Assembly (NCBI GenBank): GCA_947625205.1
Contig: CANQNN010000006.1
Coordinates: forward strand, 1 to 64,000
Length of the DNA: 64,000 nucleotides
Source: an uncultured Lachnospiraceae bacterium
GTDB taxonomy: Bacteria; Bacillota; Clostridia; Lachnospirales; Lachnospiraceae
Reading direction: 5' to 3'
The notes beneath the pieces were generated by a model. The model was not told the origin of the DNA. It did no database searches and saw only the letters and a list, made by a program, of their open reading frames with translations. How positions within the stretch are numbered: position 1 is the stretch's first letter; every line of letters starts with the position of its first letter. A program made the translations under genes and the position numbers. Positions 1-64,000 of this stretch are shown here, piece by piece.

Positions 1-28
1 ATCCCTGTTGGCACACGATTTTGCTTGC

Positions 29-52
29 AAAGTCTAGTGTGTTATACCTTTT
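29..52 (+). other. oriT of pMV158/MobV type
   Basis: The core TAGTGTGTTATAC matches the relaxase recognition site of pMV158-family plasmids, where MobM nicks between TAGTGTG and TTA. By that rule the nick falls between bases 41 and 42. A GCACAC motif upstream (11-16) and the short TTTGC/GCAAA inverted repeat just before the core (around 20-31) resemble the arms of the pMV158 site. The element encodes a MobV relaxase at 6616-7590, the expected partner. Match made from memory of the pMV158 site. Confidence 0.75.
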
Positions 53-191
53 GCGACCGCTGACGCTGGAAAGGGGCTGTCCCACGCCAGACAGACACTT
101 TTCGGCGGCAGCAGAACAGGCGGATTTTGTGGGCTGTAAGCTACACAAAACGAAGGATTTAGCAAGAGCAAAATCCGGCTGTTCGGGTGTA

Positions 192-240
192 GTTGGCATA
201 GAAAATCTTGAGGCTGTGCGGAAAGATTTTCTGTGCCAAC
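192..240. repeat. 18-bp inverted repeat with 13-base loop
   Basis: Arms 192-209 and 223-240 are complementary with one mismatch (G-T pairing in RNA). The loop is 210-222. A second weaker inverted repeat pairs CGGATTTTG (near 120) with CAAAATCCG (near 170). No T-run follows on either strand, so it is not a typical terminator. It lies between the oriT and the 3' end of the sigma-like gene and could belong to the transfer or replication origin. Confidence 0.5.
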
Positions 241-275
241 GGGGCGCAAGAGGTATATAAAACCCGCCGCAGCGA

Positions 276-1499
276 TTAGCTCCCGTATCGTATTTTCTCC
301 TGCTCCAACTCAAAGGGAATTGTCAATTTCTTCGGAAGCTCACTCATGGAGAGTTTCAGAATTTGACGGATTGCGATTTTTGCAAAGACGTTCGTTCTGC
401 TGAAATCGCCGTCTGCCAGTTTTACGATCTGAGCAGTTCCGGCAGAAAAGTCAAAACGGATTTCTCCCCATTCATCGTCGTTAGCATACCGATGTACTGC
501 TCTGTACCAGTATGCAGCGGCGGCGATTTTTTTATTTTTCTCGGTCAGCTTTAATTCCACCACGCCGAGAACATCGGCATCCACCAGATGTTCCGTCAGC
601 TTGTTCAGAGCTTTCTTGTAAGCTCGCTCCGCACCGCTGGCTGTGCTGCCCTCGAACATGACAGCAAGATCTTCAAAGGTGGGGCGTTCCTCCCATGAGC
701 CGACACGTCCGCAGGTCATGCAGATCGCATTACGCTTTTCAAGGTAAGTCTGTTCCTTGTAACTGAGCTTGTCAAAGGCAGCTTGCACCGCATCGGCACG
801 AATACCGTTCCAGAGAATGTCCGCATAGTTCCAGCTATCGTCACGGGTAACATCCTCGCCCGTTTCCTCGCTGTCCTCATCCTGCATCGTCGCATAGAAC
901 GGAACACGACTGCGGTTTTGTCTTGCAATGGTCAGATACTCGGCGGCAGTTTCTTCGGTGCAGTTTTGCTCGGCGGCGTATTCGGCAATGACTTCCTTTG
1001 CGCTCTTGCCGGAATTGTTGTAAAGCCAAGCAATGCCACGAGCGGCTTTGTATTCATCCAGAGATTTGAATGAGCCTGCTTCTTCCTGTCGGCGGCAATC
1101 CAGAAGTGCGTTACCCATGAAGTGATGGGCGTATGTCAGAAAGTCTGCTCCTTTGTCGGGATCATAATTCGGCAAGCACTCCAACATGGCAAGAACGCAA
1201 CTCAGCTTGTAATCCAGAAAACGCAACGGGTCATATCGGTCAATACCCTCGGTCAGTAGAAAGCGGTACACTCGCTTGTTCAGCCTTGGCTCGTAGTAAT
1301 GCAGGAAGTATGTAAAATAGGTCAGATCATTTTCACGGACAGCGGAAACGATGTAATCGTTGATGTCCTCCACCTTTGGCGGCACAGGGTCAAGACGGAA
1401 GATGCGCCCTGCCTGTCGCATGGTCATGGCTCCGTCCGGCACGGTAAATTGTGCCGTGCTGGCATATTCATCGGTATTCCAAAAGCGTTCTTCGGACAT
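276..1499 (-). CDS. Sigma-70-like protein of the mobile element
   Basis: A 407-residue protein. Residues about 111-145 hold a segment like sigma-70 region 2 (YDPDKGADFLTYA followed by NALLD and an arginine pair), and residues about 242-305 resemble region 4 (KEQTYLEKR, then TFEDLA, then ERAYKKALNKL). The long stretches between and the acidic linker near residue 210 are not typical of chromosomal sigma factors. The reading frame extends upstream to 1559, but GGGAGGTG lies just before the ATG at 1499, so I chose that start. It follows the DUF4062 gene on the same strand. Inferred role: transcription or replication control of the element. It could be a DNA-binding protein that no longer acts as a sigma factor. 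Confidence 0.6.
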   Translation of the reverse strand: MSEERFWNTDEYASTAQFTVPDGAMTMRQAGRIFRLDPVPPKVEDINDYIVSAVRENDLTYFTYFLHYYEPRLNKRVYRFLLTEGIDRYDPLRFLDYKLSCVLAMLECLPNYDPDKGADFLTYAHHFMGNALLDCRRQEEAGSFKSLDEYKAARGIAWLYNNSGKSAKEVIAEYAAEQNCTEETAAEYLTIARQNRSRVPFYATMQDEDSEETGEDVTRDDSWNYADILWNGIRADAVQAAFDKLSYKEQTYLEKRNAICMTCGRVGSWEERPTFEDLAVMFEGSTASGAERAYKKALNKLTEHLVDADVLGVVELKLTEKNKKIAAAAYWYRAVHRYANDDEWGEIRFDFSAGTAQIVKLADGDFSRTNVFAKIAIRQILKLSMSELPKKLTIPFELEQEKIRYGS

Positions 1500-1571
1500 T
1501 AGGCGCACCTCCCATCTATAGAAAGTCAATAATTTGTCTTTTTGAAACAGAGATTTCAAAGTACCTCTATA

Positions 1572-2693
1572 TTAGTATTCAAACTCCTTTAACTCGTTAA
1601 GCGGGTCCTTTGAAGTATCAATTCCCATACCTTCCTTCAACCAATCTGCTTTACTGTAACCGGTTCCTGTTAATTCATATATTTCGCCTTTATACCCTAC
1701 AGCTTTAACCCATCCCCATTCTATGAGTCGGTCTAATGCTTCCACCCATCTCGCTGACTCTCTTTTTGAAGTATCAGCCATAAACTGTTTGCCAGATGTT
1801 GAAATCTGGGCAGGTGAACTAAGCGTCTGCGTTTTTATGATTTGACCATCACCGTCCGCAGCATATACCAACAGAAACGCTGAGTCCACAGGGACGTTAC
1901 CGACATCATCCTGCCCTAAAGTGGGGATATCCTTCTTGGAATTTCCGATAATTAATGTTTTGGAGTCGACTTGAAACAGCTTATCGATGTCTTCATTAGT
2001 CGCTGTTGGGATTTCTTCCCATGTTAATTGGTTGTTCTCTAACTCATCGAGTCTGCTACCAATTTGGGAAAACATCTCTTTTACATCTTCTAACATTTTT
2101 TGTTGATGTTCTGCAAGTTCGGCATTTCCCTTGTTACGTTCTTCTGCCTCTTCATTGATTACATCTATTATATCTGAATATCGAACCCATCCAGCACGGT
2201 CATCAGCATAAACAATTGCATTTTTTAACGATTGTGATGCTGTATATTTTAGGCTGTTCAAATCTGTAAAAAAATCAACTGTATTTTTATCGTTTTTGAC
2301 CTTATCTCTAAAGGTATCGAGCTTTTGCATTTTGACATATTTATCAGGACCAATATCTTTTCCGTCTTCAGTAATAGCAGATGATTCCTTAATCAACACA
2401 ATAACAGGTAGTTTTTTTGCTTTTGCGTAATTGTATTCTTTTTCTGTATAACTTACATCTGCTTCTTCATCAATTGATCCATACCGTCCACCAACAACCA
2501 GAAGGTAAAAATCGCACTCGTCAATCATTTTGGTTATAACATCCCATTGACTTGTAGGCGCAGCATGAAATTGTTCCATTCCTACCGGAATAAAATTGCT
2601 CTCAAGTGCTACTCCCATCAATGCCTGCCTTTCATTCTTAAGGTCTTCGTAGGTAGAACTTATAAAAATAGAAAACTTTCGTCTGTTATTCAT
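1572..2693 (-). CDS. DUF4062 domain protein, putative defence cargo
   Basis: A 373-residue protein. Residues 6-110 carry the DUF4062 signature (IFISSTYEDLKNER at the start, LLVVGGRYGS and YTEKEYNYA further on); this family is predicted to have a TIR-like Rossmann fold and to act in signalling or defence ATPases. A charged, probably coiled-coil stretch spans about 180-222. The end (about 305-355: RWVEALDRLIEWG then YELTGTGY) looks like a winged helix. No ATPase or protease domain is present, so it may need a partner. AAGGAG precedes the ATG. The gene is richer in A+T than the element backbone genes on both sides, which suggests a cargo insertion. Function is inferred; not identified beyond domain level. 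Confidence 0.65.
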   Translation of the reverse strand: MNNRRKFSIFISSTYEDLKNERQALMGVALESNFIPVGMEQFHAAPTSQWDVITKMIDECDFYLLVVGGRYGSIDEEADVSYTEKEYNYAKAKKLPVIVLIKESSAITEDGKDIGPDKYVKMQKLDTFRDKVKNDKNTVDFFTDLNSLKYTASQSLKNAIVYADDRAGWVRYSDIIDVINEEAEERNKGNAELAEHQQKMLEDVKEMFSQIGSRLDELENNQLTWEEIPTATNEDIDKLFQVDSKTLIIGNSKKDIPTLGQDDVGNVPVDSAFLLVYAADGDGQIIKTQTLSSPAQISTSGKQFMADTSKRESARWVEALDRLIEWGWVKAVGYKGEIYELTGTGYSKADWLKEGMGIDTSKDPLNELKEFEY

Positions 2694-2725
2694 ATCATTA
2701 TTCTCCTTGTATAATTATTATTGTT

Positions 2726-3838
2726 TTACAGTATGAACATATGTGCCTCATTCAGCAAGGCATCCTGTGACATCTCCGCTTCAAAGCTGCCCTTTGCATA
2801 TTCGTGGTCGAAAATCGCACGTTCTAATTTGTCTTTTGCCAAACGCTTCATCACAGCGGCGGTCTGCTCGTCCAAAGTGCCACGGTGTAGATACTGCGTA
2901 ATCGTGTTCATGCGGCGTGTGTAGATTGTCTTAATCGGATGATCGTCCGCAAGCTCTCGCTGCTCTCTGCCTTTGAGATTGCCGATCTGACGGCAGGTGC
3001 GCCCACGCTTGTCCCCCGGCGCAAGTCCTCCGCAGTATTTTGTCTGCCTTGCATCGGTGGTCAGAAACCATTTGCCGCAGATGGGGCATAACCTCGGTGC
3101 ATGACCGACACACAATCCCTCAAACAAATCGGAACGGAACATTCCCACAAAGGAAACGTAGTGCATACGCTTTACAAGCTGTGTTATACCTTTCTCAGGC
3201 ATGACAGCGGACACATATTGCATCGTGGTATTGGTCAACTGCATCCACGTGGAATTGTCGGGAGATAATGTTTCATCCTTGGGAAAATGCTCTGCAAAAG
3301 CGGCGGCATATCCGTCCGGTGTGCGCTGGCTGTCGTGGAGCGCATGAGCGAAAGCGGTCATAAATTGCTTGTAAATCTGCAATGTGCCGCCGAGCTGTGC
3401 TATGACTTGTATCAGCTTCAAAACACCGACACCACGGCTGTATTTCTCGTCAAAGGCAGCAACCGCACCGATTTCCTGTGCCGCCTTAATGTACGCAATG
3501 ATATTTTCTATGTGTGCTTCATCGAAAAGCCGGTGAATTTCTGTTTCGTCTGTTGCCAAATCCAGAAAAGAGAACGGCTCCGTTTTCTGCAAGAAACGGA
3601 TGATTTTCAGCAGAGCTTTTTCTGCCACAGGGAACACGGACACATCCACGTTGCCCGTACCGAGCATGAGAATGATTTCGGTCAACGGCTGGCAGAGCGT
3701 TGTTAGTTTTGCGATCTGTTCATCGGTGATGTTGAGTGCGGCACAGCCAATCGTGCCGATGGGAACGGTCTGCTTGCCGTATGTTACCTTGTCCTGCCAA
3801 AAATCAAGCGTCAGCAGATTTTGATTAAGGATGCTCAT
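2726..3838 (-). CDS. DUF6076-like zinc-binding protein
   Basis: A 370-residue protein with a C-terminal zinc-binding pattern: C251, C254, C269 and C282, followed by a basic stretch. The layout, a long helical N-terminal part followed by a CPxCG module, resembles proteins annotated as DUF6076 or CGNR-type zinc fingers in Clostridia mobile elements; I recognise the type, not a function. The ATG at 3838 is preceded by GGAGGCGGG. It is divergent from the primase gene and shares a 250-base intergenic region holding an extended -10 box and TGTCATG repeats. A DNA-binding or replication-control role is possible. Confidence 0.5.
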   Translation of the reverse strand: MSILNQNLLTLDFWQDKVTYGKQTVPIGTIGCAALNITDEQIAKLTTLCQPLTEIILMLGTGNVDVSVFPVAEKALLKIIRFLQKTEPFSFLDLATDETEIHRLFDEAHIENIIAYIKAAQEIGAVAAFDEKYSRGVGVLKLIQVIAQLGGTLQIYKQFMTAFAHALHDSQRTPDGYAAAFAEHFPKDETLSPDNSTWMQLTNTTMQYVSAVMPEKGITQLVKRMHYVSFVGMFRSDLFEGLCVGHAPRLCPICGKWFLTTDARQTKYCGGLAPGDKRGRTCRQIGNLKGREQRELADDHPIKTIYTRRMNTITQYLHRGTLDEQTAAVMKRLAKDKLERAIFDHEYAKGSFEAEMSQDALLNEAHMFIL

Positions 3839-3854
3839 GTGCCCGCCTCCAATC

Positions 3855-4001
3855 TGTCATGTTTTTTCTTTTCTCCTATTATACCATACATTTGTGACAA
3901 AATATAGAACAACGGCTGATTTTTTCGCCGTATTCATCCAAGATTTTACGCTGTTTTGTGCTGAAACGCCTTGTCATGTTTTTTGAAATGAGCTTGTCAT
4001 G
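3855..4001. repeat. TGTCATG direct repeats in divergent promoter region
   Basis: TGTCATGTTTTTT occurs exactly at 3855-3867 and 3972-3984, and TGTCATG again at 3995-4001, all on the + strand. They flank the divergent start region of the DUF6076-like and primase genes. They could be binding sites for an element-encoded regulator or initiator. No binding protein can be assigned from sequence. Confidence 0.4.
3878..3883 (-). promoter_or_regulatory. Extended -10 promoter of DUF6076-like gene
   Basis: On the minus strand the sequence reads TGGTATAAT, an extended -10 box, about 40 bases before the ATG at 3838. No good -35 box is seen, as is usual with extended -10 promoters. Confidence 0.5.
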
Positions 4002-4089
4002 CCATTAGCCTGTTTTTTTCGATTTTCCTCATAATATACACGAGGGGATGAAAAATCGTCCCTATCAATAAGAATTATGGAGGAATGCG

Positions 4090-4710
4090 ATGAATGTATT
4101 CGGAACAGTAAAGACAAGCATCAACACAAGAGAAGCAGCGGCGAGGTACGGCGTGGAAGTCAACCGTCACGGGAAAGCACTCTGCCCGTTCCACAATGAC
4201 CGCAATCCGAGCCTGTTTGTGGACGATGACCATTACCATTGTTTCGCTTGCGGCGAACATGGGGACGTGATCGACTTCACAGCAAAGCTCTTTGGTCTGA
4301 AATTGTATGAAGCAGCACAAAAGCTGGCATACGACTTCGGCATTACGCAGGACAAGCCGCCCACCAAGGCAATGCAGGAAAAACAGAATATGAAAAGCGA
4401 AGCACAGCGACTCAGAGAAAATGAGAAGCTGTGCTTTTCTGCGCTCTTGGAGTATATGAAATTACTTCAAGAATGGAAGCGGCTGTATGCACCGAGGACA
4501 CCGGAAGAAGAATGGCATCCGCATTTTATTGAAGCCTGTGACCGGCTTGACTATGTGGAATATCTGGTGGACACGCTCATCGGCGGCGATTCCTATGAGC
4601 GCAATGAGGTCATTGAATTGTTGATGACCGACAGCAAACTGAAAAAACTGCAAAGGTATCTGGAAAAAGTGAAGAAGGAGGAAAAGCATATTGGCGAACA
4701 ACAACTTTGA
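4090..4710 (+). CDS. CHC2 zinc-finger primase-like protein
   Basis: A 206-residue protein whose first 75 residues match the DnaG-type CHC2 zinc finger: C32, H35, C51 and C54, with the typical CPFHNDRNPSL and HCFACGEHGDVIDF signatures. The TOPRIM catalytic domain of a full DnaG is absent; the rest is helical and charged. In such elements this short primase-like protein works beside a separate helicase, here the next gene, which starts inside its last 20 bases. Inferred role: initiation of element replication after excision. GGAGGA precedes the ATG. Confidence 0.8.
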   Translation: MNVFGTVKTSINTREAAARYGVEVNRHGKALCPFHNDRNPSLFVDDDHYHCFACGEHGDVIDFTAKLFGLKLYEAAQKLAYDFGITQDKPPTKAMQEKQNMKSEAQRLRENEKLCFSALLEYMKLLQEWKRLYAPRTPEEEWHPHFIEACDRLDYVEYLVDTLIGGDSYERNEVIELLMTDSKLKKLQRYLEKVKKEEKHIGEQQL

Positions 4711-6010
4711 TGGCATGGAGCAGCCCTCTTGGTATGACGGCAAGATGATTGATGAGATCGCATTTTGCGGCTCATTTCTGCATCAGCACCCAATGAAGTG
4801 TGTCCGAGGGCGGTTGTTCACCGTGGACGGCATGATTGAGGACGAGGGCAAAATCCAGCAAATGATTTTAGATGAGGTCATGAGCTGCCAGAGCATCGGC
4901 ATTGCAAAGAAGGTAAAAAGCCTTTTTGATACCCTAAAGCTCATGGCATACTCTGACCCGTTACCCATCGAAACAGACCGCATCCACATGGCAAACGGCA
5001 CGTATTTTCTAAACGGCACATTTACCGAGGACAAGACCTACTGCAATAACCGCATGAAAGTCAAGTATAATCCGGGCGCACCGCAGCCGCAGCGATGGCT
5101 GCATTTCCTGTCCGATCTGCTCGTGCCGGAGGATATTCCCACCTTGCAGGAGTATTTGGGGTACTGCCTTATTCCGTCAACCAAGGGGCAGAAAATGCTC
5201 ATGCTTATCGGCAAGGGCGGCGAGGGCAAAAGCCGCATAGGGCTTGTGATGCGCTCCATCCTCGGTGACAGCATGAACACCACCAGCATTCAGAAAATCG
5301 AAAACAACCGTTTCAGCCGAGCCGATCTGGAAAACAAGCTGCTGATGGTGGACGATGATATGGATATGAGCGCACTTCCCAAAACCAATTATATCAAGTC
5401 CATTGTTACAGCCGAGTGCAAAATGGATTTGGAACGCAAGGGTGTACAGAGCTATCAAAGTCAACTGTACGCTCGTTTTTTATGCTTCGGCAACGGAGCG
5501 TTGACCGCCCTGCATGACCAGTCCGATGGCTTTTTTCGCCGTCAGATCGTACTGACCACCAAGGACAGACCCGCTGACCGCACAGACGATCCTTTTCTCG
5601 TGGAAAAGCTCATGTCCGAGATGGAGGGTATTTCCCTTTGGTGCTTGGAGGGACTGCATCGACTGCTTGCAAATAATTATCAGTTCACCATCAGCGGACA
5701 AGCCATTGAGAATGTGGAAACGGTCAAGCGAAGCAGCAACAATGTCATTGAGTTCTTGCAATCGGAGGGATATATCCGCTTCAAGGCTGACAGTGAAGCA
5801 AGCTCCAAGGCACTCTATGAAGCCTACAAACTCTGGTGCGAGGACAATGTGCGAAAACCCATGTCGGCAAACAGACTCAGCTCTGAGCTTGCTCAAAATG
5901 AGCGTCTTTACAACGTGGAAGCTACCAACAACATCTATGCCGGAGGAAAGCGGGTGCGTGGCTTTGTCGGAATTGAGGTGCTGGCGAAGTCCTCTTTTCT
6001 AAAATGGTGA
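4691..6010 (+). CDS. P4/D5-family phage or plasmid primase-helicase
   Basis: A 439-residue protein of the superfamily III helicase type. Walker A is GKGGEGKS at 174-181 and Walker B ends in DDD at 221-223. The region after it (about 260-330) fits the P4 C-terminal type: a FLCFGNGAL segment, then FFRRQIVLTTK. Residues 385-425 probably form the C-terminal winged helix (ALYEAYKLWCED). The start is TTG at 4691, 20 bases inside the primase gene, with AAGGAGG just upstream, so the two are probably translationally coupled. Likely role: unwinding element DNA during replication. Confidence 0.8.
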   Translation: MANNNFDGMEQPSWYDGKMIDEIAFCGSFLHQHPMKCVRGRLFTVDGMIEDEGKIQQMILDEVMSCQSIGIAKKVKSLFDTLKLMAYSDPLPIETDRIHMANGTYFLNGTFTEDKTYCNNRMKVKYNPGAPQPQRWLHFLSDLLVPEDIPTLQEYLGYCLIPSTKGQKMLMLIGKGGEGKSRIGLVMRSILGDSMNTTSIQKIENNRFSRADLENKLLMVDDDMDMSALPKTNYIKSIVTAECKMDLERKGVQSYQSQLYARFLCFGNGALTALHDQSDGFFRRQIVLTTKDRPADRTDDPFLVEKLMSEMEGISLWCLEGLHRLLANNYQFTISGQAIENVETVKRSSNNVIEFLQSEGYIRFKADSEASSKALYEAYKLWCEDNVRKPMSANRLSSELAQNERLYNVEATNNIYAGGKRVRGFVGIEVLAKSSFLKW

Positions 6011-6020
6011 GCGAAGTGAA

Positions 6021-6058
6021 AAAGTGCTGTACGTACCGTACAGTACGTACGGCACTTT
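6021..6058 (+). terminator. GTAC-rich hairpin terminator after the helicase gene
   Basis: Arms 6021-6036 and 6043-6058 pair over 16 bases with one mismatch around the loop CGTACA, followed by only a short T-run. The stem contains GTACGTAC on both sides. It starts about 10 bases after the helicase stop codon, as a terminator would. The repeated GTAC core could also serve as a protein-binding or origin site. Confidence 0.6.
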
Positions 6059-6159
6059 TGAAGTCCATCGTTAATACGGGCATTGAAAATGATGCAAAAA
6101 ATCAATGCTTAAAATCAAGCCTTGTGCAATCCGTGAGGATTTACACCGCAGGAAGTACA

Positions 6160-6380
6160 GAAATCATCATTCGGTGATTTACCAAACAGCAAAGCCAATT
6201 CACGGAACTGTGGTGTTTCTTCCGTTTCGGTCTGCTCTCCCACAAAACAGCAAACCTGATAGGGTGCTGTTGTGGACAGGACTACGCAGAACGAAATCTG
6301 AGAGGAAAACGCCATTTTCAAAATCATCATTTATCGGTGACAGCAGTTCACCGCACAGCAAACCAATATCACGAAATTAT
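6160..6380 (+). repeat. Imperfect direct repeats before the HTH gene
   Basis: This gene-free stretch (6011-6394) holds two related blocks, about 6163-6207 and 6325-6378. Both contain, in order, ATCATCATT, CGGTGA, ACAGCAAA, CCAAT and TCACG, with different spacing. In the second block CGGTGA and TCACCG form a small hairpin. A further ACAGCAAACC lies near 6249. No coding sense was found. An origin, an operator or a second transfer-related site is possible. Confidence 0.35.
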
Positions 6381-6394
6381 GGAGGAATTTTTGT

Positions 6395-6616
6395 ATGAAA
6401 TCGAATTTGAGAAATGAAATCAAGTCGTACATTGTACGGCAAGGGATGACCATGCAGGAGGTCGTGGACCTTCTTGCGGATGAATACGGATGGAGCGACA
6501 GTGTTTCCAACCTGTCCAACAAGCTCCAGCGTGAATCGCTCCGCTATACCGAAGCGGTACAGCTTGCCGATGTGCTGGGCTTTGAGATCGTATGGAGAAA
6601 GAGGGGTGATCGCTAA
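6395..6616 (+). CDS. Small helix-turn-helix protein
   Basis: A 73-residue protein with a compact HTH pattern (MTMQEVVDLL, then VSNLSNKLQRESLRYTEA, then ADVLGFEIVW), like small XRE-type regulators found before mobilization genes. GGAGGA precedes the ATG. Its TAA overlaps the ATG of the relaxase gene by one base, so the two are probably translated together. Likely a regulator or accessory protein of mobilization. Confidence 0.65.
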   Translation: MKSNLRNEIKSYIVRQGMTMQEVVDLLADEYGWSDSVSNLSNKLQRESLRYTEAVQLADVLGFEIVWRKRGDR

Positions 6617-7590
6617 TGGCAGCTCCGCAGTACGCTATTTTACGCTTTGCCAAGTATAAGGGACCGGAGATCAGCGGCATTGAAGCGCATAATGAGCGAA
6701 CCAAGGAGAAATACGCAAGCAATCCCGACATTGACCCGTCCCGTACTCATTTGAATTTCCACCTTATCAAGCCGGAACGCAAATATCGTGCTGAATCCGA
6801 AAAGCAGATTGCAGAAGCTGGATGCCGCACACGCTCTGATAGTGTTCGTGTGGTGGAAGCTCTGATTACCGCTACACCGGAGTTTTTCAAGGGCAAGAAA
6901 AGAGCCGAGATCAAAGAGTTCTTTAGTGAAGCCTTGGAGTTCATCAAGCAGAATCAAGCCCCCGAAACCATCATATCCGCCGTGGTGCATTTGGACGAGA
7001 AATCTCCCCATATGCACCTTTGTTTTGTTCCGCTGACGGAGGACAAGCGTTTATGCGCCAAGGAGATTTTGGGGAACAAGAAGAAGCTGACCAAGTGGCA
7101 GGACAAGTATTGGGAACACATGGTAAAGAAATATCCCGATCTGGAACGTGGGGAAAGTGCCAGCGAGACCGGGCGTGACCATATCCCAACAAGGGTATTC
7201 AGGCAGATGGCTCGTCTGAACAAGCAGCATGACAAGCTGGCAGAACTGCTCTCTGATATGAAGTTCACGAACTACAAGGAGCGCTCTGTACAGATTGCGG
7301 CGTTTCTTGAAAAGTATATCCCCGATGTTGCTGCTATGGAAACGCAGATGAAGAAATACGAAAAGTTTTTCAAGACAGCGGACGGCAAGCAGAAAGCATT
7401 GGAAAAGAAAAATTCCGATCTGTCCGCTGCTCTGGAAGAAAGCGAAAAAGAAAGCACCGTCAAGAAGTTGCAGGAAATGCGGTTGCACAGCGATTATGAG
7501 CGTATCAAGGGTATTCTTGACCGCATCCCGCCGGAGATCATCCGAGAGTACACCCACCGGAGTACACAGAAACACGATATTCACCGATAA
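6616..7590 (+). CDS. MobV-family relaxase (Mob/Pre)
   Basis: A 324-residue protein. The N-terminal MobV motif is present (HNERTKEKY then NPDIDPSRT, residues 25-44), as is the metal-binding histidine motif H125-x-D127-E128-x3-H132-x-H134. Family role: nicks oriT on one strand and stays attached during transfer. The C-terminal part (about 240-300) is a lysine- and glutamate-rich coiled coil. It is shorter than plasmid Mob/Pre proteins of more than 400 residues, but the catalytic half is complete. The matching oriT lies at the left of the window. Translation is coupled to the upstream HTH gene. Confidence 0.88.
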   Translation: MAAPQYAILRFAKYKGPEISGIEAHNERTKEKYASNPDIDPSRTHLNFHLIKPERKYRAESEKQIAEAGCRTRSDSVRVVEALITATPEFFKGKKRAEIKEFFSEALEFIKQNQAPETIISAVVHLDEKSPHMHLCFVPLTEDKRLCAKEILGNKKKLTKWQDKYWEHMVKKYPDLERGESASETGRDHIPTRVFRQMARLNKQHDKLAELLSDMKFTNYKERSVQIAAFLEKYIPDVAAMETQMKKYEKFFKTADGKQKALEKKNSDLSAALEESEKESTVKKLQEMRLHSDYERIKGILDRIPPEIIREYTHRSTQKHDIHR

Positions 7591-7605
7591 GAAAGGATTT
7601 TGCCT

Positions 7606-7986
7606 ATGAAGAAGAAAAACAAGACCTATACTGTAACCCAGCTTAACAAGATGATGATGCATGATGACCTCTCCTTATGGGAGATCATCGAAGCCTGCGC
7701 GTTCATCGACATCTGCTATTATGAGCCAACAGAGAACCCGTCCAAGGAGCAAGAGGACGAATGGTGCAGGATGCGTGGAGAATATGAGCCGGAGCCTACT
7801 CTTGAAAATACTTCGTTCTATGTCACCGAGCCTGACGGAACGAAGTATTTTTATTGCGGCAACACCCGCACAAAAGTAACGGAGTTCTTTTCTCCCAACG
7901 GACAGACCTTGGATAAGGTAATCGAAAATCTTGTCCGTTTCGCCGCAGGAAATACAGTGTCCGCAAATATTTCGATGAATTGTTAA
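7606..7986 (+). CDS. Hypothetical protein of the mobile element
   Basis: A 126-residue acidic protein with no domain I recognise. It begins with a lysine-rich stretch and has a rigid-looking central part with many aromatic residues. The frame opens at TTG 7600, but GAAAGGA at 7591-7597 is better placed for the ATG at 7606. It lies 15 bases after the relaxase gene and is probably cotranscribed with it, so an accessory role in mobilization or element maintenance is possible. Confidence 0.55.
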   Translation: MKKKNKTYTVTQLNKMMMHDDLSLWEIIEACAFIDICYYEPTENPSKEQEDEWCRMRGEYEPEPTLENTSFYVTEPDGTKYFYCGNTRTKVTEFFSPNGQTLDKVIENLVRFAAGNTVSANISMNC

Positions 7987-7996
7987 CAGAATCGCA

Positions 7997-8055
7997 TTGA
8001 ATCACAGCCCACGCTTATGGTATAATATATCATGGGAAAGTATTGTAAGCGTGGG
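7997..8055 (+). promoter_or_regulatory. Recombinase promoter inside a 10-bp inverted repeat
   Basis: A -35 box TTGAAT (7997-8002), 18-base spacer and extended -10 TGGTATAAT (TATAAT at 8021-8026) precede the recombinase gene. The arms CCCACGCTTA (8008-8017) and TAAGCGTGGG (8046-8055) are perfect inverted repeats around the -10 box and predicted start site. One arm lies in the promoter spacer, so this is more likely an operator or recombinase-binding site than an RNA hairpin. Confidence 0.55.
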
Positions 8056-8106
8056 TTCGTTTCAAGAGAAAATCACTACGTGATATTCTCAACAGGAGGA
8101 TTTTTA

Positions 8107-9711
8107 ATGAAACAACCGTACAATACAGCACTATATATGAGACTCAGCCGTGATGACGAGAATTATGGCGACAGCGTATCCATCGAGACCCAGCGCACCA
8201 TTTTACAGCAGTACGCAAAGGAACAGGAGCTTCATGTGGTCGGTGAGTACATCGACGACGGATGGAGTGGGACTACGTTTGAAAGACCGAATTTCAAACG
8301 AATGATGGCAGATGTGGATGCTGGACGAGTAAACTGCATTGTGACCAAAGACCTCAGTCGCTTTGGGCGTGACCATATCATGGTCGGCTACTATTTGGAA
8401 TATGAGTTCCCGGAGAAACAGGTGCGATATATTGCCGTATCCGAGAACGAGGATACCAAGAAAGGCTTGTCCGATTTCGTTCCTTTCAAGAATCTGTTCA
8501 ACGAATGGTTTGCCAAGGACACAAGCCGCAAGGTCAAGACTGCACTTCATGCCAAGTTTGCCGCAGGAGAACGTACCTTTGCTTATGCGCCTCTTGGGTA
8601 TATCCGACATCCCGAAGTCAAAAACGCCATTGTGATTGATGTAGGGACACGCTGGATTATCGAGAAAATCTTTGACCTTGCCTATCATGGGGCGGGTGCT
8701 GCCAAGATCGCAAGAATATTGGTGGAAGAACACGTTCCTACTGCCGGATGGCTGAACTATCAGCGATATGGGACATTCGCTCATATCTACGAGGGACAGC
8801 CGGAGGAAAAGTCCTACGCATGGACGCTGGCACAGGTCAAGAGCATCTTAAAAGACGAAACCTATATCGGCAACAGCGTACACAACAAGCAGAGCAACAT
8901 TTCTTACAAGAACAAGAAAAAGATACGCAAGCCGCAGGAGGAATGGTTCAGAGTGGAGAATACCCACGAAGCAATCATTTCCAAGGAAGTCTTTGAACGG
9001 GTGCAGGAACAGATCGCCAGCCGCCGCAGACAGCAAAAGGACGCTACCACGCAGATCTTCTCCGGTCTGGTGAAGTGTGCGGACTGCGGATGGTCGATGC
9101 GCTTCGGTACGAACAGCCAAAACAAGAAGCCGTACAGCCATTACACTTGCAGCCAATACGGTCAAGGCTTGAAGCAATGCTCCGCACATTATATCCGCTA
9201 TGACTATCTCTACACCTACGTTCTTTCCAGAATACAGGGTTTGTCGAGACAGGCGCAGTTGGATGAAAAGGAGCTTCTGCATCGGCTGCTGAAAGCCAGT
9301 GATCAAGAGCTTGCCGCCAATGCCAAAAGACAGAGCGCAGAGCTTACACGAGCCGAGAAGCGCAGAACAGAGGTTGACCGCAAGTTTGCGAAGCTGTATG
9401 AGGACTGGTCGGATGGTCGTATCACGGAGTACAACTTCAACATGATGTCTCAGAAATATCAGACAGAGCAGCAGGAGCTTACCGAGAATATTGAGAGGCT
9501 GTCTGACGAGCTTGAATCTGAAAAGCAAACAACTGTCGATGCGGAGACGTGGATTTCTCTTATCAAGCAGTACGCCAACCCCACCGAACTGACAGCGGAG
9601 CTTCTGAATACGCTGATTGAAAAGATCGTCATTCACGAAGCTACCACCTTGGACGGTTTGCGTGAGCAGAATATTGACATCTACTACCGCTTAATCGGCA
9701 AAATTGAGTAA
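8107..9711 (+). CDS. Large serine recombinase (integrase/excisionase)
   Basis: A 534-residue protein. The N-terminal resolvase domain begins YMRLSRDD with the catalytic serine at residue 14 and continues through TKDLSRFGRD. The central recombinase domain spans about 160-290. A zinc ribbon uses C324, C327, C348 and C358, and a coiled coil covers about 385-470, as in other large serine integrases. The frame is open upstream to 8032, but AGGAGGA at 8094-8100 fixes the start at 8107. It probably integrates and excises this element. It is the last gene before the presumed right junction. Confidence 0.9.
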   Translation: MKQPYNTALYMRLSRDDENYGDSVSIETQRTILQQYAKEQELHVVGEYIDDGWSGTTFERPNFKRMMADVDAGRVNCIVTKDLSRFGRDHIMVGYYLEYEFPEKQVRYIAVSENEDTKKGLSDFVPFKNLFNEWFAKDTSRKVKTALHAKFAAGERTFAYAPLGYIRHPEVKNAIVIDVGTRWIIEKIFDLAYHGAGAAKIARILVEEHVPTAGWLNYQRYGTFAHIYEGQPEEKSYAWTLAQVKSILKDETYIGNSVHNKQSNISYKNKKKIRKPQEEWFRVENTHEAIISKEVFERVQEQIASRRRQQKDATTQIFSGLVKCADCGWSMRFGTNSQNKKPYSHYTCSQYGQGLKQCSAHYIRYDYLYTYVLSRIQGLSRQAQLDEKELLHRLLKASDQELAANAKRQSAELTRAEKRRTEVDRKFAKLYEDWSDGRITEYNFNMMSQKYQTEQQELTENIERLSDELESEKQTTVDAETWISLIKQYANPTELTAELLNTLIEKIVIHEATTLDGLREQNIDIYYRLIGKIE

Positions 9712-9720
9712 AAACAATGA

Positions 9721-9756
9721 TATGAGTGCCTATGCAAGTAGGCGTAGGCACTCATA
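9721..9756 (+). terminator. 12-bp perfect hairpin after the recombinase gene
   Basis: Arms 9721-9732 and 9745-9756 pair perfectly around a 12-base loop. It begins 10 bases after the recombinase stop codon. There is no T-run, so it may be a weak terminator or part of the element end rather than a classical terminator. Confidence 0.45.
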
Positions 9757-9774
9757 CATAACCAATATCTTTAA

Positions 9775-10140
9775 GTGCGGGAAACAGGTGAATCTGTTCC
9801 GGATATTGATATTTTAGATAAAATTGCTATGATTTTCAGTGTAACGATTGATTCTATTGTAAAAACTCAAGATTCCGGGACCTTTGTTTTTGAGTTTGGG
9901 ATCGGCATACTTCCATATATAGATATGTCCAAAGCAGATAATTTAATTCAGCGAGTAAGAAACTATCATGAAATAACAGAATTTCCTAAAATTCGATTTA
10001 AAGATAATACAGAATTAAGAGCTATGCAGTATCGTATTATTTTAGATGATGTTATTATGGCTGATAATGATTTGGAGTATGTGGAAGAAAAAATGAGAAT
10101 TGACGAGATGCTATCATATATAAAACTATATATCAACTGA
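9775..10140 (+). pseudogene. 5'-truncated HTH regulator with FlhA (FHIPEP)-like tail
   Basis: The readable frame starts at GTG 9775, right after an in-frame TAA. Its first residues (RETGESVPDIDILDKIA then FSVTIDSIV) are the second half of an XRE-type HTH; the first half is missing. Residues about 38-102 resemble the first subdomain of the cytoplasmic part of the flagellar export protein FlhA (EFGIGILPYID, then NLIQRVRN, then IRFKDN, then QYRIILDD). No flagellar genes are nearby. The abrupt loss of the start immediately after the recombinase suggests that the element integrated here. The rest of the gene should lie at the left end of the element. Confidence 0.55.
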
Positions 10141-10168
10141 TGTATTTGTAAGTAAGGTATGAATATGA

Positions 10169-10421
10169 ATTTATAGAGATATTGAATCTTTAAGCCATTC
10201 TCTTGATTGTGTTATACTTTTTGGTATAGACAAAAACTTGGTTGATACAGTAAGAATAGAGAAAGTTGCTGAAAAGGGAACCAAAGAATATTCGTCATTA
10301 GATTTAGAAAATATATCTGCCCGGTTAGATACTGTTAGCATTTCTAATTGTCTGTCTGATTTTTGCTGAGAACCTTATTGAAGATCTTAAACTGGTTTTC
10401 ACAAATACAAATAATATATAA
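10169..10421 (+). pseudogene. Decayed coding remnant with a frameshift
   Basis: One frame reads through about 10169-10370 (IYRDIESLSHSLD then VILFGIDKNLVDT) to a stop. Shifting by one base near 10366 continues as AENLIEDLKLVF to a TAA at 10419-10421. There is no start codon with a ribosome site. I do not recognise the family. It is read as a gene remnant, not a working gene. Confidence 0.35.
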
Positions 10422-10432
10422 GGGGTGATTAC

Positions 10433-10918
10433 ATGCCTGCAATTGAACAAGGATGTATCGACATTTGGATAGACGAAATCGTTCCCTGTCTGAAAGACAC
10501 TGTGACAGGCGATATCAAGGAAACTGTCGTATTCAAAATCGAAAGCCGTACTTACCTTAATAAATTTCAGAAGTCCAATGGATGGCACATTAACTGGAAC
10601 GAGATACCAAAGAATGTTGAAGTATATGCGCTTGCCCTAAAGGATGACAATACCATACAAGGCTTGGTAGGTGTCAGAAATGACAAGGATTCCCATGCTG
10701 CTTATCTTCATTGGGCTTGCACTGCTCCTCAAAACAACAAGCATGAATTTGGCAGTCAGAAATATGTTGGTGTAGGTGGTCATCTTTTTGCCATAGCAGC
10801 CGATAAATCATTTCTTGCAGAGTATTTGGTAATGCTTCATCAATACCAGTTCTTTATTGACGAAGAACAAGCAAAAAATCTATTGGAGGTGTATCATTAT
10901 GAATGGAACGAGACCTAA
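10433..10918 (+). CDS. GNAT-like acetyltransferase, unknown target
   Basis: A 161-residue protein. The middle has strands and an YLHWACTAPQ segment followed by YVGVGGHLFAIAAD, which fits the acetyl-CoA binding loop of GNAT enzymes (Q/R-x-x-G-x-G). The end YHYEW resembles the last strand of the fold. GGGGTGATT precedes the ATG. A small gene overlaps its last 20 bases, so the two are probably one unit. The A+T-rich composition and the position beside element debris suggest acquisition. A toxin-antitoxin role is possible but not shown. Confidence 0.45.
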   Translation: MPAIEQGCIDIWIDEIVPCLKDTVTGDIKETVVFKIESRTYLNKFQKSNGWHINWNEIPKNVEVYALALKDDNTIQGLVGVRNDKDSHAAYLHWACTAPQNNKHEFGSQKYVGVGGHLFAIAADKSFLAEYLVMLHQYQFFIDEEQAKNLLEVYHYEWNET

Positions 10919-11087
10919 ATTCATGGAAAATCAGGTTCCGGCACAAAGCTATTTTGAACAACCCAATCCATATGTTAATGCACCATCTTGTCATGTAAAT
11001 TTGCTTGAATTATCAAGATATGCAAAAAAATGTGGTAAGAAGCTGGTCGAGCTTACACAGGAAGAAGTAAAAAAGTTTTCTATTTAG
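10899..11087 (+). CDS. Small partner protein of the GNAT-like gene
   Basis: A 62-residue protein. It starts at ATG 10899, inside the end of the upstream gene, with GGAGGTG about 10 bases before it, so translation is well supported. The N-terminal half is proline- and asparagine-rich and probably unfolded; the second half (LLELSRYAKKCGKKLVELTQ) is a basic helix. No family recognised. Its size and overlap fit a binding partner or antitoxin of the GNAT-like protein. Confidence 0.5.
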   Translation: MNGTRPKFMENQVPAQSYFEQPNPYVNAPSCHVNLLELSRYAKKCGKKLVELTQEEVKKFSI

Positions 11088-11102
11088 GGAATATGTTTAT
11101 TA

Positions 11103-11510
11103 ATGGTTGCCACAATCGTTCACCAGCTCACCAAAGACCTGTCAATGGATGAAATCGAGGCTTCCGGCTTCCGCAACTATTATGTAGATCACACTGTAGG
11201 CATCTGGCCTCAGGCGGCAGGCGGCGTTCCCTTTAACGCCTGTGAATTCCAGAGTAAGGGCGACATCATCACCGACCTGATGGAAGATATGGCTGCCGAG
11301 CAGAAAGCCCGCACCACCTACGACAACATCCTGCGTCTGATCCATGACAACGATGTCTGCGAGCCGATTAGATTCCTGCGCCAGAGAGAAGTCGTGCACT
11401 TCCAGCGGTTCGGTGAAGCGCTGCGCATCGTTCAGGATAACCTGAATTCCAAGAACTTCTATGCGTTCAATCCGGGATTTGACTGCGACGAGTGTGCGGG
11501 GAAGAAATAA
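11103..11510 (+). pseudogene. C-terminal fragment of manganese catalase / CotJC
   Basis: 135 residues that match the second half of manganese catalase / spore coat CotJC proteins (MVATIVHQLTKDL, HTVGIWPQAAGG, EFQSKGDIITDL, then EQKARTTYDNIL and REREVVHF-like text). Family members are about 190-290 residues, and the N-terminal half of the four-helix bundle with the first metal ligands is missing. The frame begins at an internal methionine with no good ribosome site. Probably non-functional. A second, shorter relic of the same region lies at 12297-12345. Confidence 0.75.
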
Positions 11511-11533
11511 GAATTTTGAGATAAAAGAGTGGC

Positions 11534-11559
11534 GCCGTCACTATTGCGATAGCGGCGGC
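11534..11559 (-). terminator. Terminator of the toxin-antitoxin operon
   Basis: GCCGTCACTAT (11534-11544) and ATAGCGGCGGC (11549-11559) pair with one mismatch around TGCG. On the minus strand a short T-rich tract (CTCTTTTAT) follows about 5 bases after the stem. It lies 65 bases after the toxin stop codon. It may also stop + strand transcripts. Confidence 0.4.
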
Positions 11560-11623
11560 GGTCTACTTAATGTTACTGCCCAATTTTATCATGCTCTGTT
11601 ATATCTTTTGTGAGCACATTTCC

Positions 11624-11938
11624 TCATCCAATTGCATTTTCATAATCCTGTAATTGATGGTACATACCTTCAACTATCACCTTTTTCTGTTTTACCCGAT
11701 ACACCAGTAAATATTTATGCCTCTGAAAATAAACTTTATGAAATCCTAACTTTCTTAAACGTTCGCTATTACAATATCCCAAACTATCTGCTTGTTCCCC
11801 AAGTATCTTAATTGTATCATCGAAATCCTGCATTAAATTGACTGCCGCTTGCGGATTCATAAGTACATTATAAATATAATTCAAGAATTTGTCATACTGT
11901 TGATTTGCCAGATCAGACACTTCTACTTTATATTGCAT
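11624..11938 (-). CDS. ParE/RelE-type toxin
   Basis: A 104-residue protein with the RelE/ParE fold pattern: an N-terminal strand (MQYKVEVSDLA), two helices with YIYNVLMNPQAA and MQDFDDTIKIL, then strands ending in RHKYLLVYRVKQKKVIVEGMYH and a DYE tail. Family role: a small toxin, either an mRNA interferase or a gyrase poison; this sequence alone does not say which. Its start overlaps the end of the antitoxin gene by 11 bases, the classical order for such pairs. Confidence 0.75.
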   Translation of the reverse strand: MQYKVEVSDLANQQYDKFLNYIYNVLMNPQAAVNLMQDFDDTIKILGEQADSLGYCNSERLRKLGFHKVYFQRHKYLLVYRVKQKKVIVEGMYHQLQDYENAIG

Positions 11939-12167
11939 ATTTCTCCTTCATTCGCTGTGACACGATATCAGCCGATGTTGTAGCTCCCATATCGCTTTTT
12001 TTCATGGATTCAGTAAGCTGCCTGACAATGACATCCTCATTAAATGACTCCATAGGCATATCACTCATATCTTTAAAAATGAGATATTGAATATATTTTT
12101 GAACTTCTCTTAATTTATCTTCTGACATTGTTTCAAGCATTGAAATCGTATATTCTAACGTACTCAT
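11928..12167 (-). CDS. Antitoxin of the ParE/RelE-type pair
   Basis: A 79-residue acidic protein upstream of and overlapping the toxin gene. The first 40 residues (EYTISMLETMSEDKLREVQKYIQYL) look like the helical N-terminus of DUF2281/RelB-like antitoxins; the tail is polar and probably folds on the toxin. GGGAGGCG lies before the ATG. Likely role: neutralises the toxin and represses the operon. Confidence 0.65.
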   Translation of the reverse strand: MSTLEYTISMLETMSEDKLREVQKYIQYLIFKDMSDMPMESFNEDVIVRQLTESMKKSDMGATTSADIVSQRMKEKYAI

Positions 12168-12201
12168 AAGCGCCTCCCGCTATCTTTTTTTCGTTTCAAT
12201 T

Positions 12202-12230
12202 ATTATAATATACATTTCCGTGTAATTCAA
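12202..12230 (-). promoter_or_regulatory. Toxin-antitoxin promoter
   Basis: On the minus strand a -35 TTGAAT (12225-12230), a 17-base spacer and a perfect -10 TATAAT (12202-12207) stand about 35 bases before the antitoxin ATG. Confidence 0.6.
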
Positions 12231-12296
12231 TCATTTTGGTGATGTGTGGTAGCCCATTTTACGTTGTTTCCCAGCTATGCAATTACGTTACCGACA

Positions 12297-12345
12297 TATG
12301 GACCACACCGTAGGCATCTGACCCCAGACGGCAGGCGCCACTCTG
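12297..12345 (+). pseudogene. Second relic of the manganese catalase / CotJC gene
   Basis: This stretch closely matches 11181-11231 of the first catalase fragment (shared block CACACYGTAGGCATCTG, then the GGCAGGCG block). The codon for the tryptophan of GIWPQ reads TGA here, so it cannot be functional. It continues upstream weakly to about 12275. The toxin-antitoxin operon lies between the two relics. Confidence 0.6.
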
Positions 12346-12356
12346 CTGTCTTTCAC

Positions 12357-13703
12357 TCAGAAATGTGTAGCAGAAGCATCCTCTGTGCCCAAAAACATCA
12401 CATCATAAATCGGCAGATACACAACTTTTCCATTTGTTCTGATCTCACGTGCATTGGACAGGACAATCGCCTTTTTTACATGATAGTCATCGTTCTTTAC
12501 GAAGGTATTCAACGCGCTGTGTACTGTGTAATCCTTACCGGATTTCACCTCGATAGGGACAGCGGAGAGACTGTTATAGTCATCGATGAGGAAATCGACC
12601 TCTCCCTTACTGCGGTTATCGTAATAGTATAGATCGTAACCATGTGCGATCAACTCGCCGGCGACTACGCTTTCATATACAGAGCCTAAGTTAATGCTCC
12701 TCTCATCGTCCAGGATCGCCCGTATATTATTGCCATACAAAATTGCCGTGAGAATGCCCGCATCGTTCAAATACAACTTCAGCAGATTCTTACCTGAAGA
12801 TTCTATCAGCGGAAACGTCGGCGTGGAGATGGCCTGCACATTTAATGCAATACCGGAACTGATCAGATATTCAAACTCGTCTTCATAATTGGCAAAGGTA
12901 CTGCCTTTTTTGTCCTCGATCCGTTGAGCAACCACGCGCTTCTTTTTATTCTCCAGATTAGAAGGTATTTGATCGTAGATCCGGCGAATCTTCAGTCTGC
13001 GCTCTGCATCATACTTGGAGGCATCTGCCGCATAGTATTCATGGATCTCGCGCTGGATCTCGCGCACAGCCTGTATATTCTTTGTTTCCAGATAAGCATT
13101 GACCGCCGATGGCATCCCGCCAACCAAAAGGTAACGCCTGAAAAAGCCCATCATCTTCCCGTGCGTTGCTTCATCCAGCGATTCCTGTGCCTCATACTTC
13201 TTTTGCAGAGCATTGATGGCAAATTCATTCATACCGTTGGCATAAAGAAATTCTTCAAAGTCCAGGGGGAACATTCGAACCTTACGGATACTTCCCATAG
13301 GAATGGAAGTCGTCTCCGAAAGCGTCACACCAAGCAAGGAGCCGCTGGCAATATAGGTAAAACGATTGTCATCCCGGAGAAATTTCAGCAGCGTAAGAAG
13401 ATGGGGATATGCCTGAATCTCATCAATGAAGATCAGGGTATCCTCCACCTTTCCCATCTTATTGCCATCGATCATACTGACACGGAGATAAAAATCATCC
13501 ACCGTTGTAGCGCTTTCAAATAACTTGCTGCCAACAGAATCTTCCAGCATATTGATCTCAATGAAATTGGTAAACAGTTTGTTCCCCACATAGCGTATAA
13601 TATACGTTTTTCCGACCTGGCGTGCACCATCAATCAGCAAAATGCGCTCAGAGCCGGAACGAAAATGTTGTTCGATCAGGTCTGCAATTTTTCGTTTCAG
13701 CAT
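12357..13703 (-). CDS. AAA-family ATPase with DUF4143 domain
   Basis: A 448-residue protein. Walker A is GARQVGKT (26-33) and Walker B is LIFIDE (90-95), followed by the sensor segment YIASGSLLGV. The C-terminal third matches the DUF4143 type: an IDQ-like helical part and a PD-(D/E)XK-like strand set (EVDFLIDD then PIEVKSG). Such proteins are common single-gene ATPases in gut Bacteroidetes and Clostridia; their function is not settled. The stop codon lies close to the catalase relic, so the gene may have been involved in the rearrangement there. Confidence 0.8.
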   Translation of the reverse strand: MLKRKIADLIEQHFRSGSERILLIDGARQVGKTYIIRYVGNKLFTNFIEINMLEDSVGSKLFESATTVDDFYLRVSMIDGNKMGKVEDTLIFIDEIQAYPHLLTLLKFLRDDNRFTYIASGSLLGVTLSETTSIPMGSIRKVRMFPLDFEEFLYANGMNEFAINALQKKYEAQESLDEATHGKMMGFFRRYLLVGGMPSAVNAYLETKNIQAVREIQREIHEYYAADASKYDAERRLKIRRIYDQIPSNLENKKKRVVAQRIEDKKGSTFANYEDEFEYLISSGIALNVQAISTPTFPLIESSGKNLLKLYLNDAGILTAILYGNNIRAILDDERSINLGSVYESVVAGELIAHGYDLYYYDNRSKGEVDFLIDDYNSLSAVPIEVKSGKDYTVHSALNTFVKNDDYHVKKAIVLSNAREIRTNGKVVYLPIYDVMFLGTEDASATHF

Positions 13704-13873
13704 GATAAATCACCTCACAAGAAACTTTTCAAATATATTATACTTATTATTATACAACTTTTCAATATATAAACCATGTTAAAAATCCAACTTTTCAAAT
13801 TACTATATAAATGACAATACAGATTGTTTTTCAGTGTGCCCCAGTCATTTTCTGAGCGCCTCCTGTATATGTG

Positions 13874-13910
13874 AAAAGGGATACGCCGCCTTAAAAACAG
13901 CATATCCCTT
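13874..13910 (-). terminator. Terminator after the GH1-ManA gene
   Basis: Arms 13876-13886 and 13900-13910 pair (AAGGGATACGC against GCATATCCCTT, one G-T type mismatch). On the minus strand it is followed by a short T-run. It lies 54 bases after the stop codon of the GH1-ManA gene. Confidence 0.55.
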
Positions 13911-13963
13911 CCTTTTATATCTGAATACCGCGCAGCAACAAAATATAACAGTAAACATCTGCG

Positions 13964-16267
13964 CTATACGGTGGATATAATTAACTTCATCTTTCCCTGC
14001 AGATTTACGTCCCCGTAACCGCACGGCAGGATAAAATGATCCCCTTTGCCGATCATCTGTCCGTTGATCAGACCGTCGCCATCGATCACGCTCATGATCA
14101 GGAACGGATACTCCTGTTCGAAGGAAAAGCGCCCGTTCACGTCAAGCTTCCATACCTTATATGTATCGCATGAGATCAGCAGATTCATCCTGTTCTCCGG
14201 AAGACCGTCCGTGGTACGGATATTCTCTGACGCCGGCACAGCAGGAACGGTGATCACATCGATACTCTGATCGATATGGAGCTGTCTCGGTTTGCCGTCA
14301 ACCAGCCTGTCGAAATCATAGACGCGGTAAGTGATATCGCTGTTCTGCTGTGTTTCCAATACCATCATGCCGCCTTTGATGGAGTGGATCGTTCCCGGAT
14401 CGATCTGAATGAAATCGCCCTTTTTGACAGGCACTTCCCTGAACAGTTCGCTCCATCTGCCGCCATGAATCATATCCGCCAGTTCTTCTCTCGTCGTCGC
14501 ATTGTGGCCGATCACCATCATTGTGTCAGGCTCACAGTCAAGCACATACCAGCATTCGGTCTTACCGAAGGAACCGTTCTCATGGGCGGCAGCGTATACG
14601 TCGTCGGGATGCACCTGAATGCTCAGGTCTTTCTTTGCGTCAATAACTTTAATAAGCAGCGGAAATTCCTTCGTCCCGGTATCTCCGAACAGCTCATGAT
14701 GCTCTTTCCATAATTCCGACAATGTCTTTCCTTTATATACGCCCTCTCTGACCGTACAGTCACCGTTGGGGTGTGCGCTGACAGCCCAGCACTCGCCCGT
14801 GTCGTCACCCGGAATATCATAATGCCAGTCCGTTCCCAGACGGGAACCGCCCCATACCATCTGTTTAAAGACAGGCTCCATAAACAGGATCGGCGTCACA
14901 GGCCGGTTTGCCGACAGGATCGCGCCGTTAGTCTCGATCACCTTCTGATACCAGAATGCGGAGTCTTTCGCGGTACGCTTTAACGTGGAGAAATCCACAT
15001 GGACAATACCGAATCTCTCGCTGAAGCCTTTTTCCCACTCGAAATTATCCAGAAATGTCCACAGGAAATACCCCCTGATATCAACGCCCTCATCACTGGC
15101 GCACTGCAATGCCGACAGATATCTATCTAAGAAGGTAATGCGGTTAGGGTCATGCACCTGCCCGTCCCGGGATACAATATCGTGACAGGACATCCCGTTC
15201 TCCGTCAGGTAGATCGGCATCCTGTATCTGTCATAGATGAATTTAATGCCCCAGTACAAGCATTCCGGATTCACGGGCCACCCTGCCGCCGTCTTGGGAA
15301 GTCCGTCCGGCAGCGGCACAAATTCCGGCTCGCCGTCCGCACCGGCGCGTATAATATAGCCGTTATAAATATTCTGTCCCATAAAATCGAGCGGCTGTGA
15401 GATCAACTCCATATCCTCTTTGGTGATCTTGGGCAGATACTCCTTGAACTGCTCAAGTCCTACCTCCGGATATTTCCCCAGAAATACGGGGTCATTGAAC
15501 CACGCCACGTTCCAGGTCCAGTTGCTGATCGGATTATAGAATGAGAAAAGCACCTTCCTTGCCGCTTCAATATCCTCCGGCTTGTCAGTCTCAGGGTAAG
15601 CCATGCTGCAGGTGGGCGCATAGCCGATCTTGATTGGCCGCTTAGCGTGTTTCCGCAGATTGATGACCGCCTGTCCGTGTGCCCGCAATGCGTTATGGGC
15701 GATCTGGAACGTCTCTTTATAACCCATCTTCATGCCGGGCGCATGTACGCCGCTTAAATGCCCCAGGCCTACAAAGCATTCCGGCTCGTTCAGGGTAATG
15801 ATATACTCGCAGATATCAGTAAAATTCTCGGCGATCACCGTTGCATAATCCCCGAACCACTGTATGGATTCCTCATTGAGCCACCCGCCTCTGTCCTGAA
15901 GCGCCTGGGGAAACTCCCAGTGATACATGGTCAGGTAGGGCGTAATACCGTTCTCCTTCATGGTCATGATCATGTCCCGGTACAGGGCGATCGCTTTTTC
16001 ATTGACCCTTCCGGTGCCCTCCGGCATGATCCTGCTCCAGTTGACGGAAAAGCGGTATGCCTTTATGCCCAACAGCCGCATCAGTTTAAAATCCTCTTTA
16101 TAACGATGCATATGATCGCATGTAACGGACGCGTTCTTGCCGTCGGCGATGTGTCCCTCCTCGATAAAATTATCCCATATCATCCTTCCCGCACCGTCCT
16201 GCGGATCCTTGCCTTCTATCTGATAGGCGCTGCTCGCAACGCCCCATACGAAATCATCTCTGAACAT
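13964..16267 (-). CDS. GH1 glycosidase fused to type I mannose-6-phosphate isomerase
   Basis: One 767-residue open frame joins two complete enzymes. Residues 1 to about 450 form a GH1 beta-glycosidase: general acid/base E161 (TLNEP), nucleophile E356 (LTENG), and the glycone-binding WE at 411-412. Phospho-beta-glucosidases usually have W-S/T there, so the substrate is probably not phosphorylated. Residues 459-767 form a class I phosphomannose isomerase of normal length: zinc ligands Q551 and H553 (QVHPDD), E571 (KTECWY) and H628 (GTIHSI), and catalytic R648. The linker is about 8 residues. The isomerase interconverts mannose 6-phosphate and fructose 6-phosphate. An SGNH esterase gene lies upstream on the same strand. 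The pairing hints at use of a mannose-containing beta-glycoside; this is inference. Confidence 0.85.
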   Translation of the reverse strand: MFRDDFVWGVASSAYQIEGKDPQDGAGRMIWDNFIEEGHIADGKNASVTCDHMHRYKEDFKLMRLLGIKAYRFSVNWSRIMPEGTGRVNEKAIALYRDMIMTMKENGITPYLTMYHWEFPQALQDRGGWLNEESIQWFGDYATVIAENFTDICEYIITLNEPECFVGLGHLSGVHAPGMKMGYKETFQIAHNALRAHGQAVINLRKHAKRPIKIGYAPTCSMAYPETDKPEDIEAARKVLFSFYNPISNWTWNVAWFNDPVFLGKYPEVGLEQFKEYLPKITKEDMELISQPLDFMGQNIYNGYIIRAGADGEPEFVPLPDGLPKTAAGWPVNPECLYWGIKFIYDRYRMPIYLTENGMSCHDIVSRDGQVHDPNRITFLDRYLSALQCASDEGVDIRGYFLWTFLDNFEWEKGFSERFGIVHVDFSTLKRTAKDSAFWYQKVIETNGAILSANRPVTPILFMEPVFKQMVWGGSRLGTDWHYDIPGDDTGECWAVSAHPNGDCTVREGVYKGKTLSELWKEHHELFGDTGTKEFPLLIKVIDAKKDLSIQVHPDDVYAAAHENGSFGKTECWYVLDCEPDTMMVIGHNATTREELADMIHGGRWSELFREVPVKKGDFIQIDPGTIHSIKGGMMVLETQQNSDITYRVYDFDRLVDGKPRQLHIDQSIDVITVPAVPASENIRTTDGLPENRMNLLISCDTYKVWKLDVNGRFSFEQEYPFLIMSVIDGDGLINGQMIGKGDHFILPCGYGDVNLQGKMKLIISTV

Positions 16268-16330
16268 TTATATACCCTCTTTCCTTCCCGCTATTCCGGG
16301 CATATGACCGGTCAAATTCCTGCCGCATCC

Positions 16331-17440
16331 TCATGCGCTGATCACGGATACCAGATAAAAAGGCACCGCATCATTCTCATGCGTCTGCGTCAGCCTGATC
16401 TCCACCGTGTGCTGTCCCGGTGCGATATGATGCGCCAGGGTATCGATATAGAGACAGTCACCCCATGTTTCATCGAAATTGGCGTCAAGCGTCACTGCAT
16501 CCGCCTCATTGCCATCTACCACCGCAACGGCAACAGGCGCCGGCTGTTTCACGGATTTACGGTACTGCACCGCGATCTCCGTTCCTTCCACCTTAAACGT
16601 GATACACGCGCCTTTCTCCGAGGCAGTCCAGCCGCAGCGGAACATATCGTTCACATATTTTTCGGGAACAGTATCCGCAGTAAAACCGCTGCATACCGGA
16701 GCGCTGTTGTAATTGCGATGCCTTACCGCATGTTCGTAAGCGTTCGCCGTAATCGCTTCCGGCATCGGATAAGGCTCCTCCTCCTCGAATCTATGCATAT
16801 AAATCTTATCGAGACAGTCTGTGATCACCTCCGCCACCAGCTCGTGTCCCGAAGAGTTGGGATGCAGATCGTCCGGCGTGATCTCACGATTGGGGATCCT
16901 GCCCGCCGCAACTTCCGCATAGACCGTCGGCTTCATGCTGACACTGGGCAGACGGTAATGCGCGCCGATCTCACGGTGCTTCTCTTCCGCGCTTATGCCT
17001 GTGTCATAGCAGATATTATGTACCAGAAGGACCGCCGGTTCATAGAGGTTGCCGTATACCTTCCGCACCAGTCCCTCATAGGTTTCCTTATAAAATTCCG
17101 TATTCTCATCGTTGACGGAGAATTCGATAATGACAAAATCCGGTTTAAACCGCAGTACGTCCTCCTCCACTCTGGATACGCCGAACTGGGAAGTCGTTCC
17201 TCCTACCCCGGCGTTGACGTAAGTAAACGCCGTCTTAGGGAACCGCCTGACAAACCACTGATAAACCAGATAGGCATAGCAGTTCGTATACTGCGTGGAG
17301 ACAGAGCCTTGCGTGATGGAACCGCCTAAGAATGCCAGCGTCAATCGGTCCCCCTGCTCCGCCCTTTTCATCAACTCCTTCAAACGATACTGATTTCCAA
17401 CGTTGACCCAGCCGTCCGCCGGGTGTACCCAATATCCCAT
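16331..17440 (-). CDS. SGNH-family carbohydrate esterase with C-terminal beta domain
   Basis: A 369-residue protein. SGNH blocks are complete: FLGGSITQGS with nucleophile S41, VGGT (79-82), N110 in EFSVND, and D191/H193 in DDLHPN. From about residue 230 the sequence becomes beta-rich and resembles a jelly-roll or carbohydrate-binding module. No signal peptide is present, so it acts in the cytoplasm. Two-domain cytoplasmic SGNH esterases of this layout, such as the CE17 type from Roseburia, remove acetyl groups from imported manno-oligosaccharides; membership in CE17 is my suggestion only. It lies 63 bases upstream of the GH1-ManA gene and is probably in the same operon. Confidence 0.75.
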   Translation of the reverse strand: MGYWVHPADGWVNVGNQYRLKELMKRAEQGDRLTLAFLGGSITQGSVSTQYTNCYAYLVYQWFVRRFPKTAFTYVNAGVGGTTSQFGVSRVEEDVLRFKPDFVIIEFSVNDENTEFYKETYEGLVRKVYGNLYEPAVLLVHNICYDTGISAEEKHREIGAHYRLPSVSMKPTVYAEVAAGRIPNREITPDDLHPNSSGHELVAEVITDCLDKIYMHRFEEEEPYPMPEAITANAYEHAVRHRNYNSAPVCSGFTADTVPEKYVNDMFRCGWTASEKGACITFKVEGTEIAVQYRKSVKQPAPVAVAVVDGNEADAVTLDANFDETWGDCLYIDTLAHHIAPGQHTVEIRLTQTHENDAVPFYLVSVISA

Positions 17441-17540
17441 ACGCTCCTTCTCCTTACCGTATTATCCCGATATGCTCCGTATCTCATGATACATAAGCAC
17501 AACACATGAATATTATACAAAACCGGTCTGATCCGGTCTT

Positions 17541-17582
17541 CTATATCTTTAATCTCCTATATCTTTGATCTCCTATATCTTA
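17541..17582. repeat. 16-bp tandem repeat at the end of the EAL gene
   Basis: About 2.6 copies of a CTCCTATATCTTTRAT unit run from the intergenic space into the last codons of the EAL gene. The TAG stop at 17573-17575 lies inside one unit, so gain or loss of units would slightly alter the 3' end. No function assigned. Confidence 0.6.
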
Positions 17583-19510
17583 GCCGTATTTGCCTGCTGG
17601 ATAAACGCTACAAAATCACTCTGCGGAATGGGTTTGGAGAAGAAATATCCCTGTATGAAATCGCACTCCATCTTAACGAACATATCAAGCATTTCCCGGG
17701 TCTCAACGCCCTCCACCACGATCTCCATATCCATATCCTTGATCATCTTCACGGTATTTTCAAGGAAAGCCCATATCTTAGGATCATTATCTTCATTCAC
17801 AAAGGATTTGTCCAGTTTAATGATCTTAAGCGGCAGACCGATCATACGCTGCATATTGGAATAACCTGTCCCGTAATCGTCCAGCGAAAAGCTGATCCCT
17901 TCCTTCGTCAGTCTGTTCAGATTGTCCGCCATGACGTTCTGCGCATATGCCGCCGCAGTCTCCGTGATCTCCAGATTGATCTGCTCCGGCATGACATGAT
18001 ATTTCTCCATGATCTTCAGGTAAGATTCCGCCAGATCACCGTTCATGATCTGTGCCACGGACAGATTGACCTCTATGTAATCCAGTCCCAACGCCTTAAA
18101 TTCGCTGCTTGCGATAAAACGACATACCGTCTCGAATACATATTCTCCGATCTTATGGATCGTCCCGTTTCTTTCCGCCGCTACGATAAGATCCTCAGGC
18201 GAAATAAAACCGTGCTCGGGATCGTTCAGCCGGATGAGCGCCTCCGCAGATACGAATCTCTTTTCCGCGATCGAATAAATCGGCTGATAGTACACCATAA
18301 AACTGTTATTTTCCAGCGCCCTGTCTATGATCGCATCGATATTACTCTGGATATCCATCTTCCTGTGGTCGAGCACCTCGCTGGCCCGCATGATCTTGCC
18401 GGTATAGGGATATCTCTGATGGAAATCAGCGCCGAAAGACGTTAACATTCTGAATGTCGTGATCTCTTCCGGGCACTGCGCCAATACGATAAAGGGCAGC
18501 AGATTGATGTCCAGACCGTTAAAATCGGTATTGCGCTTCAACTCATCATTTACCGCCGCAGCGATCTCTTCGGCCCGCACCCTGTTCTTCCCGTATAACA
18601 CCATTCTGTACCGGCCGTTGTCCAGATAGTAGATTTCCGCATAGCCATGCAGTCTCCTATTGATATCACGCAGCTTATCCGCAATATCCTTAAGCAGCCC
18701 GGTGGCGGAATCAAACCCCACAAGCTGCTGTATCACATTGTAATTGCCTATATTGATCATAATGACCGTCACATGCTTGTCATTATAATAATCTCTCTTC
18801 AGGTCATTGATATACGCGCTGAACTTCATGAGCTCCGTAAAGGTATCGACATAATCTTCGGGTCTCTGGATGCTGATGCTTATAATCAGCAGACTGACTG
18901 CCCCGGCAAACATCTCTACGAGCATATGCGGCTCAAGCATCTGCACGATCATCGCTGTCACGCCCACGGGGATCACGGCGCTGATCGCCAGTATTTTACC
19001 TGTGCTCAGTAATTTGCGGTACGTATAGATATAAATGATATCACAGATCAGATAGAACAGCGTGGTAACATAGATGAGCCAGAACAGCGGTCCTCTCTCA
19101 TAACCGTTTTCCACCGTAAAGATCTTCCCGTTTGCGGCGTTTGCCACAAACACGATCTCCATGATCACAACAGGAGCAACAAGAACAAACTGAAGTCCGA
19201 TATGTCTGCGCAGCTTATGCCACGTATCGGTCAGACTGACGACAAAGAGAAAATGCAGCGGCGCGCTCAGGTAATGGGCCATCAGATAACCGACATGCGC
19301 TGTGTACAGCAGATCGGTATGAGAACTGTGCGCATTATCCAGTGTTACAGCAACGATATCAAATACCGTTGCCGCAATAGAAATACCCATGATGATAATA
19401 AACAGCCTGTTTGACACGCCCTCCGTCATTTTGCGCATATACCATGAAATGAACAGGATCATGAGCAAAATGAGTGCGGCGATATCAAAGCTTATGCTCT
19501 TACCCGCCAT
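17573..19510 (-). CDS. Membrane-bound EAL-domain c-di-GMP phosphodiesterase
   Basis: A 645-residue protein. Six or seven membrane segments occupy residues 5-215. Residues about 225-375 are a degenerate GGDEF domain: the signature is replaced by DNGRY near 297-301, so it should not make c-di-GMP. Residues about 390-640 are an EAL domain with all key motifs: EALIR (423-427), NLS, EITE, DDYGTGYS, KLDKSF, VEGVET and QGYFFSKP. Expected activity: hydrolysis of c-di-GMP to pGpG at the membrane, with the sensor segment and GGDEF remnant as regulators. Confidence 0.88.
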   Translation of the reverse strand: MAGKSISFDIAALILLMILFISWYMRKMTEGVSNRLFIIIMGISIAATVFDIVAVTLDNAHSSHTDLLYTAHVGYLMAHYLSAPLHFLFVVSLTDTWHKLRRHIGLQFVLVAPVVIMEIVFVANAANGKIFTVENGYERGPLFWLIYVTTLFYLICDIIYIYTYRKLLSTGKILAISAVIPVGVTAMIVQMLEPHMLVEMFAGAVSLLIISISIQRPEDYVDTFTELMKFSAYINDLKRDYYNDKHVTVIMINIGNYNVIQQLVGFDSATGLLKDIADKLRDINRRLHGYAEIYYLDNGRYRMVLYGKNRVRAEEIAAAVNDELKRNTDFNGLDINLLPFIVLAQCPEEITTFRMLTSFGADFHQRYPYTGKIMRASEVLDHRKMDIQSNIDAIIDRALENNSFMVYYQPIYSIAEKRFVSAEALIRLNDPEHGFISPEDLIVAAERNGTIHKIGEYVFETVCRFIASSEFKALGLDYIEVNLSVAQIMNGDLAESYLKIMEKYHVMPEQINLEITETAAAYAQNVMADNLNRLTKEGISFSLDDYGTGYSNMQRMIGLPLKIIKLDKSFVNEDNDPKIWAFLENTVKMIKDMDMEIVVEGVETREMLDMFVKMECDFIQGYFFSKPIPQSDFVAFIQQANTAKI

Positions 19511-19639
19511 AACCTCTTACCTTACCCTCACAATCCGAAAACCTTCAGTTTCTTCGGACTGTCATACATACATTATATACCTTCTCCATCTTAGCACAAA
19601 AAAACTGCAGATGCAATCCACTTCACAACGTCCGGCCGA

Positions 19640-21217
19640 TTATTCTTTCGACTCCGGCAGCCGCAGACGGAACAGCCTCTTGACAAGCTTCTTTGCGTTG
19701 AATGGCAGAACCGGATAGATATAGCTCTTGTCCGACAGCGTCTTATTGCTCACCACAGCCGCCACGAACAGGATGACTGCCGCAATATAGCCGTATAATC
19801 CGAAGATAGCCGTCAGGATCAGATTGATGATGCGCATGAATTTGAGCGCATACCCCAGTTCATAATTCTGCTGGGTGTAGTTGGCCAGCGCGACGAACGC
19901 CATGTACAGCATCACCTCGCTGTTGAACCAGCCGCTGTTGACGGAGAACTCACCCAGCACCAGCGCCGCCATAACGCTAAGCGGCGTACTCAGCATATTC
20001 GGCGTATTGATGGCGGCCAGCTTCAGACCGTCGATCGCCAGCTCCAGTATGAGGAACTGGGCAATAAGCGGTATATTTGTTTCCTCTTTTATCATAACAA
20101 ACCGAAACGATTCCGGTATCCATTCCGGATTCTGCATCAGGAGCAGGAAAGTCGGCGTCATGATATAAGTCAGTATCGAGATGATAAATCTGGTAAGCCG
20201 CAGGTAGGTTCCTGTAATGGGCGGAAAATAATAGTCATCCGCTTCCTCCACAATATCAAATATTGAGGTGGGAACGATCATTGCAGAAGGCGAATTGTCC
20301 ACCAGGATCACGATGTCCCCTTCAAGCACCTGCGCCGACGCCACATCCGGTCTCTCAGTAAACTTAAATTTGGGGAAGGGATTATACCATCTGCGCTGAT
20401 ACAGGCATTCCGCCAGGCTCTCCTGATTCATTGTCAGGGCGTCGACCTGTATATTCTCTATTCTCTTTTTTACCTTATCCAAAAAAGCATGGTCCACCCG
20501 GTTGTCCATATAGCACAGAACGATATCGGTGCGCGAGCTTTTACCCGCATTCATCATCTCCATGCGCAGCTGCGTACTGCGGATACGCCGCCGAATTAAC
20601 GCCGTATTAAATACGATCGTCTCCACGAAACCGTCCTTGGAGCCGCGAAGCGTCTTGTCCTTGTCAGGTTCGTCCACGCTTCTTGCCGGATAGGTTCTGG
20701 AATCGATCAGGATACATCTGTCATACCCATCAATAAAAAGCGCAAAAACGCCCGAAAGAATACTGTAAAGAATATCGTCCCATGCATCCTTTAAGTCCAC
20801 CTCCACATAGGGCGTCGCCTTCTTTGCCATCTCATGAACGTTTTCCGGCATGTCCGCCGGTTTTAAGTCCATAAAGTACTGCAGCATCTTATTCATCAGT
20901 TCATCTTTGCAGAAACCGTCTATGAAATAAATGCACGCCTGCCTTCCGCCGACTTCAATGACGCGATACACAATGTCAAAGCTCACATCCGGAGACATAT
21001 GCTCGTTCATATAGGACATGGTCTGCTGTAATGATGTCGTCATCCTGCCGCTGCGGTTATGATCGCTTCTCTGCTCCTCGCTTCTCTGTTCCTTGCTTCT
21101 CTGTTCCTCGCTGCCCTGCACATCTTTATTCTGCACTGTCAAAAACTCCTTCCAAGACTTTACCGTTGTTGTCATAGTATGTCTTAAAAGGAGTTTATTA
21201 TGCGTTGCAATACTCAT
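19640..21217 (-). CDS. GerA/SpoVAF-family spore germination protein
   Basis: A 525-residue protein of the GerAA/SpoVAF family. The soluble N-terminal half contains the FIDGFCKDELMNKML and LEGDIVILVDNSPSA segments of the family; the second half has about five membrane helices (from residue 330 on) including the conserved PTFLLLMQNPEWIPESFRF-type loop. Known role: part of spore germinant receptors or of the SpoVA-associated membrane complex. There is no GerB or GerC partner next to it, which fits the SpoVAF-like subgroup better. Residues 37-51 are a short EQRS repeat. Neither ATG 21217 nor the next ATG at 21175 has a strong ribosome site, so the start is uncertain. Confidence 0.8.
   Translation of the reverse strand: MSIATHNKLLLRHTMTTTVKSWKEFLTVQNKDVQGSEEQRSKEQRSEEQRSDHNRSGRMTTSLQQTMSYMNEHMSPDVSFDIVYRVIEVGGRQACIYFIDGFCKDELMNKMLQYFMDLKPADMPENVHEMAKKATPYVEVDLKDAWDDILYSILSGVFALFIDGYDRCILIDSRTYPARSVDEPDKDKTLRGSKDGFVETIVFNTALIRRRIRSTQLRMEMMNAGKSSRTDIVLCYMDNRVDHAFLDKVKKRIENIQVDALTMNQESLAECLYQRRWYNPFPKFKFTERPDVASAQVLEGDIVILVDNSPSAMIVPTSIFDIVEEADDYYFPPITGTYLRLTRFIISILTYIMTPTFLLLMQNPEWIPESFRFVMIKEETNIPLIAQFLILELAIDGLKLAAINTPNMLSTPLSVMAALVLGEFSVNSGWFNSEVMLYMAFVALANYTQQNYELGYALKFMRIINLILTAIFGLYGYIAAVILFVAAVVSNKTLSDKSYIYPVLPFNAKKLVKRLFRLRLPESKE
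21065..21109. repeat. 15-bp tandem repeat in the germination gene
   Basis: Three in-frame copies of a GARGARCAGAGAAGC unit encode EEQRS-KEQRS-EEQRS near the N-terminus of the GerA-family protein. The unit length is a multiple of 3, so copy-number change would keep the frame. Confidence 0.7.
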
Positions 21218-21275
21218 TTAGATTTCAGTATATTCTGCGGCAGGCGCAAAACTATGTTATGCGCCGCGCAAGGTT

Positions 21276-21710
21276 CTACGCTTTTCCCGTGCTGCCGTGC
21301 CCTCCGCGGTCGGCATTGTTAAGATGCGCAACCTCGTCAAAAACAATCTTCGGCTGATTCTCTACAATGCGAAACTGACAGATCCGGTCATTGACATGTA
21401 TCTGCGTATCCCGGACGGCATACACCGGCATAAACCACTGGTCGTTGTCGCCGCAGTAGGAACTGTCTATCACGCCGTGGTGATTCGTCTGGATAATCCC
21501 GAAATTTTTGAATGTGGAGCTTCTCGGCACCACATGCGCCTCATAGCCCTTGGGAAGCTCCATAGCCACGCCGAGAGGGATCAGTTTAAAATCTCCCGCT
21601 TTCAGCGTAACATCCTCCGCCGAGCGCAGGTCGATCCAGTCGGATTTGCCGTCTATATAGGTCAGCTTATCTATTTTATCCGTAAAATACTTGATCTTTA
21701 TGGTTTCCAA
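21276..21710 (-). CDS. dut: dUTP diphosphatase (dUTPase)
   Basis: A 144-residue trimeric-type dUTPase. Visible motifs: motif [13 protein letters not shown], motif [17 protein letters not shown] with the catalytic aspartate, motif IV near RICQFRI, and the glycine-rich motif V RGGHGSTG at the end. Hydrolyses dUTP to dUMP and pyrophosphate. The start codon is TTG at 21710 with AGAGG upstream. It follows the ribonucleotide reductase genes on the same strand, a sensible nucleotide-metabolism neighbourhood. Confidence 0.88.
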
Positions 21711-21815
21711 CTATATACCTCTTTCTGCGGGTCCCGCTCCTGCCGGTCCACCCTGTGCTTCCAGGCATATCTGCCCGGTCACTGCCGATGCCGCCCGATC
21801 TGTGTCTGAACTCTG

Positions 21816-22325
21816 CTATGCATAATCGCCGCAGTGCAGTATCGGATTGACGGGATCAGTCTGCTTTAAACTTGCCTGCACATCTATGACCCGCTGGTTG
21901 CTGCTTCCCTTCCAGAGAAGCTTTGTATCCTTCAGATCGTTCTTAAACTCACCGTCCACAAGCACATCCACATACTTCATCACAGGATAATGCAGAATAT
22001 CCTCCCAGCTGTCTCCGGTATACATCCAGATCGTCTTGTCAGGATATTTCTTCTTGATCTCTTCCATCAGGCTCCGCACATCCAGACGGTTAGCCGAATG
22101 GAGCGGGTCGCCGCCGGAGAAGGTGATGCCACTGATATACGGCTTGTCCAGCTGGTCAAAAATCTCTTTCCTGGCATCGTCATCGAAAGGAAGTCCGCCG
22201 TCCGGATCCCACGTAATAGGATTGTGGCACTCTTTACAGCAGTGGGCACAACCAGCCAGCCAGAGGACCACCCGCAGGCCGTCGCCGTTGAGCATGTCGT
22301 CTTTTGTAATATTGTGATATCTCAT
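21816..22325 (-). CDS. nrdG: Anaerobic ribonucleotide reductase activating protein NrdG
   Basis: A 169-residue radical SAM activase. The iron-sulfur motif is CAHCCKEC, a CxxxCxxC pattern in which a preceding cysteine in LAGC completes the family signature; GGDPL is the SAM-binding GGE/D motif. It makes the glycyl radical on NrdD. The frame is open upstream to 22391, but GAGGAA before the ATG at 22325 and family length support this start. It lies downstream of nrdD with a 143-base gap that contains two hairpins. Confidence 0.9.
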   Translation of the reverse strand: MRYHNITKDDMLNGDGLRVVLWLAGCAHCCKECHNPITWDPDGGLPFDDDARKEIFDQLDKPYISGITFSGGDPLHSANRLDVRSLMEEIKKKYPDKTIWMYTGDSWEDILHYPVMKYVDVLVDGEFKNDLKDTKLLWKGSSNQRVIDVQASLKQTDPVNPILHCGDYA

Positions 22326-22347
22326 AGAAAATTCCTCATGTGAAAAC

Positions 22348-22368
22348 CTCTGCATGTCCCATGCAGAG
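22348..22368 (-). promoter_or_regulatory. Hairpin in the nrdG leader
   Basis: CTCTGCATG and CATGCAGAG form a perfect 9-bp stem around TCC, ending 23 bases before the nrdG start. No T-run follows. It could tune NrdG translation or mRNA stability relative to NrdD. Confidence 0.4.
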
Positions 22369-22420
22369 CCCCTCATTCGCTCCGTCTTCAACTCCGCTCA
22401 TGATGGACGCTCGCCATAAA

Positions 22421-22451
22421 CATGCGATCTGCCGCAAGCGGCAATCGTATG
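22421..22451 (-). promoter_or_regulatory. Hairpin between nrdD and nrdG
   Basis: Arms around a GCCGC-AA-GCGGC core extend as GAT/ATC and CAT/ATG with single mismatches. It lies 18 bases after the nrdD stop codon. There is no T-run on the minus strand, so it is more likely an mRNA-end or processing structure than a full terminator. Confidence 0.4.
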
Positions 22452-22468
22452 TTTCCGGCTCGCTGTTT

Positions 22469-24658
22469 TCACATGCTTTTCCTTTCTGCGATCTCCGCCA
22501 TCTTCGCATCACTCAGTCTGGTATCACCGTGTACACGCGAATATGCCAGATAACCGTTCATGCGGTCGATCTTTGTCAGATTGCGGCTGCCGCATACGGG
22601 ACAAACATCCATCTCCAGCTCCTGATGTCCGCAGTCGTCACAATAGGCAAGCGACAGATTGACCCCTTCGTAGAAGCCCATATCCATAGCCCGTCGTATC
22701 AGTGTCTTGATCGCCTCGATATTGTAATCGATCGGATACTTTACATACTGGATCTTACCGCCGTTTGCCAGTTCCCAGAACCGGTACTCCAGATCCTGCT
22801 TCTCGATCGGCGTGATATCCTCCGACACATGACAATGGAAGCTGTTGGATACATACTCTCTGTCGGATACGCCTTCAATAATGCCGTATTTTGCGCGGAA
22901 CTGTTTTACCTGCAGGCCGCACAGATTCTCAGCCGGAGTCCCGTAGATGGCGTAGAGATTGCCGTCCTCCTCCTTAAACTCAGAAATCTTATTATTGATA
23001 TGCTCCAGCACTTCAAGCGCAAAGGCGCCGTCCTCCACAAGAGACTTACCGTTATAAAGCTCCTGAAGCTCATTAAATGCAGTGATACCGAAGCTTGCCG
23101 TTGCAGTCTTTAAGATCGGCTTGATCTTATCATGCAGCTGTAAATGTCCGCCAAGGAAACCTCCTTCACAGTATGCAAGCGGATTGGTCGAAGCGCGCAT
23201 CTCACCCAGGTAAGCATAGGTTCTGATATGAAGCTGCCTGATCAGATTCAGGTAATAATCGAGCACCTCATAAAAATCCCTGCTCTCCTGTCTCGACTTT
23301 GCCAAAATCATAGGAAGATGCAAAGACACTACGCCGATATTAAATCTTCCCACAAACACGGGGACATCGTCTTCGTCAGCCGGATGCATGCCGCCTCTCT
23401 CATACCAAGGTGACAGGAAAGCTCTGCATCCCATCGGGGAAATGACTTTCCCATACTGCTTATACATGCTCGCTATGTATCCCTTACCGGTCAGACTCAG
23501 CCAGTCAGGATACATAGTCTTGGCAGAGCACTTAACGCCCGCCTCGAATACGTCTTCCAGTTCTTTGCCCGGTCCGTGCAGGTTCTCATCATAGAGAAAT
23601 ACGATCTTGGGGAAAAGCACAGGTTTCTTACACTCCTTCTTGCCCTGTCCCTTACGCCGTACATTCAGCATCGTGATCGTCGCCATCTTCGCAAACCTGC
23701 CGGTTCCGATGCCTGCCGTCACCGTAATAAACGGATAGTCGCCGCGGCTGCTCGCCACGGTATTGAATTTGTATTCCCATCCCTGGAAGCCCTGTTCAAA
23801 CTCCCTTTTGACGTCAGCCAGAGCTTCCGCCTCGGCAGTTACCTGGTCAATGCCCAGCTTCTTGTATTTCTCCACATTACGTTTATAAGATTTCTCCGCA
23901 TAAGGCTCCAGAATCTTATCCACTTCCGGTACAGTAAAGCCGCCGTACTGCTGACTGGCTGCGCTCAGTACGATATCTCCTATGACATCGAACGCCACAT
24001 CCAGTGACTTAGGCTCGTTGTACCAGATATTGCCCATCTCAAAGCCGCCGCTCAGCACCTCGGCAACGTTGAAAAGGCAGCAGTTCATCGTGTCGCGTCT
24101 TGCCGACATATCGTGAACATACAGATAACCGTCACGACAAGCCTGAATCTCTTCCGTAGTCATGAAAAACTTCTGATACAGCTCCTTATTGAACTGATTA
24201 AAGATCAGGCTTCTCTTTGTGGAAACAAGGGCGCTGTCCGTATTAGCGTTCTCCTTGTCGCCCACATACATGATCGACTGGCTCTTCTTGTAGACATCAT
24301 CCATCATGCGGACAAAATCTTGCTTATAATTGCGGTAATCCCGGTAACTCTTGGCAACGATAGGTTTAACGTCTTCCAGCGCGCTCTCCACGATATTATG
24401 CATGATCTGGATCGGGATCCGCTCCTCACCCATATCATTGACCTTGTCAATGACCGTCTGGCATATATGACGTTTTTCCTCGTCCGTAAATTTAGTAAGC
24501 GCACGGTACGCGCTTTTGCCTACAGCATCGATTACCTTCTGGACGTTAAAATCCTCAAGACTCCCGTCTTTCTTAATGACTTTTACGGTCTTATCAGGTT
24601 TAAACTGCAGTCCGTAATTTTCATCAACGTCCGTGTCTGAATCAAATTTACTGCTCAT
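22469..24658 (-). CDS. nrdD: Anaerobic ribonucleoside-triphosphate reductase NrdD
   Basis: A 729-residue class III ribonucleotide reductase. An ATP-cone allosteric domain covers about residues 25-115 (VIKKDGSLEDFNVQKV at its start). The C-terminal zinc site has C673, C676, C686 and C689, and the glycyl radical loop RMNGYLAYS places the radical at G702. It reduces NTPs to dNTPs without oxygen. GGAGGGGG precedes the ATG. Two NrdR-like boxes lie about 120-165 bases upstream. Together with nrdG it is the only ribonucleotide reductase in the window and points to an anaerobe. Confidence 0.93.
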   Translation of the reverse strand: MSSKFDSDTDVDENYGLQFKPDKTVKVIKKDGSLEDFNVQKVIDAVGKSAYRALTKFTDEEKRHICQTVIDKVNDMGEERIPIQIMHNIVESALEDVKPIVAKSYRDYRNYKQDFVRMMDDVYKKSQSIMYVGDKENANTDSALVSTKRSLIFNQFNKELYQKFFMTTEEIQACRDGYLYVHDMSARRDTMNCCLFNVAEVLSGGFEMGNIWYNEPKSLDVAFDVIGDIVLSAASQQYGGFTVPEVDKILEPYAEKSYKRNVEKYKKLGIDQVTAEAEALADVKREFEQGFQGWEYKFNTVASSRGDYPFITVTAGIGTGRFAKMATITMLNVRRKGQGKKECKKPVLFPKIVFLYDENLHGPGKELEDVFEAGVKCSAKTMYPDWLSLTGKGYIASMYKQYGKVISPMGCRAFLSPWYERGGMHPADEDDVPVFVGRFNIGVVSLHLPMILAKSRQESRDFYEVLDYYLNLIRQLHIRTYAYLGEMRASTNPLAYCEGGFLGGHLQLHDKIKPILKTATASFGITAFNELQELYNGKSLVEDGAFALEVLEHINNKISEFKEEDGNLYAIYGTPAENLCGLQVKQFRAKYGIIEGVSDREYVSNSFHCHVSEDITPIEKQDLEYRFWELANGGKIQYVKYPIDYNIEAIKTLIRRAMDMGFYEGVNLSLAYCDDCGHQELEMDVCPVCGSRNLTKIDRMNGYLAYSRVHGDTRLSDAKMAEIAERKSM

Positions 24659-24780
24659 CCATTTCCCCCTCCGCGGCTATTGCGCAAGCGGCATCTTACG
24701 TACAGAAAAGCGCTGCCTCTGTCCTCACTGTATGCCTTCCGCCCTCATACGTATAATACAACTTTTACAATATGATATGC

Positions 24781-24825
24781 ACAAAATATGGTATCGGTTG
24801 ACATAAAAGCACTATATTTTGTGGT
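24781..24825 (-). promoter_or_regulatory. Two NrdR-like boxes upstream of nrdD
   Basis: ACAAAATATGGTAT (24781-24794) and CACTATATTTTGTGGT (24810-24825) both resemble the NrdR consensus ACACWATATATWGTGT. Their centres are about 30 bases apart, close to three helical turns, the usual arrangement. NrdR with dATP would repress nrdDG. The remaining gene-free sequence between 24659 and 24880 shows no clear ORF. Confidence 0.6.
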
Positions 24826-24887
24826 TTAGATTTAGTATATGACAATATATATGGGATGTCAATGACTCATCTGTATTAAAATTAAAC

Positions 24888-24919
24888 AAAAAGGGATATG
24901 TCTTTTTGTGACATATCCC
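24888..24919 (-). terminator. Terminator of the aminotransferase operon
   Basis: GGGATATGTC (24893-24902) pairs perfectly with GACATATCCC (24910-24919). On the minus strand TTTTT follows directly. It lies about 55 bases after the aminotransferase stop codon. Confidence 0.8.
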
Positions 24920-24974
24920 AATATTTGATCAGTCTCTTATTCCGCGTATCACAGATCATCCGCCTGCCATCCGT

Positions 24975-26153
24975 TCAGCATTCCCGGCGTATCATTCCCG
25001 ACCGCCGGATCGCCTCTACCGCCTCATTGATAGTCTCTACCGGCAGCGTCAGGGCAAACCGCACATGCCCGGCGCCCAGCGTTCCGAAGCTGCTTCCCGG
25101 AGTGCACAGCACACCGCTCTTCTCCAAAAGCTCCATAACAAAAGCGACATCGTCCGTATAGCCGTCCGGGATCTTCGCCCAGGCAAACATCGTACCCTCG
25201 CTGTCTTCAACTGGCCAGCCGATCCTGCGCAATCCACCGCACAGGGCGTCTCTTCTCTTCTGATACTCGGCGCACTGGTCCTTCACCATTTGATCCGGTC
25301 CTGTAAGCGCCGCGACCGCGCCGTACTGTACCGGCAGATATGTTCCATAATCGATCTGGGAACGGAATCTCTTAAAAGCGGCTACGATCTCGCAGTTACC
25401 CACCAGAAAACTAACTCTGGCGCCCGTATAGTTAAACGATTTGGACAGCGAATAAAATTCCACTGCGATCTTTTTGGCATCGGGAACCCTCAATATAGAT
25501 TTGCCGATCCTGCCGTCATAAATAATATCAGAGTATGCGTTATCATGAATAATGACAATATTATGTTTGATCGCCCAGGGGATCAGCCTTTCATAGAAAG
25601 CGTCCGGCGCGGTTTTGCAGACCGGATTGAGCGGATAGGATACGATCATACACCTGGCGCGTTTTAGCAGCGCTTCATCCATTCCGTCAAGATCGGGCAG
25701 ATAATGATTATCCTCCGTCAGATCGTATGTCACTATATCCGCCCCCGCCAGAGACGGCCCGATCCCGAATATCGGATAGCCGGGGTTCGGCACAAGAACA
25801 ACATCGCCGGGATCACACATCGTCATACAGATATGCGTTATCCCTTCCTGGGAACCGTATACGGACATGATCTCATTTTTCTCAAGAGATACCTGATAGC
25901 GCTTCCGGTAACGCTCCTGCACGGCGGCGATAAGCTCCGGTATATCCACCAGCGCATACTTATAATTTTCCGGCTTCGACGCCGCCGCGGTCACAGCATC
26001 CATAATGTGCTTCGCCGGTTTAAAATCCGGGGTGCCGACGGACAGGTTATATATCTTCCTTCCCTTTTTTTCCGCCTCGTCCTTCTTCCCGTTCAGTACC
26101 TGAAATATACCCGCCTCATAGTCTTTCATGCGGTCTGCAAACTGTATGCTCAT
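24975..26153 (-). CDS. Class I/II PLP-dependent aminotransferase
   Basis: A 392-residue fold-type I aminotransferase. The PLP lysine is K238 in SLSKSFNYTGAR, with D204 and Y207 in IHDNAYSDI and R246 after the lysine. The N-terminal NLSVGTPDF motif is typical of the aspartate/alanine/LL-diaminopimelate aminotransferase group. Substrate cannot be fixed from sequence; LL-diaminopimelate or alanine/aspartate-type activity is most likely. It lies 12 bases after the WYL regulator gene on the same strand, so the two are probably one operon. Confidence 0.85.
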   Translation of the reverse strand: MSIQFADRMKDYEAGIFQVLNGKKDEAEKKGRKIYNLSVGTPDFKPAKHIMDAVTAAASKPENYKYALVDIPELIAAVQERYRKRYQVSLEKNEIMSVYGSQEGITHICMTMCDPGDVVLVPNPGYPIFGIGPSLAGADIVTYDLTEDNHYLPDLDGMDEALLKRARCMIVSYPLNPVCKTAPDAFYERLIPWAIKHNIVIIHDNAYSDIIYDGRIGKSILRVPDAKKIAVEFYSLSKSFNYTGARVSFLVGNCEIVAAFKRFRSQIDYGTYLPVQYGAVAALTGPDQMVKDQCAEYQKRRDALCGGLRRIGWPVEDSEGTMFAWAKIPDGYTDDVAFVMELLEKSGVLCTPGSSFGTLGAGHVRFALTLPVETINEAVEAIRRSGMIRREC

Positions 26154-26165
26154 AACATGCTTCTC

Positions 26166-27164
26166 CTATTCCTGTTCATACTGCCGCGCCGTATCATACA
26201 GATAGCCGCGGTATTCTTTTACGATATCTTCGGGTGCCGTGATCTTCGCGCCCACGCCAAGTCCCGTCAGCCATCCGTAAAACTGCCCGCTCAGCGCCAC
26301 CTGCACTCTGACCTGAAAATGCTCCTTGTCCTTTTTCCTGACAGGCACATCCTTGCCAAACCGATCCAGCACAACGCCGATAAAATGATTCTCAAACTCT
26401 AACGTAACGATCTCTTCCCTGCCGCCGAACATGCTGAATGTCTTATTGGCATACGCCGCGATATCAAATTTTTCAAACAGCTCTCCGCCCTGCCGGGCAA
26501 CGCCCGCAAGCACTTTGATGTGTCCCATTTTATCCACGCGGAAGTGCTTGATCGTATTGCTCTGTTCGTCATGGGCGATCAGATAATAATTCTCGTCTTT
26601 ACAGGTCAGCGCCCACGGACTGATCCGGTATATTTTACCGTTCTTGCGGGGCACAAGCTCCTTATCCAGATTCCACTCAAGATACTGGAACGATATCTGT
26701 TCGTTATTCTGTATCGCCCTGTGGATATCGTCAACGATATAGTAGATACTCTCATTGGCCGTCTTGATCCGGTTCGCCACATAGACCTGGCGCTGCAGCT
26801 GCTTTGCCTCCGCCCTGGACGCAAGTTTTTCGATCTTTGCGATCAGCTCTCTCGACTTCTTAAGCGTTAGAAATCTGGACGCCTGCACCGTCTCCACCAG
26901 AAGCTTAAGCTCAGCCAGTTCAAACTCCCTGCCCGCCAGATAATAACCTCCGCCCGTTTTTGCCTTGATCAGCACGATATCATACCCAAAATCGATGAGC
27001 TGTGCGATATCGTCATAGATGCTCTTTCGCTCCGCCCTGATACCGTATGCATCCAGCGCATCTATCAGCGCCTGCGCACTCATACAGTGCTCCTCGTCAG
27101 ACTGTTCCGTCAATATTTTCAGCAGATACAGCAGCTTCAGTTTCTGATTCGAAGATTTCGCCAT
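26166..27164 (-). CDS. WYL-domain transcriptional regulator
   Basis: A 332-residue protein. Residues about 5-65 form an HTH_11-type winged helix (KLLYLLKILTEQSDEEHCMSA), followed by a helical linker and a WYL sensor domain at about 140-215 (ISFQYLEWN, then SPWALTCKDENYYLIAHDE). The WYL domain binds nucleic acid or nucleotide-like ligands in studied homologues. The C-terminal WCX extension ends near residue 325. It probably controls its own transcript, which includes the aminotransferase. Confidence 0.85.
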   Translation of the reverse strand: MAKSSNQKLKLLYLLKILTEQSDEEHCMSAQALIDALDAYGIRAERKSIYDDIAQLIDFGYDIVLIKAKTGGGYYLAGREFELAELKLLVETVQASRFLTLKKSRELIAKIEKLASRAEAKQLQRQVYVANRIKTANESIYYIVDDIHRAIQNNEQISFQYLEWNLDKELVPRKNGKIYRISPWALTCKDENYYLIAHDEQSNTIKHFRVDKMGHIKVLAGVARQGGELFEKFDIAAYANKTFSMFGGREEIVTLEFENHFIGVVLDRFGKDVPVRKKDKEHFQVRVQVALSGQFYGWLTGLGVGAKITAPEDIVKEYRGYLYDTARQYEQE

Positions 27165-27204
27165 GATGCCTGCTCCTTTTTCACCGTATATTCCTTCACC
27201 TACG

Positions 27205-27234
27205 CAAAAAAAGGTGTTCGGTATGCGAACACCT
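27205..27234 (-). terminator. Terminator of the small membrane protein gene
   Basis: AGGTGTTCG (27212-27220) pairs perfectly with CGAACACCT (27226-27234), followed on the minus strand by seven T residues. It starts 8 bases after the stop codon of the 59-residue gene. Confidence 0.85.
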
Positions 27235-27241
27235 TATCTCA

Positions 27242-27421
27242 TCATGCATTCTCTGTATCTTCCGTCTGCGCCGCCTCGCTTTCGGCCGCAGCCGCCTTTG
27301 CATCCTTACTTTTTCTCCACTTGACACCGATCACGCACGCAACGATGACCAGCGCGATAATAAGTATAAAGATCAGCAGATAGGATAAAAAAGAATTTAC
27401 AAATAAGATCAGATTTGTCAT
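27242..27421 (-). CDS. Small single-span membrane protein
   Basis: A 59-residue protein not listed in usual ORF size cut-offs. Residues 4-32 are one strong hydrophobic segment; then KWRKSKDAK marks the cytoplasmic side, and the tail is rich in alanine and glutamate. AAGGA lies 9 bases before the ATG. A matching promoter (27505-27534) and a strong terminator (27205-27234) bracket it, which supports a real single-gene unit. No family recognised. Confidence 0.65.
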   Translation of the reverse strand: MTNLILFVNSFLSYLLIFILIIALVIVACVIGVKWRKSKDAKAAAAESEAAQTEDTENA

Positions 27422-27504
27422 ATGTCATCGTCCTTTTCCAAAATATACCGCCTCATCCGCACTGCGATCCGTTATGACCGCCTAAGGATCTTCGGCTTGT
27501 CTCT

Positions 27505-27534
27505 ATGATACCACCAATCAGAAGCTGTCGTCAA
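27505..27534 (-). promoter_or_regulatory. Promoter of the small membrane protein gene
   Basis: On the minus strand: -35 TTGACG (27529-27534), 18-base spacer, -10 TATCAT (27505-27510). The -35 box lies inside the last codons of rnhA. Confidence 0.55.
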
Positions 27535-27988
27535 GCAAGTCTGTGCCGTCCGCCGCCGCTGTCGCCAGCTTATCGCACCGTTCGTTCTCCGGATGCCCGT
27601 CATGCCCTTTTACCCACTGAAAAGTAACGTGATGCGGTTCCTTGGCCTTCAAAAGACGCTCCCACAGATCCGTGTTCCTGACCGGCTTGTTTCCCGCCGT
27701 CTTCCACCCCTTCATAAGCCACCCTTCGATCCAGTGCTCATTGAAAGCATCCGTCACATATTTGGAGTCCGATACCAGAGTCACGTCACAGGGCTTCGTC
27801 AAAGCCTCCAGCCCGGCGATCACCGCCATTAACTCCATCCTGTTATTGGTCGTTTTCTTATACCCGGCGGAATATTGCCGTTCATGGAGCATTCCCTTGC
27901 TGTCTATATACTGCACTATTGTTCCGTACCCGCCCGGCCCCTCAGGATTGCCCCTTGCGGCGCCGTCTGTATAGATCGTCACTTTCAT
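27518..27988 (-). CDS. rnhA: Ribonuclease HI
   Basis: A 156-residue type 1 RNase H of usual length. Catalytic residues are D8 (IYTDGAARGNP), E52 (NRMELMA), D74 (LVSDSKY) and D139 (NERCDKLA), with the histidine of VKGHDGHPENE. It cuts RNA in RNA-DNA hybrids. It starts 3 bases after the stop of the MutS-like gene, so the two are probably cotranscribed. Confidence 0.92.
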   Translation of the reverse strand: MKVTIYTDGAARGNPEGPGGYGTIVQYIDSKGMLHERQYSAGYKKTTNNRMELMAVIAGLEALTKPCDVTLVSDSKYVTDAFNEHWIEGWLMKGWKTAGNKPVRNTDLWERLLKAKEPHHVTFQWVKGHDGHPENERCDKLATAAADGTDLLDDSF

Positions 27989-27991
27989 ATA

Positions 27992-29725
27992 TCATGCCTT
28001 TCCGTCCCTGTTCCCTGCAGCTGTTTGCCAGCTTCCGCTTTCAAGGAAACGCTCTGCCATATTTTCCGCTTCCTCCACAATGCGCTCATCATATCCGAGC
28101 ATTTTAAGAAGCGCGATCGCATTTCTTGTAACTGCCGGGCCGGGCATCAGCCGATAGGGGAAAAAGATGTCGTCCTGCCCGATACGCTCCTCAAAATGAT
28201 AGTTATCGTATTCCTTCTCTAACAGCTTTGTCAGTTCCACATCATGCGTTGCCGCAAAACAGAGTGTATTGTCCGCAGAAAGCATTTTCATGATCTGCGT
28301 TGATGCCGCGATACGCTCCACCGTGTTGGTGCCCCGGAGCACTTCATCCACGAAGCAGAGCACATATGCATTTTCTTCTTTTGCGCTCTTAACCTGATCC
28401 AGTATCCTCTTGATGGATCCGATCTCCACCATATAATAACTTTGCCCGCCCAGAAGATCGTCCTTTAAGGACATGGAGGAATAGACGCGCACAAAAGGAG
28501 CCTCATACCGTTTAGCCGGACATGTGTGGATCGTCTGCGCCAGCACAGCGCAAACCGCCACGGCCCGCAGAAACGTAGATTTGCCGGAAGCATTGGAGCC
28601 TGTGATAAGGACGCCTTTTGCTGTCGATATGGAGTTCTTAACAGGCCTGTCCAGAAGCGGATGATATAAATCTTCTATCGTAATTCTTCTTCCCGCGCCC
28701 TGCTCACGGACATATTGGACCGACGGGACGCACCACGCTCCGTTATCCATGCTCTGTCTGTAAGATGCGATCACAATTGCCGTCTCGATCTGCCCAAGCA
28801 GCGTAACCATCTCATCGATCTCCGATACGTGCCCGCGCACCGCACGAAGCGCCTGATTGAACTGGATCAGATCTAAATAAAATATCATTCTCAGATAGTC
28901 CGTGAAAATGCTTAAGGGGTTGCCGTTTCCTTTTTCCGTAAAGACGATCAGCCATGTATTTCTGATAAATCCACGCATACTGTGATAGCATTCCATCAGC
29001 CTGTCCTGCTCTTTGCTTATGCCCGGGATCCGTCTGCGCCCCATCTGTCTGGCGCCTTCAAGCAGTCTGCAGATATAGCGGAAGCTCGTAATATACGGCT
29101 CGATTTCCTTATATTCCTTAAAGTACCCCGCAATATTGCGGCACAGCATAAGCAGGAAGGCAGTCATACCGATGGGAACCGATACAAACATAACGCCGAG
29201 ACTTGCAATAAGCAGCAGGTCGCTCACAAGATATTTTATATTCTTACGTTCTCCCAGTGTGTCAAGACCGTCCAGATATTCATAGATGGAATATTTTCCC
29301 ATTCTTCCCAGTCCAAACAATATGCTCTGCACATCCCGCCGCTGTTCCCCATGCTCCGCAAAATAATGGATTCGGGCCTCTGCCTCTTCCATCTCATCCT
29401 GTCTGCAGACCGGTGTGCGCAGCCTGTAATAGAGGTATTCATCACCGGCTGCACTGCAGGATACGTTGATCTTACGGTAAATGCTGTCCATATCCAGATC
29501 GTTCCATGTAATGCCGTCTATCTGGTGCTCCTCGGGATGCCTGAGATAATACATGGCTATGTGCTCCATCTCATCCGCTTTATAGCTTCTGGCAGAGGGT
29601 GTGCCGTAGCTTTGATACAGCTTCTCAAGCGTCTGTTTACGGTATTTTCTGCTATTCAGATATTCTATTCCCATAAGGAGCACAATGATAAGAACGATCG
29701 CGCCCGCAAATACAATATACTCCAT
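27992..29725 (-). CDS. MutS-like ATPase with membrane segments
   Basis: A 577-residue protein. The C-terminal half is a MutS domain V ATPase: Walker A GSNASGKS, then the CFVDEVLRGTN Walker B segment and ATHDVELT. The mismatch-recognition domain of true MutS is absent. Residues 3-23 and about 165-205 are hydrophobic, so it is probably membrane-attached. Such proteins form a separate MutS-like branch common in Firmicutes and Bacteroidetes, with unclear function; it should not be taken as the mismatch repair MutS. It is adjacent to the amidohydrolase gene upstream (2 bases) and rnhA downstream. Confidence 0.75.
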   Translation of the reverse strand: MEYIVFAGAIVLIIVLLMGIEYLNSRKYRKQTLEKLYQSYGTPSARSYKADEMEHIAMYYLRHPEEHQIDGITWNDLDMDSIYRKINVSCSAAGDEYLYYRLRTPVCRQDEMEEAEARIHYFAEHGEQRRDVQSILFGLGRMGKYSIYEYLDGLDTLGERKNIKYLVSDLLLIASLGVMFVSVPIGMTAFLLMLCRNIAGYFKEYKEIEPYITSFRYICRLLEGARQMGRRRIPGISKEQDRLMECYHSMRGFIRNTWLIVFTEKGNGNPLSIFTDYLRMIFYLDLIQFNQALRAVRGHVSEIDEMVTLLGQIETAIVIASYRQSMDNGAWCVPSVQYVREQGAGRRITIEDLYHPLLDRPVKNSISTAKGVLITGSNASGKSTFLRAVAVCAVLAQTIHTCPAKRYEAPFVRVYSSMSLKDDLLGGQSYYMVEIGSIKRILDQVKSAKEENAYVLCFVDEVLRGTNTVERIAASTQIMKMLSADNTLCFAATHDVELTKLLEKEYDNYHFEERIGQDDIFFPYRLMPGPAVTRNAIALLKMLGYDERIVEEAENMAERFLESGSWQTAAGNRDGKA

Positions 29726-29727
29726 AA

Positions 29728-31038
29728 TTATCTGAGATTTTCTATGATCTCGTTTGCCTTTCCGTAAATTGCATCCACATCATACTGATCGGAAAATTTA
29801 CCGTTCTCATATAATATTTTCCCGTGGATCATCGTCATCTTCACATTCTGCTTGCTTCCGCTGTATACAATATTCTTGGGAATATTATTGAACGGCTGCA
29901 TATTGGGCTGGTGCAGGTCTATCATAATGATATCCGCAAGCTTTCCTTCCTCAAGCACATCCGTATCGGGCAGGTTCATCGCCTTGGAGCCGTTGACGGT
30001 TGCCATCTTAAGAACCTCCCACGCATCCACTGCGGAGGCATCCATCTCGCGCAGCTTGGCAAGTCCCGTTACCAAAAACATCTCCCTGAACATATCCAGA
30101 CAGTTGTTGCTGGCAGGGCCGTCCGTTCCGATCGCCACGTTTATGCCTCTCTTAAGGTATTCAGATATAGGCGCGATCCCGCTCGCAAGCTTCGTGTTGG
30201 AGCCCGGATTGGTCACGACGCTTAAGCCTCTTTGCTGAAAGATATCCATATCCTTGTCGTCCATCCATACGCAGTGATATCCGCCGCCGCCATAATCAAA
30301 GATCCCCAGCGAATCAAACAGCTGCGGGGGCGTCATCCCATAGCGCTCCTTACACTCCTCCACCTCAGACCGGGTCTCCGACAGGTGGGTAAAAACCGGA
30401 GCTTTATACTTATGAGCCAGCTCCGACACTTTTTCAAGCAATTCCCGGGAGCAAGTATATTCTGCATGAAACCCGATAAAATAACTTAAGAGCGGATCGT
30501 GGCCGTTGTACTGCTGATAACATCTCTCGGTCCGTTTGTAGGACTCTGCATAATCTTCTTCCTTCTGTCCGCTCATACCGCTCACCTGCACGCAGCGCAT
30601 TCCCATGTCCACGCACGCCTTCGCCACGGTATCCGGTGTGAGATACATATCAAAGATCGCCGTAATGCCGCTGGTCAGATATTCCAGGATGGCAAGCCTG
30701 GTCAGATGCTCTATCATCTCACCGTCCAGCTTTGCCTCCACCGGGAATACCCGGTCAAACAGCCAGTCATGAAGCGGCAGATCATCCGCATACGACCTGA
30801 GAAGCGTCATACCTGAATGCGTGTGCGCATCCTTGAAACCAGGCATCAGAAGATTCCCTTCGCAGTCGATCTCCCTGTCCCATACGATACAGCTCTGTCC
30901 GGGTTTTTGATAGACAGGATCCGTATTGCTTCCGTCTCCCACATACAGGATCTTCTCATTCTGTACCCAGACTTCGCCTTCCAATACATCCGCCGACTTC
31001 ATCGTCAGTATCTTTGCGTTATAAAATCTGATATTCAT
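29728..31038 (-). CDS. Amidohydrolase, MTA/SAH deaminase type
   Basis: A 436-residue amidohydrolase. Metal ligands are visible in PGFKDAHTHSGMT, FHAEYTCS, HLSETRSE and the late GTDGPASNN aspartate motif. The family deaminates 5-methylthioadenosine, S-adenosylhomocysteine or related purines; the exact substrate is not decidable here. The frame extends upstream to 31083, overlapping cdd, but the ATG at 31038 with AAAGGCGG before it is better. It lies next to cytidine deaminase and purine nucleoside phosphorylase, consistent with nucleoside salvage. Confidence 0.78.
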   Translation of the reverse strand: MNIRFYNAKILTMKSADVLEGEVWVQNEKILYVGDGSNTDPVYQKPGQSCIVWDREIDCEGNLLMPGFKDAHTHSGMTLLRSYADDLPLHDWLFDRVFPVEAKLDGEMIEHLTRLAILEYLTSGITAIFDMYLTPDTVAKACVDMGMRCVQVSGMSGQKEEDYAESYKRTERCYQQYNGHDPLLSYFIGFHAEYTCSRELLEKVSELAHKYKAPVFTHLSETRSEVEECKERYGMTPPQLFDSLGIFDYGGGGYHCVWMDDKDMDIFQQRGLSVVTNPGSNTKLASGIAPISEYLKRGINVAIGTDGPASNNCLDMFREMFLVTGLAKLREMDASAVDAWEVLKMATVNGSKAMNLPDTDVLEEGKLADIIMIDLHQPNMQPFNNIPKNIVYSGSKQNVKMTMIHGKILYENGKFSDQYDVDAIYGKANEIIENLR

Positions 31039-31051
31039 ATCTGTCCGCCTT

Positions 31052-31516
31052 TCATGTTTTTTCTTTTCTATTTTCTGCCGCAAGATTGTCCGGGCCGAAT
31101 CCCTCCGGCAACAGTTCCCGCAGTGTCATGACCCGATAGTCATCCTCCGACTTTGCAACGATAACCTGAAAATCATCCGGATCGCAGAATTCCATCATGA
31201 CCTGTCTGCAAACGCCGCAGGGATATGCATACTGCGTCAGTACATCTCCCCTGGGGCTTCCGGCAACGGCAATGGCCTTAAAGAATGTGATCCCATCGCT
31301 CACCGCCTTAAAGATCGCCGTCCGCTCGGCACAGTTGCCGGGCGAATAAGCCGCGTTTTCGATATTACAGCCTGTAATGATGCGTCCGTCCCCGGCCAGC
31401 AGAGCCGCGCCGACCTGATAATGTGAATACGGCGAATAGGACTTTTCCCTTGCCCTGATTGCCGCGCAGATCAGAGAGCGTATCACATCCGGCGTCAGTT
31501 TATCCGTACATTCCAT
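31052..31516 (-). CDS. cdd: Cytidine deaminase
   Basis: A 154-residue cytidine deaminase of the homotetramer type. The zinc site is in GNCAERTAIF (cysteine plus catalytic glutamate) and PCGVCRQ (two cysteines); the substrate loop GCNIENAAY is intact. Converts cytidine and deoxycytidine to uridine forms. GGAGGAT precedes the ATG. The tail past residue 130 is slightly longer than the family norm. Part of the salvage group. Confidence 0.92.
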   Translation of the reverse strand: MECTDKLTPDVIRSLICAAIRAREKSYSPYSHYQVGAALLAGDGRIITGCNIENAAYSPGNCAERTAIFKAVSDGITFFKAIAVAGSPRGDVLTQYAYPCGVCRQVMMEFCDPDDFQVIVAKSEDDYRVMTLRELLPEGFGPDNLAAENRKEKT

Positions 31517-31595
31517 ACATAATCCTCCATGTCCGACGTTATACTCTGTTCTGGATCATTCTCTGCAATGATATCATAAAACGTCTGATCATGCT

Positions 31596-32429
31596 TTATA
31601 AATACTGCTTAAACTTCATGACTGACTCAGTCAATAATTTTTCAAATTTTGGTGCAACCGCGTTGGCCGCCTCCTGCACCTCTTCATGGGTGAGCGGCGA
31701 GCTGTTCATACCTGCAGCAAGATTGCTTACGCAGGACACGCCGCAGATCTTCATCCCCATATGGTTGGCTGCGATCGCTTCCACCACGGTACTCATCCCG
31801 ACGGCGCTTACCCCCAGCTTACTTAGCATCTGTATTTCTGCGGGGGTCTCAAAAGACGGACCCGTCAGCTGCGCATATACGCCTTCAAACAGTTCGATCC
31901 CGTTTTCCTGCGCCGTAGATCTTATGACATCCTGCAGATCCTCATCGTATACATGAGACATATCCGGAAATCTTGTCCCAAGCTCATCAATATTCGGTCC
32001 AACTAACGGATTGGGTGCAAAACTGGATATATGATCCCGGATCAGCATCAGACTGCCCGCATGAAACAGCGGATCGATCCCGCCCGAGGCATTGGTCAGG
32101 AATAAAATCTTCGCCCCCATCATTTTCATCAGGCGCGTTGGAAGCACAACATCCGTGACAGGATACCCTTCATAATAATGGACCCGTCCCTGCATCATAA
32201 CTACCGGGACCTCGCCGATATAACCGAAAATAAACTTACCTGCATGTCCGGGTACGGTTGAAACAGGGAAACCCTCGATCTCATTGTACGAAAGCTCTGC
32301 CTTCACATCCGCCGTCCTTGCAAAATTGCCGAGCCCCGATCCTAAGACGATCGCCACTTCCGGCTGAAAATCTATTTTTTTCTTATAACATTCATAGCAT
32401 TTTAAGAGTTTTTCATATACAGGATTCAT
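31596..32429 (-). CDS. Purine nucleoside phosphorylase (trimeric, PNP type)
   Basis: A 277-residue phosphorylase of the low-molecular-mass trimeric class. Motifs: AIVLGSGLGNF (phosphate site), GHAGKFIFG, GRVHYYEGY, LTNASGGI, GPSFETPAEI and the VGMSTVVEAIAAN segment. Cleaves purine nucleosides with phosphate. The frame opens at TTG 32435, but AAGGCGG is spaced for the ATG at 32429. It heads the minus-strand salvage group with cdd and the amidohydrolase. Family members are named punA or deoD in different species. Confidence 0.9.
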   Translation of the reverse strand: MNPVYEKLLKCYECYKKKIDFQPEVAIVLGSGLGNFARTADVKAELSYNEIEGFPVSTVPGHAGKFIFGYIGEVPVVMMQGRVHYYEGYPVTDVVLPTRLMKMMGAKILFLTNASGGIDPLFHAGSLMLIRDHISSFAPNPLVGPNIDELGTRFPDMSHVYDEDLQDVIRSTAQENGIELFEGVYAQLTGPSFETPAEIQMLSKLGVSAVGMSTVVEAIAANHMGMKICGVSCVSNLAAGMNSSPLTHEEVQEAANAVAPKFEKLLTESVMKFKQYL

Positions 32430-32543
32430 TGTCAAACCGCCTTTTTACCTTTCTGTTTTTTACGCTTCTCTATCTCTTTGCCTTTGCGCCTCTTTGTTTA
32501 TGCCTCTCCGCCTTTTACGCTTCGCTGTACCGCATCCGGGCAA

Positions 32544-32954
32544 TTACTGAAGCTGGGAGGTACAGTGTGGACATCTCGTTGCCGTGATGGCCACCTGCTC
32601 CTTGCAGAAAGGACATTCCTTAGTTGTCGCCGGCGCGTCTTCCTTCTTCCGCGACATCTTATTGATAGCCTTGATCAGTATAAATATCACAAGAGAGATC
32701 AGCAGAAAATTGATGATCGCTGCGATGAATGCGCCATAATTCAAGGTGGCCGCATTCTCTCCCTCTCCCAGCACAATGCACAGCGCATTAAAATCAAAAC
32801 CGCCGGTAAGCAATGATAAAACAGGCATCAGAATATCGTTTACCAGAGAAGTAACGATCGCCGTGAAAGCGCCGCCGATAATAATGCCGACCGCCATATC
32901 CATCACGTTTCCTCTTGCCACAAATTTTTTAAATTCCGCCATAAATGTTTTCAT
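32544..32954 (-). CDS. mscL: Large-conductance mechanosensitive channel with zinc-ribbon tail
   Basis: A 136-residue MscL. The gate helix GNVMDMAVGIIIGGAFTAIV and the second membrane helix (about 70-95) are intact. The end adds a zinc ribbon, CPFCK and CPHC, to the cytoplasmic helix, which classical MscL lacks. It releases solutes under osmotic downshock. The frame is open to 33035, but family length and the AAAGGAG upstream favour ATG 32954. Two similar promoters from a 19-bp duplication lie upstream. Confidence 0.85.
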   Translation of the reverse strand: MKTFMAEFKKFVARGNVMDMAVGIIIGGAFTAIVTSLVNDILMPVLSLLTGGFDFNALCIVLGEGENAATLNYGAFIAAIINFLLISLVIFILIKAINKMSRKKEDAPATTKECPFCKEQVAITATRCPHCTSQLQ

Positions 32955-32988
32955 AAGTAATTCTGCTCCTTTCGCACTGTTCATTTTA

Positions 32989-33098
32989 TCTGCGCTTATT
33001 TTACCATAATCTCTGACGCCAACAACATAGATCATTCCGGGAGAATTACGCAGTAATTCTCTTAGCGCAGAGTGCTGACTCTGCGCTTATTTTACCAT
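32989..33098 (-). promoter_or_regulatory. Duplicated promoter region upstream of mscL
   Basis: TCTGCGCTTATTTTACCAT occurs perfectly at 32989-33007 and 33080-33098. On the minus strand each copy reads TGGTAAAAT, an extended -10 box. The distal copy has TTGCGG 17 bases upstream; the proximal copy has TTGTTG 16 bases upstream. Between them lie two perfect hairpins: GAGAATTAC/GTAATTCTC (33041-33061) and AGCGCAGAGT/ACTCTGCGCT (33064-33087). Confidence 0.5.
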
Positions 33099-33255
33099 GA
33101 TTTATGCAAAGCCGCAATCAAACCGGCAAATTTTCCGGCGCATACCTGCACAATATGAAAGAGACGGAACGCCCCTGCATTCCGCCTCCTATACAAATAC
33201 GCTTTTACGGCTGTTAGCTGTTCTTCGCACATACCGGCTCCCATGACAGTTCCGG

Positions 33256-34743
33256 TCAGATGATAATGCACACCATGCCGCCGTTGCTGTCGTTTACGAT
33301 CTTCTGCATCGTTTCCTGCAGTTTTACCTGACTCTCCTCGTTTATCATGGATATCTTACCCGTGATGCCGTCATTGACAAGCTGTTCCACAGTCTTGCCG
33401 AATATATTGGTCTCCCAGATGCCCTCTTCGCTTGTTCCGGTATCGGAAATGTACTGGATCAGGTCTCTCGCCTGCTCTTCCGTGCCAACGATCGGGGATA
33501 TCTCCGTCTCGATGCTTGCCTTGATCATGTGAATACTCGGACTCTCAGCCTTGATCTTAACGCCGAATTTGTTTCCCTGGCGTATCAGCTCCGGCTTTTC
33601 CAATATGATCTCATCGCGGTCCGGCATCACCACGCCGTAGCCCTTATAGCGTACTGCTTCCAGTGCATGAAGCACCTTGACGTACTCCCGCTTCATCTTA
33701 GCCATCTCTTTCAGGACCGCAAGCATCTGATACTCGCTGCCGATCTCCTCGCCCACAAGCTCGCTTATCATCTCATAATAATATGAATCATCCACGTCCA
33801 GTATCACTCGGACGCTGCCGTCAGACATATTGATGCCATCGAGCTTGCACTTCTTGATATATTCGCTCTCGGGTGTAAAACGATTGGCCGTGATATCCCT
33901 TATACTGCTTAGATCCGCCATCAGTTTTTTGATCTGCGCCACGATATCCTTCTTCATCTTATGCTCATACGGAAGCATTTCCACCCACTTAGGCATATAG
34001 AATTCGATCATGGTGAGCGGAAATTCATAGAGAACATTCTCCATGATATGATTGATATCTTCTCGTTTGAGCTGTTCGCAATTGACCGGCATCACGGTAA
34101 CCTGATATTTTTCACTGATCCCGTCTGCAAGGGCCTGCGTCTCTTCGGCATATGGTTTGGAGGAATTAAGCAGCACGATAAACGGTTTGCCAAGACTTTG
34201 CAGCTCCGTGATCGTCCTTGCCTCCGCCTCGGCAAAGCTTTCCCTTGGCAATTCTCCGAAAGAACCGTCGCAGGTTACAACAATACCGATCGTAGAATGG
34301 TCCTTAATGACCTTTCTCGTACCGATCTCCGCCGCTTTTGTAAAAGGAATCTCCTCCGTTGACCACGGCGTTTTCACCATGCGCTCCATATCCTCCTCCA
34401 TGTGCCCGGAAGCGCCTTCCACCATGTATCCCACGCAGTCGATCAGACGCACATCGACATCAATATCCGCTCCCAGCCTGATATGCGCCGCCTCCTTAGG
34501 GATAAATTTAGGCTCCGTGGTCGTGATCGTCCTGCCTCCCGCACTCTGGGGCATCTCGTCCTGCGCGCGCTCTTTCTCGTTTTCATCCTCCATGAAGGGA
34601 AGCACAAGAAGATTCATAAATCGTTTGATAAATGTTGATTTGCCTGTCCTGACAGGTCCGACCACACCCAGATATATTTCTCCTCCCGTGCGAAGCTGTA
34701 TATCTTTATACAGGTCATATGTACTGTTCTGCAAAAAGTCCAT
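33256..34743 (-). CDS. spoIVA: Stage IV sporulation protein A
   Basis: A 495-residue SpoIVA, almost the same length as the Bacillus protein. Walker A is GPVRTGKS (29-36), and the TEPKFIPKEA and LIDCVGYMVEGASGHMEED segments are typical. It is an ATPase that polymerises on the forespore surface to build the basement layer of the spore coat. It is usually transcribed by sigma-E. Its AGGAGG ribosome site lies in the 3' arm of a hairpin directly upstream. This gene marks the organism as a spore former. Confidence 0.95.
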   Translation of the reverse strand: MDFLQNSTYDLYKDIQLRTGGEIYLGVVGPVRTGKSTFIKRFMNLLVLPFMEDENEKERAQDEMPQSAGGRTITTTEPKFIPKEAAHIRLGADIDVDVRLIDCVGYMVEGASGHMEEDMERMVKTPWSTEEIPFTKAAEIGTRKVIKDHSTIGIVVTCDGSFGELPRESFAEAEARTITELQSLGKPFIVLLNSSKPYAEETQALADGISEKYQVTVMPVNCEQLKREDINHIMENVLYEFPLTMIEFYMPKWVEMLPYEHKMKKDIVAQIKKLMADLSSIRDITANRFTPESEYIKKCKLDGINMSDGSVRVILDVDDSYYYEMISELVGEEIGSEYQMLAVLKEMAKMKREYVKVLHALEAVRYKGYGVVMPDRDEIILEKPELIRQGNKFGVKIKAESPSIHMIKASIETEISPIVGTEEQARDLIQYISDTGTSEEGIWETNIFGKTVEQLVNDGITGKISMINEESQVKLQETMQKIVNDSNGGMVCIII

Positions 34744-34801
34744 AAAAAAATCCTCCTGCTTATACTGGTAAATGTATATGCGGGAGGATTATTTTGTATT
34801 C
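34744..34801 (-). promoter_or_regulatory. Hairpin/terminator containing the spoIVA ribosome site, with sigma-E-like promoter
   Basis: AATCCTCC (34749-34756) pairs with GGAGGATT (34783-34790), with inner GC and TATAC/GTATA pairs. On the minus strand the GGAGGATT arm is followed by seven T residues and then the spoIVA ATG. It is thus both the likely terminator of the lactonase gene and a lock on the spoIVA ribosome site. A sigma-E-like promoter (-35 around 34795-34801, -10 CATATACA at 34773-34780) would start inside the hairpin and leave the site free. Confidence 0.55.
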
Positions 34802-34805
34802 CGGG

Positions 34806-35867
34806 TCATTCCTCGATCTTATGGAAAATAATGCAATTGGGCTGGTTGACCGGAATTTCCTTACCGTTCATTACAAGAAGGCCGTTTTTCAAGTCAACCG
34901 TAAAAAACGTCATCGTATTGGATTCCTGATTGAGAGACACCAGATGCTTATTGTCCGGAAACAGGTTCGCATCCTTCGGATAATCGCCGCTGATCGGCAG
35001 ACACAGTATCTTTTCAAGCATACCTGTCTTCTGGTCGATCCTGTATATGATAACGCTATTATCTCCGGCGTTTGAGCTGACCATATATTTGAAATCTGCC
35101 GAGATATTCAGCGCGCTTGCCGCAGAGCCGCCCGCGTGATAATCATTCAGCGTGGATATCGTCTGAATCTTCTCAAACTCAGGATTTCCGTTGATCTCTT
35201 CATAAGTATATACATCTATATAATTCTTTAACTCATGCACAATATACAGGAATCTTCCGTCTTTAGAGAACTTCATATGGCGCGGTGCGGATTCCTGTTC
35301 GCTTCTGATCATATCGATCGGTTTCAGCTTGCCGTTCTCATGATCGAGACGGTAGACATTGACATGGTCAAGCCCCAGATCCGCCGCACACAGATAATGA
35401 TTGTCTCTGGTCATCTTCACGCAGTTGACATGCGGTCTGAAGTTGCGCTCCGCAATACTGCCGAGTCCCTTATGGAATATCTCATCCGTGATCTCACCGA
35501 TACCGCCGTCCTCATTAAGCCGCAGCACAGTGATCTTTCCGTCGTGATAGCCACCCACAAAAAGGAATCTGTCTTCATAGTCGGTCGACAGATAACAGCC
35601 TCTCATGCCATTGATACTGCCTGAATTGATGACGTCCAGATCCCCGCCGGGCAAGATCTTATATGCTTCCACGCCGAAGTCCGTGATCGAATACAGGAAC
35701 TTACCGTTATGGGAGATCGTAATGTAGGAGGAATTCGTTATCTTGACTTGATTCTTCTCCGACATCCTTCCGTTCTTTAAATCAACGTCATATATTTTGA
35801 TACCGTAAGTCTCTTCTCTTCCCACCGTATAAGTGGAAACATATGCCACATATTTACACTGACCCAT
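34806..35867 (-). CDS. Lactonase family beta-propeller protein
   Basis: A 353-residue seven-bladed propeller of the 6-phosphogluconolactonase (Pgl, YbhE-like) family. Repeated blade motifs are visible: YITISHNGKFLYSI, FLFVGGYHDG, NHYLCAADLGLDHV, DGRFLYIVHEL, FKYMVSSNAGDNSV and NKHLVSLNQESNTMTFF. No signal peptide, so cytoplasmic. The family hydrolyses 6-phosphogluconolactone, but many members have unknown substrates. AAAGGCG precedes the ATG. Confidence 0.8.
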   Translation of the reverse strand: MGQCKYVAYVSTYTVGREETYGIKIYDVDLKNGRMSEKNQVKITNSSYITISHNGKFLYSITDFGVEAYKILPGGDLDVINSGSINGMRGCYLSTDYEDRFLFVGGYHDGKITVLRLNEDGGIGEITDEIFHKGLGSIAERNFRPHVNCVKMTRDNHYLCAADLGLDHVNVYRLDHENGKLKPIDMIRSEQESAPRHMKFSKDGRFLYIVHELKNYIDVYTYEEINGNPEFEKIQTISTLNDYHAGGSAASALNISADFKYMVSSNAGDNSVIIYRIDQKTGMLEKILCLPISGDYPKDANLFPDNKHLVSLNQESNTMTFFTVDLKNGLLVMNGKEIPVNQPNCIIFHKIEE

Positions 35868-36029
35868 ATCAAACCACGCCTTTCATACCATATTATGCAT
35901 CCGTTTCCGTAAGCCGTGCATATTTTGCCACCGACCGTCCATCGGCTGCATCTATTGTAACATAGTTCGCAGGCTTTGTTAATCTTTTTCAGAAAATGAC
36001 AGGTTAACCAAATTAAATTTTAAGCCCGG

Positions 36030-36653
36030 TCAGAAGGAGTTCAGCGTGTCGTCCTCCTGCTCGTGAGTCGCAACATATTTTAAATAGTAGATTGCCTCAT
36101 AGACAGGCGGGACACACAGGAACAAAAGCGTTATCACGCCCTCCACCAACAAATAACTGCCGTCATACAGCATACAGAATAGCAGATTGTTCCAGAATCC
36201 CTCTCTGTCCGGCGGATAAAAACAGACCGCCGAGATGACGAAGAGAACATACTGGCAGCATATTCCTATCACATAACCCATCTTCAATTTGAACGGCTCC
36301 GCTCTCACCCCTATATCCGAACCGCTGCCGGTGTCCGTCTGCGGTTCTTTCAACAGACCGCCCAGGCAGAATACGCCGTAACCCAGCGGATATTCCAAAA
36401 GCAGCGGAAGCAGCTGCGAAGCGACCGCTTCACCCGTCAGACGGTCCACTCCCATTCTTACCAGACCGAACAGTACGGAGCAGACTAACCCGTATTTAAA
36501 TCCAAAAAAATAAGTGACAAGCCACAAAGACAAAAGGCTCAGGTAAGTGACAGAACCTCCCTGGGGAAGCACCACCACCTTAACGGCGGACAACAGCATA
36601 AACAAGGCCAGGAAGATCAATGTCCATATCCATTTACGATTCCATAGTTTCAT
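36030..36653 (-). CDS. ThiT-like thiamine transporter S component
   Basis: A 207-residue membrane protein with about six helices. The PQGGSVTYLSLLSLWLVTYFFGFKYGL segment early in the protein and the LLEYPLGYGVF segment match the ThiT family, the thiamine-binding S component of ECF transporters. It needs a shared EcfAA'T module, not in this window. It starts 1 base after the stop of the GNAT-membrane gene, with AGGGAG as the ribosome site, so it is the last gene of the polyamine operon. No TPP riboswitch was seen. Confidence 0.7.
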   Translation of the reverse strand: MKLWNRKWIWTLIFLALFMLLSAVKVVVLPQGGSVTYLSLLSLWLVTYFFGFKYGLVCSVLFGLVRMGVDRLTGEAVASQLLPLLLEYPLGYGVFCLGGLLKEPQTDTGSGSDIGVRAEPFKLKMGYVIGICCQYVLFVISAVCFYPPDREGFWNNLLFCMLYDGSYLLVEGVITLLFLCVPPVYEAIYYLKYVATHEQEDDTLNSF

Positions 36654-36654
36654 C

Positions 36655-38556
36655 TTAATCTCCCTTCCGGGGCGTTTTCACGGCAGGATAATCTGTCTGT
36701 TTTTTCCTTCGCACCATATTGCGTTTGTACATATTCCTCTTTCTTTTTCTCAGGATCATATACAGCAGTAAAATCGTCAGCGTGCCGCTGATGATGACCG
36801 TTGTAAACGTTCTCGGCGCATATTCCGCCTCGATCCCCGCCCAATGGTAAAAGCCCATGAGCAGTCCCACCGCAAAATCCTGGATCTGGATGACGGCAAG
36901 AACCGTGGCGACAATATTCAGGATCGCGCCGTTTACCGCCTCCGTCTGCGCCGTTTTGAGTTCCACGATATGTTCCAGAAACTGCTGATGCTCATAGTAC
37001 GTCTGCCGCAGCTCCTCGTTGGAAAATGCCCTGGTAATGCACGCGGCCTCCGCCTGCGTTCCATTGTATTTAAAATTCCGGATCTCCCAGAAACGCACCG
37101 TCTTGCCAAACTCGCGGTAAAGCTCGAAGATCTGCTCATAAGAAATATCGCCGTCATTCGCCAGCGCGTTAGTGATCTTAATATTTGTCTTTGCAAGCGC
37201 GGTATTCTGAAACATCACAAGCTGTGCAATAAACGCATAAGTAGCCGTGCTGTCGATCCGCTCGTGTACATCCTCCGAGAAATCCTTCAGGATAAAAGCG
37301 ATCGTCACATCCGAAAGATACACCTCATAATAATCATACTGAGCGTGATCCGTCCGACACATCTCCTCTATATCCCTGCTCTGAATATGATAATCGATGT
37401 GCATACTGTTGTACACTTCACCGGACATGATATTCTGGAATTCCCGCTCTTCCTTCGGTTTGCCGGACAGACAGAGCAGCGATTTGCCGTCGCCGCACTT
37501 AATAAGGCCGTACTTAAGACGGAGATATTCATAGAAATCCGTATATTTCGGTCCGGACCCGCTCTCCGGATTTCTGATCTTCAGATATCCGTAAGAGAGC
37601 TGATCCTGAACCTGTGTCGTGGAAAATGGCGAATCCGGCAAAAACAATGTCATAACATACATATGACTGGGCCGGTGCGCTGCCAGGATCGCATACATCC
37701 TTTCCTCACCAACCACGATCTCACTGCCCTCAGGCGGATAATCATCCGTTGTGTGCAGTAGATCAAACGCGCCCAGATAAACCATATCCAGCTCCTCCAG
37801 CACGGCGTTGGACATCTCATAGCGCAGACAATCCTCCAGTCCGTCAAGAAGCGTACGCGCCATTTCGGGCACACAGTCCTTATTGGCATCCCCATTTTGG
37901 AAAAGCCCGTCCATACGGTGATTTCTGACATTGTCCGCAAACGGCAGAAGCAGATAAATATCGCTTTGATAACTTTTGAAATACAAATCATGTGCCAAAA
38001 GCTTCTCCAGAAACCGTTGCTGGCACAGGTAGACTATATTGCCGTCCTCCAGGGAGCGCTCCACCGTAAACATATAGTTCCGAAGCGCTTTCCTGCCATC
38101 CGCCGAAATGGCGATCGCGCTGATATCGGTGATTGGAAAGCCCCCGTCCTGCAGCATATTCAGATGTGCGATCCACGCGTCGGACAGCACAACGATAGCT
38201 TTCCCGCCCCGATAGTCGGGGTGGACCGCGATCGAGATAACGAACAGATGATTTGTCTTCGTATCATACTGCGCGATCTCATCTGCGCGGATATCATCGT
38301 CCCTGATCGTGGATGTCTGATACCGAATATCCTGATACAGTGCGTCCGTGCATGGGAAAAAATTGATGTATCCCGCCAGTCGTCCGCTCTCCTCATCCAT
38401 GATACAGACAAAGCTGTCACGATTCGCCTGATACCGCGCGACCATATTCTTCAGTTCTCCGGCATATTCTGCTGAATAAACGATCTTATCCAGTTCCATG
38501 ATCTTTGGAAGGAAATCGGCGTCAAATTCCAGTCCTGTCAGAACCTTAAACCGCAT
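36655..38556 (-). CDS. GNAT domain fused to a C-terminal membrane domain
   Basis: A 633-residue protein. Residues 1 to about 175 form a GNAT acetyltransferase-like domain (FVISIAVHPDYRGGKAI holds the acyl-CoA loop). The middle (about 190-540) has no domain I recognise; it has a predicted mixed fold and a helical stretch. Residues about 555-610 hold two membrane helices, followed by a strongly basic tail. Its gene starts 15 bases after potD and is followed directly by the ThiT-like gene. Inferred: a membrane-anchored acetyltransferase that may act on polyamines or on envelope substrates. The combination is unusual. Confidence 0.55.
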   Translation of the reverse strand: MRFKVLTGLEFDADFLPKIMELDKIVYSAEYAGELKNMVARYQANRDSFVCIMDEESGRLAGYINFFPCTDALYQDIRYQTSTIRDDDIRADEIAQYDTKTNHLFVISIAVHPDYRGGKAIVVLSDAWIAHLNMLQDGGFPITDISAIAISADGRKALRNYMFTVERSLEDGNIVYLCQQRFLEKLLAHDLYFKSYQSDIYLLLPFADNVRNHRMDGLFQNGDANKDCVPEMARTLLDGLEDCLRYEMSNAVLEELDMVYLGAFDLLHTTDDYPPEGSEIVVGEERMYAILAAHRPSHMYVMTLFLPDSPFSTTQVQDQLSYGYLKIRNPESGSGPKYTDFYEYLRLKYGLIKCGDGKSLLCLSGKPKEEREFQNIMSGEVYNSMHIDYHIQSRDIEEMCRTDHAQYDYYEVYLSDVTIAFILKDFSEDVHERIDSTATYAFIAQLVMFQNTALAKTNIKITNALANDGDISYEQIFELYREFGKTVRFWEIRNFKYNGTQAEAACITRAFSNEELRQTYYEHQQFLEHIVELKTAQTEAVNGAILNIVATVLAVIQIQDFAVGLLMGFYHWAGIEAEYAPRTFTTVIISGTLTILLLYMILRKRKRNMYKRNMVRRKKQTDYPAVKTPRKGD

Positions 38557-38571
38557 AAAAGCTACCTCCCG

Positions 38572-39624
38572 TCAGTCCGCTTTAAGTTCTTTCCACAGCT
38601 CGTTATACAACCTGGCGATCTCCTCATCCGCCTGCGTGCAGACCTCGCATTTGGCCAGATCCTCCTCGGTGGGTGTGATGGCGGGATCATTTCTTAATTC
38701 TTCGTCCATATTCTCCACAACGGCCTCATTGGGCGTGGAGTAATAGATGTACTCAAAATTTTTCTCAGCTACATCCTCACGGCAGAGGAAATCGAGGAAT
38801 TTTGCCGCCGCCTCGGGATTCTTACAATTCTTCGTCACGATCCACGAATCGATCCATACGTTGGAGCCTTCTTTCGGCACTACATAAGCCAGGTCCTCAT
38901 TATATTCATGACCAAGATATGCCTCGCCGGAGTACACGACTGCCATCGCGGCATTTCCCGCGACCACTTCATCTCTCGCCTCGTCCACCAGATAGGCCTG
39001 TACATCCGGTTTCTGCCTGATAAGAAGCTGCTGCGCCTCACGCAGTTCGTTTTCATCGGATGTATTTAAAGAATAACCAAGATACTTTAAGGTGATCATA
39101 AAAGTATCCCGCTGGCTGTTCTGCATGATGATATCATTCTTGTAACTGCCGTCAAAGAGAACGCTCCAGCTGTCGACCGGCCCGTCTACCTTCGTGGTAT
39201 CATAGAGAATGCCGATCGTTCCGTAGAAGTAAGGCAGCGCATATTCATTGTCCGGATCAAAAGCCTTTGAGAATTGCCAGAACCGGTCCCCGATATTATC
39301 CGCATATTTCATGGAAGAAAAGTCAACTTTCTGTGCCTCGCCCTCCTGAATAAGCCTCTGTATCATATAGTCGGCTGAGCAGACAAGATCATAGGAGATG
39401 GCGCCTGAGCTGTACTTGGCATATAACTCTTCCGGCGTCAGCGCCTCCTCATACTTAATGCCGATCCCCGTCTCCTCTGTAAACTGGTCGATCACCTCGG
39501 GATCCATATACTCCCCGTAATTAAAAACCGTAAGGTATTCCGCCGGTTCCTCTTTTCCGCAACCGCCCAGCATAAGGCCTCCGGTCAGCGCTATCAGCGC
39601 CGCGCATAGGTTCTTTCGCAACAT
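38572..39624 (-). CDS. potD: Polyamine ABC transporter substrate-binding lipoprotein
   Basis: A 350-residue extracellular solute-binding protein. A lipoprotein signal with lipobox LGGC gives C22 as the lipidated cysteine. The mature part follows the PotD pattern: FNYGEYMDPEVIDQF at the N-terminus, YDLVCSADYMIQRL, YALPYFYGTIGILYD, and WIDSWIVTKNCKNPEAAAKFLDFL. It captures spermidine or putrescine and delivers it to PotBC. It directly follows potC. Confidence 0.9.
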   Translation of the reverse strand: MLRKNLCAALIALTGGLMLGGCGKEEPAEYLTVFNYGEYMDPEVIDQFTEETGIGIKYEEALTPEELYAKYSSGAISYDLVCSADYMIQRLIQEGEAQKVDFSSMKYADNIGDRFWQFSKAFDPDNEYALPYFYGTIGILYDTTKVDGPVDSWSVLFDGSYKNDIIMQNSQRDTFMITLKYLGYSLNTSDENELREAQQLLIRQKPDVQAYLVDEARDEVVAGNAAMAVVYSGEAYLGHEYNEDLAYVVPKEGSNVWIDSWIVTKNCKNPEAAAKFLDFLCREDVAEKNFEYIYYSTPNEAVVENMDEELRNDPAITPTEEDLAKCEVCTQADEEIARLYNELWKELKAD

Positions 39625-40428
39625 TTATCTGCTCCTTTCTACAATATCGTCCGTACTTTTTCCCTTGCCGGACAGTATATTAAACAACAACAGTATCACA
39701 AATATCACTGCAAACAGCAGTGTGGACAAAGCATACATCTGCGGCTTGATACCTTTTCTGATCTCCCCGTAGATCATGGTTGACAACGTATTGACACCGG
39801 CTCCTTTTGTAAAATATGTAATGACAAAATCGTCCATCGACATTGTCAGCGCCATAAAAAATCCCGCCAGTATACCGCTGCCGGCCTGCGGAAGCACAAT
39901 GTGGAAAAATGCATAAACGCTGCCCGCGCCCAGATCTCTTGCCGCCTCATAAATGCTTATGTTAAGCGATTTTAACTTTGGCATAACGCTCAGTATCACA
40001 TACGGTATATTAAAAGTAATATGCGCGATCATCACACTTCCGAATCCGAGCGGCATAAACCGGACAAACCAGAGCATCAGCGCGATCCCTGTCACAATAT
40101 CCGCATTCAGGATCGGAATGTTTGTCACAGACATCACGACCCGATAGCTCCGCCTGCGCATTGCCTCAATTCCCAAAGCGCCCAGCGTTCCTATGACCGT
40201 TGCGGCGGCGGCCGATCCGAATCCCAGGATCAGCGTTGTCTTAAGCGCCTCCATGATCTGTCTGTTGGAGAACAGGCTGCCGTACCACTGAAGCGTAAAA
40301 CCGCCCCATTTTACCCGGGAACGCGAATCATTAAAAGACAGCACGACCAGTACAAGAATCGGGGCATACAGGAACAGTAGAATAAGCGCCAGATAACATT
40401 TCATAAATACCCTTTTCAGACTCACCAT
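39625..40428 (-). CDS. potC: Polyamine ABC transporter permease
   Basis: A 267-residue permease with six membrane helices. The EAA loop that contacts the ATPase is [21 protein letters not shown]. It forms the membrane channel with PotB. Its start overlaps the potB end by 7 bases and potD begins right after it. Confidence 0.9.
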   Translation of the reverse strand: MVSLKRVFMKCYLALILLFLYAPILVLVVLSFNDSRSRVKWGGFTLQWYGSLFSNRQIMEALKTTLILGFGSAAAATVIGTLGALGIEAMRRRSYRVVMSVTNIPILNADIVTGIALMLWFVRFMPLGFGSVMIAHITFNIPYVILSVMPKLKSLNISIYEAARDLGAGSVYAFFHIVLPQAGSGILAGFFMALTMSMDDFVITYFTKGAGVNTLSTMIYGEIRKGIKPQMYALSTLLFAVIFVILLLFNILSGKGKSTDDIVERSR

Positions 40429-41237
40429 ATCGTAGTCCCCCTGTCCTCCATGTCATTCTGCATCGTAAAAGCCAGACTGATGAGGACCAGAAGCATAAGC
40501 GATATAGAGAGGCCTGCGCCCAAATGCCAGTCCATACTCTTCATAAACTCCTGTTCGATGATATTACCGATCAACTGCACCTTGCCGCCGCCCAGGATAT
40601 CCGCAATGACAAAAGAAGTCATGGCCGGCACAAACACCATTACCACGCCGCTAAGCATACCGGGCATAGAAAGCGGGAAAATGATCTTACGGAATACCGC
40701 CATACTGCCCGCGCCCAGATCCCTTGCCGCCTCGATCGTATCCTCATCGATATCGGAGATGGCATTAAAGACAGGCAGTATCATATAGGGAAGGAAATCA
40801 TACACCATACCGATCATAAGAGCGCCCCATGTGTTACTGATGGAAAGCGGCGCGATCCCCAACTTGCCCAGCAGAAAATTCAAAATACCGTTTTTGGACA
40901 GTATCATCTGCCATGCCAGTATCCGCAGAATAAAATTCATCCACATCGGAAGCACTAACAGAAAGATGGTAAACCCCTTTCGCTTAAACCGAAAGCTCTT
41001 TAAAAAAAGCGCCGCCGGATATGCCAGAAGTATACAGATCAGTGTACAGCCAAGCGCTATCGCAAGCGAGAAAAACAATGCCTGCCGGTTGATCGGTTCC
41101 GAAATAGCAAGGATGTTGCTCCATGTAAACGTGCCGTTATCCCTTGTAAAAGCGCTGATCCCGATAGTGATAAGCGGGAGCAGCGTAAAGCCCACGACCC
41201 AGATAATATACGGTGTGGCAAGATACTTTCTTTTCAT
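40422..41237 (-). CDS. potB: Polyamine ABC transporter permease
   Basis: A 271-residue permease with six membrane helices and the EAA loop [21 protein letters not shown]. It has the longer first loop ([12 protein letters not shown]) usual in PotB. It overlaps potA by 4 bases (ATGA), which suggests translational coupling. Confidence 0.9.
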
Positions 41238-42316
41238 TCTTTGATTATCTCCGCATCTTCAGATTTAGGTTTATGCATGATCTGGATATTGTCGGGAACT
41301 ACATAGAGTCCAACCTGCGATCCCACTTCCGGCGCGTTGACACTCTGGCTTACCCATTCGTAACCGTCCGTGCGCACCTTGATCTCATAATAGGCGCCCT
41401 TAAACAGCACAGAAATTACCTGTCCGCTAAAAAAGCCGCATTCCACCGGTTTGATCTCCAGATCCTCAGGTCTGATGACCACATCCACGGTTTCCCGCTC
41501 TCCAAATCCTTCATCCACACAAGGGATCTTCACGCCGAGTATCTCCACGACTCTGTCGCGCAGCATGATTCCGTCAATAATGTTGCTTTCGCCGATAAAA
41601 TCAGCTACGAAGGCATTCTGCGGCTCATCGTAAATAGATTTGGACGTCCCCATCTGCTGTATGATACCCCGGTTCATCACCACGATCCTGTCCGACATGG
41701 TGAGGGCCTCCTCCTGATCATGGGTAACATAGACGAAAGTGATCCCCACTTCTTTCTTGATCCTGATAAGCTCCTGCTGCATGTCATGGCGCAGCTTTAA
41801 GTCAAGCGCACCGAGCGGCTCATCCAGAAGCAGTATCTCCGGCTCGTTCACGATCGCGCGCGCGATGGCGATCCTCTGCTGCTGGCCTCCGGAGAGCGCC
41901 GTTGTATTGCGTTTCTCGTAGCCTTCCAGATTCACAAGCTTCAGGGCGTATTTGATCTTATCCTGAATATAGGACTTGCTTTTTTTCTTCAGCTTCAATC
42001 CAAAGGCGATATTCTCCTCCACGTTCATATGCGGAAATAAAGAATATTTCTGGAAAACCGTATTGACATTTCGCTTTTCCGCAGCCAGATCCGTGATATC
42101 CTTCCCGTCAAACCAGACTGAGCCGGCATCCGGCCTCACAAAACCGCCTATAATGCGCAGCGTCGTACTCTTTCCGCAGCCGGAAGGCCCCAGCAGCGTA
42201 ATAAACTCATTCTTACCGATGGACAGGGAAAGATCGTCCAATACCTTTTTACCGTCAAAAGACTTGGAAATATTCTTAAGCTCCAGTATGTCTCTTTCTT
42301 TTTCGTTCGTTTCCAT
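41234..42316 (-). CDS. potA: Polyamine ABC transporter ATPase
   Basis: A 360-residue ABC ATPase. Walker [10 protein letters not shown], signature LSGGQQQR, Walker [12 protein letters not shown] and the H-loop [10 protein letters not shown] are all intact. The C-terminal TOBE domain (about 280-345) is present. It powers polyamine import. It starts 10 bases after the XRE-cupin gene. Confidence 0.92.
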
Positions 42317-42325
42317 ATGCTTCTC

Positions 42326-42874
42326 CTAAAAGCTGGGCGGTGTGCTGACCCAGAGCACTTTTGCGTCTTTTCGTCCCGCCGCTTCCAGCTTATGTCGTTT
42401 CGTGGCAGAATAATAGAAAGAATCCCCCTGCTCCGCAATATGTACCTTCTCTCCGAAATACAGCTTTACGCTGCCCTCCAGAACATACCCGAATTCCTCC
42501 CCCTCATGCGGTTTGTCAAAAGGCTTGTTCTCCTTTGTGCACAAAGTGACAAGAATCGGTTCCATCTGATTTCTCTGGGCCGTCGGCACAAGCCATCTGG
42601 TGCTGTTGCCCGCCTTGTCTGTCTTCTCAAAACAATCTTCCGGTTTATAGACGATCTGCGGATCCTCGTCATCGTTGAAAAAATCCGTTAGATTACTGCC
42701 AAGGCACTCTACGATATCCGCAAGCGTAGCAACAGAAGGCGCGGTAAATCCCCGCTCCACCTGAGAGATAAAGCCCTTCGTAAGATCTGCGCGGTCAGCC
42801 AGTTCCTGCTGCGTCAGACCATTCTGATTTCTCAGATTTCTAATCTTATTTCCGATCTGTTCTTCCAGTTTCAT
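42326..42874 (-). CDS. XRE-cupin regulator of the polyamine operon
   Basis: A 182-residue protein. Residues 6-62 form an XRE HTH (QNGLTQQELADRADLTKGFISQVE as the recognition part), and residues about 105-175 form a cupin sensor (HEGEEFGYVLEGSVKLYFG then DSFYYSATKRHKLEA). The layout matches PuuR-like polyamine-responsive regulators. It is the first gene of the potABCD operon and probably controls its own promoter, where an inverted repeat overlaps the -35 box. Confidence 0.88.
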   Translation of the reverse strand: MKLEEQIGNKIRNLRNQNGLTQQELADRADLTKGFISQVERGFTAPSVATLADIVECLGSNLTDFFNDDEDPQIVYKPEDCFEKTDKAGNSTRWLVPTAQRNQMEPILVTLCTKENKPFDKPHEGEEFGYVLEGSVKLYFGEKVHIAEQGDSFYYSATKRHKLEAAGRKDAKVLWVSTPPSF

Positions 42875-42921
42875 AACTCAAATTCCTTTTACCTCGTATT
42901 TTACGCGAGTTGTTTACTAAC

Positions 42922-42983
42922 AGTTAACTTCATGTTTATATGCACTGACTTCAATTATACATATACTAAACATAAAGTCAACT
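42922..42983 (-). promoter_or_regulatory. Promoter and operator-like inverted repeat of the polyamine operon
   Basis: On the minus strand: -35 TTGACT (42976-42981), 16-base spacer, -10 TATAAT (42954-42959). Arms AGTTAACTTCATGTTTA (42922-42938) and its inverted counterpart (42967-42983) match at 15 of 17 positions. One arm covers the -35 box, the other lies past the start point. Likely operator of the XRE-cupin protein. Confidence 0.6.
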
Positions 42984-43013
42984 ATATTTTTTATCATATG
43001 TGCTGTAAAAATA

Positions 43014-43056
43014 AAAAACGGCAAGACACAGACCCCAAAGTCCATGTATTCTGCCG
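43014..43056 (-). terminator. Terminator of the DUF4358 gene
   Basis: CGGCAG and TGCCG form the base of a hairpin with partial inner pairing (ACA/TGT). On the minus strand GTTTTTTATTTTT follows. It lies about 50 bases after the stop codon. Confidence 0.6.
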
Positions 43057-43101
43057 TCAGACTGCTCTTTTTACTTATTATAATACTTTAATAATAATAC
43101 T

Positions 43102-43593
43102 TTAATAATTCTGGAAAGCGGCATTTAACGCATAAGCAACGTCATTGTCCGCCATTACATAAAAGATAACATCCCCTCGGCTCTCGATCAGCACAGTCTC
43201 CGCGCTGACGCACACCCATTTATCCGGGTCCGCGTTATCCTTTAGCTGCTGTTTCACCGTATCAACGCTGTCCCCGTCTACCCTGAGGAGGACACACTGA
43301 TAGGCGATCGATGACATCAAAGGCATGGAAACCACTGCTTCCGAATACTCTATCTCCTCCGTTCCGAGAACAGACGTCTTCATGTCATCCGTCAATTCAA
43401 AAGTCTCAAAATTGGCAAGCCCCTGCCTGAAATCATCCGACAGATCAGCTTTTTCATAGATGCCACTCATGATATCGCTTAAGCTTCCATCAAGCCGTTC
43501 TTCTTTGCCTTTGCACGCGGTGCACAAACCCGCCATGACTAACAATATCATTACGGCATATATTCCGTTTCTTACTGCCCTTGCTATTCTCAT
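43102..43593 (-). CDS. DUF4358 lipoprotein
   Basis: A 163-residue protein with a lipoprotein signal peptide ending LCTACK. The mature part (SDIMSGIYEKAD, then SSIAYQCVLLRVDG, then VCVSAETVLIESRGDVIFYVMAD) matches DUF4358 proteins of Clostridia, whose function is unknown. The frame opens at 43653; TGGAGAA sits at the right distance from ATG 43593. It is a single-gene unit with its own terminator. The end of the gene overlaps a short AATACTTTAATAAT tandem repeat. Confidence 0.75.
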   Translation of the reverse strand: MRIARAVRNGIYAVMILLVMAGLCTACKGKEERLDGSLSDIMSGIYEKADLSDDFRQGLANFETFELTDDMKTSVLGTEEIEYSEAVVSMPLMSSIAYQCVLLRVDGDSVDTVKQQLKDNADPDKWVCVSAETVLIESRGDVIFYVMADNDVAYALNAAFQNY

Positions 43594-43720
43594 GTTATTC
43601 TCCATTCCGGCCCTGCGATCGCCACTCTTACCGTATACCGTTTTCCTGATCACGATACACTATTCTGCCAAAGGATGCGTATATGATTCCATATACTACT
43701 TCACATACTATCATATCCTC

Positions 43721-44359
43721 TTATTGCGGACATATACCCGCAAATTTTTCGCTTTTGAGGCGCATATCGAATTGTTCGTAGAAGCTCTGCTCCGTATCAT
43801 ACGGCGTCTGATAAAACGTCTCCAGAAATATGACATTTGCCTTCCGCATATATTCATCCGACTCCTGTTCCATAATGCGTTTCTGAATGTCTTTGCGCAG
43901 TCCGTGCCACTCGGTCAGAAATCTCTCATATCTCGGAAGCTGCCCGGTCTCCAGCCATTTTTTTATCTTGACCTTCGTGCGGTTACCGGCCTTACAAGCG
44001 TCCTCCAAAAGAAAATACCGCAGTCCCTTTTCATCGTAGTTTCTGCCAAGCGGAAAGAGTCTGCACAGTCCCGGTCTGTGGCTGTGTATACTGCACCGTC
44101 CCTCCCTGCTTAAGAAGCCGCATGCATCCGTATCCTCTTGCATCTTTAATGCCGGCAGAATCAGGCCCTCCTCCACATGCAGACTGATCTTGTCCTGTAC
44201 CAGCTGCGAAAAAACCTGCCCTGTAACCGCCTGCAGCATATAGATATCGTAAGCGTCTAACAGTATGGAATCGCCCATGCCACGACAACATTCACTGCAC
44301 CCCGCGCAGTCATTACATCCAAGCTTTGCTATATCATTGGCATTAAGCAACGTACGCAT
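43721..44359 (-). CDS. YkgJ-family cysteine cluster protein
   Basis: A 212-residue protein with the YkgJ/Fli B-type cluster: CNDCAGCSECCRGMGDS near the start and then GRCSIHSHRPGLCRLFPLGR. These cysteines are thought to bind metal, possibly an iron-sulfur cluster or zinc. Function unknown. The frame opens at 44398, but the residues before the methionine at 44359 are not part of the family; the ribosome site is weak for both, so the start is uncertain. Confidence 0.75.
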   Translation of the reverse strand: MRTLLNANDIAKLGCNDCAGCSECCRGMGDSILLDAYDIYMLQAVTGQVFSQLVQDKISLHVEEGLILPALKMQEDTDACGFLSREGRCSIHSHRPGLCRLFPLGRNYDEKGLRYFLLEDACKAGNRTKVKIKKWLETGQLPRYERFLTEWHGLRKDIQKRIMEQESDEYMRKANVIFLETFYQTPYDTEQSFYEQFDMRLKSEKFAGICPQ

Positions 44360-44425
44360 GTCTAATGTTCCCCATTCATACCAAAATTCTGTTAACACAT
44401 CTGTAATGCCAGCACGACCGGCCGC

Positions 44426-45268
44426 TTATAATTTATCATGAAAAAATCCGATAATACGCTGCCATATTTCTTCCTGGAAAAACTGATTATCCGCATGATC
44501 CGCTCCGTCGATCGCTATCAGCTTCACATCGCATCCCTCTTTTTCCAGCTTATCATGCAGCGTCTCACCCTGCATAAAGGGTACTGTATGGTCGTTTGTT
44601 CCGTGAATGATCATAAACGGCGGCGCATCTTTTGTTACATAGCTGACGGGGCATATCCCGACCGCTTCATCGAGATGCAGCATGACGTTCTTGCCAAGAA
44701 GCTGCGATTCATTCGATACCGCCGCAGCCGCCTCTGATTCATATGGAATACCGGAAACATCGGTGGGCGGATACCACGGACATGCCGCCTGCACTTTGCT
44801 GGAATATTCCGTGTAATCTCCCACATCATATGCCGGATCATTCACCAAAGCCGCCATCGCTGCCAGATAACCGCCGGCAGACTCGCCCATGACGCCAAAC
44901 CGTTCCTTGTCAATATTGTATCTCTCACTGTGCGCTTTCAGATATCGTATACCCGCTTTGACATCCGTAAGCTGCGCCGGATATACCGCTTCGTTAGTCG
45001 TCCGGTATTCCACGCTAGCAACAACAAATCCGCTTCTGGCAAGTTCAGACAGATAAGCAAGATGCGCCGACCTGTCCATTACTCTCCACGCTCCACCGCA
45101 TATCCAGACAACACACGGATATTTTCTCGTCTTGTCCTCCGGATAAATAATATCCATCTTAAGCTCTCTGATCGTATGCCCGAACCATGCATCTGTCTGC
45201 GCAAATGTTATGCCGGATACTACAGAATATTGAGGCTGTTTCTTTTCAATAGTGACTGTTTCACGCAT
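44426..45268 (-). CDS. Alpha/beta hydrolase, BD-FAE-like esterase
   Basis: A 280-residue cytoplasmic hydrolase. The oxyanion segment WICGGAW, nucleophile serine in GESAGG, and the late IHGTNDHTVP aspartate and DGADHADNQF histidine make a complete triad. It resembles the esterase/lipase group with acetyl-sugar or feruloyl activity. It stands alone, with its own promoter (45304-45332). CGGAGG precedes the ATG. Confidence 0.8.
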   Translation of the reverse strand: MRETVTIEKKQPQYSVVSGITFAQTDAWFGHTIRELKMDIIYPEDKTRKYPCVVWICGGAWRVMDRSAHLAYLSELARSGFVVASVEYRTTNEAVYPAQLTDVKAGIRYLKAHSERYNIDKERFGVMGESAGGYLAAMAALVNDPAYDVGDYTEYSSKVQAACPWYPPTDVSGIPYESEAAAAVSNESQLLGKNVMLHLDEAVGICPVSYVTKDAPPFMIIHGTNDHTVPFMQGETLHDKLEKEGCDVKLIAIDGADHADNQFFQEEIWQRIIGFFHDKL

Positions 45269-45303
45269 TTACTTATCCTCCGATCGTTATACAATATATT
45301 ATT

Positions 45304-45332
45304 ATTATACCGAAAACAATAATCAACAGCAA
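45304..45332 (-). promoter_or_regulatory. Promoter of the alpha/beta hydrolase gene
   Basis: On the minus strand: -35 TTGCTG (45327-45332), 17-base spacer, -10 TATAAT (45304-45309), about 36 bases before the ATG. The rest of the gap to 45498 shows nothing I can identify. Confidence 0.6.
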
Positions 45333-45498
45333 CACAGGATTAGAAATCAGCGTGATAATAAGTTTTAAAAATAATAAGCATTTCTTCGCTATTGCATTAA
45401 ATTAAGGAAACCTGTACACTAAAAATATGTGTCACGAATAACAGAATAACAGATTCAGACAATTACACAGACAGCATAAATGAGCGCCGACAAGATAT

Positions 45499-46161
45499 TT
45501 ATGCAAGCTTTTGCAGTTTTTCACTATGTTCAGCCACCACTTTTTTCAAAATGTCAACATCATCCTGCAAAGCATCTATTTGCCCCGCGTTCACCTGATA
45601 CCGTTTGAATGTTGACAAATAACAGGATTCTATATTCTGCAGCCGGGGCAGGATATCATTCTCCTGAGTCAGTTCGATCCTCTTCAGGCGGTCATTAACA
45701 GGCTGCAGCTTATGATCCATCATATCCGACATAGTCAACAGCAGATCCGGTTTTAATTCATCTTGTACCATATCCCGCACTGACTGCATCAGGTCGGGCT
45801 TAATGTCATTTTGTACCATATCCCGCATTGACTGCATCAGGTCGGGCTTAATGTCATTCTGTACCATATCTCGTACTGTCTGCATCAAATCAGGCTTAAG
45901 GTCATTCTGTACCATATCCCGCAATGACTGCATCAGGTCAGGCTTAAGGTCATTCTGTACCATTTCTCGTACTGTCTGCATCAAATCAGGCTTAAGGTCA
46001 TTTTGTGCCATATCCCGCACTGATTGCATCAGGTCAGGCTTAAGGTCATTCTGTACCATATTTCGCACTGACTGCATCAGGTCAGATTTCAAATCATTCC
46101 GCACTGTGTCCGTCATGGACTGCATCATACCTGAAATAGCGTTTAATAATTCATGATCCAA
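45499..46161 (-). CDS. Protein with eight 16-residue repeats and a coiled-coil end
   Basis: A 220-residue protein. Residues about 22-149 are eight copies of NDLKPDLMQSVRDMVQ with few changes; the following 70 residues (RIELTQENDILPRLQNIE, then DVDILKKVVAEHSEKL) form a probable coiled coil. No signal peptide. The frame is open to 46413, but a TATAAT lies 2 bases before the only other candidate ATG (46188), so transcription would start after it; AAAGGAGG sits 8 bases before TTG 46161, which I chose. No function known. The repeat helices suggest a filamentous or scaffold role; two Rpn-family genes lie upstream on the same strand. Confidence 0.65.
   Translation of the reverse strand: MDHELLNAISGMMQSMTDTVRNDLKSDLMQSVRNMVQNDLKPDLMQSVRDMAQNDLKPDLMQTVREMVQNDLKPDLMQSLRDMVQNDLKPDLMQTVRDMVQNDIKPDLMQSMRDMVQNDIKPDLMQSVRDMVQDELKPDLLLTMSDMMDHKLQPVNDRLKRIELTQENDILPRLQNIESCYLSTFKRYQVNAGQIDALQDDVDILKKVVAEHSEKLQKLA
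45715..46098. repeat. 48-bp tandem repeat, eight units, in frame
   Basis: Eight tandem 48-bp units encode the 16-residue repeat of the gene above. Units are close to identical (for example GTCATTCTGTACCATATC recurs on the + strand), which suggests recent expansion. Unit length keeps the reading frame, so the number could vary between strains without loss of the protein. Confidence 0.9.
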
Positions 46162-46189
46162 TTTAGCATCCTCCTTTCGTGTGAACATG

Positions 46190-46195
46190 ATTATA
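46190..46195 (-). promoter_or_regulatory. Extended -10 box of the repeat-protein gene
   Basis: On the minus strand TGTTATAAT is a perfect extended -10. The predicted start point (about 46183) lies after ATG 46188 and before TTG 46161, which decides the start codon of the repeat-protein gene. Confidence 0.6.
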
Positions 46196-46425
46196 ACATG
46201 ATGTTCGCGGTAAAGTACAGAAGGATTTTGCATGCTGTGTAACGCATATGTAATTGTTGCACAACACAATATCTTGTATTTTAATATCCAAATTATCTCT
46301 TTCGATCCAATATATAGTTTTCTTGTTTTGTTTATCAATATATCGTTAATCATTTTTCTACATATAATCCACTTGCAGGATGTAGAATCAATTATACTCG
46401 ACAATATATTCAAACCAGAAATCTT

Positions 46426-47250
46426 TTACTTTATCCCATACTCCTTATATAACTGCTTCCGGTACTCCTTATCTCCGATGGACCGCGCCAGATCATCATA
46501 CCGCTTATCTGAAATAAGACATCCGTGCAACTGGCTAAGCAACTCTTCACCCTGTTCCAAGCCTTCCATGCGCACATAAGCATCCCGCGCATTCCTGTCG
46601 CGGATCTCTTTCAATTTGGCCTCCCTTATCCATCGCAGCGTCCTTCCCAGTCCCATCTCCCTGACCTCTTTTATAGCTTCCAGTATGCCCGGATTTTTCG
46701 TTTCTGTTTCCAGCATTGTAATCTCCTCCTCTGTCTTTGCCTTAAACAGACGGATCCAGTCGTCTATGCCCCTTCCGCTCAAGGGTTTGTTCAGTTCGAT
46801 CACATGTATCTCCAGAAGGTCTGAAAAATCTCTGCCCTTCTCGTCCCGCATCCTGTATACCCTGTGGTACTCCGGTCCGTCATCCAGATCAAAACCAAGG
46901 ACACTGATGCAGATACAGCGTTTCAGCCGCCTATAGTCTTCCCCTGCAAGCAGTCGTTCCGTGAACAACTTCGCCAGATAAAACAGGCTTCTCCCATCCC
47001 AGCAGGCCACCACCCTGACCTGCATTTCCACATTCACCCTGCGGTCGCCGTTCACCTCCATCAGCACATCCAGTATCCCCTGTTTCTCGCGGTAATGCCG
47101 TTTCCACAGGAAAGGATTCGCCAGGCGGACCGACCGTATCTCATCAGGTGGGATACCCAGCACATCGCTGATAAATCCCTTCCGGATCTTCCCGTTCAGA
47201 AACAGTCGCTTAAAGGCAAAATCGTACGTCAGCGGTATCATGTTCCCCAT
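46426..47250 (-). CDS. Rpn family (PD-(D/E)XK nuclease/putative transposase) protein
   Basis: A 274-residue protein. The N-terminal half has the Rpn/PDDEXK_2 pattern: LTYDFAFKRLFLNG, ILDVLMEVNGDRRVNVEMQV with the catalytic D and E-x-Q, then LFYLAKLFTERLLAGEDY. The family includes recombination-promoting nucleases (RpnA of E. coli). The frame is open to 47346, but GGAGGAG before ATG 47250 sets the start. A second member lies 330 bases upstream on the same strand. Confidence 0.8.
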   Translation of the reverse strand: MGNMIPLTYDFAFKRLFLNGKIRKGFISDVLGIPPDEIRSVRLANPFLWKRHYREKQGILDVLMEVNGDRRVNVEMQVRVVACWDGRSLFYLAKLFTERLLAGEDYRRLKRCICISVLGFDLDDGPEYHRVYRMRDEKGRDFSDLLEIHVIELNKPLSGRGIDDWIRLFKAKTEEEITMLETETKNPGILEAIKEVREMGLGRTLRWIREAKLKEIRDRNARDAYVRMEGLEQGEELLSQLHGCLISDKRYDDLARSIGDKEYRKQLYKEYGIK

Positions 47251-47577
47251 ATGTTTCTCCTCCTGTTCCGCAGGAGTCTTCGGGCGGGGAACACCGCATC
47301 TTTGAAAATCTCCTGCTTTTAAATTGTGTGTTGGTTTTAAAAGCATAGATTTTCTGGATTACATAGAAAAAATAATGTTAAGATGATAAAAGAAATTATA
47401 TGCTTTGAATAAAGCTTAGCATATGGTGTATGAATTTGCAAGTGTTTTTGTTCTGAATTTTATACAAGTCACCTTTTTATCAAGAGTCCTGAAAATTTCT
47501 GTAATTAATGATCTACATCCCGGGATCTGCCACGGTCTGCGTCCCGTCAGGTTCACGCATTCTTTGATCTGATGCGC

Positions 47578-48543
47578 TTACACCGTACTCTCATAGTATT
47601 TCCTGACTTCCTCGCGGGTGCAGTCAGCATACTCTTCATTGCTGATCACAACTGTATAAACCGCTTCAAAATCGGACTGGAACCGTCTCAGCGAGCGTAC
47701 AAGCGCGGCAAGTCCTTTTCCCCGGCCTTCTGCAAGTCCTTCCGCAAGTCCTTCTTCTCTTCCTTCTTCAAGGCCTTCTGCAAGGCCTTCCGCACGGCTT
47801 TCCTCAAGTTCCGCTCTGTGGTCGGCCTGATCCGCATAGTACGACATATATTCCACCATCAGTCTTGGGTCCCTCTTCGCTGTTTCCACTGCCGCATCCA
47901 CCTTTCTTGTATACTCGTCCGTCGCCGTTCCCTCCGCCAGATATTTGAGGAAGTTCCTAAGTTCCGGCGTGACATCATCCATCTCTGAGTAAGGATTCAA
48001 GAAAATCTTCACCGCTTCGTCTCCAAGAACAAGTTCTGTGTCTTCCCTGCACCGATTCTCGAATGTATAGATATGCCTGCCTTTATGAAAGATATCCTCC
48101 ATACAGATGAAGATCACAAAACTCCGGTTAAGCTCTCGGTAGTCCACTCCTCTGCCAAGCAAATCCACATCGATCAGGTTCTGATAATAACGGCTCCGCT
48201 GCGGCAGGTTCGCCGCGCGCGCCGCCTGCATCTCCACGTTGTAGACGGTAGCTTTTTCATCCTTCACATAGATATCCAGACGGATGCCTTTGGCCTCGTT
48301 CCTGACCTCGATCGTCTTCTCGCCCTCCGGATACTCAATGCGCTCAATCTCCACATTCAGTACGATCTCCAAAAGCCGTCTGCACAATTCCTTATCCTGC
48401 ATCACCTTGTAGAAAATGAAGCGGTCCGCAAGGGTCAATTCCTTGAACGCCTTCGGCGGCGCACTTTTCTCACTGCCCCACCTGTCTTTATTATATGATG
48501 GCGTGGCGGTTTTTACAATGGTTTTTCGTGTATTTTTTGCCAA
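47578..48543 (-). CDS. Second Rpn family (PD-(D/E)XK) protein
   Basis: A 321-residue protein of the same superfamily but a different subgroup: FKELTLADRFIFYKVM, EAKGIRLDIYVKDEKATVYNVEMQ with the catalytic D, E and Q, then RSRYYQNLIDVDLL. Residues about 250-280 are low-complexity EGLAEGLEEGREEG repeats, typical of this subgroup. The start is TTG 48543 with a GAGAGG site. The 230-base gap downstream and the 270-base gap upstream show nothing I can identify. Confidence 0.8.
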   Translation of the reverse strand: MAKNTRKTIVKTATPSYNKDRWGSEKSAPPKAFKELTLADRFIFYKVMQDKELCRRLLEIVLNVEIERIEYPEGEKTIEVRNEAKGIRLDIYVKDEKATVYNVEMQAARAANLPQRSRYYQNLIDVDLLGRGVDYRELNRSFVIFICMEDIFHKGRHIYTFENRCREDTELVLGDEAVKIFLNPYSEMDDVTPELRNFLKYLAEGTATDEYTRKVDAAVETAKRDPRLMVEYMSYYADQADHRAELEESRAEGLAEGLEEGREEGLAEGLAEGRGKGLAALVRSLRRFQSDFEAVYTVVISNEEYADCTREEVRKYYESTV

Positions 48544-48814
48544 TCCTTCCTCTCTTTCCGCATGGGAAGGTCGAGATACCTATTGACCGGATGGATCGGC
48601 TGCCCTCATCCGTTCTCTGAAAAACAAGCTTCTGCCATACCGTATACGCTTATCCCACGCTCTATTTATACTGTTGTCGTTTCTCTTGCTGGGATATTGG
48701 CTCTGAACATGAGCACCATCCATGTGTCAAAAGATTTCCGGCAGCCAGATCACTGCCGATAAACACAATATAACAGATACGCATATGGATTGCAAGCGGT
48801 TTATGGTGTAAAAA

Positions 48815-49942
48815 TCATTTTCTTTCTGATATTGTCCGTGCTACCGCAAGCGCCGCCGCGATCACCTGATCCATGTCATAATAACGGTACTCGCCTAACC
48901 GCCCGCCAAAGATCACATCCGGCTCCTGCGCCGCCAGCGCTTTGTACTGCTCATACAGTTTCTGGTTTTTCCCGTCATTCACGGGATAATACGGTTCATC
49001 GCCCAGTTTCCACTCGCTGCTGTACTCGCGGCTGATCACCGTCTTCGGCAGCTCGCCGCCATCCGCAGCCTTACCGAACGTAAACCATTTATGTTCGATG
49101 ATTCTTGTATAAGGCGTCTCTCTGTCGGTGTAATTCACTATGGCATTACCCTGGAAATTAGGTTTGTCCAGCACCTCAGTCTCAAACCGCACCAGACGGT
49201 ATTCCAGTGGTCCGAAGCGGTAATCAAAATAAGCGTCAATGGGCCCGGTGTACACCACCTTCTCCGCCAGCGCGTCAAGCTCTGCCTTATGTTCCAGATA
49301 GTCCACACCCAGGCGTACTTCCACACCCTGCAGCATATGTTCCACCATATCTGTGTAGCCGTTTACGGGGATACCCTGATACAATGCGTTGAAATAGTTA
49401 TTATCATAGGTTAGGCGCACCGGAAGACGCTTGATGATAAAAGCCGGCAGATCTTTACAGGGACGTCCCCACTGCTTCTCGGTGTAACCCTTCACCAGCT
49501 TCTCATAGACATCGGTTCCCACCAGTGAAATTGCCTGTTCCTCCAAATTCGCCGGATCCGTAATACCCGCCGCTTTGCGCTGTTCATCGATCTTTGCAGC
49601 CGCTTCCTCCGGCGTCACCACACCCCACATCTTATTAAAAGTGTACATGTTAAAGGGCAGAGAGTACATCTCACCTTTGTAATTAGCAATGGTTCCCAGC
49701 TTGAATCCGTTAAAAGCGGTGAAACGGTTCACATAATCCCATACTTCGCGGTCATTTGTATGGAAAATATGCGGACCATAGCGGTGGACATGAATACCCT
49801 CCACTTCCTCAGAATAAACGTTTCCGGCAATGTGATTCCGCCGGTCCACGACCAGGCAGCGCTTCCCTGCGGCCGTCATACGCTCTGCAATAACGGCGCC
49901 AAACAGACCGGCGCCAACGATGAGATAATCATAGTTCTTCAT
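48815..49942 (-). CDS. glf: UDP-galactopyranose mutase
   Basis: A 375-residue flavoenzyme. FAD-binding GAGLFGAVIAERM near the N-terminus, then VDRRNHIAGNVYSE, HRYGPHIFHTND and the later EKQWGRPCKDLP and IEHKWF segments match Glf. Converts UDP-galactopyranose to UDP-galactofuranose, so the polysaccharide made here probably contains galactofuranose. AGAGG precedes ATG 49942. It is the last gene of the locus. Confidence 0.93.
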   Translation of the reverse strand: MKNYDYLIVGAGLFGAVIAERMTAAGKRCLVVDRRNHIAGNVYSEEVEGIHVHRYGPHIFHTNDREVWDYVNRFTAFNGFKLGTIANYKGEMYSLPFNMYTFNKMWGVVTPEEAAAKIDEQRKAAGITDPANLEEQAISLVGTDVYEKLVKGYTEKQWGRPCKDLPAFIIKRLPVRLTYDNNYFNALYQGIPVNGYTDMVEHMLQGVEVRLGVDYLEHKAELDALAEKVVYTGPIDAYFDYRFGPLEYRLVRFETEVLDKPNFQGNAIVNYTDRETPYTRIIEHKWFTFGKAADGGELPKTVISREYSSEWKLGDEPYYPVNDGKNQKLYEQYKALAAQEPDVIFGGRLGEYRYYDMDQVIAAALAVARTISERK

Positions 49943-50080
49943 GTTAACATCCTCTTGCACAATCTTATTCTTCTATGACATTTTAATTTTTGTGTTTCTG
50001 ATAACACAGACGGCTCTATTTTATCCAAATAATACAGTAAAGTCTGGGCAATTATAAAATAAGTTATCACTGTGAAGTAT

Positions 50081-50728
50081 TCATGTTTTTAAAGAATAAA
50101 TCACATCTTTTAATTCATCTACTGATGCTACAACAAAATCAGCCTCTCTTGGTACGCCTTCATCTCCATACCACAGGGTGAGTATAGATTTACATCCCGC
50201 ATTTTTTGCACTCAGAATATCATATAATCCATCGCCTATGACAACACAATTATCCTTTGTTACATCCTCTCCCATACTCTCAATTGCCTTGAGGATAGGA
50301 ACTGGCGATGGTTTCGGTTCGCTAACATCATCCGAGCATATGACGGCATCGAATAATTCCTCAATTCCAAAATATTTCAATATATCGACTGTTCTATAAT
50401 GATCTTTACCTGTACAAATTGCACATTTTGCATTATTCGCCCGTAATTCCTTAATCAGTCTAATTGCCTCATCATTGATAATAATTTTATCTATAGATTG
50501 AACACTTATTTTTCTGTATGGATCGGCCATCTCTACTGGCAAACCCATCTTTTTGAATATATTGGGCAGTGAATCCCCGGTATATTTTAGATACTCAGAA
50601 AACGGAGGGCAATTATCGTCACCCACAACTTCCCTGTAACTGCCGTAATACGCTTTCTTTTGCACTTCAATTGAATTAATTAACACACCATCAAAGTCAA
50701 ATATTAGATGAATACTTTTGTCTCTCAT
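50081..50728 (-). CDS. HAD-family phosphatase
   Basis: A 215-residue HAD hydrolase. Motif I DFDGVLIN (nucleophile and acid/base aspartates), motif II CTGKD, and motif IV VIGDGLYDILSAKNAG are intact, with a small alpha cap. Such phosphatases remove phosphate from sugar or keto-acid phosphates. It lies 24 bases after the aldolase gene, and the pair suggests that the aldolase product is dephosphorylated, as in Kdo and nonulosonate pathways. Confidence 0.82.
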   Translation of the reverse strand: MRDKSIHLIFDFDGVLINSIEVQKKAYYGSYREVVGDDNCPPFSEYLKYTGDSLPNIFKKMGLPVEMADPYRKISVQSIDKIIINDEAIRLIKELRANNAKCAICTGKDHYRTVDILKYFGIEELFDAVICSDDVSEPKPSPVPILKAIESMGEDVTKDNCVVIGDGLYDILSAKNAGCKSILTLWYGDEGVPREADFVVASVDELKDVIYSLKT

Positions 50729-50752
50729 ATACAGCCCTCTCAAATTGCCTTT

Positions 50753-52324
50753 TTAATGATAAATCGAATCTGTTATAAATGTAATGTCGCATCCGTTTTG
50801 CTTGCCAAGTAGAAATGCACGGAAAGCATGGTTGAGATGTTTGACCTGTTCTAGCGAAAGATCTTTTTTCAACATATCATCGTAATAGTTCTCACCAAGA
50901 TCAACAGAAAATCCATCGAACCCAGCAAGGAGTATTTTTTTCGCTCCAAGTGCTGCCAGAAGGTTTAATATGATGTATCCGGCAGAATCGTGTGTTTCCT
51001 CATCAACCGTTATCCATTTGTAATAATCAATTACCCTTGTTCTGGGATTTACCGTTCTTGTCACACTCGAAGGGACAATTATGTCTTTCCCTGCTTTTAA
51101 AGCAGTTCTATACCTTTCCTCTTTGGTGCAAAGCTCATATTCCACATTAAATACACTGCAGTTCAGGCTCACCGATATATCTGCTGCTTTAATAGCCTGT
51201 TGTATTTTTTCTTTTTCTTTTGTCAGACTTTTCCCAGGAGCCAAAACACAAACCGTTTTGTCAAAGAATATTTTCCGAAGATCTTCAATAGTTGCCGTAT
51301 CATCAAACGGGGTTTTCCCATTGTAATAACGGTATTTTTCTTCTGCATATTGTTGATTGAAAGAAATCCTTCTTTCACCCTCCAATGTACCTAACAACTC
51401 ATTGAGCCCTTTCACGGACAGCATATGCTTGTTATAGTAATAACTGGCATAAATCGGGGAGCAGTCATTGATTGACGATAAATAATACTCAACAGAATAT
51501 CCCCAAGGAAACTGTTTCTTGATCAGTCCTATGACAGTATCAATTATATTTAAAAGCGGCGGTATCACATATTTGCCGCCATAATATTGATTTAGGTGTG
51601 ATAGGATGAGTTCTGTATTCAGATTACCGGCCCCTCGTCCCATACCCATAATCGAGGAATCAAGCATTTTATCCCTGTCCATAGGTAGACGCAAAAATGT
51701 GATAGCATTCGCATAAGCCATCTGGATATTATTATGAGAATGAAAGCCAAGTGCGATATCAGGCCGCAATCGTTGATCGAAAAACCGTGAAAGTCGTTCA
51801 ATATCTGATTGCTGCATTTGCCCGAAAGTATCTACAAAATAGAAGCCTTTAATATCCATTTCATTTGCCGCCGCTGCAAGTTCCTCCAGTTCTTCCCATG
51901 AATAGTGAAGCGTGACCATCGGCTGCATATAAACATCGTATCCCTTTTGTGATATTGCCCTGTACAAAGGCAGCACATCATGAAAATTACGTTTGTGGAA
52001 GGCCAAACGAATCGCATCAATACCTCCTTTTGTCCGATCGTGGAGACTGTCTACATCAAACTTTCCATAATCAAACATGGCAAAATATGTTACGCCCGGC
52101 TTTTTCTCTTTGAGAAAAAAACGTTCGATGACAGTTTCATTTATGTACTGCGTCCGTCCCCTTTCTGTGCCAGTATTCTTTTCCAAATATCCCAATTCAA
52201 CATACTGTATTCCCGCATCTTCAATGGCAGAAAGAATGTTCTGCATATTTCTTTCCCCAAAATTAAAGTCATTTACGATTCCTCCATCTCGTAAAGTGAC
52301 GTCTAATATAGCAACCGAGCTCAT
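50753..52324 (-). CDS. HMGL-like aldolase with C-terminal DUF115-like domain
   Basis: A 523-residue protein. Residues 1 to about 290 are an HMG-CoA lyase/4-hydroxy-2-oxovalerate aldolase-like TIM barrel: DVTLRDGG at the start (metal and catalytic residues) and HSHNN (metal histidines) near 195-200. Residues about 350-523 carry a separate domain (VCVLAPGKSLTKEKEKIQ, then LLAALGAKKILLAGFDGFS) that resembles the DUF115 Rossmann-like domain, also seen as a separate protein at 56951-57799. Inferred role: forming or splitting a 2-keto-acid unit for the surface polymer, followed by HAD and cytidylyltransferase steps. Confidence 0.7.
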   Translation of the reverse strand: MSSVAILDVTLRDGGIVNDFNFGERNMQNILSAIEDAGIQYVELGYLEKNTGTERGRTQYINETVIERFFLKEKKPGVTYFAMFDYGKFDVDSLHDRTKGGIDAIRLAFHKRNFHDVLPLYRAISQKGYDVYMQPMVTLHYSWEELEELAAAANEMDIKGFYFVDTFGQMQQSDIERLSRFFDQRLRPDIALGFHSHNNIQMAYANAITFLRLPMDRDKMLDSSIMGMGRGAGNLNTELILSHLNQYYGGKYVIPPLLNIIDTVIGLIKKQFPWGYSVEYYLSSINDCSPIYASYYYNKHMLSVKGLNELLGTLEGERRISFNQQYAEEKYRYYNGKTPFDDTATIEDLRKIFFDKTVCVLAPGKSLTKEKEKIQQAIKAADISVSLNCSVFNVEYELCTKEERYRTALKAGKDIIVPSSVTRTVNPRTRVIDYYKWITVDEETHDSAGYIILNLLAALGAKKILLAGFDGFSVDLGENYYDDMLKKDLSLEQVKHLNHAFRAFLLGKQNGCDITFITDSIYH

Positions 52325-52355
52325 AACTTAAATCTCCTTAATGCTGTTTCAAATC

Positions 52356-53492
52356 CTACACAAACCTCAATAACCTACAAAGTTTATCAGAAATCCCGAA
52401 TTTCTTCTCCACATTGTTCCAAAGCCATCTATAGATTCGTGCAGCCAACAGAGAAAACACAAATACTAACACCACACAAACAGGGATAACAACTGCTGTC
52501 TGTGGCGGATATATCTTCAAATGAATGGAAAGACCACTTATAATATTCCATACTCCTATATGAAACAGATAAATCAGGAACGTCAGCGAAGACAATCCGG
52601 AAAAATCCACATGTATTTCCAATAAAGAGAAACCGCAAAAAATCAATACAGCACTCAATATTACGAATGGTGACAGTCCCTCGAATGCGAGCCAATCAAA
52701 TGGCTGTCTCATCCCTGTGAAACTCTTCCCAGCCATCATTTCCTTGTATCTGAGAATTGCAAGCAACATTTCCGTAAGCAGACCAGAAGCAATCAGTAGT
52801 ACACCCTTCATGTTAGATCTGCCAATACATTTTGCCCATCTTCTAATGGAAAAACCTGCCATAAACAAACTTAAAAACTCCGTCTGCAGACCAACGTCCC
52901 ATCCAACTGCAAAATCATAGGGCCTTGACCAGTAACTCACTACCGACACAAGCAGAAACAGCCATGTTATTTTTCCAAACAAATTAACCGGCTTTATTCT
53001 TTCCTCAAGGACCAGCAAGACCGGCGTCATCAAATATAGTCCAAGGAGCATGAACATAAACCACATAGGCCGCGCAGGCAGGCCTAAAACCAGATGAAGC
53101 AAAGGTATCAGGAACTCATACCCCCCCCCCGAACTGGTTATCCCATATTTTATTACATTTTTTGCGATTGCATAGATTGTATAGCCCATACTGAATATTA
53201 TGGTTGTAACTCCTATATTTCTAAATGATCTGGAATAGAAAAATTTAAAATCACTGTTACGCTTATTGCCTAAAAGAAACGCCCCTGACAGCATTACAAA
53301 ACATTGCACGGCAAATCTGGGAAGCGTGTCCAGAATAACCGTTGCCAAAAGGCTCCCTTCAAAGACAAAACCATAATTCTGATAATTAATTTTAAACGAT
53401 GCCTGCAGAAACCAATTGGCTACATGTATAAATATCACTGCAATTGCACAAATCACCCGCAACAGATCATAATTTGATTCTCTTTTGTTCAT
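52356..53492 (-). CDS. Acyltransferase family 3 (O-acyltransferase), poly-G tract
   Basis: A 378-residue membrane protein with about ten helices. The N-terminal NYDLLRVICAIAVIFIHVANWF matches family 3 acyltransferases (OafA-like), which put acetyl or similar groups on surface sugars. A run of ten Gs (plus-strand Cs 53121-53130) encodes SGGG near residue 124. A one-base slip would stop the protein early, so on-off switching is likely; here the frame is on. Confidence 0.85.
   Translation of the reverse strand: MNKRESNYDLLRVICAIAVIFIHVANWFLQASFKINYQNYGFVFEGSLLATVILDTLPRFAVQCFVMLSGAFLLGNKRNSDFKFFYSRSFRNIGVTTIIFSMGYTIYAIAKNVIKYGITSSGGGYEFLIPLLHLVLGLPARPMWFMFMLLGLYLMTPVLLVLEERIKPVNLFGKITWLFLLVSVVSYWSRPYDFAVGWDVGLQTEFLSLFMAGFSIRRWAKCIGRSNMKGVLLIASGLLTEMLLAILRYKEMMAGKSFTGMRQPFDWLAFEGLSPFVILSAVLIFCGFSLLEIHVDFSGLSSLTFLIYLFHIGVWNIISGLSIHLKIYPPQTAVVIPVCVVLVFVFSLLAARIYRWLWNNVEKKFGISDKLCRLLRFV
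53121..53130. repeat. Poly-C(10) tract inside acyltransferase gene
   Basis: Ten C residues on the + strand (ten Gs in the coding strand). The tract is long enough for slipped-strand change during replication. Confidence 0.9.
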
Positions 53493-53530
53493 TTCCTATC
53501 TCCTGTGCAGCTTTTCCTAATTTTAATGGC

Positions 53531-54187
53531 TTATTCCGATGCAGGACGTACAAAATTCAGCAGTATCTCCGCCAATTCAAAATCCTCCGGCTCATCAATA
53601 TCTACGGCTTCCTTAAATGAAACACACTTAATATATGGATTCAATCCGATTCTTCTACGGTACTCCCTGAATACATCATTTCGAAACACATAGACGGACG
53701 ATGTCTCTTTATATATAGGTTTCAAGTCTTGCGTTCTTGGCAGATTATCCGGTGTAAAATTCAATGGTCTTCCGTCTTGCCAAAGAAACGTTTGTATTTT
53801 CTCAGCGCAGAAAGAAGAATCATATTCCCCACTTTGCACCGCTGCAATACATTCGGTCATTGTAGCTGTCGTGACAAATGGGGCAGTAGCATGAACCATA
53901 ATGTAGATGTCAGCATCCTTTTCACGAGTGAAGGCATCAAAGAACTGCGTAAAATTCGAAGTGGGCAGATCCAGATATTCAGGCCGTTTCAGAAAGGAAA
54001 CTCCATTCGGCAGATAAGGAATAATTTTCTCGGAACTGCAATAAACATATATCTCATCTGCCATACCTGTCGCTGACAAGCTGTCCAGTGCATATTGCAA
54101 GAGAGGTTTTCCTCCCAAAAGTTTTATGTTTTTACCCGGCAGACGTTCATTGTGGAGCTTGATTGGCATCATAGCGATTGTTTTCAT
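53531..54187 (-). CDS. Cytidylyltransferase (CMP-sugar synthetase, NeuA/KdsB-like)
   Basis: A 218-residue nucleotidyltransferase. The start MPIKLHNERLPGKNIKLLGGKPLL and the later IYIMVHATAPF (nucleotide and metal site) and DIDEPEDFELAE match the acylneuraminate/Kdo cytidylyltransferase family. It activates a keto-acid sugar with CMP. It lies between the flippase and acyltransferase genes, in the same operon as the aldolase and HAD genes. Confidence 0.85.
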   Translation of the reverse strand: MKTIAMMPIKLHNERLPGKNIKLLGGKPLLQYALDSLSATGMADEIYVYCSSEKIIPYLPNGVSFLKRPEYLDLPTSNFTQFFDAFTREKDADIYIMVHATAPFVTTATMTECIAAVQSGEYDSSFCAEKIQTFLWQDGRPLNFTPDNLPRTQDLKPIYKETSSVYVFRNDVFREYRRRIGLNPYIKCVSFKEAVDIDEPEDFELAEILLNFVRPASE

Positions 54188-54188
54188 C

Positions 54189-55694
54189 TTAATCCTCCTG
54201 TTGTGAAATATCTTTTTTTAAACTGCTCATAATCTTCGTCAGCAATTTGCGTTTCAACCAGCAAACTATTCCTATTATTGCGACCAGCAGATACCGAATA
54301 AGCGGATGATCGCAAGCAAACACCATACCCGCTGCCGATATAACGACAACTGTTGAAATAGCCAGTATCGTCTTGCCATCATATATGGAGGCAACGCCGA
54401 TTTTCCAGTTGCAAACGGAACGCATAAAAAGGCAGTGTGCCACACTCAGAAGCATATAGCAGAATAATGTCGTATACCCCGCCGCATAGTAACCATATTT
54501 AGGAATAAACAACAGGTTCAAGATGATATTTGCAAATGCTGCTGTTGCTGATGCGATAGCGATAAAATGGTTCGCCTCAAAATAAAATTCAATATTGGCA
54601 AACAGTGAATACAGAAAAATGAAATACACACTCATCGCAATAACAGGGACTAATCGTATTGCGTCATAATATTCGTCCGTCGCTATAATTTGGATTATTT
54701 CCGGAGCAAGTGCAGATAGGATCATAACTACTCCGCCTATAAATGCAAGCAGGATGTTAGCCAAGGCCCGAAGGTCAACATAGCTGCATTTTTTCATTCT
54801 TTCATATGTATACGGAATAATTGCATTGTTAATAGCGCCGGTTATGATGCTCGCCGCAAGTGACACCGTATACACAAGATTGTATATTCCGGCTTCTGAT
54901 GCGCCGATATATTTTTTTATCATTACTCTGTCGGCCTGGCCGAGAATAACGTTAGAAAGATAATGGGGAATCAGCGGAAGGTTAAACTGTAATGAATAGT
55001 GCCAGAATTCCCATATAAAAAACTGTCTGCTTTTTATGTAGTTATAGAGAATAAATCCACAGCCAAAAAGAACCTGAATCGCAACTCCTGTGCCAATTAC
55101 TGCAATGAGCCGTCTGTCTGCTGGCGTAAAAAGCGCCGCCACCAGCGGAATGGTTGTATACGATAAAGAAAGCAATGCTGTATAAATCAATAACGGAACA
55201 TATTTGTATTCATATCTTTGCCGTGTCGTCCAAAGTTGAAAGCCTTCCGTAAAAAACAACTGTAAAAAGATCAATAATACCAAGCCGTGCTCCAGGCCCA
55301 ATATCTCTCGGTCCATCAGGCGGGACAGAGGTAAATACAGTATGAATATCACAGTTGTTACCATAATTGCGAGGCTTTGTGATGCTGAAATATATTCGTT
55401 GCGTCGTTCCGGATACTTATGCATGGCGTTGTTGCATACTCCTGCATGGAGGTTCAATGTGGCAAAAATAGAGAGAATACTTGTCCATGATAGGAAAACA
55501 CTGTACACACCATATTCTTCCGTACTAAGCAGTCTTACAAGAAAAGGCATGGAAAGAAATTTGCACCCGTTTTGAATTACACTGCAGACCACAAACCACA
55601 GCGATGCTTTCGCCGGTATAGGAATGAGGCGGTAGCGTTTAACAATTCTGTTTAGCATAGATGGATTACCCCTGTTTTCTAACACCAATTTCAT
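54189..55694 (-). CDS. Polysaccharide flippase (Wzx-like)
   Basis: A 501-residue protein with about 12-14 membrane helices, of the MATE/PST flippase type (EYGVYSVFLSWTSIL and ASEAGIYNLVYTVSLA segments). It moves lipid-linked repeat units across the membrane. The first ATG (55694) is one base after the stop of the polymerase gene; a second ATG at 55658 has AGGGG upstream, so the start is uncertain. Confidence 0.85.
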   Translation of the reverse strand: MKLVLENRGNPSMLNRIVKRYRLIPIPAKASLWFVVCSVIQNGCKFLSMPFLVRLLSTEEYGVYSVFLSWTSILSIFATLNLHAGVCNNAMHKYPERRNEYISASQSLAIMVTTVIFILYLPLSRLMDREILGLEHGLVLLIFLQLFFTEGFQLWTTRQRYEYKYVPLLIYTALLSLSYTTIPLVAALFTPADRRLIAVIGTGVAIQVLFGCGFILYNYIKSRQFFIWEFWHYSLQFNLPLIPHYLSNVILGQADRVMIKKYIGASEAGIYNLVYTVSLAASIITGAINNAIIPYTYERMKKCSYVDLRALANILLAFIGGVVMILSALAPEIIQIIATDEYYDAIRLVPVIAMSVYFIFLYSLFANIEFYFEANHFIAIASATAAFANIILNLLFIPKYGYYAAGYTTLFCYMLLSVAHCLFMRSVCNWKIGVASIYDGKTILAISTVVVISAAGMVFACDHPLIRYLLVAIIGIVCWLKRKLLTKIMSSLKKDISQQED

Positions 55695-55695
55695 A

Positions 55696-56958
55696 TTATC
55701 TGAAAGAGACGCTACGCCTAAATACCAGACGGCAGCGCACTTTATTTGTATTCGTACCTTCTAAACCTTCATTAAGCATCGAAATATGATAGGCTACTGT
55801 AAGTATCCCGAATAATGAAATCAAATCATCAAATGATTCCGTTAGGAGAACTATAAAAAAACAAAAAAGGGTCGTAGAAACAATATAACAATTTCTATTT
55901 TGAGATTGATAGGCTAATGATTTACCTACCAATAACAAAATTACAATAAAGAAAATAAATCCGATAATACCACGCTCACACAAAATTCTCAGAATAAAAG
56001 AGTGGGGATGAGGCAATCCCAATAACATCATATATTGAGAGCGAGTTAATAGCCCAATACCAATCACAGGGCTTTGCAAAAAAAGCTGAATAGCTTTATC
56101 CCAAACATAAGTTCTTCCTGTTAATGTTATATCCTTTCCTAGCATTTCAATAAGAGGAGATAAAACTACATGTAATCTGAAAAAAACAATAGCAATAAAA
56201 GCAATAAACACAACAATCATACAGTTTCTGAACTTAAACATCTTCCTTAATAACTGGAATCTTTCCAATAACACGAGAATGACAAAAACGCTCAGAGCAA
56301 CAACAGTGGCTGCTGAATGTGTGATGTATGAAGCAACTATAATCGGAAGCATCAGCGCCATTTGGCTCATTTGTGACATATTTCTATTTTTGCTGTAAAT
56401 CAAATAAAAGCAGAAAAAGGGTAGCATATATAATATGTATCCATTATCGTAGCCTAAAAAATAATTTTCACGGCTGATTATATATGTTGACCAGCCTACC
56501 CCTTCAGTACCCACATACATTCCGCCAGGAAACAGGAACACTGTAATTGCATTGATTATACACTCAATTCCAAGAATCCAAACAAACGCTCTGACGAGTT
56601 CTTTTGGGGCAACATGGATACCGAGTTCAACCAGCATACATATGGATATTACTTTTCCAACATTGATAATCAGAGTATACATATCGCCGCTGTTTATAAT
56701 GGTACTTAGAATCAATACCCCCTCAAATGCAATAACACTTAATATATATTTAGAAAACCTTCCATTAAGTAAATATAGAGTCAAGATTACTATCGCAGCT
56801 GCTATCTTCCAAATTTCAAACATGGTATCCAAAGCAGGCACAATATAATCAAAACTGCCTGGTTTGAAAAATGGCGTCAACAGAAAAACAATGGCAAGAA
56901 AATTCAAACGAATTTTTTTATCCGGGTATCTTATTCCAATATCTATTCTTTTACTCAT
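55696..56958 (-). CDS. O-antigen ligase/polymerase family protein (Wzy-like)
   Basis: A 420-residue protein with about 11 membrane helices and a large outside loop. The pattern TGRTYVWDKAIQLFLQSPVIGIGLLTRSQ followed by HSFILRILCERGIIGF is typical of Wzy/O-antigen ligase proteins. It joins the repeat units of the polymer. Its start overlaps the end of the DUF115-like gene by 8 bases. Confidence 0.82.
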   Translation of the reverse strand: MSKRIDIGIRYPDKKIRLNFLAIVFLLTPFFKPGSFDYIVPALDTMFEIWKIAAAIVILTLYLLNGRFSKYILSVIAFEGVLILSTIINSGDMYTLIINVGKVISICMLVELGIHVAPKELVRAFVWILGIECIINAITVFLFPGGMYVGTEGVGWSTYIISRENYFLGYDNGYILYMLPFFCFYLIYSKNRNMSQMSQMALMLPIIVASYITHSAATVVALSVFVILVLLERFQLLRKMFKFRNCMIVVFIAFIAIVFFRLHVVLSPLIEMLGKDITLTGRTYVWDKAIQLFLQSPVIGIGLLTRSQYMMLLGLPHPHSFILRILCERGIIGFIFFIVILLLVGKSLAYQSQNRNCYIVSTTLFCFFIVLLTESFDDLISLFGILTVAYHISMLNEGLEGTNTNKVRCRLVFRRSVSFR

Positions 56959-57799
56959 CTGCGTCTTCTTTCATTAGTTCGTCAAAATTGACACGCTTAA
57001 AAACTTCCAGTTTGCCGCCGCGTGTGGCATTATAGATTTTGACATTATGTGTATCCGCATATTTTCTAGCTACCTGATAGGTCATAATCAATTTTTTTTC
57101 TATATCATTCTCTGCTACCAATTTACTATCTGTATACTCCTCAAAATGTCGTTTTTTACCGCTATAATTGCAGTCACAACCCAAAAGATATATTTCTTTA
57201 AATCCCATGTATGTCGCAAACTGAATAATATCAAAGACAACCGTGTATCCTGCATACACTATGGCATATGGATTATCCGAAAAATTAAATTTATCCGTAA
57301 AATGGAGCCCGCCGGAATGATTCAGAAGGTCCATAGGATATGGAATAAAATCAACCTTTGCGTGTGTATCATCAATCAGTAAATCCGATCCAAACCAGTT
57401 GTCTGATTGATACCGCAACAGTTCATCCTCCAACATGATATAAACATCTTTATCATTGATTACATAATACGTTGGACGCCATGATGTTTTTGAAAAAAGT
57501 TTGATGATTGAATTCATGGAAAAAGTATATTCACCCCGTAGTTGTTCCACATCCTCCAAGGTTAGACTAGGTCCCGTGCAGACAATAAAGCAACGCTCCC
57601 CTTCGTGCTTTCCGGCATATTGTTGTAACCTAACAAACCTGCGGTCATTATACCCATGCGCTCTAAGATATGCCATAACACTACATTTCCAATGTCGCAC
57701 TATCCAACGAACATTATAGATAGTAGCCACTGGTTTCAGTAGACCGACCTTCTTCAAAGCTGCCTTTATTTTTATACGATAATACCCTTTGCGCGACAT
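56951..57799 (-). CDS. DUF115-like protein, putative glycosyltransferase
   Basis: A 282-residue protein. RCFIVCTGPSLTLEDVEQL and then TFSMNSI, ATYMGFKEIYLLGCDCNY match DUF115 (MptE-like) proteins, which in surface-polymer loci are thought to handle or transfer sugars. The frame is open to 57886; AAGGAG upstream supports ATG 57799. The same domain type is fused to the aldolase at 50753-52324. Confidence 0.65.
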   Translation of the reverse strand: MSRKGYYRIKIKAALKKVGLLKPVATIYNVRWIVRHWKCSVMAYLRAHGYNDRRFVRLQQYAGKHEGERCFIVCTGPSLTLEDVEQLRGEYTFSMNSIIKLFSKTSWRPTYYVINDKDVYIMLEDELLRYQSDNWFGSDLLIDDTHAKVDFIPYPMDLLNHSGGLHFTDKFNFSDNPYAIVYAGYTVVFDIIQFATYMGFKEIYLLGCDCNYSGKKRHFEEYTDSKLVAENDIEKKLIMTYQVARKYADTHNVKIYNATRGGKLEVFKRVNFDELMKEDADE

Positions 57800-58033
57800 A
57801 AACCATCTGCTCCTTCCATGGAATGACCAAATTTGTTGTGTTATTATTGTCTGTTCTATTATAATATCATTGTTAAATCTGCCCATAGTGATTTAGTTCC
57901 CATAATACTTACCTATCGTTTCTGCACTTGGCACACCCTTTTCTTTTTTGAAATTTAATCATACGCTCCATACTCATGCCGCCTTCCATCCACTAACAGG
58001 AAAATAGACCAGAAGCATGAATACGTAAACGCA

Positions 58034-59125
58034 TCAGGAGCTGGGATTGCCCCTTCCTTTATGACTATTTTGCATTGAATCTCTACTCATATTATTTCGA
58101 ATAAATTTTTGCTTTTTTATTTTATACGCAAATGGGCGCAGCGTAACATAAAACTGCCTTGTAACCCAGACAGACAACCATTTGGGAGCAATTTTTGAAA
58201 AACGTTTAAAAACAGAATAAAACAATCTAGCCGTTTCACTCCTGTCATCTTTCCAAAGTGGTTCGTCTTTCCACGGAGTCATCGCGCGAAACTTTAAAAA
58301 GCTCTTTGTATATGGGTGATTACAGCCTTCATACCATGGGCGTAGCGGAATAGAAAACGTTGTAGTAAAATGTACCATTCCGGGATCTTTTAATGACTGT
58401 TCTACTTCATCTTTTGCATAATACCACTGTAATTTCTTTACCTTTAATAAAGTGTCATACGGAAACGAAAAAAGTGTTGTATGTACATTATATGCACAGG
58501 GTAGACACTTAATCTTCCCGTCTAATACTGCATTAAAAACTCCCTGATCCGGCCATGGCACATATCCCCCCTGACTCTCCAGATACTTCATAAACTTCCT
58601 TTCAATACCATGCTCACGCCACAATGTCAGATTGATTAGCGCAACACCGGAATTATAATAGATACCTTTTTCGGATATTCCCAGCATAGTTCGGTATTTT
58701 CCACCCATTGTATCTGCCATCATTCCGGCAAAATATTCTCCCAAATCAATCTCCCATAACGGTTTTATTGATTTCAGAAAAATGGTATCACAATCAAAAT
58801 AAAGGATTTTATCTATGTCTTTTGGCAGTAATGACGTAACAAACAAACGCCCGCAAGTCGCAATTCTATTGCTTTTTGCCGGAACTGCCACATCCATACC
58901 CAGTAAGGATTCCAAATCGGGCATCGGAAGAGAAATAATCTTGCGGCAATAAGTAGTTGCAATCTCCTGGATTTTCCGCATGTTTTCATCCTTGATTCCA
59001 TTATCAATCAGATACACCGTCAACTCTTCTGCTTCTTTATTACATTCAAACAGAGACAAAACCGACACTGCAAAAATTTCTGCATATCGATCATCACAGT
59101 TATAAACAACTACCATATCTGACAC
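58034..59125 (-). CDS. Glycosyltransferase family 8 protein
   Basis: A 363-residue GT8 enzyme. The DxD metal site is in ILYFDCDTIFL, followed by the typical YYNSGVALINLTLWRE and PDQGVFNAVL segments. The tail is basic. It probably adds a glucose or galactose unit in the repeat unit. AT-rich gaps of 150-180 bases lie on both sides with nothing identified. Confidence 0.85.
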   Translation of the reverse strand: MSDMVVVYNCDDRYAEIFAVSVLSLFECNKEAEELTVYLIDNGIKDENMRKIQEIATTYCRKIISLPMPDLESLLGMDVAVPAKSNRIATCGRLFVTSLLPKDIDKILYFDCDTIFLKSIKPLWEIDLGEYFAGMMADTMGGKYRTMLGISEKGIYYNSGVALINLTLWREHGIERKFMKYLESQGGYVPWPDQGVFNAVLDGKIKCLPCAYNVHTTLFSFPYDTLLKVKKLQWYYAKDEVEQSLKDPGMVHFTTTFSIPLRPWYEGCNHPYTKSFLKFRAMTPWKDEPLWKDDRSETARLFYSVFKRFSKIAPKWLSVWVTRQFYVTLRPFAYKIKKQKFIRNNMSRDSMQNSHKGRGNPSS

Positions 59126-59301
59126 TCCTCCTCTTTATCAACCGTTAAACTATAAATCTATCTTCAAAACACAAAGCATATAAAAACCTTCTCACATATA
59201 AAAACAAAAAACCTACAAATATTTATATATATATTCATTCTGAATTCTTATTTTTAAACTCCCTTAAAACAACTTTTTGTAAAGCAACAAGACAATCAAA
59301 T

Positions 59302-60127
59302 TTATACTGTCGCATATAATACCATTTCTGCAAGAGTATCAGAATGATATCTAATATACAGGCGGTATTTCGGCACCAACTCTTTAATCAAGAACGGAAT
59401 CTCATACAAATCCTCTGGCTTATGATAGATATAAATCATCAACCGCGACCTATCTCTCTTGATGATACCTGCTGCACCTAATAGCGCATCTTGTTCACAC
59501 CCCTCTATGTCCAGCTTAATAAAGCTCACCTTTTCCTGCCAACATACATTATCGATTGTATCCAAACAGATTGTCGAACTTCCTGTAGTAACAATTTTGG
59601 AGCCAGCTCCGCCACTTTACGAAAAAGATAATTTCGTTTTTTCTTTCCAAATACCACACGGAATAATTGCTATATTAACAAAAAATGGCAAGTTTTTTCA
59701 TCTGCTGAATACTACGTATATCCGGTTCCCATACATAAATTTTTTTACAGTATTTTTTCCTCCCATACTTCTTTCAATTTTTCAATCGTATCGCCTACAT
59801 AAGCGACACCATCAACAAATACTTCATCCTGTTCTGGTCCAAAAATATCTTTCTGAAGTATTGATTTCCCTTTCTTATCTTATCAAAATTACGAATATCC
59901 CATGTTTGACGAAACGCGATTACGTTCTCTAATGTCCTTTTAGACTCCTCATCATCAAGTATACTGAATAGCTTTTCAAACTCGTTATGATGTGCAATAT
60001 AAAACTCTCCAAATTTCTTTCTCTGCACAGCATTTTTCTCTTATCACGGTTTACTTTCCAAATATGCAGCGTATGTATAATTTCCATTTTTTCTACACAT
60101 GATTATATATTTTTTCGACACAACCAT
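59302..60127 (-). pseudogene. Broken FkbM-family methyltransferase
   Basis: Pieces of one FkbM gene are spread over three frames. It begins at ATG 60127 with AAGGAGT (MVVSKKYIIMCRKNG), stops early, resumes as FGEFYIAHHNEFEKLFSILDD, shifts frame near 59860 to DEVFVDGVAYVGDTIEKLKE (the SAM-binding segment; the family has DGGAY), shifts twice more, and ends as SFIKLDIEGCEQDALLGAAG, an intact FkbM end. The total length fits a family member of about 275 residues. Not functional as it stands. It would have methylated a sugar in the polymer. Confidence 0.75.
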
Positions 60128-60139
60128 ACTCCTTACATA

Positions 60140-61297
60140 TCACATTGCCGTCAATAATTTTCGGATATCCTTTTGAAACTTTTCCATGGTAAAGTTCTCA
60201 AGTACACGCTGTCGAGCATTTCTTCCGTATATTTCACGTAGTTTCTTATCATCCGCCAGTTTTTGCAAGGCTTCAGCATAAGACTTACTGTCACCATTTG
60301 GACATTCAATTCCCGTTACACCATTCAGATTAACAAAATTCACCCCACTTCCAAGTATCGTAAATGTTACAGCAGGTTTGCCAAAATACATACCTTCCGC
60401 AAGTGCAATCCCAAAAGCTTCATTCTTTGTAATAGAAGGGAAACAGAAAATATCACAAGCCTGATAATAGGCAACCATCTCTTCATCATCTATGCGTCCG
60501 GGAAAAACTATCTTGTCATCATTGGCAGCTTGACTTTTTAACTGATCAGTCAGCGGACCCTTTCCCCCAATAACAAAGCAAAATCTATCATCCAAATAAG
60601 TTGCCGCCTTAATCAAATATTCATATCCTTTGTAAGACACATGCCTTCCCAAAGCAAAACACAAAATTTTTCCTTCATATCTTTTACGAATATCATCCGC
60701 AAGTTTTCTTGTTTGCTCAGTAATTTGTAACCTTTCAGTATCAATACAATTATATAAAACATGGCATTTTGATTGAAATAACTGTAAATATCTGCTCCCA
60801 TCTATATACTGTTTCGAAGTAGGAACTACAATGTCAGCACGTCGCAACAGTGAAAGGGTCTGCCTGTGAAACAACTTTCCCATGATTTTTTGCTTGGTAA
60901 TATCCAAATGCCAATAAACCACTAATTTGAAGTTTCGCTTTTTATGTGCTAATAGAAAAGCCGCCATAAAAGGATTAGGATAATGAAAAATCACAATATT
61001 CGGTTTGAATGTCTTTATAATTCGATGCAATTCGAACGGATATGACGGCGACAATAATTGTGAAGCAACCTGACATAGTGAACCGCATCGAATAATTTCC
61101 GTACCATCAATCCAATCATGAATGGATTGATTTCTCCTACGCACCAGATCACCGGTTTCTCCGTCATCTCCCAGACAGATTACTTTTTGCTCAATATCAT
61201 CCATATCATTCAGGGTGTGCACGATATCACGCGTTACTTGTTCAATTCCACCAATTCTTGGATAATATGCACGTGTGATTTGAAGAACTCGCTTCAT
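60140..61297 (-). CDS. Glycosyltransferase family 4 protein
   Basis: A 385-residue GT-B enzyme. N-terminal ITRAYYPRIGGIEQVT, then the donor-site segments FALGRHVSYKGYEYLI, GGKGPL and FCFPSITKNEAFGIALAEGMYFGKP match GT4. GGGAGAAA supports ATG 61297 over 61312. It lies between the acyltransferase gene and the FkbM pseudogene. Confidence 0.88.
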   Translation of the reverse strand: MKRVLQITRAYYPRIGGIEQVTRDIVHTLNDMDDIEQKVICLGDDGETGDLVRRRNQSIHDWIDGTEIIRCGSLCQVASQLLSPSYPFELHRIIKTFKPNIVIFHYPNPFMAAFLLAHKKRNFKLVVYWHLDITKQKIMGKLFHRQTLSLLRRADIVVPTSKQYIDGSRYLQLFQSKCHVLYNCIDTERLQITEQTRKLADDIRKRYEGKILCFALGRHVSYKGYEYLIKAATYLDDRFCFVIGGKGPLTDQLKSQAANDDKIVFPGRIDDEEMVAYYQACDIFCFPSITKNEAFGIALAEGMYFGKPAVTFTILGSGVNFVNLNGVTGIECPNGDSKSYAEALQKLADDKKLREIYGRNARQRVLENFTMEKFQKDIRKLLTAM

Positions 61298-61345
61298 CAA
61301 TTTTTCTCCCATTAATTAAATAGTTAATTACTTCTCTGTACTCTT

Positions 61346-61370
61346 CATTGCCTGAATAATTTCAATTTTC
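61346..61370. repeat. 25-bp direct repeat, copy 1 (downstream of acyltransferase)
   Basis: Identical to 62352-62376, which is the start of the acyltransferase gene (codons for KIEIIQAM). Here the copy lies after that gene in an ORF tail (SYGLIEMNDPG, then KIEIIQAMKSTEK) that has no start, so it looks like the remains of another gene or of a recombination event. Confidence 0.8.
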
Positions 61371-61415
61371 AACAGACATCCCGGATCATTCATCTCAATC
61401 AAACCATAACTATGA

Positions 61416-62390
61416 TTAATGGCAGATATGATTTTTCCTCACTTCAAACACCTGATATACTACCCACGAACACGGAATCACAAAAGCAACAGCAGCCATA
61501 ACAAACACCGTATTTGTCAGACTCAGCTTCGTATTGTCGATCAGCACCCGACAGATAAAACCAATAATCAAAAAGTGTGCCATATAAATGGAATAACTCA
61601 TATCTCCCAACAATTTCATGAACCTGTTCACTGGCATATCATAAAGTGGCAGGCACAAGAACAGCAGTATGCCACCCCATAACATATTCCATAAGTAACC
61701 AAAACAATCCCCCAATAAGTAATACCCCGAAAACAAAAGTAGGATAGATGCGCCAATTCCTGTAATACAAATTTTTCTGTCAACCTTTGGTCTGCCCATT
61801 CTCTGCTCTAAACAATAAATTCCAATTCCTATGACAAAATCAAACAGTCTTGGCTGCGTCCAGAATTTCAGCATTACGTTTTCAGGGCGAAATACAATAC
61901 CCAATACAATCAACAGGCAAGCCATCCCTATTACAATGTTCCCACGCTGTTTGTGGTTAATCTTTAATGCAATAAAAAACAGCAGATAAAAAAACATTTC
62001 CAGATTCAATGTCCAGCCAATGCTATATACAGGAAAAATTTTGCCATTTCCCGCATAGCAAGGGAGAAACAGAAAGCTTTTTATCAGTGTTTCTGCATTG
62101 ACTATCGTAGAGCGAAAAACAGAAGGGACCAGCAGACAGCCGATCGCCACCACGATTGTCATGAAATAGTACAACGGGCATATCCTACGCAGTTTACTTT
62201 TCCAGTACTGCCCCCCCCCTACGACTGCTTTCGTGCTCATCATCAGGAAATAGCCGCTCAGGATAAAGAAAAAATCCACACCCCAGTTTGCGCTTCTCCA
62301 CGGTCCGTATTCTGTATGAAAATAAACAATTCCCAGAGCTGCAATACCGCGCATTGCCTGAATAATTTCAATTTTCTTCCTACCCATCAT
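61416..62390 (-). CDS. Second acyltransferase family 3 protein, poly-G tract
   Basis: A 324-residue membrane protein of the family 3 (OafA-like) type: KIEIIQAMRGIAALGIVYFHTEYG and DFFFILSGYFLM at the start. A run of nine Gs (plus-strand Cs 62211-62219) encodes VGGGQ near residue 58. The gene starts inside galE (ATGA overlap). Likely role: acylation of the surface sugar, switchable by tract length. The frame is intact here. Confidence 0.85.
   Translation of the reverse strand: MMGRKKIEIIQAMRGIAALGIVYFHTEYGPWRSANWGVDFFFILSGYFLMMSTKAVVGGGQYWKSKLRRICPLYYFMTIVVAIGCLLVPSVFRSTIVNAETLIKSFLFLPCYAGNGKIFPVYSIGWTLNLEMFFYLLFFIALKINHKQRGNIVIGMACLLIVLGIVFRPENVMLKFWTQPRLFDFVIGIGIYCLEQRMGRPKVDRKICITGIGASILLLFSGYYLLGDCFGYLWNMLWGGILLFLCLPLYDMPVNRFMKLLGDMSYSIYMAHFLIIGFICRVLIDNTKLSLTNTVFVMAAVAFVIPCSWVVYQVFEVRKNHICH
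62211..62219. repeat. Poly-C(9) tract inside second acyltransferase gene
   Basis: Nine C residues on the + strand (nine Gs in the coding strand), early in the gene. Slippage would remove most of the protein. Confidence 0.9.
62352..62376. repeat. 25-bp direct repeat, copy 2 (start of acyltransferase)
   Basis: Identical to 61346-61370, with the same orientation, 1,006 bases apart. The two copies bracket nearly the whole acyltransferase gene. Confidence 0.8.
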
Positions 62391-63367
62391 TCACTGCAAC
62401 CCATCTTCTCATGCCACTTCCACGCATGCTCCACAATGGTTTCGATCTCCGCATACTTCGGTTCCCACCCCAGCACCGCCTTCACTTTGTCGCTTGACCC
62501 GACCAGGGTAGCCGGATCGCCCGGGCGCCGGTCAGATAACGTCACCCTGAAATCTTTTCCGGTTACTTTTTTAACCGCTTCAATAACCTCCAATACGCTG
62601 GTGCCGCGTTCGTTGCCGAGATTAAAGCATTCGCTTGAACCGCCGCTCTGCAGATATTTAAGCGCCAGGATATGAGCCTTCGCCAGATCCTCCACATGGA
62701 TATAATCTCTGATACAGCTTCCGTCCCGTGTCGGATAGTCCGTGCCGAACACTTTTATATCCGGCCGCTTGCCTGACGCCGCATCCAGCACCAGCGGGAT
62801 CAGATGCGTCTCCGGATCGTGGTCTTCTCCGATCTCACATTCCGGATCGGCTCCGGCAGCATTGAAATAACGCAGCGCTACGGAACGCAGTCCGTATGCC
62901 GTTCCGTAATCAGACAGGATACGCTCCACCATCAGTTTGCTGGCGCCGTACGGATTGATCGGATTCTGTGGCATGTCCTCCGTGATGGGTACACGCGCCG
63001 GCTCTCCGTATGTGGCGCAGGTAGAGGAAAAAATGATCTTATCGCATCCGTGTCCACGCATGGCCCGCAGAAGATTCAGTGTACAGGCCACATTGTTGAA
63101 ATAATATTTCTCGGGATCCGTGACCGATTCACCCACATAGGCATAGGCCGCGAAATGCATGACCGCCTCAATAGGATAAGTATCAAATACTGCCTCGATC
63201 TCCTCCGGGTCCTTCAGATCGCCCCGGACAAATTCTCCCCATTTGACCGCTTCCCGGTGTCCATACACCAGATTGTCGAACACCACCGTATCGTATCCCA
63301 TACGGTTCAGCATTTTATTTACATGGGAGCCGATGTATCCCGCACCCCCGCAGACTAATACTGCCAT
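62387..63367 (-). CDS. galE: UDP-glucose 4-epimerase
   Basis: A 326-residue short-chain dehydrogenase-type epimerase. NAD-binding GGAGYIGSH, catalytic YGASK and the LRYFNAAGADP segment are intact. Converts UDP-glucose to UDP-galactose, the precursor that Glf then turns into the furanose form. AAGAAGGCGG supports ATG 63367 over 63391. It overlaps the acyltransferase gene by 4 bases. Confidence 0.94.
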   Translation of the reverse strand: MAVLVCGGAGYIGSHVNKMLNRMGYDTVVFDNLVYGHREAVKWGEFVRGDLKDPEEIEAVFDTYPIEAVMHFAAYAYVGESVTDPEKYYFNNVACTLNLLRAMRGHGCDKIIFSSTCATYGEPARVPITEDMPQNPINPYGASKLMVERILSDYGTAYGLRSVALRYFNAAGADPECEIGEDHDPETHLIPLVLDAASGKRPDIKVFGTDYPTRDGSCIRDYIHVEDLAKAHILALKYLQSGGSSECFNLGNERGTSVLEVIEAVKKVTGKDFRVTLSDRRPGDPATLVGSSDKVKAVLGWEPKYAEIETIVEHAWKWHEKMGCSE

Positions 63368-63423
63368 TGTCCGTCCGCCTTCTTTCCGCATCTATGATTC
63401 TGTCTTTACCGCTCCGCCTTTTG

Positions 63424-64000
63424 TCAGTTATAGGCCGTTACGGTCCGCCGGTACTCTACGGGGATGCCAATGTCATGCCGCTCCCCGTCGATCCGGTACG
63501 CTGTCATTCCTTCCGTGCGGCAGATCTCCTGCAGCACACAGGTCAGACCATACTCATCCTTCTCGCTTCGAAGATCCTGCGCGATATTTCTCCCCAGCAG
63601 CTCAAATACCCTTGGCGTCAGCACATACTGTCCAAACACGCAGTAGTATTTGTCCTTTCCGTCTCTGTCTGTAACGCCCAGATGCATCCTTGCATAGTCT
63701 TCTGTGGGTTTTTCCACCATATCCGACGCCTGCATCAGTCTGTCCTCTCCGTCCAGAAACTTTCCCGTGATGATCCCGTAATGCATCACCCGGCCGAGCG
63801 GCACTTCATCCAGCGACACCGTAAGCTGCCCTGTCCTTTCATATGCACCGATCAGCTGCGCCGCGCAGCTCTTCTCATTCTGCGTGGAATATATGTGGTC
63901 CCCGAGCAGCAATAGCACCGGTTCGTCGCCCGCGAAATCCCTTGCCTGGTATACCGCGTGGCCGAACCCCAGCTGTTCTCTCTGTTCAATGTATGTGATC
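63424..64000 (-). CDS. UTP-glucose-1-phosphate uridylyltransferase (partial, 5' end outside window)
   Basis: The frame runs in from the window edge. The C-terminal about 190 residues are seen: EQREQLGFGHAVYQAR, LLLLGDHIYST, then FGQYVLTPRVFELL and RIDGERHDIGIPVEYRR. This is the GalU pattern. It makes UDP-glucose for galE. The N-terminal nucleotide site is not in the window. Confidence 0.85.
   Translation of the reverse strand, partial: ITYIEQREQLGFGHAVYQARDFAGDEPVLLLLGDHIYSTQNEKSCAAQLIGAYERTGQLTVSLDEVPLGRVMHYGIITGKFLDGEDRLMQASDMVEKPTEDYARMHLGVTDRDGKDKYYCVFGQYVLTPRVFELLGRNIAQDLRSEKDEYGLTCVLQEICRTEGMTAYRIDGERHDIGIPVEYRRTVTAYN

Follow-up and report, generated by a model that had tools for sequence, protein, structure and literature searches.

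Two poly-G tracts in a single 64-kb stretch of a Lachnospiraceae genome, each inside an acyltransferase gene of the same surface-polysaccharide locus, are very probably contingency loci that belong to a genome-wide poly-G phasome. The observations behind this reading are the tracts and the reading frames in which they lie, a genome-wide excess of G runs that peaks at length nine, the frame breaks at tracts, the persistence of tracts in relatives and the clustering of tract-rich genomes within the genus. A sequence-only reading of the same DNA had proposed phase variation of the two genes, and this proposal is supported by three results: the frames close when the tract changes by one base, pure G is kept in the relative L071, and approximately one quarter of the intragenic tracts are in an OFF-like state.

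According to the mechanism that we propose, slipped-strand mispairing during replication would add or drop one G; we infer both this slippage and its rate. The gain or loss of a G would shift the frame and yield a shortened membrane acyltransferase, and each of the two genes would flip between ON and OFF independently and reversibly within the population, with both in the ON state here. The two tracts are members of a set of 66 tracts of nine or ten G, which would constitute a phasome that acts on surface-glycan and membrane genes, through the reading frame at approximately half of the sites and through the length of promoter spacers at some others.

The two tracts of the window

The window, by which we mean the whole stretch of 64,000 nucleotides that was analysed, contains only two G or C runs of at least seven bases, a C10 at 53121-53130 and a C9 at 62211-62219. 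Its G/C runs number 19 at length five, one at six, none at seven or eight, one at nine and one at ten, and the counts of A/T runs taper smoothly with length to a single longest run of eight. The two tracts, their genes and their locus are as follows.

53121..53130, reverse strand: G10 tract (coding strand), codons TCG GGG GGG GGG, Ser-Gly-Gly-Gly, residues 121-124 of P0001
52356..53492, reverse strand: P0001, Acyl_transf_3 gene, 378 aa, ON as assembled (PF01757, 88.8 bits)
62211..62219, reverse strand: G9 tract (coding strand), codons GGG GGG GGG, Gly-Gly-Gly, residues 58-60 of P0002
61416..62390, reverse strand: P0002, Acyl_transf_3 gene, 324 aa, ON as assembled (PF01757, 90 bits)
48815..63391, reverse strand: surface-polysaccharide locus holding P0001 and P0002, recognised by the family matches of its genes

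Both proteins exceed the PF01757 gathering score (31 bits) over most of their length. The earlier statements that the window has two runs of at least nine, both within acyltransferase family 3 genes of one surface-polymer locus, and that both genes are ON in the assembled sequence are confirmed, each gene being open from end to end. The runs were also said to be unlikely by chance, and the estimate agrees: when the decay of shorter runs is extrapolated, 0.022 G/C runs of at least nine are expected per 64 kb, and the probability of two or more is 2.4e-4.

A change of one base in either direction within the tract reduces P0001 from 378 aa to 127 or 125 aa and P0002 from 324 aa to 76 or 65 aa. 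In the structure models of the two acyltransferases (pTM 0.88 and 0.82), the tract residues of P0001 form a coil that joins two helices, the last Gly beginning the next helix, and in P0002 a coil of residues 56-59 joins two helices, with Gly60 at the beginning of the next. A PDB sequence search with the P0001 and P0002 alignments gave no match at E 0.01, and a PDB fold search with the P0002 model gave none at E 0.001 or better. Judging from the neighbouring genes of the locus, P0001 and P0002 would transfer an acyl group, as yet putative, to a surface glycan, and independent switching of the two genes would give four surface states.

The surface-polysaccharide locus

The locus encodes a UDP-galactopyranose mutase, a HAD protein, an aldolase-like protein, P0001, a CMP-sugar synthetase-like protein, a flippase, a Wzy_C polymerase, an MptE-like protein, GT8 and GT4 glycosyltransferases, P0002 and GalE. 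Between 50081 and 57886, neighbouring genes are separated by at most 38 bases. The genes that flank P0001 (50753-54187) are aldolase-like, HAD and PseF/KdsB-like cytidylyltransferase genes, all of which score below the NCBIfam cut-offs, and they hint that the putative polymer contains an unusual acidic sugar.

The GT8 and GT4 genes are separated by 1014 bases (59126-60139), and fragments are scattered over several frames of this gap of about 1 kb. One of them resembles an FkbM methyltransferase by eye, and the gap is probably a decayed gene. A perfect direct repeat of 25 bases occurs at 61346-61370 and 62352-62376, where a copy of the P0002 gene start lies just downstream of the gene end, in a short frame (KIEIIQAM). 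This repeat is probably a scar left when an acyltransferase start was duplicated or lost.

Outside the locus, an ORF at 45499-46413 has no Pfam match and contains 48-base tandem repeats, and it adjoins two PDDEXK_2 (Rpn-like) genes, at 46426-47346 and 47578-48543; the second of these genes contains 12-base repeats. At the other end of the window, the GalU-like ORF at 63424-63918 looks shortened but continues as a longer open frame past position 64000. The GalU-like part and a part outside the window that resembles a GHMP kinase/galactokinase by eye share one open frame, possibly that of a bifunctional sugar-activating protein.

Poly-G tracts across the genome

The genome (2.91 Mb in 44 contigs) contains 66 G runs of nine or ten after overlapping matches of the same run were merged (72 matches to 66 runs), and approximately one run of at least nine is expected. 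Pure homopolymers of at least eight, the form of a poly-G contingency locus, are therefore present far beyond chance (66 vs about one). The histogram shows no run of seven, 12 of eight, 60 of nine, six of ten and none of at least 11; extrapolation from the shorter runs would give 26.8, 4.7, 0.83 and 0.15 runs of seven, eight, nine and ten, respectively.

Exact G7 runs are absent from 2.9 Mb, where 27 are expected, and G6 runs are nearly absent from the stretches examined, with one in 64 kb and one in 189 kb. It is as if accidental long G runs had been purged outside the tracts. The 25 bases that flank the 66 tracts on each side show no consensus except an excess of T, which adjoins the run at 29 of 66 tracts on each side; a sequence motif or insertion target near the tracts was therefore rejected. 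Frames of at least 200 aa over tracts in this genome lie on the G strand in 33 cases and on the opposite strand in three, and the other half of the tracts (33/66) have no assigned G-strand gene.

Of the 33 genes with an intragenic tract in this genome, 31 were scanned for families; 23 of the 31 have a family, many of them glycan-modifying or membrane families, and eight have none. Four acyltransferases (one a partial match below the family cut-off), three FkbM and two other methyltransferases, and the membrane families DUF6056 (two), DUF6020, YfhO, DUF2142 and LIC_10190 are represented, together with a polysaccharide deacetylase, WbuX, a GT2/pyruvyltransferase frame, two radical SAM proteins, a hexapeptide transferase, a histidine kinase and an esterase. 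Because the 66 tracts occupy many kinds of genes as well as non-genic sites, the poly-G system is not specific to acyltransferases and extends beyond them. A histidine kinase is 79% alike in this genome and in genome G005 (L056:1508 and L172:1575), and both copies have a G9 near the C-terminal end at positions one codon apart; it is a possible phase-variable regulator.

Probable frame switching at intragenic tracts

A single script was used to classify all 66 tracts of this genome and 119 tracts from three relatives (74 of 87 in G005, 36 of 71 in G014 and nine of 64 in G010, the totals assuming no run longer than ten). In this genome and the classified parts of the relatives, 71 of 95 intragenic tracts are in frame (ON) and 24 lie at a frame break (OFF-like). 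The breaks number eight of 33 in this genome, where the remaining 25 tracts are in frame, and 9/37, 6/24 and 1/1 in the relatives. The control consisted of short G runs taken from the same stretches and the same strand, and only 33 of these 802 runs, approximately 4%, lie at a frame break (Fisher p 1e-10; for this genome alone against the same control, 9e-5). All three codon phases are represented among the in-frame tracts (18, 30 and 23). A change of one unit in length alters the reading frame at both window genes and at the 95 intragenic tracts, and the promoter spacing at the eight of 90 non-genic tracts that are promoter-like.

Non-genic tracts were scored as promoter-like when the tract lay between TTGACA and TATAAT boxes that were 15-20 bases apart and had at most two mismatches in all. 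The eight of 90 tracts that qualified compare with shuffled flanks, which gave 0.545 on average and three at most (200 rounds), and with one of 95 for intragenic tracts. When the limit was loosened to three mismatches, the count rose to 14 of 90 (shuffle mean 4.6, maximum 11). Most non-genic tracts show no promoter-like boxes. The spacer measures 19 bases at six of the eight promoter-like tracts, which is two bases above the usual optimum of a promoter; changes in tract length should therefore tune these predicted promoters.

Tracts in homologs and relatives

Tracts were compared across species with one genome per species. The nearest relative, L071 from a rabbit MAG named 'uncultured Eisenbergiella sp.', is 80% identical in protein and 76% in DNA, and it carries a pure G9 at the loop where P0001 has G10, with indels adjacent and with differing codons around it. 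The sequence-only reading had named mixed glycine codons in relatives as one observation that would count against phase variation, and here the run is pure. Among 76 other genomes of the genus, P0001 has four homologs at 1e-30 or better, all more distant than L071. Two P0001 homologs (L074 and L075) have a G9 in the same loop in other codon phases, and a third (L073) has neither tract nor glycines. In L076, the frame is broken exactly at a G10 in another loop, and the second part is open in another frame.

OFF-like forms of the two window genes were seen only as truncated proteins. The last 248 residues of P0001 form a separate identical protein on a contig of 73,221 bases (the contig of the window has 126,428), and, unlike this C-terminal part, full-length P0001 was not found in the protein collection. 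Among 19 aligned homologs of P0002, the loop is present in 13, and 12 of these keep GG or GGG; one homolog (P0035) has neither tract nor glycines. Five of the 19 start just past the tract, four of them at the same internal Met (residue 77), and four of the five are located on contigs of 1.5-4.3 kb. The truncated database proteins may result from short contigs or from miscalled starts; the P0004 cluster has two members. A second copy of P0002 was not found at E 1e-30 or better in the 76 other genomes of the genus.

Some observations weigh against switching: L073 and P0035 have no tract, and all 12 close homologs (49-98% identity) of the L041 acyltransferase are free of truncation. The three glycines encoded by its tract are missing exactly in 11 of the 12, and the L041 tract therefore looks newly gained. 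This exact gain of three residues suggested that G9 is inserted as a unit; the idea was rejected as a general explanation because the tract coincides with no gap when other homologs are paired. Homologs within one genome that are 59-64% alike have their tracts at differing positions.

Distribution in the genus and mismatch repair

In 60 genomes of the genus, we compared the number of G runs of exactly nine with that of runs of exactly eight. Several genomes are rich in nines, including this genome (60:12), G005 (81:8), G010 (60:4), G014 (63:10), G012 (45:4), G019 (39:7) and G020 (25:6), and others are rich in eights, namely G007 (6:54), G021 (2:34) and G006 (14:30). A mutS tree was built for 40 of the 60 genomes, picked to cover the high genomes along with a range of the rest, where a high genome has at least 20 runs of nine and at least 2.5 times as many nines as eights (ten on the tree). 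The high state requires five changes on this tree against a shuffled mean of 9.0, and none of 500 shuffles was as low. The high genomes are thus clustered, yet they do not form a single clade. Seven of them constitute one supported group of nine together with two weaker genomes (14:1 and 13:0), and all ten fall inside a supported group of 21, in 20 of which nines outnumber eights. Outside the group of 21, the counts are mixed, and some genomes also have more nines than eights (G054, 15:3). In the rest of the family, the top count outside the genus is 23 (299 genomes, 298 genera). The putative phasome is best read as that of a probable clade of the Lachnospiraceae.

The mutS gene is full-length in this genome, and mutL exceeds the cut-off in nine of nine genomes, although in G020 it is split across two contigs. 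Judging from the presence of these genes, loss of mismatch repair was rejected as the cause of slippage; because both are present, we found nothing simple that would raise the rate of slippage.

Alternative explanations

The tracts might act in RNA and not in DNA, with the RNA polymerase slipping on the G run to give mixed messages in each cell while the DNA length stays fixed. Pure homopolymers of nine are able to cause transcriptional slippage, which would favour pure runs in any codon phase. However, the length of the tract in DNA differs between relatives (ten vs nine), about a quarter of the intragenic tracts have lost their frame at the DNA level, and the tracts between promoter-like boxes would be left unexplained. 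We therefore regard this explanation as improbable on its own, and transcriptional slippage may be a companion effect of slippage in DNA. It is still harder to believe that the runs are kept for glycine-rich loops and that their DNA is incidental. Both window tracts do lie between helices in the models, and homologs of P0002 do retain glycines in the loop; however, in-frame tracts stand in all three codon phases, which led us to reject a glycine codon constraint, half of the tracts of this genome are outside any assigned G-strand gene, and tract positions differ among homologs. Moreover, 11 homologs of the L041 protein lack the three glycines, and L071 keeps pure G amid differing codons.

Gene decay, in which neutral G runs slip by accident and the broken frames are pseudogenes, seems to us just as implausible as the glycine loops. 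Some frames are indeed broken and the locus contains gene debris (59126-60139), but a peak at nine with no run of seven is unlike neutral decay, broken frames are concentrated at tracts (25% vs 4% in the control), and the runs are far scarcer in other genera of the family. The least credible explanation is an artefact of sequencing or assembly. The length of a homopolymer is easily misread and the longest runs here have ten bases; however, the pattern is repeated in separate genomes, including the rabbit MAG, its carriers are grouped within one part of the tree of the genus, and the tracts in genes are mostly on the coding strand (33 vs three frames of at least 200 aa). Switching by slippage at contingency loci is thus the reading that we prefer.

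Implications and comparison with known systems

We think it likely that a poly-G phasome on the scale of that of Campylobacter evolved independently in a group of gut Lachnospiraceae, with tens of G9 switches on surface-glycan and membrane genes and at some promoters, with G6-7 runs purged elsewhere, with mutS and mutL kept, and with tracts repeatedly gained at new sites of the same families. If this is true, large binary diversity of the surface could arise within one gut population in the presence of mutSL and would affect phage susceptibility and recognition by antibodies; escape from phages or antibodies would be one putative benefit. Single assemblies of such species would label OFF genes as broken, and the group would offer a natural system for watching contingency loci arise.

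In an older survey of 99 prokaryote chromosomes (PMC2831843), poly(G) of seven and/or eight is over-represented in the coding genes of nine genomes only. Among the matches listed for the open-licence part of PMC, which mostly leaves subscription journals and bioRxiv outside its scope, no title or opening of an abstract describes a poly-G phasome in Lachnospiraceae.

Campylobacter is not known to have MutSL. The present system differs from its phasome in belonging to Bacillota, in the presence of mutS and mutL, in a narrower spread of lengths and in switching that is putative. According to the PhasomeIt study (PMC6321876), 53% of Campylobacter poly-G tracts have length nine and 26% length ten, with five to 81 loci per strain; the peak at nine is common to both systems (here 60 and six of 66 at nine and ten). 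The same study and a second one (PMC4965091) describe further features that are alike here, namely pure poly-G, a location mostly on the coding strand of ORFs, surface-polymer genes, some intergenic tracts and tens of loci. The poly-G/C contingency loci of Neisseria (PMC3639595) are similar in that poly-G lies in frames and between promoter elements, for example at porA. The organism is a different one, and the promoter sites here are predicted, mostly with 19-base spacers.

Switching of surface acylation also has precedents. In E. coli K1, NeuO is a capsule acetyltransferase that switches. In the pneumococcal gene wciG (PMC11934437), a surface-polymer acyltransferase is frameshifted and O-acylation is altered, which resembles the change expected for P0001 and P0002. 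The enzymes, repeats and hosts of wciG and NeuO differ from those described here, where the acyl group and the substrate are putative.

Phase variation in gut commensals is discussed mostly as DNA inversion, and Bacteroides varies by invertible promoters. Phase-variable capsules of gut bacteria are likewise described (PMC12413058). The phasome proposed here would share with the invertible-promoter systems the stochastic switching of surface polysaccharides; those systems invert DNA, whereas a homopolymer changes length here, and our repeat search covered 44-64 kb of the window.
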